Assembly: GCA_023078555.1 (NCBI GenBank)
Contig: CM041196.1
Span: 1,488,001-1,552,000 of the forward strand
Length of the DNA: 64,000 nucleotides
Direction: 5' to 3'
From: Ulva prolifera
Taxonomy: Eukaryota; Chlorophyta; Ulvophyceae; Ulvales; Ulvaceae
Shown: piece after piece, positions 1 to 64,000 of the stretch
Position numbering within the stretch: position 1 is the first letter of the stretch
Layout of the letters: the number at the start of each line of letters is the position of its first letter
The notes under the pieces: model-generated
Seen by the model: the letters and a program-made list of their open reading frames with translations, nothing else
What the model was told of the DNA's origin: nothing
Database searches by the model: none
Translations under genes and position numbers: made by a program

Positions 1-3000
1 CCTCCTGCTGCATCGTCGCGATACAGAGCTTGTGCACGGGGTCGTCGTGCAGCGCGCAGCCTGGCGGGCTGTGCTCGCAGATCTGTGACGACGATGACGG
101 CCCGACACCGAGCCCAGACGACAGCGGCGATAGTGGGAGCAACGCCGGGGTTGCCGTCGGGGCGTCGCTCGCCGCGATTGTGGTTGTCGGGGCGCTTGTG
201 GCCGTGGGGGTGTGGTGGTTCTGCTGCCGGAAGAAGGGCGGCGGGGAAGCGGGCGAGCCGGGGAAGGTCATGGTGCGCTCCGATCATGCATGCATGCATG
301 CCGGCTGTGTACATACACGGCGCTTGAAGGTGAGCGTGTACCTGTGATGCGTGCCGTTCCTGCTGTTCCTGCTGCTCCTGCGGTGCTACCGGCCTCTGCG
401 ACTTTGCCCGGTCAGTACCCAACGCCTGGCTGCATCTGTGTTACAATTACAAAGAGGGAGAGGCAGGTACCACCGCCGGGGCACAGCACAGCACAGCACA
501 GCACAGCACAGCACAAGCACCCCCGTTGACGGATGGGGCGCTAGCCTGCCTGCCTGCACCTGTGTGACTCAGCAGCCTGCTTCCTGCTGAAAAACCCACT
601 CTCGCCTGCCCTCGCAGATACAGAATCAGCCAGCTCCAGTCGCCCCGGCCATGCAGACGTACCAGCAGCCCGTACAAACGTACCAGCAGCCGTACACGCA
701 GCCTCCGCAGCAGCAGTACGTCTACAGCCACACGACCCCCGGCCAGCCCCAGGCTGCCGCCCCCCCGCCACCTGCCCCGTACCACACTGCCCCGGCACAA
801 GCCCAGTACGCGCAGCCCCCAGCACAGCACGCACAGCACGCGCAGCACGCGCAGTACGCGCAGCCGCCGCCTCCGCAGTACGCGTACTCTGCCGCCGCGC
901 CGGGGCAGCCGAGCACGGGGCAACAGACCGCGTCGTACGCCGGGTCTCAAGTCGGCACCGTCGCCGCGCGCTCCACCGCGTCGGCGACTGAGTCCTCCAT
1001 GCCGCCTGCTGCGCACGGCACCGGCACCAGCACCGCACACACGGCGACGAACGACAGCCAGGCAGCGGTCAACCCGTACGCGCTGGTCGCGACGCAGGGG
1101 GAGACGTTCGGGCAGACGACGTTCGGGCAGACGACGGTGACGCAGCGGCGGCCGCCGCCGGCGGGCGCGAAGATCGACGAGCGGAAGGATTTCCTGCACT
1201 ACCAGCTGGACACGCTGGCCGGGAGCGAGGTGCTTGCGGGGCTCGTGATGGAAGCGGGGTTGTCGAACCGCATGCAGGGCGGTGCGCCTCCCGCCGCGCC
1301 GGCAGCTGTCACTGTCTTCACACTGCCAGGTTCATGCTCGTGCAAGGCTGCTGCCAATCACTACTGTCAGACGTTTCCCTGTGCTCTTCGCGGGCATGCA
1401 TACCGGATCGTGTCCAGTCCGTTATCTTGTGGTGGGGCAGTGATGGTGTGCTCAGACCCTTTGCCATCTGAAGCTAGATCAGTAGATCTCTGACGTACAT
1501 TTGGAATAGCCAACTCGCATCCAACGAAGGCACCGCGATGGCTAGCGTCAGGTGGCCTTGCGGCGTTTGTAGGGCTGCCATCCAGCCCTTGGACATAGTC
1601 ATTCGGAATCATTCTACGCGACTGCAGCCATGCGCCGGAAGACTTGACACGGAACTCGCACCCTGCAGGCCAAGCCGTCATCCAGTTTGCGAAGGACCGC
1701 CGCTCCGGCCTCTTCTACGCGCTCAAGTTCTTCCTCTCCAATACCGCCTTCACCGACGAGGTGGCGCTGTACACCGACCGCGGCAGCCCCCTCGGCCACT
1801 TCCTGCCGCAGCTGCGCAACATCGTCGGCGCCGTCGGCCACGGCGCGCCGATCGCCGACGCCTACGGGCAGCCGCTGCCGCCGTGCATCGTGATGGAGAA
1901 GGGCGAGAGCCTGGACGTGTGGATGAAGCGCAACCGCGACGGCATGGACATGGTCACTGGCCTGCAGGTGCGCAACACGTGGTCCCCATCGTCCGGAGTG
2001 CTGCAGACACGGGTTGTCAATTAGTCGTCAAGCTCCGATGAGGACATGGCCATGTACATGCGAACTGCTGGCATTGCGGAACTTGACATATTCGTGAAAG
2101 GGTCTAGCAGCGCTGACTTCGCATGTCTCAGCCAGCCCTCCCGTCACAGCCGTGTTCGCTTTTGTTAAACATATGGAGCTGCATAGTGGATGGTTCGCAC
2201 CTGGCCGTATGTTAAAAAAAACAAGGGAAGTTCATGCAGACACCCGCTGATTCTCTGCCCTGCGCGCCCAGCAGGTGCATGGCGTGACGGGGTGGGTCGC
2301 ACGCTACAGCCACAAGGTGTCACATGCATGGTGCAGGTGATCCAGCACGTGGCGGAGCGGCTGTCGGACCTGCACCAGGCAGGGTACGTGCACCGCGACC
2401 TCAAGCAGTCCAACGTCATGTGGCTGCCGCGCGAGAACCGCTGGACGCTGATCGACTTTGGCTGCGCCGCGCGCATCGGCGAGGCCGCGCCGCTGAGCTT
2501 CAGCCTGACGTACGCCCCCCCGGAGGTCATCCAGGGTGTGCGTGCCGGCCGCCGCACCATCACGGCCGACACCGCGATGGACGCGTGGACTCTCGGCATC
2601 GTCGCGTTTGAGCTCTTCACCAACAGCCCGACATTCGACCGGCTTGAGCCCAAGGACCAGGTGTGTGCTGGGCCGCATCGCCACGGAGTCTTGGCGGCCT
2701 CTCGTTGCGTAAGCAGCAGATTGTCATGCATGCATTGCCAGAAGTGAAGCCACAGTTGGCGGCGCGAGTCCCAATAGTGTCTAGACTGTGATGTGCCACA
2801 CATGTATTATCTTTCTTGGCTTAACAGATCTGCATTGTACATGTCTCATACGCCATGATCAGCACAGCTTGCACTGACATGTGCCTGCGTCCGAATCGGG
2901 GGCTCCTGAATGAACTCATTGGTAGCCGGTGTCTCTGCTCTTCCATGCAAATGGCCCTGCCATTGTCTACATGATCAGGTCCTGTGATTGTCCCGAGGCC

Positions 3001-3276
3001 CTGCAACTGTCCACACGATCATCACAGGTCCGTGTTGAAGCCTCGCAGAATTTCAACAACGAAAAGCGGCCTGTGCAGGTGATGTCGAGGATCGTGGGGG
3101 AGCAGCCGCTGCCGTGGGAGGCGGCGGCGCCGGGCAGCGGGGAGCTGCTGAAGAAGCTCGGCCGCTTCAAGCCTGGCATCCTCGGCCTGCTGCAGCGGGA
3201 CCCCCAGCAGCGCCTCACCCTCTCCGCGTTCGTCAGCCGCTGCCGCAGCGTGCTCGAGCAGACGGTTGCGGCCTAG
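1..3276 (+). CDS. Membrane-anchored receptor-like protein kinase, 5'-partial (kinase A)
   Basis: The gene runs in from the left edge. Proposed exons: <1-272 (frame starts at base 3), 618-1281, 1669-1967, 2337-2660 and 3079-3276 (stop TAG); all phases agree. Exon 1 encodes a Cys-containing extracellular end, an acidic Asp/Ser/Pro spacer, one hydrophobic span rich in Val/Ala/Gly and a basic CCRKK stop-transfer. Exon 2 is a Gln/Pro/Ala-rich cytosolic linker with AQH repeats, ending in a juxta-kinase motif (FLHYQLDTL...LVMEAG). Exons 3-5 are the kinase: beta-3 Lys in ALKFF, helix-C Glu in TDEVALY, HRDLKQSN catalytic loop, IDFG, APPE and DAWTLG. All key catalytic residues are present, so it should be active. 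Kinase C (29734-37033, minus strand) has the same exon phases plus a beta-helix-like ectodomain; A probably has one too, outside the window. Substrate unknown. Confidence 0.85.
437..476 (+). repeat. Dispersed TGTGTTACAAGGACA-type motif, copy in intron 1 of kinase A
   Basis: Diverged copy of a motif of about 42 nt found at least ten times in the window. It starts TGTGTTACA and ends GGCAGGTACCACCGC. It lies in the first visible intron of kinase A in the sense orientation. Confidence 0.5.
481..517. repeat. GCACA pentanucleotide microsatellite
   Basis: About seven tandem GCACA units in intron 1 of kinase A, directly after the dispersed motif copy. Confidence 0.9.
1968..2130 (+). other. Intron segment conserved with kinase C
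   Basis: The first 160 or so bases of kinase A intron 3, beginning at the donor GTGCGCAACACG, align almost without gaps to the matching intron of kinase C (about 31720-31914, minus strand). Intron conservation at this level points to recent duplication or gene conversion. Confidence 0.75.
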
Positions 3277-4470
3277 GCCGTGTGATACTGCTTTGATGCT
3301 GCAGTGCAAGACACGTCTTGTACATGACGTTCGCCGTCGTGCTTTGAAACCAAACTGCCTTTGTGAGAAGCGGATGCCAGTATAAAAATAGACTGAGCGT
3401 GTCAGTGCATTCTGAAGATCTGTGCACCTGGGTGTTCTGGTACAATGATACTGATGAGTCTCAGTGATGGCTGTGCAGAGTGGGGTGGGTAGCACCGGTC
3501 GCCCAACGGAATGAAGGCAATTTTCCCAGCCTCTGCGTTGCTTTATTGTGACCGCCTGCCAAGGGGGGGGGGGGGGGGGGGGGGGGGGGTTCTGTGGTGC
3601 AGCCATCTCCGGCGGCACACCCGCACGTGTGCTTTAATAATGTTGAAGAAGGCATGCAGGCAGTTGTAGCCGGTCCTGTCGGACGCCCAAACAAACTGTT
3701 GTAATTAATGCTGGATCATGACCACCGCAGCCTGTGGTCCACATGAGAGTGCGCGTCTGGCATGCCATAGTGTCCAGCATGCATGTGTGTTCACCGGCAG
3801 TGATGCTTGTTTGTGACGGTGCACAGCTCGCGAGCCCCCTCCACAGCAGACACTTGCGGCCCCAGAGCTTGCTTTCTGCATCAAACCCGGACAACTCCTG
3901 AGGTTAACGTGAGCAGGACAGCTTGATACATGGTTACAGCCTTCCAGGCTCCGGGCAACCATAGCATGAATTGCGAGGAAAGGGATGGTGCCATTGTCAG
4001 TGTGACACATCGACAAAAGTGAAACCAGAATGCAGCCCCAGGAATCGAAAGCAGCTGAACTAGGCTTCCATCGTGCTTAAATCGTGTTGGGATGCGTTCC
4101 AGGATACGCGGACACAGTAGTCGGTGTCCCGTCTAGATCTGCTGCCATCGGAAACATACTAGACATCAGCATCCACGTCCCGGCATGAAACAAATCGTTT
4201 ACAGGGTGCTCTGAGTCCATCGGGCATGCGCTGGTCAGCTCGCTGGGCTTTCGGCAGTGGGGGTGCCGACTTGCACGCGTACGGCCATGCATACGATCGT
4301 CTGTGCCCATCGACTCTCTCGACCTGGTCAGAGGGAGTCTATAGATGTTCTCGGCCCCCCAGCGTTCCGCAGAGGTATCTGAATATGTCGCATGCGCCCC
4401 GACCAGTTCTCCGGCCTGAGTGCCGACCCCCCTTTTCAGACCTGGGGATGGAATCGGCTCCGATGTAAAC
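3277..4470. other. Intergenic region with poly-G tract
   Basis: Spans the 3' flank of kinase A to the first exon of kinase B. It holds an uninterrupted run of 27 G at 3563-3589. The open frames here are short and show no domain or codon pattern. Nothing else seen. Confidence 0.7.
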
Positions 4471-7111
4471 ATGGAGGTGGCAGCATCCGAAGTCGGCAGC
4501 GTGCTGCAAGGGGTCATCGCTAAGGCATATGAGGTATATAAGCTCTATCGCGACCGCGGTGGTAGCCTACAAGCTTTTGCCAGGTGCGGAGTGCTACAGC
4601 TGCCGATGGACTTCGCAATCACACGAGCCGACCGGTGGCGTCGTGCCGAGCTAAGATCGTGTTCCGACTCGAATCATCTGGTTGAGAAAAGCGGCACTGC
4701 TTCGTGGGGGAATCGTGATTACCTTGGCCATTGGATATGCTGTTCGGTATCGCGTGCCACTTCCTACGTAGATCTAGATGAGCTCGTGCCAGCAGTCGCC
4801 CGCTGTAAATGATGTTGTTTCGCGGTCGAGCCCATTATGAATATGTACACGGTTAATGAGCGCTTCATATGGCACGTCAGGATCGTCCGTCGCAGGAAGG
4901 CCTCAAGCTGGGGAGCAATTCTGGCACAGCAGAGCGCGTTCAGCGAATGGTTCAGTTTCGCAGGCATGGGATGCTCATTGATGTATGCTTTCACCATTTG
5001 GGCCACGAGGGTAATCATGCAGTCGAGATAGCTTCCCAGACCGCTTCTGCAGTATATGGTCGCTTTGTTTGTGGAACCTGGTCTGGTGAGTCTGGTGCAG
5101 TACTAGTGGTTGGACCTCAAACGCACGGAGTGCAGCAGGTTCCGCGCCGGCAGGAAGCCGTTCAACAGTCAAGTGCCATGCTGAGACAGATCACACTGAT
5201 GATCACTCCATTGTGTAGCTGCACGTGAGGGCTGTCAACTCACTTGCACAAAGACCACTTGCACGAAGTCAGGGGGTCATGCACTCCCGCTTTGAAGTGG
5301 TCCCGGTGAGGGCGCGCGAAATCGACGACGATTTTGATCGACTGGGGAACATTTTAAGTATAATTTAGATTAAATGAACAGAATGGCTGATTAATCTCGG
5401 AGGTTTGGGGAGGATCGCCCGAAGTCGCCGATTTGGGCTGTTCCCGTGGGGAGTACCCCCAAATCCGCGTTTTGTTCCCCAAACCTCGAAATTCTTCCCC
5501 AACCGTCCCCAAACTCGTTATATGATGCTTTTATTGATGTTTTACTGGCATATAGCCTTCCTTGGTGTTATTTTGCGTCTCTGTGTGCCCTTTTCCAAAC
5601 TCAGTGTCAAAGCGTCGTCAGCATACCTTCATTTGATGTCTGTTGACACTGGGACTCTGAAAACACCTATTGTGCGGAACTGTGTTTGTGTTGACAATTC
5701 TGGGATGTGATTTCCCCATGGCGAGGTGCAGCTGGTCAGCCTACCAGTAGCCTACCCAACATGATTCTGTGGACTCACGCGTAATGCACGTCCGGGTGTT
5801 GAGATAGCTCTTGCAGCTACCGTGTTTGTTATTCACGGCCATTGCCCCTGTAGTTTGGTTTGATCAGAGCTGTCCATCGTATGCTGTGGTGTTGCGCGAT
5901 GCCAGCTGTTCAATCATTATAACGTCCCCCGCTGAAACACGTCGGGCCTCGCAGATGAATTCTCGAAACCACAGTTGCGTGTAGCTACGACATTCACCTC
6001 GTTTCGCTCCTCGACTGGTTGCGCCACCACTGTATTAACGACTCCCACGACTCGACTCCCTGCAATTCCAAGGCCGACACAAGCTCCACCTACTATATAG
6101 GCACCGGATACGTCTTGCACACCATCGTATAGTATCTGTTGCCCATTGCGTGGACACGAAGCCATGTCATTGCAGTGCGTCGACGCGTCGAGGTCTGCTC
6201 AGCTGTCACGACGACCACATCACTCACAGAAGTCGCAACAGTGCAGATATCGCCAATGTACAATGTCATAGTGACTTTTCTGTGTTGTCACTGCATTGTT
6301 ATCAATGGCGTGCGTTTGGGCGGGAAAAGCTCAGCGAATGCCGACGTTTGGGGAGAACCGCCATTATTCGCCAAAACAGGGGCCTGGGATGGGGAGAGTC
6401 CCCACAGCCGAGATCGCTCAGTACGAGTCCCCAAACATTGATCATCATACTGGAAGTTGTCCCCAATTATGAAAATTCGGCCGTTTTGATGCGCGCCCAC
6501 ACGGGACCACTTCGTAACGGGAGTGCATGACCCCCTACGAAGTCAAGCCATGCACTCTAGATCTTCAGCTGTACCTGTTGCGCCATAGGTAGCTCTACCT
6601 GCACACCATGGTTGGTTCATCGGGCCTGATCACATCAAAAAATTACGAATATTCACATTCAATTTCGTGGCGACAGCCCTGGAAATGCTGCAAAGCGACC
6701 CAACACTGCTGCACACAGTCTGCTGCGTGCTCAACAGGAATATAGGTGTCCTGGAACAAATGTCACACATGCTTGTATGTGCGTGCGCTGCTTTGGTAAG
6801 CATGGACCTCCAAACAAGTACATGAGCAGTGTTACACTTGGCTGCCATCCTTCAATGTTCCTTTGGCACGCATCGGGGTAGCTCTGCACTCTGTCTTCAA
6901 CCTGACCGCTGACGCTTTGAAGCCTGCAAGCCTGCACAGGTACATTCACCATGTCGCGCGCGTCTTACAGAGCATCGAAGGTGATGTTCCGCAGCTCGGG
7001 CTGCCTGTAGTGCAAGACTTGGCTGCCCTGGTGGGCGCAGCTCTGGAGAAGCATGCCAAGTACTCCGGCCGTGGCGTGCTCTCCGTGTTTCTACACCTGC
7101 ACAGCGAAACG
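4471..7111 (+). CDS. 5' exons of MLKL-like kinase B: N-terminal helical bundle
   Basis: Two exons, 4471-4583 and 6940 to about 7111. ATG 4471 has a good context (AAC before, G after). Exon 1 encodes an amphipathic helix (GSVLQGVIAKAYEVYKLYRD) and ends in a split codon AG at donor GTGCGG. Exon 2 starts with G after CCTGCACAG, so the phase closes to Arg and the frame continues YIHHVARVLQSIEGDV, then a third helix (VQDLAALVGAALEKHAKYSG). The helix spacing and the KYSGRG..SVFL end resemble the MLKL/HeLo-type N-terminal four-helix bundle, which in known families drives membrane disruption or oligomer signalling. The exact end of exon 2 (7111 assumes donor GTGTGC) and the link to the exon at 18375 are inferred; a fourth helix was not found. 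The 2.36 kb intron carries two transposon insertions. Confidence 0.5.
5271..6536. mobile_element. Non-autonomous TIR DNA transposon, 1266 bp
   Basis: Imperfect terminal inverted repeats of about 45-50 bp: the left end begins AGGGGGTCATGCACTCCCG and the right end is its complement, CGGGAGTGCATGACCCCCT. An exact 8-bp target duplication ACGAAGTC flanks it (5263-5270 and 6537-6544; a ninth base, A, follows the right copy). The inner flanks are rich in TTTGGGGA/CCCCAAA motifs in both orientations. No transposase frame is visible. The 8-bp duplication suggests hAT-like or related chemistry. It sits in the first intron of kinase B. Confidence 0.88.
6607..6708 (+). mobile_element. hAT-type MITE, copy 1 (102 bp)
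   Basis: Flanked by the exact 8-bp duplication CTGCACAC (6599-6606 and 6709-6716). The right end GCGACCCAACACTG matches copies at 25745 and 48339; the left inverted repeat is mutated to CATGGTTGGTTC. It lies in the same kinase B intron as the 5271-6536 element. Confidence 0.85.
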
Positions 7112-7302
7112 GTGTGCTCGCAACATCGTCAACACACGATGTATGAGATGTATCCCTGCGACGTTCAACAAGTCGCGAACCAGTGGGGTCGCAGCGTGTG
7201 GGACGGCAGAGGAGATTGCTCATGTGACCATACCATGCACAGCGTCTCACCCGAACTTTGGCGACGCGTTTGGATGTGCACCATCGATGCCAACAGCAGC
7301 AC

Positions 7303-7347
7303 TGTGTTACAAGGACAAAGGCAGCAAGGCGGCGGCAGCAGCACTGT
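7303..7347 (+). repeat. Dispersed TGTGTTACAAGGACA-type motif, copy at 7303
   Basis: Good match to the family: TGTGTTACAAGGACAAAG followed by GCAGCAAGGCGG. Just downstream of kinase B exon 2, sense to that gene. Confidence 0.7.
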
Positions 7348-7805
7348 GTATGTTCCAGCATGGCAAGAGCCAGTAAACATGGCACAGGGAAAATGCCAGA
7401 GTGGCCTACCCTGGTGCGCCACTCACGTGGGTGCACCGGTAGAGGGTGTGCTATTGTGTAAGTCATTGGGCTTTGCGTGTTTTGTCATGCAACAGGTGCC
7501 TACATGTTGCACAACTGCCAAGAATTGCTTCTGGAATTTCTCATGGTTATTCCTAGCCCCAAACAGGCCATTCTGGTTGTGGTGGCCCAAACAGGTTCAC
7601 CTTACGGGTGCACCAATTAACTGGGTGCACCAGGTATTGGTGAGTCTGTTTTGTACGTTGTCCAAAACGAGTGATCCGGCAAGACCAGTCGTTTGGAAAC
7701 ACCTCATTATGCCCTCGTTTACTATGCATCACGTGTCCAAGGTCACATACCTGCAAAGAACTTTGTGGGCCCGGGTTGTGGCACACCTTATGAGCGCACC
7801 TAGAT

Positions 7806-7824
7806 GGTGCACCCATGGGTACGC
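7806..7824. repeat. Palindrome-centred repeat, left copy
   Basis: GGTGCACCCATGGGTACGC, containing the perfect palindrome ACCCATGGGT. Its partner is at 18347-18365; being near-palindromic, the pair can be read as direct or inverted repeats. Confidence 0.6.
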
Positions 7825-8451
7825 TGTCTTTGGAACACCACCATGGACAATGTAGTTACATATGCTCATGCAACTCAAAGTAATTCGATGATGGCCTTGG
7901 AGCCCATCGAAGTCGCATTGCCTTGCATAGAGATGTCTGTTTGCAGCGTAGGCCAGCTAAAAAAATTACCGCGCCTGACTATACTGCTTGCATATTACAT
8001 GCAGACCCCCAATCCACAATCAGTATGTTGACATGTATTGGTGTACATATCCATGTGTTGTTCGCGCGTCGTGTCATGTTTACTCCACGGATGCAGCATG
8101 TCTCTGCCAGTACGACCCATCCATGCACGTTCACGCTCACATCGTCAACTTTCATTTTGGTGGAAGGCAGAGAGCTGCATTGATAGAGTGAATGGAAACG
8201 TGGCATGTTCTGCGGTGTAGTGCCATCGTACGGTGGCTTTGAGTGCATTTGAATAGTCGCGTGTTCTCTGCGTATGTGTTTGGTGCTCGAGCTGCGCCCG
8301 CAGCAGGTGGATGCACCGGCTACATCAAGCAGCTGCCTTGTGTATCCTCTTCCAGAACTGAAATTGCCTATGAACAATGTTTGGCGCCATCGCGGCGGCC
8401 GCTTGTGTGCTGAGCTTCGGCTTGCATTCGGGTTTCAGTGTCTCTGTCCAG

Positions 8452-11400
8452 ATGCCTAAACGATCTGTTGAAGTCAGAGATTCATTTATTCAGCTCGCAA
8501 ATGGTCAGTGGTGGTGTAAGAAGTGCGGTGGTAAGCCGTTCTCTTCGGGTGATAATCTGGCACGCCATTTGGACACGGACGTTCACATTGATAATGAGCT
8601 GAAGATTCGGAACAATGAAGCTGAGTGTCATATCCCACCCATCGTCCGTCCGCGGGTGTTGGAATCTTCTGACAGTGAGGATGATATCAGAGAGGATGCT
8701 GAAGCCCGCCATTGCTCATCTCCGTCTCTACATGTTCCACCACCAAGCCCTTCGCGAATTAGCCCAGCATGTGACTCTCATGCAGAGGACGGCGATCCCG
8801 TTGAGTCACCATCGGTGCTTCGGAAACCGCCAGATGATTTGGTGCGGGCCGTGGAGGCCAGTACTGGAATTCCCTTCGGAGCGATACCAGAGGAGGACCA
8901 CCAACCTGAGAATCCGGCAATCAATGCGTCAGATGAACATGCAAAATCGTTCACAGACTTTGATTGGGGATATGAAGTGCTGGTGTGTCCACCATATGTG
9001 CAAGGGATTGAAACGAGCTGCCCAACATATTATCCTTGAGTGCTATAGTTACCCATGCTGCAGGGACTACATGACATGTTGACATTTGTAGAAGATGAAG
9101 GCCGCCTGCGTGGGGGTGTTGTTCCAGATGCATCCGCTCTTGTTCGGAGTGCATTGCAACAAGGCTTCATGATGGACAACAGCATATCACTCGCTAGTCT
9201 ATCAGCCGAGCTAGCCGACAAGATGGCACAGATGAAAGCCAATTGTCAGAATGTGGACGCGCCTCCGCCTCGTGCTAAGACAATTCGGTGGTACCAAGAC
9301 AATTTGAACGAGCCAATTGCAGATAAGAGCACAGTCACAGTGCTACAAGCATCTTACTGTCTTGCATGGTTGAAATTGAAAGGTGGTATGACGACGCAAG
9401 CGCTGAATTATTTGTGCCGTATGCTTGCCTCGGGCGGCTTTGTTCAAGGCAGCAACAATATCATGCCTCGGTACGCCTTCGTGCTCATCCACCTACACTG
9501 CGTGTATGTACTTGTGTATATGCGTGTGTGCTTTGAGTAGCTTCGACTCACATTTCGTTGAGCATCGATGAAGTGCAGGTCTGAATACTTGGTGAGGGGT
9601 ATCTTGTGCATGCAAGGCCCCCATGATTACGCGTTTGATTTGTGTGACAACGGCCAGTGTCCTCATATGTACGGGAAGCAAGTGAAGATGAAACAAAGGT
9701 TACTCCGTCCTGGTGAGCGCTGCCCAATCTGTGGGAATCATCGGTATCATATGAGGAATCGACAGATTCATCCCGTGCGAAGGCATGTTCCCGCATGTGC
9801 AGTGTCTGTGAACAGATAGGTGTTTGCGCAGCAGGCGTTTAACAAGTGCTCTGCGAATGCAGTGCATACGTGTTGAAGTTGGAGGATGCTATCAATCATT
9901 TGTTCGGCGAGCCAATGTTTGCTAGATTCGCAGGGACTCGCAGCCTGAGCATGATGGACTCACCGTTGTATGAGCGTCTAGATAGGGCTCATGGCGGCGC
10001 TTTGACAGCCTTGTCGTCTTCACATGGCAGTGTGACTGTAGATGCAGCAACATCAAACGTGCGTGAAGACGTGGACGAGGTAGGCGGTCCATCGCACCAC
10101 ACTCAGTTGCCTGCTCATAGTGATGTTGCAGAAGATGACAATGTGACGCCAGATCCAACCGACGAGATCATGACAGGAGACAATGACACCATTGCCTTGT
10201 TCTTTGCGTTGTTTGTAGACGGTGTTCAATTGCATGATCATGGCCGGGCCACCACAACTGTGGTGGGGCTGAAATGTCTGGATCTACCGGGATTCATGTG
10301 CAATTCTGATCTCTCGTGTTTTCCACTGGCATACATCGGGGGGAAGAAAGAGCCCACTAACCTCAGCCAATTCATGACGCTGCTGCTACAACAGTTCAAG
10401 GACCACGAAGCATTCGGGTGTAGAGACGAGCAAGGTGAGAATCGTGATTGATATGTATGCACTGAATTGAGCGTGAACATGTATTGTCTGTGACAACTGC
10501 ACAGATGTGTGACAATTTCGAAGGTATGTAGTTGCAGCATGTTTGTTGCCCTGACTTTTGCACCCGGGCACCTTCGTGCAAGACATGTGCAGGCTCCATC
10601 AAGATCACAGGGAAGCCGATCAGGGTTTGGGATAGCTTTCGAAAACGATTCCGCCACGTCTTCCCCATTCTCGTGTTTGCGTTTGCTGACACACCGGCCA
10701 GGCGCTCATGGGCTTTGACCATTGGACATACAGGTTGTAGTGGTTGTGACAAGTGTGGTATCAGAGGCGTAAAATTTACATCAGACGGCATCGCGTTGAG
10801 TTCGACATCATTTCTTGGATACATCTCCAAGTGCCCTGTGGTGTTGTTGAATTCATCCAAGGTAACCCCTATCATAGTCTGTGTGGTGCAGGCCCGGGTG
10901 GCTGGCGTCGTGATATTCCCTGCCCGATGTGAGTAGTCTGGTGCATGTGCAGAAATGGGTGGCTGAAGAGATGCGGTTTGGATCGAAAGGCGAGCCTGAT
11001 CTCGCGGCTCTACGACGTGTGCTTGTGACTGATGACATGCATCGGCTCCGCAGCCAATCGGCCGAGTTGGAGTCCGATGCTGCATTGGTGAAGCATCCCC
11101 TTCCAGCTGCAGCACAACGTGGCGGCGCCTTCACTGCCAATCCAAACTCAAAGGAACAGATTCTTTTAACAAGAGGTGATCCTACACCTATTTCGTATGC
11201 ACTTGGCTGCTCCCGTGCATATACACTGAACAAACAACATGCCCGAGCGACCAGTCTAGACTGCAGCCATGGTCAGATCTCCCACAGTGATACACCTTGT
11301 GATATCCTTGTGATACACCTCTAAGATTACTCGCAGACGTTGCATTGTGCTCACTATCAATACCTTAGATGCTATGCTTATTTTGCTGGCATGATTTAAC

Positions 11401-13601
11401 TGCCCATTGCCTGCAGACTGCGCTACAGTCTGGAAGGCTCGCCACCGCGCTTTCAATGAGGAACACATTGGACTCGGATCGCGTGGAGTAAATCCCTTTC
11501 AGGCATCTGGGCTTCGCAGTTATGAGTGCGTTCGATCCTGGATGTCCACAACCACTGCTGACGCAGTGCCTTCACTGGTATGTTGGTGTCTTCTAAATCC
11601 CGTTGCCACTATGCATGCAGCTTCCAATCTACATTTGTTGATCCTTTGTCGCATTCCATCTTATATGGACTACTGCGGGGGTTCATGGCATTCATCTGCA
11701 GCACGGGGACCCCACTGAAAGTGAACGGGCAAAAGTTCCATCTGCCACAGAGTTTGCAGCGCAAGATGAGCATGCTCATGTCTATGATCGAGTACCCAAG
11801 CGCATACAACCGACGCCCCCCTACGCTATGGTGCGTTACTCGCGACATGGCAAGTGTTAATTTTAACGTCCCGTTGTGGACGTAATGACAAGTCCGAATA
11901 TTCGCACTTCTCTTGCAACCAACACACTTCCCTCACTACCAACACACTGTGCTGCTGCTGTAGCGAAGTCTCCGTCTCCAAGTGGATGTTCGAGGAATGC
12001 AACACGTTCCTTGAGATCGCTGGAGCCATGGTTTTCTACCACTTCCGTGAGGAGATCCATCCTGGCATCTTGAAGATGTGGGGTCATCTGCGGAAGTATG
12101 CGTTGTATTTCCTGCACTACCGACCGGGACAGCATACCATAGACCAGATTCGAGCAGCACAGCGAGAGATCTTCCAGTTTGCAGAGTATGCTGAGAAGAA
12201 CCTTGAGTCATCCTTGCTGACAATGTTGGTACACAGGTGCTTTGCCCATATTCCTACGCAGGTGGAGGCATCACTTCCAGGGGCTTTCATGCGCGAGGAC
12301 TTTGGTGAGCGCATGGTGCGCTGGACCAAACGTTTCATTAAAGGTCACGCAACGCTCAGGGCGGCAGAATCTTCTGCCGCCGTGTGCCTTACCCAGATGA
12401 GCCTACGGATACACCTGAACGAGAATCCAGGTGTTGATGATCCATTGAACAACATTAGAGAGAATCCACCTGTTCGGCCTGTGGACAAAGGGGATGACTA
12501 CGGAACTGCACTGCACCATCTGGCCCCTGCGCATACCGGTGAAGACCGAGACGAGGTCTGTCCACGTCATGATCATTGTTATACTGCTGCCATTGCCCCC
12601 ATGATGATGGATATGGACATGTGAGTGTGCATACGTTCACGATAGTTGGGCCACATGTGGGCCATTTTTGACTTGACTTCAACCATCCCGTACACGATAT
12701 CGTAGGAACCAAATTTTAATTTTTCTCAACAAATAGCTCGATAGGGAGGATGTTTGGGCTATGGCATGGTCCGGCGTTTGCATCGTACCTGTGGTACGAT
12801 AGGGCATCAGACAGCTTGTGCCAAATCAGGTTCAATATTCAAGTTGAATGCCAAACGAATGATTGTGGCTGAATGTGATTGAATCATACCTTGTTGCAGA
12901 TGACAAAATTCGTGGAAGCTCTAGACAACATGAATGACGCAAGGCAGGCTCACAGGGTCAGCGGTGAGTTGGCCATTGCTGGTGTTCTCACCAGGACAAA
13001 GATGAAAGGGACATTTGATGGCACCACTGGAGAAACAGTGTACGACAACAATGAGAAGCCCGAAGTCTTCAGCTCAGACACGGCTACCATTCAGTCCGGG
13101 GCTTGGGTGGTGCGGACTGAGGCAGGTTGCCTATCTCACAAACGGCAGAAGACAGACAAGTACGTGTACATCCCGTTTAGGGCTGCAAGGGGAATCAACC
13201 ATTGTGTCATGAAGATAGACCAGCTACTGCTGGTTCGCGTGAAGGGAATGTCATGGCGAGGTGAAGAGGCAAGGATTGCCGTAGGCACCTTGTGGGACCG
13301 CCTCGCCATCAGGGAAGGGGCAGGTTTAGAGGTCACTTACAATGATGACCCAACCCGTGGCGCTTGTTGTGTTCCCAGGGTATTGTACTTGAGTGCTGCA
13401 AAGAAAGCTAAAGGTCGGCGGATTGCAGTTTATTTGAGGCAGGTCCACTGTCCATGTGCATTCTACCCCGGGCCACCAGGCGAGACTTTCATTACCGTGA
13501 GTAAAATGGGCTTTCATGGGCGTAGAGATTTGCTAGTGACTGGCTCCGATGTGCGAGATGGAGATAGCGATGATGAGGATGATGCAACTGAGGTTGAATA
13601 A
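8452..13601 (+). CDS. CACTA-like (Tnp2 / transposase family 21) transposase, multi-exon
   Basis: Proposed exons: 8452-8976, 9064-9470, 9579-9774, about 9860-10434, 10593-10861, 10953-11175, 11417-11577, about 11610-11830, 11964-12555 and 12900-13601. Most junction phases agree; the starts near 9860 and 11610 are unresolved. The start may instead be ATG 8377. The N-terminus has a C2H2-like finger (CKKC ... HLDTDVH). CPICGNHRYH is a second CxxC site. DDE-type landmarks follow: LFVDGVQLHDHG (first Asp) and FADTPARRSWALTIGHTGCS followed by CDKC (second Asp plus the Cys insertion typical of Tnp2). Then VDPLSHSILYGLLRGFM matches the family VDxMHxxLxG motif. A long helical region (LLTMLVHRCFAHIPTQ) and an acidic C-terminus end the protein. 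By family it cuts and pastes the element in the nucleus. No frameshift is required by the model, so it may be intact. Confidence 0.72.
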
Positions 13602-13882
13602 ATTGATTTAGTAGATCTGTGTACCTCGGCTTGTACGATACGACACTGCAGTCAGCTAGCACATCTGAAACACTAATTGTGATTCCATTCGCCAACGAGC
13701 CTGAATAGACAAACATTTACAGCCATCCGTGTTTACTCCTACGCTGCACATATGGAAGTCATATTCACAGTTGTACAACATATGTTGCGAGATACCTCTC
13801 ACCCACAGCGGCACACCCCTTTGCTCTCGTTACACTATTGAGTGACCCACGTGGATGGGTGAGTGCAGCTGGGAGGTGTGTC

Positions 13883-13958
13883 GGAAAATGTCATTAAATA
13901 AGAGCAGTGATTGATTGAATCCGGACAGTTGCATATTTTTCGGCCACTGGAGTGACAG
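13883..13958 (+). repeat. 76-bp direct repeat, copy 1
   Basis: Starts GGAAAATGTCATTAAATAAG and ends CACTGGAGTGACAG. Nearly identical to 14034-14109, 151 bp downstream, in the space between the two transposon genes. Confidence 0.95.
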
Positions 13959-14033
13959 AGCCAGCTCCAACAGGCCTTGCAGGTCAGCCAAAAGAAATGT
14001 AGCGGTCCGGGTAATGGAAGCTTGATTACTGGC

Positions 14034-14109
14034 GGAAAATGTCGTTAAATAAGAGCAGTGATTGATTGAATCCGGACAGTTGCATATTTTTCGGCCACTG
14101 GAGTGACAG
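14034..14109 (+). repeat. 76-bp direct repeat, copy 2
   Basis: Second copy, differing by A to G at the eleventh base. It precedes the second transposon gene by about 150 bp and may be part of its promoter or a transposase-binding array (inference). Confidence 0.95.
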
Positions 14110-14265
14110 CGACCAGCTTCATGGACCCTGTGGCTACGAGGGTGTCGATCCGCACACGGCAGCGCTCTTTCGAATCCGGGACATGATCACAATGCCCTAT
14201 TGATGAAACATGCAAGTCAAGATGAGCTGCGTCATTATTAGACCTTTCTCGTGTAGCCCAGCAAG

Positions 14266-16914
14266 ATGGCCGAGCCACAACTACCAATCAAAGTCACCAA
14301 GCTGACCCACCTCAATGTCGTCATTGGGGACCATACAATCACACTATCTCTTGCGAAACTCAGCAGTGTGTCAACGGAGCAACACCTCAAAAACGTGTTC
14401 GCCGATCTTAGCAGGAAAGTGGGCAAGGTGACGCCGCTAGAACACCACACTGTACTTGGTCACAACGGTTTAGTCGACGAAACTCTGCTTCAAATATTTA
14501 CCGAGACGTACGGGGTGAAATACGAGAATGACGACTTCTGGCAAGGTCCGTGGCGCAACACGACTGGCTCCATTGAGCTTGTAGACCCCGACCTCGTGGC
14601 TAAACCAACGTCGAAGGCAGTGGGGGCACAGAAGAAGAAAGGAAGGCGAGCCTCGAAAGCGTCTAAACAGGCATGATCCAGCTAATACTACGCATTCTGT
14701 GTGCCTCGAGGATCGTGCAGGTGGTCGGTCAAGCGATTCAATCGTTGTTACTCTGTCAGCTCGTCTCGAGAAGCACTATTGCAATGACCATGGTCTGCCC
14801 GGCTTATGTTCGGAAGGTGCATGTCGTGTACAGGCGGAAGTCAATTTGTTGCAAGAGATGGAAATGTATATGCCATACATTACTGCCGAAGCGTTCAAAC
14901 ATTTGGTGCATCGTCTTCCGACATTATTGGTGATGGATAAACCATCCATGCTGCTAGGATCGATTCTATCCAGAGATGTCAAAGGTCCTCTCACGGATGT
15001 TGATGCTTGGCGACCCGATGATCCGGTGCGCACCTACGGGCTACAGTCACAGCGGCGTACCTGCCGTGTAGCTCTAAATTCCCGCTTGCGCCGCTCGAAC
15101 GTGTCCCCATTTTGCGCAGGACAACGTTGGACTGTTGCAACTCAGAGCAGGTCACGAAATCCAACTGGAGATGGCCGAGATCATCAGGATCATAAATGCA
15201 TATGTCAGAGCAGCATGCCGAAGGCAAGACAAGTTATCTCTCGCTGGAGAGATCAGGAATAATTTGCGTTTGATGAAGAAGAGCATTGACGCAGACAATG
15301 CCAGGAAAGTCCGGCCAACTGTGTATTTGTTTTTCTTGTCGTGGGCACAACGCAAGGAGGCAGATGGTGAGCTGGATCACCTGCTGGCGGGCAAGCCGTG
15401 GCAGTTTGAGCCAGATGATCGAGCACCCGTCTTATCACGGTTGAAAAAGCTTTTCGCATTCCTGAAAGGTGATGGCTTGGCCGAAAATGCGAAGGCCTTT
15501 CGAAAGACTGTGAAAGACAATCTCCTCAGCATGGCTCGTTCGGCCAAGTATAAGAAAGTGGGGTTCCATGATCTTTTGTTCATCTAAAACAATGGCGAGA
15601 GGAATGTCCGCATGATACGCATAACCACATGCAACTAGCAATTGTCACTCAAGTCTTAATTGCAGGGACTGAGGGCTCTCTTGATTGAGTTTGCATCGGA
15701 AAAGGCTCAATGTGAATCACTTCCTGCACTCCAAGTCTTCCGGCCAACATGCCTCTTGCCTACGGATGCTGTTCCAAGTCCAGGTGATCAGATTGATTTG
15801 ATTCCCGAAGCCTGGTGTGAGGATTGGGGCACTGCTACCAGCCCAACCGAGACAGCCCCCTACGGTCGCCTCACTGAGGAACTTACACCTCCACAGCCAA
15901 AGAACCAGACAGACCGGCAGCTACGAACTGATGAGAAGGAGTTGACAATGGCTGCATTATTCACACCTGTGGGAGGGAACAGATTTAGAGGGTTCCAAAC
16001 GTTCCGCGATGTCTTTGACTTTGGACTCTGGGCAGTCGCAGTTCCGCCAGTCATTGCAGTGGATGAGCTTGACCCGACTCAACCAGCAAATATTCCCATC
16101 AGGCCCCCTCGCAAAGGCTACTATTATGTCGTTGGAGCACTGATGCTGGACTGCATTCGGTGCTATGTGGTATGCCACTGTTGCTCCAATCCATTGAGAT
16201 TTGCCATAGACCAATGATGAAGGTGTTGTGCATCCAATATGTTGTGTGAACCGTTGGCAAAACAAACATTGATGCAGGAAGTGAAGTTTGCTGCCGCCGG
16301 AATGGATCCCCCATTTGAACTGATTGAGTATTGTCAGCAAATACAGAGTATTGTACCAACGCAGCAGCCGAGCCACGAAGTGTCATCTGATGTCAAGTTC
16401 AGTGAAGTGGACCTCGAATCCAACGACGAAGACTGTATGGAAAGTGATTGTGGAAGTGATGATGATGAGGAGGAGGAAGAGGTGACGTTGGCACAGCGCA
16501 CAGTCAAGCAGTCAGCCTCCAATCGACCTCAACGCCACGCAAGTCACAGAAGAAAGAGGGTCCTCGAGGACCTTGACACCGATGAGGAGACCACAGATGA
16601 CGATATGCCAGCCTCCACAATCCCAATGAACAAGACAGAAAATTCAGGTGGTGCTGGTAAACGCCGCAATACAGAACCCCTAGCTGACAAAACGAACAAG
16701 ATGGTGTGTTCCCACTTATTCCCACATGTAGCGGTGTGGTACCTGCTTCGTGTGTCAACACCTGTTTAGCCCGACCATCGATTTGCAGGACTCCCGTGCA
16801 AACATCAAGCTTCAAAAAGCTTCAACATCAAAAGCGACGGGCAAGAAGAATACGAAGTCACAAAGAAAGCCGACAGGAAGTCAGGGGAAGAGCACCCGCA
16901 GAGTGGCGCGCTAA
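14266..16914 (+). CDS. Second gene of the CACTA-like element, unknown function
   Basis: Six exons can be joined in phase: 14266-14545, 14721-15025, 15120-15557, 15666-16169, 16278-16703 and 16789-16914 (stop TAA), giving 692 residues. Alternatively the first exon reads on to a TGA at 14676 as a separate 136-residue protein with a basic KKKGRRASKASK end. The rest contains a Cys/His cluster (HYCND, LCSEGAC), helical segments (IIRIINAYVRAACRRQ; LFFLSWAQRKEADGELDHLL), a hydrophobic-aromatic block (FDFGLWAVAVPPVIAVDE), a strongly acidic tract (GSDDDEEEEE) and a very basic tail of about 40 residues. I do not recognise the family. By position it may play the part of a TnpA-like accessory or DNA-binding protein. 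Confidence 0.55.
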
Positions 16915-18374
16915 ATATGAACCGATTCATAAATGTGCGAGTCTTACCTGTGCTAAGCCATCTGATCAGATACCGCCTGTTGACTTCGATTGATAATCAT
17001 GTCCTCCACGGAGACCCGGGTTGCCTGAATGCAATGTGAATGCAGCTGGGTGGATTCGAGGTGACCAGAAGCGCAAGTCAAGGCTGCTGATCAAGCTGCA
17101 ACCGATGGGCTGATTCCTACATTTTCCTGATCTGGCTTAATTTCATTATAGACGGCTGTGTTGGCTGTGTGCGGTGAGGGATCGTGTGTTGCATGTTACA
17201 GTGGTGCAATGGCGCGCATAGGATGTGGCCAGAATGATTATAGAAATACATAGGAGTGTACCATATCACCAAACACCATGCAATGATGCTATATACGCAT
17301 TTACACCGTTGTTCGCAGTGCTTTTGTATTGGCGTACCTTTGTGGAGCACCCACGACGGACTGGCGCATGCGTTGCGGCTCGCCCTCGAGGCGCGCCGTG
17401 TACAAGGGCGTGCACCGTTTATGGCAGGTGCGCCACACGAGGTGCGCGCTTCCGCACAAGTCCACATGGCTGCTGTAACAAGCGGATATGGCTCCCTTGA
17501 AGTCAGGAAGGATACCTGGGGGTCTTCTGCGGCACGAACGTGGTGCGCAGCGCTTGAAAGTTGACGGTAGCAATCGCTCAAAGTGCACACAGATACAGTG
17601 TTTCTGTCTACACGCTCCTCATCGAATTGAGAGATACCATACCATTAATTCTGGCGCTTACCACACATTACTGACGTTCAAGCTATACCGTATGCTCTTG
17701 CGTGGGTGGCCGTCTGCTGCACTATACATGCTCCGGGCACCCCCAGACATGCGTGAGACACCGATCAGGCACCGCAAGTGGCGCTGTACCGCCTTTCATA
17801 TGACAAAAATGAAACCAGGCATGTCTCCTGGGTGAACGCACGTCTTCCTGGCATTAGCTCAAGGGTAGTTCGGCCAGCACATCGCCTTGACACACAGCCA
17901 ATGAGCACATCCGCTGTCCTTTTATTTACCCCAGGCAGAAAAACTAATTCGATAGGGATACATAACGCAATATTGGACTGGTTACATGCCATTGCGGGAT
18001 CACCTCCGCTTCGGGAAAGACACTCTGTGTTCGAAGCGTGACATGCAGTACCCGTCCAGATGATCTATTATACCTCCACATGTACCAAGCACGCTTACAT
18101 CACGCTTATAACTACATTTAAAGTCTCTCACTGCAAATTGTTAATCATTTTCCAGCTTTACAGGCGGATACACTACAATTTCCTACACAGACACGTCATA
18201 CTCGAGTCGATGTCGGAGACTGCATGGTGCACCAATCAGCGTCGGAATGGTACCGTAGTGTTCACAATAAACATATCTATCACTATCTAAGCCCAAATCC
18301 ACCGAAGCAGCCAACACGAAGATCTCTCTCAACGGCGCACCCGAACGGCGCACCCATGGGTACGCCTGTTCGGC
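16915..18374. other. Right flank of the CACTA-like element
   Basis: No convincing exon. GGTGCGCC and GGTGCACC-like motifs recur (about 17410, 17431, 17448, 17541, 18227 and 18347). An in-frame TAA at 18288 limits how far the next kinase B exon can extend upstream. Confidence 0.4.
18347..18365. repeat. Palindrome-centred repeat, right copy
   Basis: GGCGCACCCATGGGTACGC, matching 7806-7824 with one difference. It lies 10 bases before the first ATG of the kinase B coiled-coil exon. Confidence 0.6.
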
Positions 18375-21300
18375 ATGATGCCTGTGGGATCCGCTCGCGT
18401 GCAGGAGAGGATGCAGGCCATCATGCAAGGTGTGCAGCAGCTTCTGCCGCTGCTCACCGTCTTTGTCGCCTCCTCTGCCAACGTCTCCGCCGCCGTCGCC
18501 GACCTCCAGCGGCGCGCGGTCTCCATGCAGGGTGTCTCCGCGGAGGCCGCTGCGCACCTACGCCACCTGAAAGACGCCGTGGAGGCCCTGCGCTCAAGCG
18601 CTGCGGGCAAACAAGACGTGCAGAAGTGCTTGGCCGCCCTGCATGACAGCACACAGCAGCTGCATGAGGAGGGTGTCCCGTGGGTTCAGGTCCTGGACAG
18701 CTGCTCGGCGTTGCAGGACAACCTCAGCCGAGGAGTCGCCAGGCTGACGCAGTCACTGAACGAGCTGCAGGGTGAGGTGGCCTCGTTCTCACGGCTGATG
18801 GCGTCTGCGCAGCAGGAGCTGACTCATCTGACTGCCACCATGAAAGAGGTGAAGGAGATCCTGCGACAGCAGCATGCGCTCTTCTGCAGCGTAACGCAAA
18901 GTGCAGCCACCAACCTGAAGCAGACGGGTGGCATTCAGCCGGCGGGGGTGCGGTCCAGGTGACACAATTGTGGGTTAGTACGCCAGTGCACGCAGATGAT
19001 ACGGTGGTCTCCTGCTGCCTATATATGGTCGTACACCAAGTAGGTCGGTGGACAGCAAATTTGTCTAATCGCCTGCAAGACCCGAGTCAGATCTAGACTG
19101 TCCGTGACGGCATCCGAGTGAATGCCGACGGTTTCTGGTCGCTCTGTGTGCAAGTGATATCGTTGACATCGGTTCCAGAATCATGACGTGACTCCCCCAC
19201 ACCCCACACTGTTCCTACCCCCGCCCTTACGTATGTACGACTATTACCTACCGTCTGTACCTACTAGGTACAGACGGTACAGCCTGGGGACAACATGGTG
19301 CAGCCCCGAGCCGCAGTAAATGGCCTAAATGGCCGCGACATGCTATCAGCCACATGTAGGCGCCAACACGCAGATGTAATTATAAGTGCAGGACATAGGG
19401 CAGCGCCCGCCTCAAGGCTTGCCAGTGCCCGATGAACAGCCGCACGCTGCGGGGTCCAATCAGATCTCGACCATCGCATGCGATGCCACCGTTCTCAGCC
19501 CGCCTCAAGTGAAGCAGCCTGAGGGTGATCCTGTGGCCCACAGTCAAACCCCCTCCTCTTCGCGCAGCAGGGTGACCGCAACGTACACAAAGCTTCGGAA
19601 AGCGATGCACTGGCCTGCTCGGAAGTTGCGGCAGGAACGATCTGGGCATACCCAGTTGCCTCCGCCGAATGGGCGACCACTCAGCGCCCTCCCAGGCACA
19701 GCCACCCCATTGAGTACAGACCCCCCGAACCCTCCGAGCTCCGCAGGGGCGACCGATGGGCAAATCTCTGCGCCTGCCAGTGAAGCCTTGACGCATGTGG
19801 GATCCAGTGCGTCGATTGCGCCGACGGTATCCTCATGTGCGACCGGCGCCACGCTGCCCGGATCCCCACCTGCCGAAGGCGCCGCGCTAGACGACGTCGA
19901 CAGAACAGAGTATCTGCACCGCCAGCTGGACGCCATGGTGAATGTACACAAGCAGGATTTCGCTGGCACGTTGCTGGGTGGCCTGATGCTGGAACCCGGC
20001 ATGATAAATCGGAGGCAGGGAGGTATGTGTCTGTTGGGGCACTAGTTCATGCCATACAGCATCCATTCGAGAGGGTCGCCACAGAATTCTGTGACGACCC
20101 ACTGGTCAGTTTCTGTCTGTGTGTGCCACCAGTGCCCGGCCATGGCGGCACCACTGTCGCAGAGTGCACAGGTATCGAATTTGTGAGGCTCTATATTGCT
20201 ATATGTAGCTACAACGCCGCTGCCAGCAAGTAGCAAAAAGAAAAAAGATACCACAATCATCGGCCCGAGGCCACAGCTTTCATTGCCAGTGCCCGTGGGC
20301 GCCATGGTGCGCAGGGGCTGCAGCCAGCGCCAGAAGATTTGATACGCACAGTGTCGTGAGCTTGCGGCATTGAAGTCAACAATCAAGTCAACGATTTCAC
20401 TGCAGTGCACATGCACATGATGGCGCTTTGAGTGAGATGACGCCCCACCAACTCATGGTACATCCGCCATGATTGATCGTGTGTTGCCTAGCTGTCTGAC
20501 AGCAGTGTGTGGCAGTACAGGGGAGGCAATTGTTCATTTCGCCAGGAATCTCCACACCGGCGAGCTGTGCGCCATCAAGTTTTTCCTGTCGGAGGCTGCG
20601 TTTCACAGAGAGGTGTCCCTGTACCAGGACGGGCCGCTGCGGCGGTTTCTGCCAAAGCTGTTCAACATCTGCGGTCCCGATGGGGACTACGGCGTGGGCA
20701 ACCAGTCCCCGACGCTGGTGGACCCAAATCGAAATCGCCTGCCGCCGTGTATTGTCGTTCAAAAAGGGGATCCCCTGGGCGATCTCGTCGGTCGACACAT
20801 GCCCGGCCTGGATCTGCTCGATAGCCTGCAAGTGCGCATCGAACGTCCGGCTGATGAGTGCTTTGTATCTTCTCAGCGCATTGTGTTACATGGACGAAAC
20901 CAGAGAGGCAGGTAGCACCGGTGTCGCAGGGCACAAACACACCCGCGCACCCACCAGCACGCAGTATCGACCAGCACACCTGTGCCGCAACACACGCCAT
21001 GGTGGCCAGCACCCACCCCCGCCAACAGCCATACTGTGAAAGAACACAGCTGCTGTACATGTGAGTGTCTCCCTCTAGAGTGCTCACAGATTCATGCAGC
21101 CTGTGTTCAACTCCAATAGACAAGATTACAAAGGTCTACACTAAGTGGAAGTATACCTGTGAAAGAACACAGCTGCTGTGAGTGCCTCCCTCTAGAGTGC
21201 TCACAGATTCATGCAGCCTGCATTTAACGTGCTGAGTTATACCAACTCAGCAGACTATGTGTCCACAAGCACAAACTAACGACACAACCATGCATGTCAG

Positions 21301-22587
21301 CTGGAGGACACCATACCTGTGTTTAACTCCAATAGACAACTTGAAGATGTCCTACTGAAGTCAACACAAGGCTTATATACATTCAAGCACACAGACACAT
21401 AAGCTCTGCCTACGTGCAGAACAACAAACGCTCCCGCTATGAATCCCTCCATCTCTGAGATCGCATATGCATCGAGCACGTGTACAGCAACCCTGCGTAC
21501 AACCCCCCTCTTGATATGCTAGCTTCTAGCTCCCTCATAGCAGTCTCGTATTGAGCCATGCTTATGATTCTCCTGACATTCATGGTTTCACAACACACTG
21601 TCCAGCATTATCGTTCTCATGCATGTACCAGCTTCACACTGTACTGCAACACATACACAAATAGGCGCCATGTGACAACAGCATGATGCGCACCATGGCA
21701 TACGCGTACCTGCTGCACTGTTTCCCTTTGGACCCTCGCAGTGTGCATCAGCTTGCCACCATGCGGATGGTGCAGGTCCTTCTACATGTTGCTGAGAGGC
21801 TGTCAGACATCCACGGCGCGTGCTATGTGCACCGCGACGTCAAGCCAAGCAATGTTGTCTGGCTACGGCACGAGCGCCGGTGGACACTGATTGACTTTGG
21901 CTGCGCAGCGCGCACTGGCGAAGCTGCACCAATGGCCTTTACCTTGAAGTACGCAGCTCCAGAAGTGGTCCGCGCATTTCGCAACGGCGATCGCACCATC
22001 ACGGCCGACACTGCAACAGACGCGTGGTCTCTCGGCATTCTGGGAATTGAGCTGATTGCGCACAAAGAAGTTCAAGAGGAGGTCCTCCAGGATTACAACG
22101 AGGTGTGCATCTCAGAGATGCAGTGCCATGCTTATTCTGTGCGCCCTGATCGTACTACGAGTGCACCTGGACCTGTCAGTCATTCTTGGCTCTAGAGATC
22201 TCCAGGTCAGTGAGCCTGCCAGCATCTGGCATGGATGAGCAGTTCTCGTCTAACTTCACCACATGCTTCACATCACAATCAAACGCATCTCGGTTGAAAC
22301 AACCACAAATTTCATGAAAATGGTGCACAGATTGATCAATTGTTCCCTTTCAACGGCAGAGCTTGACTTTGGTCTGCACACCGACGTCCTCTGTGGCGCA
22401 GTTCATGTCCAAGATTCTAGGCGACTCGCCAATGATATGGGAGGAGGGAGCAGAGGGTAGCGGGGAGCTGCTACAAAAGCTTGGCCGCTTCCGGCCCGCC
22501 GTCCTGGGGCTGCTGGAGCGCGACCCGCAGCAGCGGCTGGGCGTGACTGCGTTCATCGATAGCTTCCGTGCCGTGCTCCACAGCTAG
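18375..22587 (+). CDS. MLKL-like kinase B: coiled-coil/brace, disordered linker and protein kinase domain
   Basis: Exons: 18375-18949 (donor GTGCGG), 19392-20022, 20521-20831, 21776-22102 and 22402-22587; phases 0,1,0,0 close correctly. The first exon encodes about 190 helical residues with no membrane span, ending ATMKEVKEILRQQ, which resembles the brace of MLKL proteins just before their kinase domain. The next exon is a Ser/Pro/Ala-rich linker ending in YLHRQLDAM...GGLMLEPG, the juxta-kinase motif shared with A and C. The kinase has AIKFFLS (beta-3 Lys), HREVSLY (helix-C Glu), HRDVKPSN, IDFG, AAPE and DAWSLG; all catalytic residues are present, unlike many pseudokinase MLKLs. The intron after 20831 carries the dispersed motif and a tandem duplication. 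ATG 18375 could be an internal Met if the exons at 4471-7111 are spliced in. An alternative is two genes: a helical protein ending at 18962 and a kinase whose start is unseen. Confidence 0.75.
20882..20920 (+). repeat. Dispersed TGTGTTACAAGGACA-type motif, copy in kinase B intron
   Basis: TGTGTTACATGGACG start and GGCAGGTAGCACCG end; sense to kinase B, 50 bases after the exon that ends at 20831. Confidence 0.7.
21035..21226 (+). repeat. Tandem duplication, period about 122 bp
   Basis: CTGTGAAAGAACACAGCTGC plus the following CTCTAGAGTGCTCACAG block occurs at 21035 and again at 21157. A further partial relative (AACTCCAATAGACAA) occurs at 21110 and 21326. All lie within the kinase B intron 20832-21775. 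Confidence 0.85.
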
Positions 22588-23438
22588 ATCGGGTAGGTAG
22601 GCGGGGCCTGTAGGCAGCACACATGTGGTATGACTTGTACACAGTGAGAGACAGATGTCTAACATGTTGTTGGTATGTGAGGACTGGCTATGGCTCATGG
22701 CCGCCTGGCAATGCGGACCGGCTGACCATCCCGAGCTCAAGGTCGCCTGCGGCTTTCGCAATGCGTGCCCGAACATGCCGCCCGATGCGCACGGAAAGGT
22801 GACCGTTGTGGATCGCTGCGGCTCTGAATTGTGTACACACTACATGCTTCATACAGATTTCAGGAACGTACTACGGCTAGTAGCCGGCAGGTCGCAACCT
22901 CACTGACCAGGCTCGCACACCCCCAGCTCATGCCTGCAGTGCATGCACTCAAACAATCGAGCATGATTCCAGCATAACACATGCCTCATGATTGGAGCTT
23001 CCAAGATTTTTGATAACCAAGAGACACTCAAGTCACCTCAATTCAGCTTAGTCAATTCAGAATTGCTTTCCTTTACATTACATCACCTGTTGCACATCGT
23101 TATTCATCACAATTCAGAGCAAACTTGAAGTCGCCTATAGAATACTGACGACCACCTTTCAACAAATTCAAATCGTATGCGCTCAGACGCTGTCTCATCA
23201 CACCTGGATGTGTTTGAGTGCGGTGTGCTGCATTACCGGCAATGCTAGCGCAACCGAGGTTCGACAATTCAGAAGCCAATCTTGTGACGCGCAACGGTCA
23301 CCTTTCCGTCAGTATCCTGTTGGCCTGATGCAAAGCTAGGCTCAGCTGTCAACCCCGGACTGTCGTGATCAGCACGGTCATGGACACCTCTCCGGATACC
23401 ATTGCACCGCTAGCACTGCAATCCAACAGCGTTGTGCG
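22588..23438. other. Convergent intergenic region between kinase B and ectodomain gene D
   Basis: 851 bp separating two stop codons of convergently transcribed genes. No coding exon or repeat of the families described here was seen. It marks the proposed rearrangement junction between the kinase and ectodomain halves. Confidence 0.7.
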
Positions 23439-26273
23439 CTACGCGGCTGCAAACGCCAACAGCGCTACGCCAACCACCGCAAATCTGCCACACGCATGCG
23501 CCGACAGCGCCTGCCCATCATTCGCAACGTCCTCAGCCACCACAGTCTCTGGCTGCTGCTCATCACCGGTGCCGTCGGCGGTCGTCCCGGCGCTAGGGCT
23601 CGTCGCAGTCTCGCCATCACCCGCCGGCAGCGGGACTGGAACGCGGACGTCACGGGGGGCGCCCGGCGCCGCACCAGGTGCAGCCGCACTGCCATCACCA
23701 CCACTCACCACTGGCATCACTTCCCCCACATCCGTAGGCTCGGGGCTCGCATCTGTGTCAATCACAGCACCCGTAGCAGTTGGACCCTCCGCCACGGCCG
23801 CTGGCCCCGCCACCCCTGCATACGGGTCCACGGTGACGAAGTCTATCCCATTTGGCAGCGCCGTGACGTCCACAGGCAGCCCCGTGAGCGCCTCGTGTGC
23901 CGTCAGGATCCGCACGAATGCGGGGTCATCCGGCCGCGGGAACGCCGCCCCACCTCCCGAGACGTTCATGAACACGTCCGCTTCCGGCTCGCCCTCCGGC
24001 CGCGCCACCAGCGGCCACGCGTCCACCTCCTCGGACAACTCCCGGTCCCACACTGTCGGCAGTGCCGTGCTGGTGAACACCTGACAGGCACGGCTTTCAA
24101 CCGCGATCTCCCCCGCAACGGCCGCGAGGCTGCCGGCAAAGGTGCAATTTTGAAACCACGCCGCCGCGCCGGGGCTGCTGTCGGGGGAAAGGCCACTGTA
24201 CAGCCCCATCACTGGCCCGGACGCAACGGCGTCGGGCTTGCCTGTCGCGACGCTGTTGTTGACGAACGCCGTGTTGAGGACCGTTGCCCTCGCGCCGGGC
24301 TCCAGCCTGATCACGCCGTCTTTGTCTTTGCTGAAGTTGGAGAAGTACGAATCTGCAGGCCAGCCATTGCTCTGTGTGCTCTGAGTGCCTGGCCTCTGAT
24401 CGTGAGGTGGTTGATGTGGTCCCGCAGGCCACAGGACGACGGGAGTCCATGCATGCGGCCATGTAAACCTGACACTTGAAAACATCGACCCAGCCATTAC
24501 GCTGCTTCCGCAGTAATCAGTACTGATTAGTAGTACTAGTTCATGCGACGTAGCATACTCACAGCATGAATGGTCATCTAGGCTTCCGAAATAATGACTT
24601 GCGGAACTGTTGGTCGCAAGAAGATGGAGACGTCGGGCGCCGGTTCAACACAAGTTGTGCACCCTCATCGCGAGCACGGCACCTCTGGCCGCACCCAAAA
24701 TTGTAATAGCAGGAAACCACCGCCAGAGACACCTCATCATACATACAAATGTGCTGCTGCTGAGCCCAACGGAGCCATCGCAGTAGGAAATCACCGACGG
24801 GGCACGGCCGGCGTCAGGGATCCGGAGTGCGCAGCGCCACGTGGCAGCGGCTGCGTGGCTCGCGCTGTGTGGCTCGAGATATCATCGCATCTTGAGCTGT
24901 GCAGAGCATGCAATCCCTTAAAAACTAAGCCACATCTATAACAACCTGAAGGACTACTGTCAGACAAAGCCGGAGACACGGGTAGCGCCGCAATTAATTG
25001 TTAACCTCCGCACATGCGACACGGACCGGGCCATCCACATGTGCTCCACGTCACGGTGACAGTAGTGCTGGTGGCCACGTACGTGGTGGCATCTGCGTGA
25101 GGTCCTGAGCGCACCTGCGATGTACACCCGCCGGCCCTCCTTCACATCCACCGCGCGGGCCTTGTCCCCATCCGCCACAAACGTGATGTCCGTCATGTAG
25201 ACGTCGCCGCCGTGGGCGCCGATGAGCGTGCTGTGGTTCTTCTCGACGCCCGGCATCGTGACGTAGAGGTTCGACAGCCAGAGGTGCGAGTCCTGGAGGG
25301 GTGTTTCGAGGAAGTCCTCGCGGACGTAGATAAGGCACTGCCGCCGCTCCTGGGCGAGAGGGGGGTCCAGGGGGGGCAGGTCGAACTGTGGAGCCCCACT
25401 GCAGTTCCCCTGCATGCATGCACATGTTCGCACAATGTAGGACAATACAGCAGCGCACAGACTGGTGGAAGCGGTGCTGGGTCTCGTTTCGATGGGACCG
25501 TCCTGCGAAAACGCCACTCTACGTCTCATGCATGAGCTGACGCGCGCGGGTCGGGGCCGAGTTGTCGCATTATCGGAACACATGCAGGGCCACTCAATAG
25601 CGCAGACAGCGCATACACTGTCGTGCACACTTGAATGCTAGGATGTGGCATGGCAACGCGGGCCCGCGGGTGCGACGTCGCTTGATCCGTTAAGGTGGAA
25701 TCCGGTGTAATGGCCCTAATATCATCATCTGTCTGGGTGCAGCTCAGTGTTGGGTCGACCCGATGATCATCGGGCCCGAAGCATATAACACATAGAACAA
25801 TTCCGAAGATTCATATCTAATTTCGGGGTGGCAGTCCTGGAAATGCTGCAAAGCGACGCAACACTGGTGCAGCTCTGCAGGGCCTGAGAGATGCAATTAC
25901 ACCTACGGGCTGATAGGCCTCACGCTGGCAGGAGCTGTGACAGAAAGGCCGCTGCTGGGCGTAGCACACATTCCGGTGCCAATGCTCTCTCGCTCACAGA
26001 GATGTAGGTATGCGACCGCACTTGGATGCTGGTGGTGAAGTCGTTGCCGTTCGGCACGACCGCAATCATCCCCGAGTCCATGATCGTTACATCCGAGAAG
26101 CGGGGGGTCTCGGTCATGTCCAGATGCTCCCCAATCACGATGTGCGGCACGCCCTGCCGCACCGCGTTCTGGAACTGTTTAGGGTTTGACACCACCACAG
26201 CTGCTGGCCTGGAAGGGAACGAGTCGGCGGCGGTGCCGCGCAGCAGCGCCAGCGCCGCGATGGCACTGGCCAT
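23439..26273 (-). CDS. Secreted beta-helix-like ectodomain protein, probably GPI-anchored (gene D)
   Basis: Exons 26022-26273, 25115-25409 and 23439-24352; phases 0 and 1 close, giving 486 residues. The start MASAIAALALLRGTAADS is a signal peptide. Next, VVVSNPKQFQNAVRQGVPHI and IGEHLDM match the opening of pectate-lyase-like right-handed beta-helix regions, in line with kinase C. Exon 2 has GNCS...CLIYVREDFLE and LWLSNLYV; exon 3 continues RLEPGARATV...TAFVNNS, typical parallel-strand repeats with N-glycosylation sites. Unlike C there is no internal span or kinase. The protein ends in a Pro/Ala/Gly/acidic stalk and a short hydrophobic tail (FAVVGVALLAFAAA) directly before the stop, as in GPI-anchor signals. 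A TATAAAAT sequence lies on the minus strand at 26391-26399, about 120 bp before the ATG. It could act as co-receptor, decoy or wall-binding protein (inference). Confidence 0.8.
25745..25866 (+). mobile_element. hAT-type MITE, copy 2 (122 bp)
   Basis: Best-preserved copy. Termini CAGTGTTGGGTCG and its near-complement CGACGCAACACTG, with exact 8-bp target duplication GTGCAGCT (25737-25744 and 25867-25874). Lies in the first intron of gene D. Confidence 0.92.
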
Positions 26274-29200
26274 GGCGCAGCGCAGGCCAGGGCATGTCCA
26301 TGCATGCCGGGCATGCATGTGGCACCTCTGCTCTGTGCGGCGGCGGCTGCTCGCCGCCTGCCCTCCGTGCACGTGCCTGCAGGATCTCTGCATTTTATAA
26401 TGCGCGCAAATGTGTGTTACAAGGACAAAGCAAGCAAGGCAGGTAGCACCGCGAGCAACAACCAGGGGAAGCCACCCCACGCAACGAGCCACACATAACG
26501 AGCCACACGCAGCACACACCAATGCGCGCCCATGTGCGACATGCCATGCGTGCGAGCTGCCCTGCCATGTGTACATGTAGCTGGCCATGCATGTGGAATT
26601 GATTTGCTTCAGCAAGAGTTCAATTCAAAGGCATAGATGTGATGTGCGAGCGCATACAATGTGTTGTTTTTTGCAATTGGCCGAGCTCGCTAGCGCACGG
26701 CACGGGAGGGCCTGCAGGTAGGATCGGCTGCAGTGCTGTGGCAGCACTACTGTCGCCCTGCCTGCACTCACTGGAACATGCTATCTTCGGATGGCTGTGC
26801 ATGATGAATGAAGTGATTACCAGTAGCCATGATTGGCTTACAGGAGGCGCAATGGTGAACACGTTACCTACACCACGGCTTTGCTGTGGATGACATGCCT
26901 CAAGAAAGATCTGGTGTACGTGTACATGCAATGTAGCGTCGTGCGTTGAACTGTTGAGGATGTGAGAGACGATTCATCTCGAGGTGCTGCAGGTGACCAG
27001 AGGTGGCCTATGGGATACCGAGCTCTGTGCAAAACTTCCGGAGGTTAGGACGTTCCATGCCTGAGGTCTGCAATACAAGAATCTGTCGGCAGCCGCGTTA
27101 CATGCACCTCAGTTGCGCAGCGTATATGCATGGCTGACTACAGACGACATCGGTTAACGTTGCGACATATGGAGCACTAGGAATTTTGTTGCGCTCGAGG
27201 CCAGCATGGTCGCTACTTGGCATGATCCTTCCATCTTGCGTGCTCTCAGATGATAATCACAGTCTCGTGGACATGGCAGGCAAGTAGCTTTCGTGGGGAG
27301 TTCGAGATAGCGCTACCAGCTGCAACAATCTCTACCAAGCGCACCGTTGCGGGCTCGGGGACGTGACGTACTCCACGCAAGCATGATTGGTGGTGTTCAT
27401 AGACGGCCGCATGAAGCTCATCAATCGTGACATGGGCTCCATGTCCTGCGCTCCGCGCGATATCTCGCACTCCGATCTGTTTCGTCGCACTAGAACTCCG
27501 CTGCGGGGCTGCAGCCCTACGGTACCGTAGCTTGCTGCCGTTATACCCTTGAAATTGTACTAGCACTGCCTATGCGTACCCCCGTGTGATCTATGATCCC
27601 GAATGAATCCGGAAGGGGTGTGGATGCGCGCCAGGTTGCTCGTGGCCACCAGGTACTTATCTCCAGAGATACGTAGCGGTGCAAGTTAATCGCTCACAAG
27701 TCCATTGCACCCATGTCTACGCGCTGTATATCGACATCACATAGGTTAACTGCCACTGTCATGTGGCTCTTACTATTGGATATACCGCAGCGCGCTGCAT
27801 CGGCGCGAGGCTGACAATTGCGACGTACATCCAGCACGAGAGCTGGCTCGAAGGGAACTCATGGAGCGTCTTCACTTTCCCCGCATACTCTTCTGCAGCA
27901 CACGTCCGGGACACCAGCTGGGTGCTTCAAGATGGACGTCCAGCTACTGGGTGTTCGCGGTCCTGCAGCGCGTCGCATGCATGTGCTGACGTCTGAGATA
28001 AGAGGCGTATCATACGACAGGCTGTGAACATCCGACCGTGATACTAGTGTGAAGCACGTCACGGCGGGCGCAGTGTGGTAGCCAGCTCGCAGTCATTTGC
28101 TGTTGGTCGCCCCGTGTGTCCGAGGAATTCAGAGCCCTAGCCCCAGCACGAAGCTGCAGCTGCTCAAAGCTCGAGTCACGAAAGCACTACCTTAATCATT
28201 TTGAGTGCGTCTCTCGTCAAATCATGCTCTGTACCGTTGCGCCACACATGCTTCGCTTGGTGCGTTTTTGGAGACATGTGCTTCTCCCTCATGATCACTC
28301 ACCTTAAGGCCAGGCGGCATGGCCATGCCATTACGCAGAAATGAAAGCCCAGGGTGAACGGCTCTGAACAGTCACAGCACCAAGGTCTTCCTCAGAGAAG
28401 CTTCCATACGCTCAGCCACGTTCGCCATGTGGACCCAATTCTCAGGAGTTGTCAATGTACGAGACACAGCCACGTAAATCTAGAGGTTCTTTACTTTCTA
28501 CTAGCTGTTTGCCTAGCTGCAGCAACGCCACACACATGCACACCTTCAAGAGTGGACGAGTCAAAGCCGGGCTTGGACCTCATGGCAGACTCCCTCTCAC
28601 TGCACAACATGCAGTGTTTGAATGAAGAACTGCACGCTATCCTACACCCTGCACCTGCATTCCGGGCCGACGGATGCGGTCGACGGATGCGCATCGCAAT
28701 TGTGACTGCGCATCTTCGTGCGTGGACCCACCCCAGATTCAGAGCACTGGCTACATGGCGGCCGCATCGAGCTACACCACGGCATCATTGAACCACGCGC
28801 GCTGCACAGCCGTTCCACACACACGTCACGTCGCATGTGCACCAGCGCGGTCTCCCAAAACAAACGCATATGCATGTCGGCAGTGCCCGCCGTTTCACCC
28901 ACTCTTCGCACAAGGCACATGGGGGCTGTGTCCTCGGCACACATGCGAACGGTGCATGGAAAAATAACACGTCCACTCACTCTCAACCGATGTTCTTCGT
29001 GCATCACATTCCGCCCACAGCGGCTCGCAGCCGCATTGTTCCGGACCGCCCAGGGAGGTGCAGCCGTTTCCGCCTGCCCCACTTCACCTCTGCCCCTATC
29101 GCAGACCCCAACTCACCCCTGCCCATATGGACACCTCCAGCAACACAGCGCCTCGTAACCCTGACTCGTCGCACGATCCCCATCTTCATTCCGGCCGGCA

Positions 29201-29733
29201 GGCTCTCACCCACAGCATGCATGCATGTGCGCTCAGCCGAACACGTTCACACTCACATCGGTTTCTACAACAGGCCTACACGCACAGCAGCCCTGAGACA
29301 TAGGGCCCCCTCTTGTCCATCACTTCAACGCCGCTTCACCGGCTGTCAACCTGCCGCGTGGCAGCGCTACTCTGTTGGATTGGCCAGCGGCCACTGATAT
29401 CTACGCCTATGGAGCTCCCCGGCTTCGACACGCACGCCGCCCAGCACATGCCATGCGCGGCGCGCATAAAAATCAATACATACCCTGCACGATCTCTCCG
29501 CAGCCCTGGTGGCCACCCCGCTCACCGCACAGCGATGCGGAGCCGGCCGAGCTATCGTAGCCGGCACGAAACGCTTCCTCGGCACCGGCATGTAACCAAC
29601 ACCTACGTATCAAACGATACCATGCTTTGGTGCTCTGCCATGCAATCACGCAGGCTCTTGAGACTATCTGTACCCCGACTGCACCGCCACCGGCATGTGA
29701 GAACCCTAACACTACCCTAGCGCACCCTGATCG
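26274..29733. other. Intergenic region between gene D (5') and kinase C (3')
   Basis: Includes the dispersed motif at 26413. A minus-strand frame at 27246-27566 (106 codons, with VRDIARSAGHGAHVTIDELH) has a protein-like composition but no recognised domain or splice partner; I do not call it a gene. From 28100 to 29700 the sequence is C/A-rich on the plus strand with only short frames. Confidence 0.55.
26413..26455 (+). repeat. Dispersed TGTGTTACAAGGACA-type motif, copy upstream of gene D
   Basis: One of the best copies: TGTGTTACAAGGACAAAG, then CAAGCAAGGCAGGTAGCACC and GCGAG. It is 140 bp upstream of the D start codon and antisense to D. Confidence 0.8.
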
Positions 29734-32700
29734 TCATCGCCGGCTGTGCGCGGCGGCCGCCCGGTCAGAGCGCGGCGGCGCGGTGCGTGCTGTGCGTGCT
29801 GGGAGCGCCGCGCTGGACACCTCGGAGGCGCGCGTCTGCTCGAGGACGGCGCGGCAGCGGCGGCCGAAGGAGGCGGCGTCGAGGCGCTGCAGGGGGTCGC
29901 GCTGCAGCAGGCCGAGCACGGCGCCGCGGAAGCGGCCGAGGCGGGCGAGCAGCTCGGCCGCGCCCTCCGCGCCCGCCTCCCACGGCAGCGGCTCGCGGCC
30001 GACGATCTGCGCCATGACCTGCACAGCACATCAAGGCCATTGTTGCACATGCATGGGGCCACGACCTGCACAGCGCCACCACCGTCGCACATGCATGGGG
30101 CCAGCTCTTCGCTGCTGCTTGTATCATCATTTTCAATAATTCATTTGTGACAATGTCCGGGCAGGGACGGTGAGCAGCACTCTATGCGGTTCCGGCATCC
30201 AGCATCATCTCGCGCCGTCACCTGTGCTCTGTGGGTGTGCATGTACGCCTACGTAGCCAATTCATGGAACTCGCAACAACTCCGGCATCTGCCCACGCAC
30301 TCGCAGGGTATACGTGCCCTCGATGCGTGCGCACGAGAAGCAATCTGGCGTGTTCATGGGTATGCCGGCCAGCGCGGCATGCTGGCCACTGCCGGGTGGT
30401 GTGTGCGGGGGGAGCACAGGCCTCGCCGCTCCCGCAGTTGGCCCAAGCAATTGGCATAGCGCGGTGTGTCGACATCATGGTGCTTGGCAACATCATTGAC
30501 CATCAGCAGCGGCCATGACCGTGCCGGCAGGATCGATCTCAGCTTCAGAAGTGCGTTCAAGCAGCCCTCCTCCTCATATGTATCGCTACTCGAGTGTATC
30601 ACAGGAGGTGTGTAGACGGCGTGGCGGTGGAGGTCCGCACCCTCTCGCGCCCCTCCAGCGCCTCCAGCACGCGGCGCTGACTCAGCAGCTCCACGGCGAT
30701 CACGCCGAGCGCCCACGCGTCCATCGCCGCCGTCGCCCGCACGGTGCGCGCCTCCTGCTGCAGCGCCAGCACCACCTCCGGGGGGGCGTACTTCAGGCTT
30801 GCGGTGAGCGGCGCGGCCTCGCCGATGCGCGCGGCGCAGCCAAAGTCGATCAGCGTCCAGCGGTTCTCGCGCGGGAGCCACATGACGTTGGACTGCTTGA
30901 GGTCGCGGTGCACGTACCCCGCCTGGTGCAGGTCCGACAGCCGCTCCGCCACGTGCTGGATCACCTGCGGTCGTGCGGGGTGTCAAGCCTGATATCAACA
31001 TCGGCGTGGTGGTCAGGGTGTGTGGTGAGAGCACACTCACTGCTCGACAATGGTGGGACTCGTGCCTCGGTGGCGGCTGTCATGGAGGACAATTGTCCGG
31101 ATTGCGAAGGCTGGGTGGTGGTGGGGCAGCACTAAAGCTACACCTGGCCTGGCATGCAGATCATTCACATGTCTCGGTTTATGCACGATTACATGTCGAT
31201 GGTGGTGGCTGTGTCTCAGTTCACCCAATATACCTCTGAGCCAGCGCACGTTGGCGATTGCCTAAGCTTATGTAACCTCGCATACGCACTCAGCGCCGCT
31301 GAGCACCGCTCCACCAGCCTGGAAGGCCATTGCGGGCAGGCAGCTTGATGGTAGCTCAGGGCACAGGCGCTGACCAGGAGACTCAACACGGGGCAAAGCG
31401 CTGCTCGGTGTGTGCAGAGAGCCACCGCAGCATAATCTGACATGCTTCTGCGAGCACGCCCATGAGCCTCACGCTCGTATGTCCACCACACTGGCCTTGT
31501 GTAGCAACTGTAAACCGCCTTCCCAGAGCACAGCGATGATGGCAACAGCCTCCAGCAATGGACGAGAACACGGAGACAGAGGTGCGGCCGCATACCCACA
31601 ACGGCGCTCACTGGGATTTACAACGTGGTCGGGATTCACTGACGAGAATGCTGATGGACAAAAACGGTGAAGGAGCGCAGCTTGCACACCTGCAGGCCGG
31701 TGACCATGTCCACGCCGAGGCATGCGAAGTCAGCAGTGCCAGACACGTTCACGCATATGTCAAGGCATGCAATCCCAGCAGTTCGCATCTGCACGGCCAT
31801 GTCCTCATCGGAGCTTGACGTCTGATTGACAACCCGTGTGTGTAGCACTCCGGACGATGGGGACCACGTGTTGCACTGTTGCACTCCGGACGATGGGGAC
31901 CACGTGTTGCGCACCTGCAGGCCGGTGACCATGTCCACGCCGTGATCGTTCCGCTGCAGCCACACGTCCAGGCTCTCCCCGCGCTCCATCACAATGCACG
32001 GCGGCAGCGGCCGCCCGTGCGCGTCGGTGATCGGCGCGCCGTGGCCGACAGCGCCGGCGATGCCGTACAGGCGCGGCAGGAAGCGGCCGAGGGGTGTGTG
32101 CGCGTCGGTGTACAACGCGGCCTCGCCGGCAAAGGCGGCGGAGGAGAGGAAGAACTTGAGGGCGCAGCGGCGGCCGCTGTGGCTGTCCTTCGCAAACTGG
32201 ATCACCGCCTGCCCTGCACGCGCATCGCATCGGCGGGATCGTTTGCTTTTTCATTAGCGAGTCTGAGGTTTACAGTGTTTTGATTAGCATGGGTGGTTTA
32301 TTTGGGTTCTGGACGAGGCGTGATGGGCCCGGAAGATCGAAGACATGGCACAGCTTGCAACCTGCGCCATACACCCCACAGTTCTGAGCATGGTGTCACG
32401 TTTTCCATTCAGCAGTGGGTGGCCACCGCTGAAGAGATGGGTGGGGGAGTTTGTAGGAGCCAGAATGCATGCGAGCGCGGGGCGGGAGGGCGGAAGTGTG
32501 CGTGTCCACATCACACGCAACACGCCGAGCGCTACACGCACTACGCAACCACAGCAGATTATATATTGATTCAGGTCATTGCTCATGAACCCGTAACTAG
32601 CAGCCAGACGAGTCCACACCACAGCAGCAGTACAGTGTGGACCGGTCGCATCGCACCTCCATGCATGCGCTCCGCCGGCCCCGGCTCCAGCATGAGACTC

Positions 32701-35693
32701 CCCAGCACGTCCCGGCCCGCCAGCGTGTCGAGCTGATAGTGTAGAAACTCGAGCCGCTCCCGCGTGGTCGCGCCCGGCCCCGGCGGCTCGCGCGGCGTCG
32801 TCGACAGCGCCGCGGACTCGGTGAATGCATCCGCCGTACACACCGGCGGCTGCTGCGACTGCGGCGGCGTGGTTGCGGCAACTGAGGGGCCGAAGGAGGA
32901 CACCATGGGCGTGGCGGTGGCCGCGGTGGCGCCGGTGCTGGGTAGGGTGGAGTAGGAGGGGAGGAGGTCGGCGGTGGGGCGGCGGGACGGGGGCGAATGC
33001 ATGCCGACCAAGGTGCTGGGGGGGCCGCCGGACTGGAGGCGGAGGGTGCTGCCGTGGGGGTGTGGGAGCCGGCTGCCTTGCGGGGGGGGCTTCGCGGCGC
33101 GCGGGGGCTGCTGCCGCAGCGGCTGCTGCCCCCCCGGCGGCTGCCGGCGCGGTGGCCGCGACCCAGCGGTGCTGGGATGCGTCTGGGGTGTGGACGACGC
33201 AATCGGGGGTGACGTTGGGGTGGCTTTGGAGACCGCCTCGCTGCTTTTCGGCGGCGCCTCTGAGCCCTACATGCATCGGACGATTTGTTACATGCCAGAC
33301 GCACATGGCGCTGGACAAGGCGCCCGGATTCATGGCAACGCGTCTGTCTCCGGGTGCACAATCCGGACGCAGCTGCACGCAGCTGTTTGAACCAAGGTCG
33401 CGACCTGCTCTGGTGCACTGGGGCCACATGGTGGCGTGTCTGCACGTGCCCTTCTTGATACGGAGCAGCGTGAGGCCAAATCACACCAGATCTAACCGAC
33501 CCATGGACGGCCCGCACGAAAGGCGGTCCGCCGCCGCACGTGGCCACTACATGGCTTGCAGGCAACAGGCAAACGCGCACCAGGGTGCCGCTGCTGGATG
33601 GCCACAGGCGGTGCCGCTTCACGCAGATCGCCGCCAGCCCCAGCGCGGCCGCCGCCACGATCAAGGCGCCGAAGCACACACCGGCGATGATGATCGCGCG
33701 GCGGCTCCCGCCGCCGCTGGCGCCGCTGGCGTCGTCGTCAGTGGCCACGAGGGCGCCACCGCTGGCCGTGAGGTAGGGGTCGCGCGCGGTGTACTCGTTG
33801 CCGCGGGTCATCGCGGTGAGGCGGCTCTGCTGCGTCAGCGCCTTTGTCTCCTCCCGGGCCTTCACACACAGGGTCGTTGTGTAGCCCCAATACATGAACG
33901 GCACCTGCCTTGGGAGGCTGAGGGGCACGCCGGGCACCTCGACACTGGAGGCCACAGCAGGCCTAGGGTGCACTGTGCCGTGTCGCGGCGAGTCGGGCTG
34001 CGCCGCAGATGGAATGTGGCGAAGAGAACGGGGATACTGGTGGGGTCAGGCGCGGAGGCCAGGCTGTGCTACACACGGGGATACTCTGTGTTGGCCAGCA
34101 TGCACAGCATGCACAGCAGCCAAGGCACACCCAGCAGCCTACACAGGATCGTTCGTGCGGCGCTACCTGTGTACGTCTCGGCGTCCTGTAACACAGCATG
34201 CACAGCATGAACAAAATCATGCACGGGCGCCGATGCGCCTGCACTCCAGCAGGACCAGCGCCCACTGCCTGGGCCACACAGAGGGCTGCGCGGTTGTGGC
34301 AAACACGCATGCGCTTCAAAGAAACGCAGAAAGGAGACCCGCGACCTCGCGGCCCCACCTGCTCCCACCCCACATATGCCGCGTATGATACCGTCGGAGC
34401 GCACGTCAAGGAGGAACGAGTCCGTCGGGCGGAGGAAGGCGCCCCCTTCGTCCGCGACCACTGCAAACACGTCCACCTGCTCCTGCGGCGACTGCTGCGT
34501 CTGCAGCGGCACGAGCTGCCACGACGCGACCTCCCGCCGAAGCGCGCGGTCCCATACCGTCGGCAGCCGCGTGTTGCTGTACACCCGGCACGCACGGTCC
34601 CCCACCGCGACCTCCCCCGGCGACGGCGCAACGTTGCCGCGGAACAGGCAGTCGTCAAACCACGCGGCCGCGCCGATTCCAGAGACGCCGGTGTGGAGGC
34701 CCATGATGGGGCCGGAGCCGCTCGCGCTGCCGCCGCCGCGGGCCGCGGTGTTGCGCTCAAAGACGGACGCGGTGACGGTGGCGCGCGCGCCCGGCTCGAG
34801 CCGGATCGCCGAGTCGCCGGTGTTATCGAAGCCTGAGAAGTGGGAGTCTGCATGCATGCATGGCAGTGTGCACACGGGGGTCGATGTGGCGCGACTGCAG
34901 TGGGAAATGCGCAAGCTCAGGATTCGCTTTGCCTGCAACCCGAGCTGAATGACATCCAGTCCACTGTTGGAAGTGATCGCGCCTGAACGCCCTAAGGTGG
35001 GGCGCGGTGACGAGGGGTGTCGTATCGCGATGGAATCAAAACAGGGGTAGCGTTCCTGGGCGCCTTCCTTCTAGGCGCAGGGCCACATGTCATGGCACCG
35101 TTTGCATGCGGGATCAGACGGGGCAAACGAACGCCTGATGTGGAGCAGTGGAGCCGGAGGTGATGCCCCGGAGTCGAGGATACCGCCGCAGGCGCCGCCA
35201 TGCGCTCATGCATGTGGGACGCCGAGAGATAGTGGGGGGGGGGGGGGGGCGTACGGCTGATGAAGACGCGGCGGCCGCCGCCGACGTCGAGGGCGCGGGC
35301 GTTGCTGCCGTCCGCGACAAACGCCATGTCCGTCATGTACACGTCCGGACCGAGCGCGGCGACGAGCGCGGAGTGGTTGCGGGGGGCCGCGCCGATCGTG
35401 ACGTAGAGGTTGGACAGCCAGAGGTGCGAGCCGTGCAGGGTTGCCTCGAGGAAGTCCTCGCGGACCGTGAGCACGCACTGCTGGAACTTGGGGGGCGGGT
35501 CGAGCGCGCGCTCCGCCTGCCCCGGCGCCGGCGCGGAGCAGTTCCCCTGCACGCATGCTGCCGGCGGTGGAGGTGGGGCAGCAGCGCGGTGCACCGGCAG
35601 GCTGTGCTGATCACAGCACGGCTTCGTGGCATGCATGCAGACACTGCAGCGTGGTGCAGTGCTGCATATCGCCGCAGGACGCCCTGCAGGCTG

Positions 35694-35724
<31 letters not shown>

Positions 35725-37033
35725 ATTTTCCCCTGGAGAGGTGTGGCGCATGCATGTGCACCTGTGGCTCTTTCAGGTGTGGACCCTGGCTGAGTGAGGC
35801 TGCCACTAGATCGAGGACTGGGGCGTGGCGGCGGGGCGGGGCTGTGGCTGTGGCGGGGCGTGGCTGTGTGTCACGACAGAGCGCTGTCCGTCTGTCCGGG
35901 CGGATTCGGATGCATTGGGGAATTGTTGTGCTTGTTCGTTGCTACCACCGACCACTCCGACGTTGTCCTTGCCACACAAGGACAGATCCGGCCAGAGGCA
36001 GGGTCGTGAATGCATGTGTGGCATTCTGTGGGGCCATCGCCAGCCCGGATCACATGATACAGTGGCCAGCATGGGCCTAGATCGAGTTGACCATGCACAG
36101 CGCCTACAAATTGTCACAGCACCACAGAAACGTAACGGACGGGACGTGCCAATGCTTCGGCCCGACGTTGACGCCTTCGGCCCTGCGACGCATGTACGCT
36201 GCTATATACAATGGTAAACGCCGACAAGCTCGGCTCGGGATGCAGCCTGCACGAGAGCGCAGGAGCGCCCGTGGCTGCGAGGTGCGTCTACGCTCTGCGT
36301 GAAGGGGTGATTCGTCAAGGTGGTGAGTGATCCGAGATACAACGTGCTTTGCGACGATGGCATACAGTGTTCCCAGGCGTGTCTCCGCTTCTCGCAGTTC
36401 TGTCGGTACTCTCGACCACAAGCTTGGCCGCACGTAACGCGTTACACATCATCAGCAGTAGCTGCCGACGTTCAAACGCACACTCGAACCTGGAGCTCGT
36501 CACACGGGCCACGGTGCGTTTCAAACACATGAGATGCGATGGCGGCAGCTGCGTTGGGATTCGTCAAGGCATAGACACGCTCATCCTTGGCCGAGCGGTG
36601 GCAAGACTGCAGGCCCAATCCTCACACGTGGACACACGCAAGAGCACAGCCGAGGGGTTCAACGGATTAAACGAGCAATACTGATACGGTCCAGCGCGAC
36701 ATGGAAGGATTGTCGTTGGCGGGAGCGCCTGCAATGCTGCAGCGGCCGCACCTGGATGCTTTGTGTGAAGTGCCCCGAGCCCGTCTGCACCACCGCGAGC
36801 ACGCTGGTGTCTAGAGCTGTTGTTTCTGAGAATTTTGGGCTCTTCGTCAAGTCCAGGTGGTCATTGATGATCACATGGCGCTGCCCAGAGCGCACAGCCT
36901 CTTGCAGTTGTGACGGTGTCGTGACGACGATCGCCCCAGCCGCTGCGCCCGGTGTGCTGACCACGGCATTTGCAGTAGCTCCATCAACAAGCAGGAGGCC
37001 TTGGACGATCAGAGCTACAAAAGGCCTCCACAT
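29734..37033 (-). CDS. Beta-helix receptor-like protein kinase, complete (kinase C)
   Basis: Eight exons: 36752-37033, 35255-35546, 34392-34847, 33581-33972, 32657-33266, 31915-32213, 30641-30964 and 29734-30018. All phases close to 979 residues. ATG 37033 begins a signal peptide (MWRPFVALIVQGLLLVDG). Residues about 25-400 are a beta-helix-like ectodomain (QLQEAVRSGQRHVIINDHLD; LWLSNLYVTIG; RLEPGARATV). A single span lies near residues 436-461 (AIIIAGVCFGALIVAAAALG), followed by basic KRHR. Residues 475-675 are a Pro/Gln/Ser-rich linker ending LEFLHYQLDTLAG...LMLEPG. The kinase has Lys697 (ALKFF), HRD with Asp798, DFG with Asp817 and APPE; it should be active. The 3' end adds a basic Ala/Arg tail. 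Pectin-binding or glycan sensing is a guess from the fold. Confidence 0.87.
31687..31914 (-). repeat. Duplicated intron and exon-end segments in kinase C
   Basis: The intron following exon 31915-32213 holds a tandem copy of ACTCCGGACGATGGGGACCA plus flanks (31849 and 31884). Further on is a 29-bp copy of the end of the preceding exon, with donor GT, at about 31687-31717 (CCTGCAGGCCGGTGACCATG). It could act as a cryptic donor or an exon-end relic. Confidence 0.8.
34155..34195 (-). repeat. Dispersed TGTGTTACAAGGACA-type motif, copy in kinase C intron
   Basis: Read on the minus strand: TGTGTTACAGGACGCC ... CACAGGTAGCGCCGCAC. Sense to kinase C, in intron 33973-34391. Confidence 0.6.
35234..35249. 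repeat. Homopolymer (16 G on +, C on -) next to the kinase C exon 2 donor
   Basis: On the gene strand this is a C-run beginning directly after the donor GTACGC of exon 35255-35546. Confidence 0.9.
35696..35724. repeat. Poly-C tract, 29 C
   Basis: Uninterrupted homopolymer in the first intron of kinase C. Length may vary or be misassembled. Confidence 0.9.
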
Positions 37034-37964
37034 AGATGGCTGCGCGCTCCGCTGCTTGCTCTGATACAAGGGCTAAATGCGCGCTCTGCTGAACTGGCCG
37101 GGGCGTGACCCGCAGGGATGAAGCTCGTGAATATTCAACAGACTCATAAAAGCTGAGTGACTCTAGATTGGGGAGGCAGTTGCTCGATGATAGCAGCTGC
37201 ATCCATCACGCCAGGTGCGCGCATTGTGAATTTGTTGCCGCGCGCAGCTGTCTGACCCACAAACACCCATATACGAGACACACTATGCCACAGCTACTGT
37301 TTTGCGAGGCCACTATCGAAGTTGCCGTTCGACTTGATCCTCGCACACAACTGTCAAGCCATACATGTACACCACATGCATGCTCCTCCGCATTGTGTCA
37401 GCCACGCCACGGCCCAAGTCCGGAATCGATGTCGCTTTCACCGCTCAGCGCACAAATGATTCACCAAATTGTCACAGCCATATCATTTCATAACAGGCCG
37501 CGGCCGATAAGCGCTGTTCCGCAGGGGTGGCTGCGCGGCCCGATATGTCGGTGCTTTGTGCCCATCACGCCACATATGCATGCAAGACAGGGCTTGCGTC
37601 TCACGCCAGGTTATGTAGGCTTTGCTGTCAGGGGCCTTGACAGCCCGAAAGCGAGACCACTCACTGCAGGCCTCATCCTCCTGGAGCTCCTCGACCTTCC
37701 AATGCAAGGCCTTGTTCAAAGTGTCACGTGCACGCATGCATGCGCACACAGGTGACTGCTATTCATGTAGCCCATTGAAATGCGGGACATATGGCCATAT
37801 CTCGCAGACAACAGCTGGGAGCTTCGGGTGGACCAAAGTGGGCATGCTATGCACCTCATCATATCGTCAATCCCTAAATTGTCACTATCTAAATCGACAT
37901 TGGGGTTTGATCATTCATACATACATGCCCGGCATCTGTCCTTTGCAGGGACATGCCAGACAGG

Positions 37965-38003
37965 TGTGTTACAAGGACAAAGGCAGCAAGGCGGGCAGCA
38001 ACG
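37965..38003 (+). repeat. Dispersed TGTGTTACAAGGACA-type motif, copy at 37965
   Basis: TGTGTTACAAGGACAAAG, then GCAGCAAGGCGGGCAGCAAC; near consensus. Confidence 0.8.
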
Positions 38004-38428
38004 CGAAAGTAGCAAGCAGACGAAGCAAACACCAAGACATCCACGCACATCTCACCCATCACCTGCGCAGCAAGCGACACAGATCCGCAGACCGCCAAGC
38101 ACACACCCACACACCAGCACACACACACAGACCCCATGGCCCGGGCCCACACATCAACACAACCGCCAACAACCCAACGCCAGACAGGTGTTGTCGGTAG
38201 GTGCGAGGTATATATATATGTTTGAAAATGGATTCCGAGATCCGGTTGCATGCCCGACCTCTGCCCTTTGAAAGTACATGCCAGACTGCCTGAGATCATA
38301 TACAACACATGCGAGGGCGCAGGTGCCTGTTGGTGAGATTGAGTGATGAATGCGGTGCATGTCGCCGTCAACAGCATGCCCAGGCTATTTGTACACAGGA
38401 GCAGCTTGCAGTGGAGCTCGCGTATGGA

Positions 38429-38475
38429 GTGATACAAGGACAGAGGCGGAGCGGCAGGTGCCAGGCAGGTGCCAC
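38429..38475 (+). repeat. Dispersed TGTGTTACAAGGACA-type motif, copy at 38429
   Basis: Diverged: GTGATACAAGGACAGAGG followed by CGGCAGGTGCCAGGCAGGTG. Confidence 0.5.
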
Positions 38476-39388
38476 CAAAGGCGTCGCACAGAAACAACTG
38501 ACTTTGAGCAGCTTTGGAGAGCAGAAACTTTGAAGAGCAGGAACAAAGCGCGGCGATGGCATGGCCCAATCACCATGTTGCAGATGGTGCCTGTGTCGTA
38601 TGGCGTGTCATCAGGCTGTCCACATCGCAGATCATGCTCAGGTTGAGGCCCCTCCAAGGCAGGCTGCCGAGCACTGCTGGTGTGAGTGGAGCCGCACGGT
38701 CTGGGAGGGACGGAGCGCTGCAACGGAGCAGCGGGAAAGCATTGGAGAACAGCGCACTGACCTGGCAGTGACGCCGCACGTGTTCTTCGGCAGATTGTGC
38801 CGCGGCGGCTGTGGTACACAGAACCCACCGCACCCTCGCCAGTGAACTCCTTTACACATGCGCACTCCACGGAGGACCAGATCTACTCTGGAACGGTTCA
38901 CATAGCACGAGCGCACGGCGTGGTATGCATGCGCATAAAAACCCGTGCCGACCCCACACGCCCAAGACACGTACGCGCCAAAACCCCCGATACACTGACC
39001 TCACCAAAACCCCCGCTCATGCAGCAGCACACGCAACCTGCAACTCCCCACAGCCTTCAGCGCCACTCGCTCAACTGACTATCTGCCAAGAACATCTGGC
39101 AGCATGCATGGCCCGAACGCATTGTCTCGGTCAGCCTTCATCACTGCCGGCCCATCTGCCACCACATACAAGGTACGACGCACCGAGCCGTGACACACAG
39201 CAGCAGCATCGAAGACACCTGAGCATGCCCGTGCTGGCAGAAGTTACTGGCACATCTTCATAGGCCTGTAGGGGTGCACTGCAGCGCCACCCTCCTGCGG
39301 CAGTCAGGGGCACGGGGATACCCGCTGTGGATGGGCGCAGCTGTGTGGGGCGACCGGCGGCGGGCCAGGCAGTCCCAGAAGGGCCGAC

Positions 39389-42565
<3,177 letters not shown>

Positions 42566-44167
42566 GTTGAAATTGAGTCTGGAACTAGTTCTAAAAAGAC
42601 GAATGAGTTGGAAAACGTATCTCGAAAGGAGCGATGCGCAGCAAGGAGCATCCTTGCGCCTTGTTATGGACCCTGCTGGGAAGAATGTATGTAATGTGGC
42701 TCCATGCCGCGAATATACGAGCTGGGACACCCAGGACACCAGAGCGCCCGCGCAAGCCAGTGCATGTGTGTCATCACGTGACAATGCGTCGGGACCACTC
42801 CCGAGGGCCATACAGAAGTCCGACGCAGGCCGCAACCACAAGCCAGACCGCACTTCATCAAGGCCTAAAAGTCTGTCAAGTGAGACGGATTTCTGCAGAC
42901 ATGCAAATACATGCATGCAGGTCGCCGTGGCAGCGTAGGTGGCAGCGTGCTGCACAGATGGACGTGACAAAACTTAAATTGTTTGATCCTGCCTTCCAGT
43001 CGTCTGACCTCGCTCAAGAGCCACGACGACATGCACCAGATGGCAAGGGCGGCATAGGCTACGCAGTGATGGAAGCTGTCTCCCTCCACATGAAACCGTG
43101 TGCTGCCCCATCCCTGCGATTCAACAGTCACGGGCAGGTACCAATGTGTATGAACAACCCCATCAACAGGTTAAGTAAAGTAAATTTGTTGACCCGTATC
43201 CTATTGGACTTTGACGACTCCGAGTTAACGGGACCACATATGCCGAAGGGGTAAACCACCTGGAAACCCCCCTCAGGCGACCATACGCAACTCACAGGGC
43301 CTCCTCCTGTGCTAAGCGAGGTGGTCACAGGTGTGCATGTGGCCTATGTCGTATCTGCTGAAGCGCGATCTCCACTCACAACCTTGTGGCATGCACGCTT
43401 GGCAGACAGTGCTGCATTGTTCTGATAACACATGTCATCCAACATCGGTTGGGCCTGAAACCGGCCGTGGCTCAGACAGCTACAACTGTGAAAATGTTTG
43501 CAGCCCAGCGGCATCGTGAGCAGCTTGACGTCTGCCCTATGGCAAAAGCTCATACGACTCTTGACTGGTGATCACCAGCCCAAACACCTGAACCAGCCAC
43601 GCATAAACACACACACCGCTCGTACAGCCATCGAGCACGCCCACTGATCATCCTGACAGGCCTACACGGTGAGGCACCTCATCCAAGCATACATGAAAAT
43701 GAAATCAGGTGCATAAAAAGCGGACTGTGGCGCCGCATGGTCCTGTGCCAGCGCATGTGCCTGCCGTGAACATGCGGCACCTGGCGGGTGCACCGTGGCC
43801 ACGCCACAGGGTGTACCCCACCAGGCACCTGGTGACCAGCGCACCAGCCGCCTGCCCCACAGCAACAGGGGCTTCACTCGCTTCGCAGAATTGGCCCCCG
43901 TGTCATGAAAGCCACCAGTGGCACTTATCCGGCCGCCCCGAAACCCTTCCCGACCCCGATCCGACAGGCTGCCCTCGGCGGCCAATCTCCAGCATCTCTC
44001 GGCTGTTCTCCTCACATGCAGGCGGCCCCAGGCGAACTCAACGAAATGCGCCATGGAGGACGCGGCTACACACACTGTGGCAGCCGCTGGCCTTCTCGCC
44101 GTGCATGGCCCAATCCCGCAGCCACAGACGTACATGCATGGGATACATGCACGCAAAGCCTGTTCCC
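42566..44167. other. Intergenic region between MDH (5') and the large Cys-module gene (3')
   Basis: 1.6 kb with only short frames in all six readings and no repeat-family copy identified. Presumably the MDH promoter and the 3' flank of the upstream gene. Confidence 0.6.
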
Positions 44168-47100
44168 CTACCTCCGCGTTCGTTTCTTCCTCTCCCCGCC
44201 CTCGACCGACCCACTGCCGGCAGCAGAGGCGGAGGCGCGGCGCCGCGGCCGCTCCACTGGCGCCGATGCCCGCCGCTTGGTGCCCCGGCCCCGCGCCGCG
44301 CCGCCGCGCGCCACCTCCCCTTCACCCGCCGCATCTACGCCCCGCTCCTCCGATTCCACTCCTCCCAGATCTGCCGGCGCCACATCCGCATCCGTGTCAG
44401 CCGTGTGCCGCTGCGCCCCACCCTGGTCGTCTGGCCGTAGCCCAAGTGGTGACATGTTCGCACCCTGGGCGCCCGCGTGCGCGTTACCGCCCCCGTCTCC
44501 CGCCTCCGCCGGGGCCTCCGCGGCGCCGGAACGGCGGCGGCTGCAGGCCCGCATGTGATCTGCGAGCTGCGCTAGCAGAGCCTTTGAGCGCGCGGCAGTC
44601 GGCTCCTCTGCGCCTCGGGTCAGCCGCCCGACCCGAGGCAGGTTCGCGAGGACCTGCCGCGCCGCCTTTAGTATCGCACGCAGCTCCTCGCGCAGCACCA
44701 GCGGCGGGAGCCCCTTGCCCACCACGTCCTGGAACTGCTGCCACAGGGGATACGTCGGGCAGCGCCGCGCCGCCGCGGAGTCTGGGGGAGGCTGCACCAC
44801 GAGCCGCGCCGCCGGGACCGCACCCTGTGTCGCCGCCTCCGATGCGCCACGGCACTCCGCGCTGGGGCCGTTGGCGTCTGCGGCAGTCGGGCCGTCTGCG
44901 CCAGACACGTCGGCGTGAGTGCTCGTGCCGTGCGCGCTCGCCTCCGCGGCCTTGCCCGCCGCGTAGCCGTCTGACGCGCCGGGCTGGTCCGTGGTGGACG
45001 CGACCGTCTCGGTGCGCCCATGAGCCCATGCAGGTGCCGCAGCTGGTTCACCTGTCAGACAGGAGCCGGCCTCCGCCGGCACCCGGCGGACCGCGGCTTC
45101 AGCCGGCACGGCCGCACCAGTGGCGACAGCTTCCGCCTGTGTGGCCATGGCCGGGGCGTCCGCAGCCGCCGGCAGGGTGGTGCCTGTGGCCGGGATCGCC
45201 TCGTCCACGCGCCTCCCGCCGCCGACTCCTGCCGCATCCCACACAGCCTGTGCAGGTGCGGCAACGCCCCCCGGACGCACGCCGGTGCGCTCCGCAGAGG
45301 TTGCGCTGCTGGGAGGGACCCGGCCGCTGGTGCCTGCCGCCGCTTGCGTCGCGACGCCGCCATGTTCTGCCTCGGCGCGTGGCGCTGTGCCGGCAGCATC
45401 TGCCGTGGCAGTCTCGGCACCCGGAGGTGACCTGGGAGGGGCAGCAGCGGCAGCATGAGCCTCGACTGTCGTCGCCCCGGCATTGCCCGGAGCAGCACCT
45501 GCGCCGCCGCGCTGGTGCGGGAGCCTCCTGCTGCCCGCGGGCTCGCCCCCATCGGCTCGGCCGGCCCTCTGTCGACCTGCGTCCGCACGCATGTATGATG
45601 CATTGGCGTCAGCAATCACACGAGTGTGGCGTCGGCAATCGCACGAGTGTGTGCCTAGGGTGGCAGAGGGCTGCAGTCTGGATGGCGCCTGGGACCACGG
45701 TCTCGATCCGCTTGAGCGGGCTGGGCGGCCGCGTATGGCCATGCACATGTGACGCAGGTGAGAAGCATGTCGTGCCACTGCTGCGCAGCATGCATGAGCA
45801 CAGCATGGTGCTTGTCCTATGCATTCAGCAAGATGCCGTTCGCAGTGCTGGCGTGCGCACCCGATGAGACCGCGTCGCCAGACGTCGTGCGCGCGAGTGG
45901 CCGGTCCGACACCGTCTCAGAGCACGTGGCATGGCTCTCGCCCCCCGTGGGCTTCGCCCGCTTCTGTGGCGGCGGCTGAGCGGTGGCCACTGGCGCATGC
46001 ACAGGCAACTCCCGCGCGCCGCCGGCGCCTGCAGCACCCGGGGCCGTGCGTTTCGCGCCGGCGGGGGCGCCCACGGGCACGCCGCCGCGGATGTCTCCTA
46101 TGTTCATCGTCCTCTGCTGCTCACCTGTCTGCGGCGGATGCGCAGATCGACGCGGCCCCTCCGCGGCGGGCTGCCGCACGCCCGAGCCTGGCGCCGGGGC
46201 CGCAGCGCCACGGCGCCGTGCTTGAGCCTCCGTGGGAGGACGGCCGACGGCAGGGGGAGGTGGCAGAGGTGACGCAGGGGCCCTTCGATGGCCAGGGCTG
46301 GGCGCGGTGCGTGGCATCTGCGCACGGGCGGCTCCCACCTGTCCGCCGGCGACACGATCGCCTGGCTTGGGCCCATGCCCTGGCGCAGCCGCATGCATTG
46401 CGCGAGCGGTGTGGCCCACCGTGTCTGGAGGTGGGTGTGCAGTCAGCCGTGGCCGCTCTTGCTGCCGCTTCGTGCGAGCACCCCATGGTTGTGGGGTGTT
46501 CAGGACCGGCGCCGTGGTTGGTGGGGGGACGTTGAGCCGCGGCGTGTTCACTGCTGGCCTGGCAGCCGGAGGGGGGTCCGGGAGGGGAGCATATGTGACG
46601 GCGTCAGGCCGTTGTGGGTGCTTGATCACAGGACGGTTTATCGCTGGAGCATGACAGGGTGTGGGATGCATCTCAGGCGTCTTCGACAGGACAGTCTGAA
46701 CCTTCGGCATTGGTGTCGGCGGTGGGGGCAGCCCGGGGGGCCTGACCGGCGGTGCCGCTCCGTGTGCCTGCTGCAAAGTGCCGCTTGCCGCCGGCTGCGG
46801 CCGGGCCGCCGCACGCGGCGGCCGGGTCGCCGGGGGCCCCGGAAGAGCCCCCTCGGCCGGCGGCTGCGCCTGCCGCGCAGGCGCGCTTGCGTCGCTGCCA
46901 GCGAGGCTGCCTGCCCATGCACCGTCCGCGTCATCGACCGGCAGCCACGGCACTGCCGCAGGGGGCGGCGGCGGCCGTGGGTCACGTGACGGAGGCGGGT
47001 CCTTCGGCGCCGGAGCCCGGGCGACGACCTGTGCCTGCTGCGTGGCGGCCGGGGTGTGGCCACAGCGCACATCCTCGGTGTCAGTCGCCATCGACGCGTT

Positions 47101-50100
47101 CCGCCAGACGCCACGGATACGCTGCGCCGACTCGGGCAGGGCCTTCCACGCCGGCGGCGTCGCCCACGCAACTGCTGCGGTAAACTGCCCTGTGGCCTGG
47201 GCTGCAGGTGCTGCACAGCGATGATCATGTTTAGTTTTTGTTGGGCTGCACTGGGCGGTTGGGGTGGATTGGGTTGTTTTACTATGTTGGGGCAGTGCTG
47301 ATGCAAGTCGGTGGTGAGGTGTCACTGTTTGATACCTGCAGTGCGACATGCCCTTTGACAAGCCCATACGACACAACACGCATTGTCGCAGGTCACATGT
47401 GCAGGCCAGGACAAGGCAGTGGAGAGGTCGATCGCATGGCATGTGCATGCATGAGTGCACAGCTCCATGGGTGCTGTGGTGACGGGCCTGCATGAACGCA
47501 TGCATCAGCCAGGGTGCAACACGTGCAAGCAATGCAACGTGCGTCGCCACCTGCATCGTGCCATTCTCAGGACACTTGCATCTTCCCCTTCACATGATGC
47601 CTGCGGACCACTGCACCATTCGCATTCACGCAACTAAATTCAACCACATTCCATGGGCTGTCGGGTACAACGCATGGCACAGACGGAACCCACAGCAGAT
47701 CAACAGGCACACCTGCCAGGAGGGTGGCTGGATGGCCGGGCACCGGCGCCGCGGCAGACACTGGAAGGATCTGCAACGGCGCAGCGGCGCCGAAGCCCGC
47801 CGGTGTCGGCGGCGCGACAGCACTCAGCCCAGGCGGCAGCTGCCGCGGCGCAAGCGCTGTGGGGGCCGGAGGGGTGGGCGGTTGCGTTGTGGCGGGCGGG
47901 CCGCGGCTGGGAGGCGCCGCGTGGGCGGGGGCCATCCCAGCTGCAGAGTTCCTGAGGGTTGTGAGAGACTCCAGGGAGCGTTGGATGTGCTCCGGTGTGA
48001 TGTGCGCCAGCGTGGGGTCGAGGTTCTTGCTCACGAGGCGGAGGAAGTGTGGCATGAGGGAGTGCACCGCGGCGGTGTTCATGTGGCGGGAGAGGCCCGC
48101 GGCGATGCTCTGCGCGTCGCCCCCGGCCGCAGCGCCGCCCGGACGCACGTGCTGGAGGTTCAACAGACGCAGGCCTCCCGCGGACGGCAGCAGCACGGTG
48201 CCGGGCATGCCGCCGCTAACGCTGGATGCCTGCACTCCCGCAACTGGCAGCACCACTTGAGCACCTGCACCAGTCATCTGTTGCTGTTCCCTGGTCCACC
48301 CAAGACACTCGACCAGTTGTTCGAAACTGTGCACAAGGCAGTGTTGGGTCGTCAGGCCCGATCATAGGTAACAATTGCGAAAACTCAGGTATATTTTCTG
48401 GGTGGCAGATCTGGAAATGCTGCAAAGCGACCCAACACTGGCACGAAGGTACAGATGGGAGCATGGCGCTGACATTCCACGCCGCGCCACGGTGGCACGC
48501 AGTCAAGCAGCACGAAGCCACCCAAGCAGACCCTGCGATATTTGATATTTTAAGGGACAGGCAGATGTGTGAGATTGCGTTTGCGCACCGTGTGCTGCGT
48601 GCTGTGGTAAAGACACGTCCGATTTCGCAACCGCGGCAGGCGCGGCCTGCGGCTGCCCAGCGCCGGGATTCGAGGCTGCGGGTGCCGGGGCAGAGCTGAC
48701 GAGGCCAATGGCCTGCGGCACAGGCTTCGGCTTGGGGTTGTTCGTTGCATACGGCTTGACCATCGTCGCCAGTGCCGAGCCCGCCTTGGCCACCAGCGGC
48801 TGCACGCCCGCTCCAAGGCCTGAGGCAGATTGCGAATTGATGCGCGACTGGAGGTTATGCGCGTGCGGGGCTTGGGCACTGACAGGGACAGCAGGCGTGC
48901 ATGCCGAGGGGCTCTGTGGCGACGACGTCGGCGCTGATGCTCGGAGAGGGGACGCCGCCGCGGCGCGCTGTGCACGGTCGGGGGTGGTGTGGCCGTGTGG
49001 CCGCGCGGGGGGCGTCGCCATCTGCTGCGGCCGTCCGCGGTCGCTCTGGCTCCCTGCCGATCCCCCGGTGGTGGCGGCCGGCAGGCGCTGAGTCTGATGC
49101 GCAGGGGCCGGAGTGCTCTCTGGCCGCACCTGCTTCGCAGCAGTGCCAGGGTGTGCTGAGGGAGCCAAAGCTGTGGCATAGTCTGGGCCTTGCTGGGCGG
49201 GTGACTGCGGCGGGTGCGTGTGATGGACGCCGGCGGCGCGGGGCTGGTCGTGAGTGGCGCTGGCGTGTTCTGACTGGGACGGTGGGAGCGGGCTGGCCAG
49301 GGCTCCCGGGGGGACCACGGAGGAGATACGCTTGTGACTCTCGCTCGGCGGGGTGGGGTGAGCTGGCTGTGCCGGGGAGTGTGTCGGTTCGTGAAGGGGC
49401 GCTCCTGTTGCAGAGATTGCTGCGGTGGGAGCAGCGGTGCCGGTCGCGGATTTGTGTGAGCCCTGCATCAGTACGTAGCAGAGTTAGCAGAGTTGGTGCC
49501 GCAATCCAGATCGATATGTCTGTGGCGACCCATCGTAGTAGCAGCATCCCATGCGGTGCGCATCTGAATTCATTATCTGAATTTGAGACCATGCGTCTGA
49601 GCCCAGTATAAATCAATCAGTGGTTGCAGTTGTTCTATGCAGCTGGTCGCAGTTGTTCTATGCAGTGGCTGCAGTTGTTCTATGCAGTTACCTGTGATAA
49701 ACAAGCATCAGCATTACAAGCAGCAGTAATCCAGGTGACCTAGGTATCATCACGTGCACTGCCACCATATGGTGGATGCATCCACACATTCAACATCTCG
49801 AACGACACAGTTGCGCATGACATCAGCCGCCATGACTCCAGCAGTTGGAAGGTCAGGGTTGCCTCAGAGCCAGGGTGGCAAGCACGTGCACCGCGAGTGA
49901 CCACAAGGAAGACGATGGCAAAACGTGGGGTTGCTGAGGCCCGCGAGCTCGGCTGTTGCAAACACCGTCGCGAGGCGTGAAGGCCTCGTTGCCGGCGAGG
50001 CGGTCATGGTCTTCCATGACGCGTCATGACGAACGGCACAGTATGTGACGCAATTGCGAGAAACACCGAGGCGTTTTGTCGCCGCTCATGACACATACAG

Positions 50101-53100
50101 TTCACCCCATAGGGCCCACAAGGTGGTCATGACCGGTCAGGACAGATGGGGTAGCTGGTGAGCCTAGGCAACAGGTGCACCGTACTCCAATTGGAACCTC
50201 CAAACACGTAAACCATGGTGCCGCCGATGGCACGAGGTAGCATCGCAGCGCGCGTCACCACTACCATAGTTAGATTATGTTTTTTATGTAGCTACTACAC
50301 GAGAAAGTAGGTGCATGTCTCAACGCAATATGCACATGCTTGTCATCGAAATTCAACGTTGTCGAAAGCAAACTCTGTGAGCGCCTAGAGGCAGTTGCAC
50401 TCCATGTCCCCCCCAGCTAGCATGACATAGGTATTACAGGTAGCATGACATGAATTTCCATTCTATATCGCCTGCAAGCATGCAAGTCAGATGCAGTAAC
50501 CACAGTGCTACATGGTCAAGCCTGGCTGTGCACACGCCAACCATTGTCCACAATGTAGCAGCCACCTCATGAGGAGCTGTGATACACCTATACATGGGTA
50601 TGGTGCAATGAGGGTCCGACAGGGATTCTGCGCGTGTGTAACTGTGCTTGTTTGGTGTGCATCGACTTCAGCTGCGCACCATGATGTTGAGCTTTTGCCT
50701 GGCACATCCTGATCTCTGCATCTCTGCAGTTTTCTCCCACGCACCCACACAAAAAACCACACACGTATCAGTACTGGACAGGCAGGGACGGAGGCACGGG
50801 GGGTTGGCACGCACCACGCCCGTGGCAGGAGCCGGTTGGGCGCTAGCATGGGCTGCCCTCGTGGGCGCCACAGCTGCTGTGGCTGCCGCAGGTGACAGGT
50901 CGCGCACACGGGCTGCGGCCGAGGGGGCGTCACTCACCTCCAGCTTCACGATCGCGGATGAGGCTCCCTTCCCTGGGCCAGGGCCTTGCCTGGCGGAGGG
51001 AGCATCTGCGATGGGGACGCCTGCCTGCCCTGCCTGTGGGGCGGCTGGCGAAGCAGAGCGCATGTGCTGCTGCAGCATGGAACTAGAAGCGGCGGCCATG
51101 TGGAGCTGCGACTCGAGCGGTGTCGGTGACGCAGCGGCGGACCGCGGAGTGGCACTGGCTGAGCGCACTGCACTTGTGTCTGGCAAGGCAGGCGCGCTGC
51201 GCGCTGTGGCGCGCGCCGGGTCACCGGGGGCCCCCTGGAAAGGAGGTGAGGTGGCGGAGGTCAATGCGGCCGTCTGCGGCGGCACCTGAGGGGCGGCCGA
51301 CCGCGTCGGGGCGCCGTGCATGCCTGCGCCTTGCGGCGGAGGGTGTGTCGGCTCGGACACCGCGGACGCGGACGCACGGGCGGCCAGGGTCGCCGCGGCA
51401 GCCTCCACGGCGGTCGGCGTACGCGGCTGTGCCGCTGCCGCACGGGAGGGCGAGTGCTGCGGACGGGCGGCTGCGGCGCGGGCGCTTGTGCCAGGGTACA
51501 CAGCGCGCTGAGCAGGGGCTAGAGGCGACGGAGACGGGTGGGGGGAACGAGGCGGCGCCTCGTGCGACCGCACGGGGGAGGCTGTGTTGCGGCCGCCGGT
51601 GTTGATGAGCGGCACCGTGGCGGTGGGGTGCTCCCGCTCCCGGAGCTCCCGCAACACGTCCGAGATGCTCTGGCCGTGGTGCGGGCGCGACGCTGTGGGG
51701 CTTGCGCTCCCCGCGTGTTGAGCTCCCTGCAGGCTGCTCCACGTGTTGTCAAGAGTGAGGCAACTTACCACAGGGGAGGGTGGGGTGTGGGGCACGGGGA
51801 GCGCAATGTATGCATCTAGACGTCTTTGTAGACGCAGTGCACGTACGCGCATGTCCGCAGCGCGAGCGTTCGCGCCAGACTGGCATGCATGCCTGAGTGT
51901 GCAGCTGGGGGAGACAGGGGCCGTGGCCAGGAGAGAGCCGCGAGGAGGGGAACGCACCACCAGCTGCTGCTGCTGCCCCGGAGTTGCGGAGGCGGCCAAG
52001 GACTTCCGGAATGCCTGCACCAGCTGTGCCTGCTCCTGCGACTGCTGCTGCCGTGGGGCCTCCACGTGTCGAACAAGCCGCCGCTTGAGCTCCTGGCGCG
52101 CCCTCTCCTCCGCCGCCTCGCGTGCCGCCGCCTGCTGCTCCAGCTGCTGCTGCTGCGCAAAAAAGTGCTGCTGCAGGGCCAGCAGTTCCTGCGCCTGGGT
52201 GTGAGACGTGCTAGCGGCAGCCTCCGGCGGAGAGCGCCCCGGCTGCGACGCTTGCGACTGCGGCAGCCCGCCACTCGCAGCCGCATGCGGCTGCTGCAGC
52301 TGCGCAAGCGCCTGCAGCACCATCTGCTGTGCGGTCAGCTGCGCCGCGGGCTCCCCTGCGAGCTGCGCAGTCAGCTGCGCCGCCAGCTGCACCACCTGCA
52401 GTGCTGCGCTCTGCAACGCCGGCTGCGCGCCTTGCGGCGCCGGCAGCGCTGCTGCTGGCTGCGCCGTGTCCAGCAGGGTTCTCGCAGCTTGCTGCAATGC
52501 CGCGTCCAGGCGTATCTGCTCCTGCGTCGCAGGCTGCGCCGCCGGCGCGCTCGCCGGAGCAGGACCTACTTGCGCCTGCGGCGTCGCGGCCCCACACGCG
52601 GGCTCGCCGCTGTCACTTGGGATCTCGATCCCTGCGGCTGAGATGCCCTCCACCAGCAGCCCGCGCGCCTTGAGGCTCAGCGCGTGCTTCATGAATCTCT
52701 CGAGGGAACGCGCGCCGATGGCGGCGTACGCCCGCTGCACCTCGCGGAAGGTGAAGCCGTGCGCCATGCATTGGTGCCACAGCGCCGCACACACCTCGCA
52801 TGCGCAGAACACCGGCTCCTTCACGCACAGGCGGCGCATCTGGCGGCAGATCACACACTGGCCGTTCGTCCTGAAGTTCGCCGGGTCGAGGGCGGGTTCT
52901 ATTTTCACTCTGACCTGTGCCTGGGGTGCAAGCACGCTCTCCCTCGCTCGAGCCACACCCCCACCGGATCCCTTCCCACCGGCTGGGACCGGACTCCCTG
53001 CGGCCCCTCCCGTTGTGCAGCCCCGCGAGTCCCCGTCCGTCGGCACCTTGGCCCGCATCGACATGATTGCAGCAGCGACATCCTCCCGAACTGGGCCCGC

Positions 53101-54456
53101 CGCCGCATGCGGCCCCCGCCCCGGATCACCGCCGTGGCCGCCGCTGCGGTCCGGCCCATGCCGTGCCTGCGGTGGCCTCGTACCGGCATACTCAGCTGCT
53201 GGTGCATCGGCGATACGGGAAGCTTGCGGCTGTGTGCCTCCGGCCGCGGCCGCATTCACTGCCGCCGTCATGGCGGACGGCGCGTGGGCCCTGCCTCCAC
53301 TCACCTGTACAGCGTTGATCTGGCAGATCGCGCGGTAGCACTGCTCAGCCGGAAGCTGCAGCAGGCGGCGGTCCGCGGCGAAAATCTCCACGACCCTCTG
53401 CTTTGTCACACCGGCGCTCTGGCAGGCCGCCACAAACTCGCCGCAGCGGGTACACACCAGCGGTGCCTCCTGTGGACACGCAGCCGTTTTCTGCGACCCT
53501 GACACCTGAGCGTTGCAGATGCTGCAGCGGACGGGGCCCCCAGGCTCATCTCCAGATGCATGCGAGGCCGCATCAGAGCCGCTCCCCCCTCCCCCTCCGC
53601 CGCCACCGGCGCCAGCGTCCCCCCCAGCTTTGCCCCCACCCCCGGCGGCGCGGCCGGAGCTGCTGCCACGGCCTTGCTGTGCTGCGTTCCCCGCCGGAGC
53701 GGGACCAGCCGGGGCGGGTCCGCGGCTTTGCTGCTCTGCCGGCCTCGCCGGGCTGGACGCTGGCTGCTCCGGACCTTCCGGACGCACTTCGCGCATGCTG
53801 CCATGCGTGCCGTCGAACTGAGCCGGGCCCGGCCCTCCGCTCACCGTCGGGCCGCTGTCTGCGTGCCGCGGTGTGCGCGGTTTTCGGGCGCTGCGGGAGG
53901 CGCCGCGGGACGCCGCGCGGGTGTGCTCGCCGCTCCTGCCGCGGGACCTGGGGGCCGCAGAGTCACCGTGCGAGTACTGGGATCCGGAGGAGGGGTTGTG
54001 CCGGACCGCAAGAGGCGCCCGGCCCGGCTGCTGCGCATGCCTCAGCCGGCGCTTGCCCAGGAGCTTCCGGCGCAGGCTGTTCGAGCTGGTGCCGGGGTCC
54101 GCACGGGCACGCGGCGCCCTGGGGCCCACGTGCTGTGTGTGGCTGGAGTGCGCCACGGGCATGAACCTGCGCCGATTGCGCTGTAGCGGAGTCATCGGGA
54201 GAAGCAGCGGAGCTGCCGTCTTGTCTGGTGGGCTGTGTAGGGGTGGCTGCGGCTGGGCGGGAGGGAGCGGGCGCATGACGCTGCTGGGGCGAGGGGCGTT
54301 GGAGAGGCTCCAGGAGCGCGCATGCTGGCGTGGTGGGTCTGCTGTGGTCAGTGTACGCGGCTGGGGTGCATGGATGTGATCAGGTGCCACTGGTAGAGGT
54401 GGCGCCTGGTCAATTAGGTGTATGTCCTGGGAAAAGGCGTGGAGCATGTAGGGCAT
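44168..54456 (-). CDS. Very large low-complexity protein with two related Cys-rich modules
   Basis: Proposed exons: 51958-54456, 50815-51726, 48589-49462, 47713-48264, 45861-47210 and 44168-45576, with donors GTGCGT or GTGCGC (GTGTGC once). Phases close exactly at 2532 codons. The first intron (51727-51957, 231 nt) has no in-frame stop and may be retained. Residues 1-300 are basic and Pro/Arg/Ser-rich with a Gly run. Near residue 311 is CSIC-x12-C-x7-CTRC followed by a helical ACQSAGVTKQRVVEIFAA. A shorter relative is near residue 535 (CVIC ... CACEVC, then HQCMAHGFTFREVQRAYAAI). Gln/Ala-rich coiled coil follows (QQHFFAQQQQLEQQAAAREA), then over 1,000 Pro/Ala-rich residues, a folded-looking stretch (HMNTAAVHSLMPHFLRLVSK) and a final helical part (LWQQFQDVVGKGLPPLVLRE) with basic KRRAS and KKRTRR tail. 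A nuclear regulator or scaffold is plausible; I do not recognise the family. Confidence 0.7.
48339..48440 (+). mobile_element. hAT-type MITE, copy 3 (102 bp)
   Basis: Perfect termini CAGTGTTGGGTCG and CGACCCAACACTG. Flanks GCACAAGG and GCACGAAG look like a decayed 8-bp target duplication. Lies in the intron 48265-48588 of the large Cys-module gene. Confidence 0.88.
49622..49689. repeat. Three tandem units of about 23 bp
   Basis: Unit core GCAGTTGTTCTATGCAG repeated three times in the intron 49463-50814 of the large Cys-module gene. Confidence 0.9.
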
Positions 54457-54648
54457 GTCGGGGCAAGGAGCAGGCCAGCCTGCATGGATTCTACGACCAG
54501 ATCAGGCACAAAACTATTCATGAAAGGAATGAAACAAACGTGCTGAGGACACGGGCGGGCTCTGATTTCATGGCGCCCCGCCTTTGCGGTGTCAAAGTAT
54601 TACTTGTGGCCTGGGTGCTTCGTGCTGGCTTGGTGCTCGCTGATGATC

Positions 54649-54688
54649 GCGGTGCTGCCCGCCTCGCCGCCCTTGTCCTTGTAACACA
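54649..54688 (-). repeat. Dispersed TGTGTTACAAGGACA-type motif, upstream of the large gene
   Basis: Minus-strand reading TGTGTTACAAGGACAAGG then GCGGCGAGGCGGGCAGCACC. About 195 bp before ATG 54456, sense to the gene, so possibly in its leader or a 5' intron. Confidence 0.75.
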
Positions 54689-57562
54689 GCACTTGCACAT
54701 GTTATGTGTGTCTGGTGATCCAGCACACGACGATACAATATGCAGCACGGCACTGCTCATGCAGGTCGCAAGCGAGAGGCTTTGGCCATGTAGCGCTTTA
54801 GTCTAGCTAGGTTTTCAATTTGTTACATTACTTGTACATGGCCCACGCGCAGTAGGTGTGGTTGAAAAGCAGCAAGCCCTTTCCGGGCCTACCTCCGAAG
54901 TGCCTGGCTCTCAAGACAATTATTCCCATCCGTGTAAACAGGATGCTGCTCACGATGTGTGTGTCTGTGTCTCACATTTCATGTGGTGCGTCTATGTGCT
55001 AAGGACAAAGTGGTGTGTCTGAGTCTCACAGTTCATGTACTTACAGCCCTCACTTGCGCCGATACAGCGAGCCATCTGCGTACTGTGTGCACACGCTTGC
55101 ACGAATGGCGCTGCGTTGTCAAGGCGGTGGCTTCGCAAAAAGGTTCCCCTAGTCGAGCATGGCGGAAGTTGGCTGTATCTCGAGATATTGGATGACATGG
55201 GGGTGCGCGGGGAAGCAAGCGTACGGCTGTACGGGCGCACGCGCACAGACAGTGGATGTTTAAGATACTGGCGCTATGTGCCTGAATGTTGGGTCATTGT
55301 ACGAGTTGAAGACCCCAGGCATGAGCATGGCCGAGTGGCAGTGCTGCCGTGAGCATCGTTGTACACAGTGGGCTGCGAGTGCGTGCGCGGCTGTTCGCGG
55401 TAGACCACTCGGCCTCTACCAGCGTGGCAGAAGATCGCAGAAGAACGTGGATGCTAAATGCAGTAGCAGGTAACACCAGGCGTGCACGCATGTTGGATGC
55501 TGTTGGCTTCACCGGAACGGGGGACCTGGGGCCGCGTGGGGCTACTGCGACACTTGCGCGGGGCAGATTTCAGCTCCGGTGGTGCACAGCGTATTGCGGC
55601 TGTAACATAAAATCTAGTGGGTGTAAATATGGTCGGGCAACATCTTTTTAGGAGTCAATTATGAGACAGCACTCCGAGATTGCTGAACACTCATCCGCAT
55701 CATGAGAAGCACGAAAAGACGGACCTTCTGTGACTAGCTTGCCGTAACCCACTAGCCGTCCACCAGCATCAATCATTACTTATAGTGTACCACCAGCTGT
55801 CCGCGTCTCTTCACCACGCGTCGCAGTCAGCTTTCGAGCGCATCAGTTCCCAGCGCTGTGTCTCAACACATCCCCGCTATTCTCTGCAAGCCACATGGTG
55901 TGTCAAGCTGAACATCAACTTATCCATGGATTATGCGACTACAGTGCAATCTTCACTTTGTTGTTTGTCGTCACGGCGCCATTGAAGTGCTCAGCCTGAG
56001 CTCAGTCCTCGACGGGGCTTCGCTTTCAGCACTACCACCGAAAGAGTAATACAAAGTAAGGAAATGGGGAAAGCTTAGAATTATGAAAATGCATAAGCAC
56101 TTGGACGGAAGCAATACGGCGCCCAGCCTATACGCCGAAGACGCACCGCTCAAAGTACAGCTCTGGATCCAACAGTCGGCAATTTTTGTGCCCTTGCCAA
56201 GACTAGGCCCGAATGATCAATTTATTTGGGGAATCAAACCACTGCATCTATGCAATGGCCATTGAGGAACAGACGTCGCTGCATGGGCCTGAAGCTAAAC
56301 TCAGGCTGTGCTGAAGAATGCGCAGCAGCTGCTACCGCAAACAGCAGAGCCATATTTCAGAGGGCGATCATCACACCTGGAAAGATGCTGCACCATTCCT
56401 TTACGCTTGCTGAAGCTTGACGGAGACTTGCATCCGCGTGAGTCGCCAGCATCTATGTGGCTTTCAGACGGCTGAAGAAAAAAACATTGTCAACACGACT
56501 TCTTGGTCCTGCAAGTGCCCTGTTGCTCAGTCAAGGTGTCTTACTGCTTATTCAAGGTCTGCATCTTGAACTGACGAACCTATCATTACCTGTGGCCACG
56601 CGCATGCATGACGCTGCTCCATTGTGCATGCTCATGAGTCGATGCTGCATGCATGCTGTGATCGATCTATCTCGAGGCTACAGGTAGGCTGGCCTCTGGG
56701 TGTACCTGCACTATTGCATCCTCCGATCCAGCTCAGAAACAGTGAGGCTCTCGTATGATGTCTGAATCAAGGGAATAGCGTTTTCCCACTCTCAGATTCA
56801 GGTGCGACTCAGATGACCTGCCATCACGTGTGGTATAAACATGCGTTTTGGGTCTCAGAACGCCAGATCATGCGCCTTAACTCAAGAGCATACTTACATG
56901 CATGGATGGCTCCCCGCTATGTCGTGATGTTCGGTAAATAAGCATGAGGCAACTTCGCGACGCCTCAATACCCTGATGCCTGCTCGCATGCCCAGATCAC
57001 ACGTTACCTGTCAGCCACCTGGCCGGCGCTACCGCACACAAGATGGCTTATACCACAGGCTCGGCGTGAGCCGGTGCTTCACTAGTGGAGCAGGCGCCAG
57101 TCGTCCATGCGATGTGTTGGCAGACGCGTTCACGATAATGCATGAGTGGCACGTCTCACAGCTAGCGCACAGGCGTGCCCGCGTGGACATGTGCACCTGC
57201 TGTACCGCGTTATACCGGTGCAGGGTGCAACAGGCGATGACGGTTGCACGTGCACAGTACTAGTGGCGCGTGAGACACGAGAACGATGCCGCAGACCAAC
57301 GACCGGGCACAGACGAACACAGCACAAGAATCTTACATGGAGCTAGCAGCCTCCGCTGACACTCTGACATCCACAAAAACTCACACAAGGACAAATGTGT
57401 TCACTCATCCATGGATCGCCTCGTACGCGTACACCGAGACGTGTGGGACCGGCCGTGCACAGCATCACGGCTCAAGGATCCAAGCTGGGCGTGCTGTGCT
57501 GATCGTATTATCGTGATGTGTCCGTCCGAACCCGTCCATCCTTCTGTACGCTGTGCGTCCCT

Positions 57563-57608
57563 GCGGTGCTACCTGCCTCCTCATGAGGATGATCAGCCTT
57601 GTAACGCA
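57563..57608 (-). repeat. Dispersed TGTGTTACAAGGACA-type motif, copy at 57563
   Basis: Minus strand: GCGTTACAAGGCTGATC ... GGAGGCAGGTAGCACCGC; core expanded by a few bases. Confidence 0.55.
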
Positions 57609-57917
57609 CGCACCCCACGTACAATACTGCCGGAGATCCGGCATGCAGACCAGGGTCCCCTGCAGCTGCTTCTTACAACTGTGCCTGCATCTGATGTGCA
57701 GGTGCAAATGGCTGGTGGCGTCATCTCGCGTGAGCAGATCTTCACATTCGGTGGTGTTGTATGTTGTGTATGACCAGTGCTCTACAAATCGAACGGTTTC
57801 CCGACAAACAAAATGAAAAAAGGGGGAAAACCCGACGGCCCGATGGCCAGCGAAGGGACTCGGAGTCGTCGGTTTCCTCGCCGACGCAAATTCCTCGAGG
57901 GGTCTTCAAGTTGCGTA

Positions 57918-57968
57918 TATCAAAAGAGTGAACGGAAGAAGACAAGCACCAAAACCAAATCTCGTCCG
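57918..57968 (+). repeat. Retroelement-end fragment, diverged copy
   Basis: ATCAAAAGAGTGAACGGAAG, then a diverged AACCAAATCTCGTCCG end. Same family as 63713-63762. Confidence 0.65.
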
Positions 57969-58284
57969 AGTCAACAGCAACACATACATAACATGGTCTT
58001 GCGGTGCAAACCGATTACAAAAGAGCCGATCGTTTTCCCGACCATGGTATGAGGCAGGCCTGGAGGACGCGATCCTGCCGGACTGAGGTGTGGGTGCGGT
58101 TGTAGTGTGATGGTTTATGTGTTACGAAAGATTGAACGTGTATATGTGTTGCTGTGGGAGCGATGATTACAAAAGAGCGATGATGATGTTACAGAAGAGT
58201 GGACGGGCTGTGAGAGTCCCTGACGGTCAGAATTGACGGACGATGTATGGAGGTCCGGGGCAAGAGTGTGTGTTGAAGTAATAT

Positions 58285-58336
58285 CGGATGAGATTCGGTT
58301 TCAGTGTTTGTTTTCTCCCGTTCACTCTTTTTTAAC
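58285..58336 (-). repeat. Retroelement-end fragment, inverted copy
   Basis: Complement of the 58583-58633 copy, with which it forms an inverted repeat with a loop of about 250 bp. Confidence 0.8.
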
Positions 58337-58582
58337 ACGGACGATATATGCCTTTCATACAGGTACCTGTAACGGCAGGGCTGTTATGTCACCGCGTGAT
58401 ACAGTGACACACTCCACTCGAAGAATCAGGGTCACAGAAGAGCAAACGGGTCTACGCGTAGCTACGCCAACACAGCGCAGGAGGCCTTCTCTAAACAGAA
58501 TGCTCACACTGCAGCAGCGCCACACACACGCTCCCTCCGTTCCGGCGGCACTGGGCTCTCGAGCTCGTGAATAGCAGTGACT

Positions 58583-58633
58583 TTACAAGAGAGTGAACGG
58601 GAGAAAACAAACACTGAAACCGAATCTCATCCG
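58583..58633 (+). repeat. Retroelement-end fragment, direct copy
   Basis: TTACAAGAGAGTGAACGGGA ... CCGAATCTCATCCG, nearly identical to 63713-63762. Confidence 0.85.
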
Positions 58634-59427
58634 AATCAACATCAACAGAGTGAACAGCAGTTGACAGACAGCATCTGCCCACGCGAGATGACGAGACCAG
58701 GCATCTAAATTCGGTCACGCAGAGCAGATTTGTTTCTGTAGATATGGTATGAGGTATGCCAATTGGCGACTAATTTGCAAGCCGCAGCCGCAGGGGACCC
58801 ATAATTTTCCAATATACTGAAGCTCGCTTTCGGACAATTACTCTTAGGACCCACGGCGTAGTATACTGTGATGAAAGTGCATCCGCACGAGCGGTGTCGA
58901 CGCCGCGTACTGTGTCACATGTATGTTATAACATTGATCCCGGCAGACATACATCTAGGTCGTGTGAAGTTCTCGCCTGACGCGACGGGTCATATTCACC
59001 GCGCGCGGCACACACCTGGCCGGATTCAACGACGCGTCGTAGAGCTGCCTTAACGCAGCACCGACATCTGACATCGGCGGCCGTCACGTGGGCACAACAC
59101 GCGCCGCGTGTCAGCCAGCCGTACGAGATACCGAGGGTTATATCGCTGACGACAGCTGCCGGGCTGGTGATGGGTCACGCGCACGTGCACAGTCAAGATC
59201 ACCATATCTCGAGCTACCACGGGCGCTCGCAGACCAGCCAACGGCATACAACGCTGGTGTTTAGTGTTTGTCTTCTTGCTTTTATAACTCAGCACAAAGT
59301 TGTGTTTACGTGCTCGAGCGCCGTCCCCAGACAGTCTCGTACCGGTACCCTCGAGATCCGTCCTCCCACGTTGCGGGCTGTGGACCCACATGGACAATCA
59401 TTCACATTGGCAGGGGGCACCTCGGGC

Positions 59428-61397
59428 TCACGACTCAGGCACAGGCAGCGGTGAACCCTCACTGTCTTCCGCAAACTCATCCTCATCCGTCACTACAAAC
59501 AGGTCCTGCTGCAGAGCCGCCGGCACCGCGGTCCCCCGCTCCCTCCCAAACAAGGCACACAGCACCCTCGACACGGCGCTGTCATGCTTGGACAGCCAGT
59601 CGAACGTGTTCCCGGGGCCGAACAGCAGGTACACCACAAAGCCCGCGTAGAACAGGCAGAAGGTGACCGTCAGCAGCCCCAGCACCGCGTTCTCGAGCCC
59701 CCCGACGAGGTAGTACGCCACCAGCGAGAGGTTGAGCACCAGCAGGAGGCCGCAGATGAGCTGCACCGCAGTGCGGAATGTGCGCTTCAGCACAAAGTCG
59801 GGGCCCATCACATCGACGCGGGTGCTCATGTAGAGCACCGGGATGAGCGCGAACGGCAGCTGCACGCTCTGCAGGACATTCAGGCCCTGGTTGAGCGTGT
59901 CCATCTCGTTCGTGCCGGCGTACACGACCGCGACGGCGAGCGTCGGCACGAGGGCGACGGAGCGCGTGATGCACGCCCGCATCCACGCCGGGACGTGCAG
60001 CTCCATGAAGCCCGACATCACAAACTGGCCGGTGTAGGTGCCGGTCATGGTGGAGGACTGTCCAGCGGCAAAGAGGCCGATCGCCCAGATGTACTTCATC
60101 GCGGGCCCGAACTTCTCCCCGAGGTGCCTGCACACACGCGCCGCGTCAGCGCATCTGCATCGGGTGAGCCATGGGCGCCATCAACACCTTGAGGTGGTCG
60201 TATGCTGTGAGCCAATGCACGAGATGCACCCGCCGCAGAGCACTGCGGAGGCACGTGCACCTGCTGTTGAGAAGTCTTCAATAGTCTATAGACAACAGAC
60301 GCTCGCGCCGATGCGTGCAGGCACTGGCGCAGAATACACGAGCGCCTGCGCTCCGCGCATTGGGGTCCGTTGGGGTCCGTTGGGGTCAACGTCCCACTGC
60401 CATGGTGACTGCCCAGAAGCGGAGCACCGGTAGATCGCCAAGTGATGCTCATGCTTTCATGCTGCACTCTCAGCGGTCACGAGCCCAGGGTACATCTCTG
60501 TGCTGAGCAATAGGCGAAATCGGAGCCGATTGTGAATGTGCTTGCCAGCGGGGGCTTCGCAGTGTGATCAGCTCACAGGTGCAGGTTTCGATGACCATGT
60601 AGCTGAAATTTGCCTGCAATGCCATGCACAGCCACATGGAAGACAACTGTTGAGACCAGTTACTGTTCTGTGCACGCTGCTACCGTGGCGTGAACACCAG
60701 GCAGGAAACGCCTGTCATACGGGAGATGTGTGATCAAGACACACACAGTGCAGGACTGTGCAACCACGACCCGCCCCCGCGATCGAGCTGGACCGGACTC
60801 AGCAGACGGTCACTTGACAGCAATTCTGTCCTCAAATCAAGACGGCGGCACGCATCACTCGTGCACATCAGCCACCTTCATGCACCCATAAATTCGGGGT
60901 ACAGACCTGTTGCAATGACCTGATTCAAATCAAGTACGTGCATCGGTATGCAATGGCACGTGTCACACATGTGTACAGATACAATCTGCTGCAGTGTTGA
61001 CCAGTATCAGGGCTGCAGTCCTGACTTGGACATAAACGTTTGGAATTGTTTCACAGAATCGGGCCCGACGACACAACACTAGTGAAGAATACAACACTGT
61101 TGGGGGGGGGGGGAAAGGGAGGCGTACTGGCCAGCAGTCGAGAGGCCGACCTCCGCAATGGCGTGCTCCTGGTTGTGGAACCCGGCCGCAAAGACGGCCA
61201 TGAGGGAGAGGTTGATGACGACGGTGATGGAGAGCGAGACGGCGCTCTCGATGGCGTTGTACACGATCGCCTCGCGCTTCGCACCGCGGTGGCGCAGGTC
61301 GATCTTGCGCGACTGCACGAGCGCGCTGTGCAGGAAGATGTTGTGCGGCATGACGAGTGCGCCGACAATGCCGACCGCGATGTTCATGTGCGACCAC
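59428..61397 (-). CDS. NRAMP: NRAMP-family divalent metal transporter, C-terminal part
   Basis: Two exons: 61128-61397 and 59428-60127 (stop TGA). The split codon CA/G restores AGQHLGEKFGPAMKYIWAIG. NRAMPs are proton-coupled Mn/Fe transporters of plasma, vacuolar or endosomal membranes. The first exon opens WSHMNIAVGIVGALVMPHNI and FLHSALVQSRK: TM6 with the MPHN metal-binding motif. VYNAIESAVSLSITVVINLS is TM7. The next exon begins with the NRAMP transport signature (GLFAAGQSSTMTGTYTGQFV), then TMs 9-12 and an acidic tail with DEDEFAEDSEG. The amino-terminal spans (including DPGN of TM1) are absent. The exon 61128-61397 has a clean acceptor (GATGTGCAG), so more exons must lie upstream, separated by an intron longer than 2.6 kb, or the gene is truncated. 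Confidence 0.93.
60361..60387. repeat. Three tandem TGGGGTCCGT units
   Basis: Short tandem array in the NRAMP intron 60128-61127; the third unit ends CAAC instead of CCGT. Confidence 0.85.
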
Positions 61398-61481
61398 CTG
61401 CACATCGATCCGCCTGTGAGCTATGGCTTGGGGGCGTTGTGCCGGATTGGTGTACCTTTTCTTGCGCTGCTCGCTGGTCCC

Positions 61482-61514
61482 GCGTTGCTACCTGCCTTGT
61501 CGTCGTGACCCACA
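61482..61514 (-). repeat. Dispersed TGTGTTACAAGGACA-type motif, copy in NRAMP intron
   Basis: Minus strand: TGTGGGTCACGACGACAAGG then CAGGTAGCAACGCG; sense to NRAMP, about 85 bp upstream of exon 61128-61397. Confidence 0.65.
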
Positions 61515-63712
61515 CTGATCTGCGACTGGATACACACAGCATGCACACAGCACAGTGCGTCATGGTTTGCGGTGGAATGCTGTGCACCGCCGGAGTGGGC
61601 CATGCATCGGTGAAGCGGGCCGGTGTATGTGTGCTATGGTATGGAGATGGAGGCAGAGCATTAGGGACAACATTCCGTCCGGCACAGACGATCCGTTTGA
61701 GTTCGGGTGCAGCCGTGACAATTGCAGTGCGCGGCCGGCCCAGAAATCATGCAGCTGTAGGATGCTCGTGTTTGCAGCTGCAGGCTTCACCTTGGTGAGT
61801 AAGACATAGCTTGACCTATGTAGCTCGACCTCGGTGCCGTGTGAGAGATTTCGGGTTCCTGATTGGTTGTTAAGCAAGCTTAAACAGGCCTAGGACCAAG
61901 CAGACACAGTACACACAAAACTCTCAACTCTCACATAGCAGCTCGTATGCTCACAGCCAGCACCTCTCACAACGCAGCTGCTGAGCAGCAGTACATACAT
62001 CTATTTCAGCAAGACAGCATCCCACTTTCCACGTCATGCGACGTCGACCCCTGCTCCTAAGAGCTGGTAAGCCCACACAAGCAATGACGATCAGAGCTAC
62101 ATGACTCCGACAACACACGCACCGGCCATCGCGTCATTGTGCCTGCTGAGACGAGAGATCATATCAGCCACGCTCCAAGCTGGATGACAACACGCAGAGC
62201 GCTCAATGCTAAGATAGTCCATATGGACACAGGACACGTTCGGCAGTGACATCCAGACATTGTCGTGTGTCAATGGGCAGACTTGACACCGAGCCTGACA
62301 CAGAGCCTGAGAACATGGCATGAACACAGATATGAACACAGATACAGGGTGAGCTATGTTTTGGTCATGCGCTGTTTGCCAAGGCATGCATGCGGGTAAG
62401 GGGAGGGGTGCCGAGGCGCAACGCATCGCCAGCCAAGGCATACATGTGACCCCCCCCACCCCACACGTTGCAGTGCAAATTTTGAAAGTGCTCTGACATT
62501 CATTTGGGGAAATGGTGGTCTGGATAAGCGTGGATGATAGCAACATTCCTCCGCACAGCATTCATCAGTCATTGGCCCTTGTGCGGCACTGGCAGAGATG
62601 AATGCAGCCCATACAGGGACCTGGTGTACCCGAAGTGGCACATCGAGGCGGCCCACCAGCACAGACACAAAGAGCGCTCCTCGAAGAGCGGTCCTCACTT
62701 TCCGCCCTGGCCCTGGCATGGTGAAACATGACCTGCCAAGGATGCTTTTCTGCGGCCGCTGACCTGTGAGAGATTGGGTGTTCCTCCACCTTGCGTTTGG
62801 GCAGACTGCAAGCGGACTGTGTGTTGCTGTTGATGTTGCTGTTGTGCGAACTGGGCCTCCGAGTCTGTGTTATGGCCTGTTTACTCATTATTTCATTGTG
62901 CAGCATTGTCCTCCTGTTTCGGAGGTTGACTCCAAACTACTAGTACTGCTTGTGAGGGGTTTTTTACTTGTGCATTTGCAGGCCACTGCTGCGCGCATCG
63001 ACGTCTGTTACCGGGCATGACGTGACTGGCATGCTTGGGTGACACAACCTGCGTGCATTTTGCGTTTGCTGTTCGCCGACGTGGACTGGTGTTATCCAAT
63101 GACCCGTCGCTATTCGATGTCGTGTTCTGGCATAACGATTGGCCTCGGGCAGCCCCGCTCTGCGGGATACAAAACTAATCAGGAGAAGCCCATGATCAAG
63201 TTTGTGTTGACAAGATATGGTGTTTATCGCTGAGTACGAACTTGAATCTTCTGGAGCACTTAACACGCACATCTGAGGCCGGAATTAGTGACGTCAGGTC
63301 GTGACTGCCACGTAGCTACGCGTAGGCAGCATCATCCAGTGCACTTTCCGCCTTTGATAGTACGGACATATGCGTGACAACACGCGTCGAGTGTGTCAAC
63401 GGCACACTTGCCATGACCATGCATGGTGGGATTGTTTCATGCATACAACGTACTATATTAGTCGTATGTACGACAGGCATGCTCGCGTGAGGGGGGGCGG
63501 ACAAATGCCGCTTCTGCATCTACCTGACGCGGGGCTACCAGCGTGCCACTGGTCGTCAATCTAACGCTGACCCACACAAGCGCGAACCATCCAAAACACA
63601 CACAGCAGAAGAATTTGTCTCGAATGTCCTCCCGGACATACAGTCACAACGCAGCTGCCATCAGAGATCTAGGTACAAGTCCCCAGTGAATGGTGCAGGA
63701 GTGCATACACAT

Positions 63713-63762
63713 TTACAAAAGAGTGAACGGGAGAAAACAAACACTGAAACCGAATCTCATCC
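63713..63762 (+). mobile_element. 50-bp retroelement-end insertion with 18-bp target duplication
   Basis: Begins TTACAAAAGAGTGAACGGGA and ends CCGAATCTCATCC. Flanked by exact 18-bp copies of GCAGGAGTGCATACACAT at 63695-63712 and 63763-63780. A long duplication around so short an insert fits a truncated non-LTR or Penelope-like retrotransposition event. Confidence 0.8.
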
Positions 63763-64000
63763 GCAGGAGTGCATACACATGATGCGCACGTCCGTCTTAC
63801 TGCGCGCGTCCGTTTAGCAAGAGGAGACACACTCATATAGATCTAGACTCATCACGGGGCACCGAGACAGAAGATCAGAACCAGGATGCTGCACTTTCCG
63901 GTACAGCAGCGCACATGGCCACCTCAGCCACCTCATCATGAGCATGGCCATCAACCCACCCAACCACAGCGGCCGTGGACGGGGTCCGGCGGCATGGGTG

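Follow-up and report, generated by a model that had tools for sequence, protein, structure and literature searches.

The cell-death protein MLKL consists of a helical bundle, a long helical connector and a C-terminal kinase fold, in the same order as in the gene model described here, which is without a signal peptide or transmembrane (TM) segment. The two differ in that the algal kinase keeps its Lys, HRD and DFG motifs, the coil is a 181-residue exon followed by a long low-complexity linker, and the bundle has no significant sequence kinship to that of MLKL. Plants also have U-box proteins with an N-terminal helical domain, as well as U-box kinases; the native paralogues of the algal gene likewise combine helices, a U-box-like segment and a kinase, although that segment is only weakly Rtf2 RING-like and is absent from the gene in our window (the whole 64,000-nucleotide stretch of DNA analysed). 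To our knowledge, little has been learned of cell-death or immune modules in green algae beyond reports of NB-LRR genes.

Such NB-LRR genes are on record for green algae, as far as the published account goes (PMC7145615). A plant MLKL family is described as conserved across seed plants (PMC9950082) and, with wheat Pm13, as combining MLKL_NTD, brace and STK (PMC10951266, PMC9950082). On that description, the window gene shares with it the green lineage, an N-terminal helical domain, a helical connector and a kinase-type C-terminus, but comes from an alga, belongs to a family natively carrying a U-box-like insert, has a receptor-type kinase, and has a bundle whose kinship to MLKL_NTD is at best putative. 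The RPW8/CC-R domains of helper NLRs and the fungal HeLo, HeLo-like and SesA domains, as outlined in the corresponding reports, also place an N-terminal helical bundle before a regulatory module (PMC12881547, PMC10197012); unlike those systems, the window model has no NB-ARC match in Pfam in any of its parts, and SesA is touched once, below threshold.

Results

Gene model and transposon

The seven exons of Table 1 join into 760 codons without a stop; all 6 joins are in phase, the splice dinucleotides are all kept, and codon-position GC is of coding type in the exons. The model was built from genomic sequence, using splice sites, frame and paralogue comparison. The donor of exon A is identical in place and phase in 5 compared paralogues. 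A preliminary description had reported bundle-like helices, a coil and a motif-intact kinase in this order within a single gene, and the order holds, as does, at the level of sequence, the existence of an in-phase single-gene model. Its first two exons are exact to the base, with an in-phase GT/AG join. The coil exon, by contrast, had been drawn too wide at both ends (18375 and 18949): positions 18375-18386 (ATGATGCCTGTG) belong to a transposon, of which they form the right end; the conserved acceptor precedes 18405, and the donor lies at 18947/18948.

Table 1. Proposed exons and intervening features of the locus
Feature	Position	Strand	Description
Exon A	4471..4583	+	Start codon, helix 1; aa 1-37; GT donor GTGCGG
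Exon B	6940..7111	+	Helices 2-3 and link; aa 38-95; AG|G acceptor, ACG|GTGTG donor
EnSpm/CACTA-like DNA transposon	7383..18386	+	11,004 bp; termini CACAGGGAAAATGCC / CACAGGCATCATGCC (reverse complement); 2-bp duplication GG
Exon C	18405..18947	+	Helix 4 and long coil; aa 96-276; acceptor GTGCAG|GAG, phase-0 donor GGG|GTGCGG, both family-consistent
Intron C-D	18948..19391	+	444 bp; proposed fusion intron; TGTAA at 19375
Exon D	19392..20022	+	Low-complexity linker, then start of kinase N-lobe; aa 277-486
Exon E	20521..20831	+	Kinase N-lobe with catalytic Lys and helix-C Glu; aa 487-590
Exon F	21776..22102	+	HRD, DFG, APE; aa 591-699; Pkinase E 2.7e-17
Exon G	22402..22587	+	End of kinase C-lobe, stop; by eye parallels last exon of the neighbour ending at 3276

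Single-sequence folding predicts three helices for exon B alone (mean pLDDT 62.7), with no fold match at E 0.001, and nearly all helix for exon C (mean pLDDT 70.6), for which Foldseek returned generic helical matches, none at E 0.001. The ‘brace’ in exon C is only a predicted long helix.

That 11.0 kb of intron B-C is a transposon had escaped the preliminary description. We take the element to be of the CACTA type from its termini and 2-bp duplication. A copy on C5 (9.522-9.533 Mb) is 97.7-99% identical to it, both of the transposon coding pieces searched are multicopy, and Pfam gave no name to the pieces tried; by sequence, the insertion appears to be recent. Without it, the intron would measure 287 bp, within the family range. 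Because only 18 bp separate the end of the element from the exon C acceptor, splicing of exon B to exon C may now be poor.

The bundle-coil gene family

The pairing of bundle and coil recurs, with identical splice positions, at about 25 other loci of the same genome. Exon B has relatives in 23 places besides the window at E < 0.02 and a further one, C9:255210, at E 3.9, borne out by a separate search, while the coil has relatives at 26 further loci at E 3.1e-14 or better, plus three chance-level matches. An exon-B relative lies upstream of the coil, on the same strand and within 12 kb, in 25 of the 27 coil loci, at 117-928 bp in 24 of them and at 11,264 bp in the window; the remaining 2 yielded exon-B-like pieces when searched with paralogues. 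The donor of this exon and the coil acceptor are conserved in all 13 distinct places read, which represent 21 overlapping records with several near-identical copies and are not independent. The phase-0 coil donor was found in 4 of 4 paralogues read (assigned by eye), and exons A, B and C of the window gene conserve the family's splice phases. Judged by these comparisons, exons A-C have their origin in a family with some 27 loci.

The usual architecture of this family is bundle, coil, U-box-like segment and kinase (6 of 6 paralogues read, the kinase exons following the U-box-like exon), and a U-box-like exon lies within 12 kb downstream in 25 of the 27 coil loci. The segment shows only a weak Rtf2 RING match (E 0.06-0.19 in 3 of 4 scanned). 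In the window, no U-box-like exon follows the coil, and no U-box remnant was found at E 1; coil locus C2:7582003 likewise has no U-box, and the 5.1 kb read past it contain no recognisable kinase. The kinases of 2 of the 6 paralogues read have VLG in place of DFG, as a pseudokinase might have. An MLKL layout built on a receptor-family kinase had been put forward as new, yet the MLKL-like layout itself is already present, with the U-box-like segment, in the six paralogues read; what is special to the window gene, on sequence comparison, appears to be the kinase swap. The preliminary description had overlooked that the front half belongs to a family natively carrying a U-box-like region and a different kinase.

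The kinase half and its receptor relatives

The kinase has intact Lys (CAIKFF), HRD (YVHRDVKPSN), DFG (IDFGCA) and APE (YAAPE) motifs and matches Pfam Pkinase at E 1.9e-17, as the preliminary reading of an active-looking kinase had it. The relationship to neighbouring receptors suggested there is also borne out, the HRD-DFG exon being 67% and 61% identical to theirs. The linker motif of exon D is common to the receptor kinases at 1179-1283 (+) and 32759-32655 (-); both linker motif and kinase exons are present in window gene and neighbours alike, and the intron phases are the same; in the two neighbours, a phase-0 intron separates the TM exon from the linker exon (by eye; for the upstream one, from translation only). 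The neighbours, however, carry a signal peptide, ectodomain and TM, whereas the window gene lacks all three and has the bundle and coil instead. No signal peptide or TM was seen in the 760-aa model, the best 19-aa hydropathy of which is 1.78, versus 2.69 in a neighbour's TM, and tblastn at E 0.001 over 3.3-19.4 kb of the + strand returned no receptor ectodomain or TM upstream of the kinase. The best PDB matches of the kinase are CDC7, TAO3 and Aurora kinases, and MLKL is absent from the best 60 of 630. An ectodomain-only relative, without a kinase, lies on the other strand at 26.6-23.4 kb.

Discussion

Origin of the locus

We propose that exons A-C, derived from the bundle-coil family, may have come, by exon shuffling at phase-0 introns, to precede linker and kinase exons from the family of the neighbouring receptor kinases, in place of that family's own signal peptide, ectodomain and TM exons. 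The linker ORF is entered through a phase-0 acceptor at 19391 (GTGCAG|G), which matches the phase-0 coil donor at 18948, and we consider it probable, on sequence grounds, that 4471-22587 is one gene. A single transcript and a cytosolic location of the product are inferred. To the account as a whole, comprising the exon-shuffled chimaera, the cytosolic product, the gating outlined below and the recent transposon, we give about an even chance.

The locus might instead hold two adjacent genes, namely, a truncated bundle-coil gene reading through 18947 to a stop at 18962 and with a poly(A) site near 19390, and an orphan gene for a soluble kinase that starts inside exon D, left behind when a receptor lost its ectodomain. 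Indeed, an in-frame stop lies four codons past the coil donor (18960-18962), and TGTAA, the green-algal poly(A) signal, occurs 412 nt after that stop, 17 bases before exon D. Among the 12 LHC-like 3′ ends read, 9 have a TGTAA no more than 500 nt from the stop (17 occurrences versus 8.9 expected by base composition), and the next one after the kinase stop is 1,874 nt away, which counts against a single gene. Coil locus C2:7582003, with its missing U-box, and the ectodomain-only relative also speak for this reading. The poly(A) argument, however, proved weak on testing, since 6 of the 13 records of the homologous intron in paralogues contain the motif as well; furthermore, the family donor at 18948 is intact, with the matching acceptor 444 bp on, and the start of an independent kinase gene would have to fall within an exon of 631 bp, which in the neighbours follows an intron. 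We regard two genes as rather unlikely. We also considered an inversion that split one receptor into the window kinase and the ectodomain-only gene. Blastn of intron C-D against the family and receptor loci compared and the rest of the window found no traces of a parental intron, a point against the proposed shuffle. Less likely still is that we are looking at a dying allele, in which the insertion removed the branch point and pyrimidine tract of exon C, so that correct splicing is lost and the reading of a working protein is mistaken. The divergence of the transposon from its C5 copy (~1-2%) and its closeness to the acceptor would fit such decay, but all seven exons are open with their splice dinucleotides kept, the insertion may be strain-specific, and transposons within introns are often spliced out.

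The layout resembles that of MLKL. Were the four helices homologous to the MLKL bundle and the coil to the brace, the family would be a green-algal MLKL-like branch of HeLo-superfamily executioners, a reading that we hold possible but somewhat doubtful. Weak matches to Pfam MLKL_N come from two of the 14 family members, at E 0.0086 (16.0 bits) and E 0.078 (12.9 bits), below the cut-off of 27, and in a shared register (KYxxR at profile position 73, VP at 50, end at 104); one member touches SesA at E 0.14. In hhalign, a 14-row family profile scores 20.5 (E 0.01) against human plus mouse MLKL, which exceeds all of 100 column shuffles and all but 3 of 200 shuffles keeping the hydrophobic/polar/charged pattern; 12 untrimmed rows score 22.8. 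Circular permutations of MLKL align in native register in 6 of 6 cases, which makes them unsuitable as a negative control. The VLG kinases of the paralogues point the same way. Conversely, the bundle sequence of the window gene itself has no match in Pfam and scores 9.1 alone, and human MLKL alone (12.9) and mouse MLKL alone (17.4) fall below single myoglobin (19.9), a globin pair reaching 17.9; myoglobin was the best of the helical controls, 8 proteins run forward and reversed. PDB profile searches with 7- and 14-member alignments gave no MLKL chain to E 10, MLKL_N over the whole genome yielded three sub-threshold places, none in the family, and E-values in this range are also given by Pfam families that are surely unrelated. 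Apart from the two MLKL_N matches below cut-off, Pfam and NCBIfam searches of bundle and coil returned generic coil families and scattered single-member matches, and when human MLKL was set against family members one by one in an ungapped BLOSUM register test, all scores were negative. The MLKL-like character first ascribed to the helices finds a sub-threshold echo in those two relatives, a weak one in the profile-profile comparison, and none in the window sequence or the PDB profile searches. In a search mostly outside the subscription literature, no account of a green-algal kinase of the MLKL type came up, and we claim no absence.

Possible function and significance

As one chimaeric gene, the locus would encode a 760-aa cytosolic protein of bundle, coil, linker and kinase with intact catalytic motifs. 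The coil might multimerise the protein or hold the bundle until phosphorylation, by its own kinase or by an upstream receptor kinase, releases it, whereupon the freed bundle could act on a membrane or on partners sharing the bundle and coil. Receptor-type phosphorylation would thereby be routed into the pathway of the bundle-coil family, and by analogy such a kinase-gated bundle may have a role in immunity or cell death. If this is one transcribed gene, it would illustrate directly how an effector-type front end can acquire a receptor kinase by exon shuffling, the surrounding family would become a candidate for a green-algal module of cell death or immunity, and the question arises of whether the algal bundle, once freed from its kinase, kills cells as MLKL does. 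More speculatively, and with low probability, the alga could possess an NLR-like intracellular surveillance family that needs neither NB-ARC nor LRR, built from a HeLo-like bundle, coil, U-box-like segment, kinase or pseudokinase and beta-helix sensor; its genes would sit in young tandem arrays, some of their kinases would be turning into MLKL-like pseudokinases, and the gene in the window would be a kinase-swapped helper, its active receptor-type kinase wiring surface receptors to an MLKL-like executioner. The genome itself is photosynthetic, with 38 chlorophyll a/b-binding exon matches, and its LHC tails, inspected by eye, have a green-algal look.

A bundle-coil gene family with a transposon in one member

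The locus examined here is real and unusual, and the preliminary description, which proposed a single MLKL-like gene, was right in part. In the genome searched (88.9 Mb in 44 contigs, designated C below, the window being C1:1488001-1552000), chlorophyll a/b-binding proteins gave 38 exon matches, so it belongs to a photosynthetic organism; the tails of these proteins have, by eye, a green-algal look. The first two exons of the candidate gene, spliced in phase as originally proposed, encode MEVAASEVGSVLQGVIAKAYEVYKLYRDRGGSLQAFAR|YIHHVARVLQ...LHLHSET, and translation across the join bears this out. The coil exon is also present, but not with the limits first read, 18375-18949: homology sets narrower ones, and 18375 falls in foreign DNA.

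Features of the window around the candidate gene
Feature	Position	Strand	Remarks
Upstream receptor kinase	kinase ends 3276	+	signal peptide, Cys-rich ectodomain, TM
Candidate gene	4471-22587	+	
Exon A	4471-4583	+	
Inverted repeats, intron A-B	5271-5317 / 6491-6536		~47 bp, 89% alike
Exon B	6940-7111	+	bundle helices
Element, intron B-C	7383-18386		11,004 bp
Direct repeat	7794-7824 and 18335-18365		31 bp, 84%
Exon C	18405-18947	+	coil
In-frame stop	18960-18962	+	reached if coil donor skipped
TGTAA	19375		
Exon D	19392-20022	+	linker
Exons E-G		+	kinase
Beta-helix ectodomain relative	26624-23439	minus	43-50% identical, in three pieces, to the 37.1-29.7 kb receptor
Beta-helix receptor kinase	37.1 to 29.7 kb	minus	
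Malate dehydrogenase gene	~42970-40240	minus	ORFs, by eye

Genome searches were run separately with the 95 residues encoded by exons A and B and with the coil. The former query found relatives of exon B (exon 2 of the family) at 23 further places (E < 0.02; 37-53% identical), one more at E 3.9, and several weak matches to exon 1. The coil query gave 26 additional places with E-values no higher than 3.1e-14, plus three at chance level. The two sets coincide: 25 of the 27 coil loci, the window counted, have exon 2 upstream in the same orientation; the remaining loci, C4:6444368 and C1:11401552, yield exon-2-like pieces when family sequences serve as the query. At all 13 distinct places read (drawn from 21 overlapping records and including several near-identical copies), exon 2 has a GTGCG- or GTGTG-type donor and the coil an NNCAG acceptor, in phase 0, and the first 137 spliced residues of six paralogues align with the window sequence at 48-59% identity. 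Loci with equal scores form sets at C9:58-322 kb, at C9:1.12-1.15 Mb and on C36, a pattern suggestive of segmental duplication or, on C36, partly of an assembly haplotig.

The gap between exon 2 and the coil measures 117-928 bp at 24 loci and 11,264 bp in the window, where the intron holds an element that has another copy, with 97.7-99% identity, at C5:9.522-9.533 Mb. Subtracting the element leaves an intron of 287 bp, normal for the family; the element's right end lies only 18 bp from the coil acceptor. The two copies share matching termini (CACAGG...) and carry 2-bp duplications, GG in the window and AA on C5, which we take to fit the EnSpm/CACTA type. Two coding pieces of the element have at least 99 and at least 57 genomic matches, and no Pfam family was named for the coding pieces tried. 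The direct repeat toward its two ends possibly represents subterminal repeats. In the preceding intron, the inverted repeats perhaps delimit a second insertion of ~1.27 kb, MITE- or foldback-like.

Native and proposed substitute kinases

In six paralogue stretches (L039-L044), the coil is followed by a U-box/RING-like segment and then a kinase. The segment touches Rtf2 RING below threshold (E 0.06-0.19) in three of the four stretches scanned (L039-L042), where Pkinase matches reach E 3e-16, and was assigned by tblastn similarity in L043 and L044. The Arg of HRD is missing from all six kinases, which have HLD or HLS instead. In L042 and L044, VLG replaces DFG, and the L042 kinase also has Arg at the catalytic Lys position and HLS at HxD; the changes in these two would be consistent with drift to pseudokinases within one family. 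A beta-helix-like region, which may be part of the same gene, comes after the kinase in four stretches: L040 has a Beta_helix match below cut-off (E 0.0028), L043 resembles L040, and L039 and L041 were assigned by eye; L043 is damaged, with one stop and one frameshift. Across the genome, 25 of the 27 coil loci are followed on the same strand by a U-box-like exon, at distances of up to 1.4 kb in 23 cases and of 8.8 and 11.2 kb in the other two. Only C2:7582003, with no recognisable kinase in the 5.1 kb read past the coil, and the window, with no U-box-like match at E 1, lack it.

The linker motif and kinase exons of the candidate match both neighbouring receptors, supporting the kinship first suggested. 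Both receptors appear to have a phase-0 intron between the TM and linker exons (by eye; in the upstream one, from translation alone), and in the candidate the phase is likewise 0 at the coil donor (18948) and at the linker acceptor (19391); thus, the bundle-coil exons occupy the position of the receptors' signal peptide, ectodomain and TM exons. The seven-exon model gives 760 stop-free residues; its Lys, HRD and DFG are intact, as had been read. Neither the family layout nor this kinase swap was found described in the literature searched.

One gene or two

Judged from the sequence, the candidate is somewhat more probably one gene than two: the coil donor is intact, the acceptor matches, the phase is kept, and the kinase has no alternative upstream exon, a same-strand search of 3.3-19.4 kb giving no match to a receptor ectodomain or TM at E 0.001. 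Alternatively, the bundle-coil gene and the kinase gene may be separate, the former ending at the in-frame stop and followed by TGTAA, the green-algal poly(A) signal. Of the 12 LHC-like regions read, 9 have this motif within 500 nt past the stop, with 17 copies where base composition predicts 8.9; in two of the 12 the frame ran well beyond the domain, making the stop uncertain. However, TGTAA also lies within the homologous paralogue intron in 6 of 13 records, or 4 of 11 distinct places, counted without L024 because that stretch had no U-box.

If the locus is one gene, its product would most likely be a soluble protein multimerised by the coil, in which the motif-intact kinase regulates the N-terminal helical domain, or which recruits bundle-coil relatives. 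That it is gated, acts on a membrane or serves in immunity is inferred. In MLKL, according to two published accounts, the first brace helix holds the four-helix bundle until necroptosis starts (PMC8433767), and the phosphorylated protein oligomerises at the plasma membrane (PMC10197012).

Relationship to MLKL

Of the MLKL-like protein initially proposed, the first two exons, the coil (with corrected limits) and the intact kinase stand; its kinship to MLKL is unproven; that the family is truly of MLKL/HeLo type seems to us plausible but somewhat doubtful. Pfam MLKL_N is reached in the same register by two of 14 members (E 0.0086 and 0.078, under the 27-bit cut-off), but the window's own sequence has no Pfam match, DUF4349 is touched by equally many members, another member matches an unrelated virus family at E 0.0018, PDB profile searches return no MLKL chain up to E 10, and an MLKL_N search of the whole genome finds no family member. 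With hhalign, the family scores 20.5 against human plus mouse MLKL, a value equalled by none of 100 column shuffles and reached by three of 200 pattern-keeping shuffles; the score rises to 22.8 once two hand-shortened rows are removed, and circular permutations of MLKL retain the native-register alignment in six of six cases. Yet single human and mouse MLKL score 12.9 and 17.4, as compared with 19.9 for myoglobin and 17.9 for a globin pair, and the window sequence alone scores 9.1. Given this mixed evidence, we do not class the candidate as MLKL or HeLo, although it possibly works in MLKL fashion. The genome's best MLKL_N match, at C1:2442017-2442340 (+) (E 0.087, sub-threshold), lies outside the bundle-coil loci, in a 631-aa open frame.

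Other features of the window

The beta-helix ectodomain relative downstream of the candidate ends in a hydrophobic tail and a stop, with no kinase after it on the minus strand; possible readings are a receptor of GPI or decoy type and the second half of a receptor that was split. Also on the minus strand are the ORFs read as a malate dehydrogenase gene.
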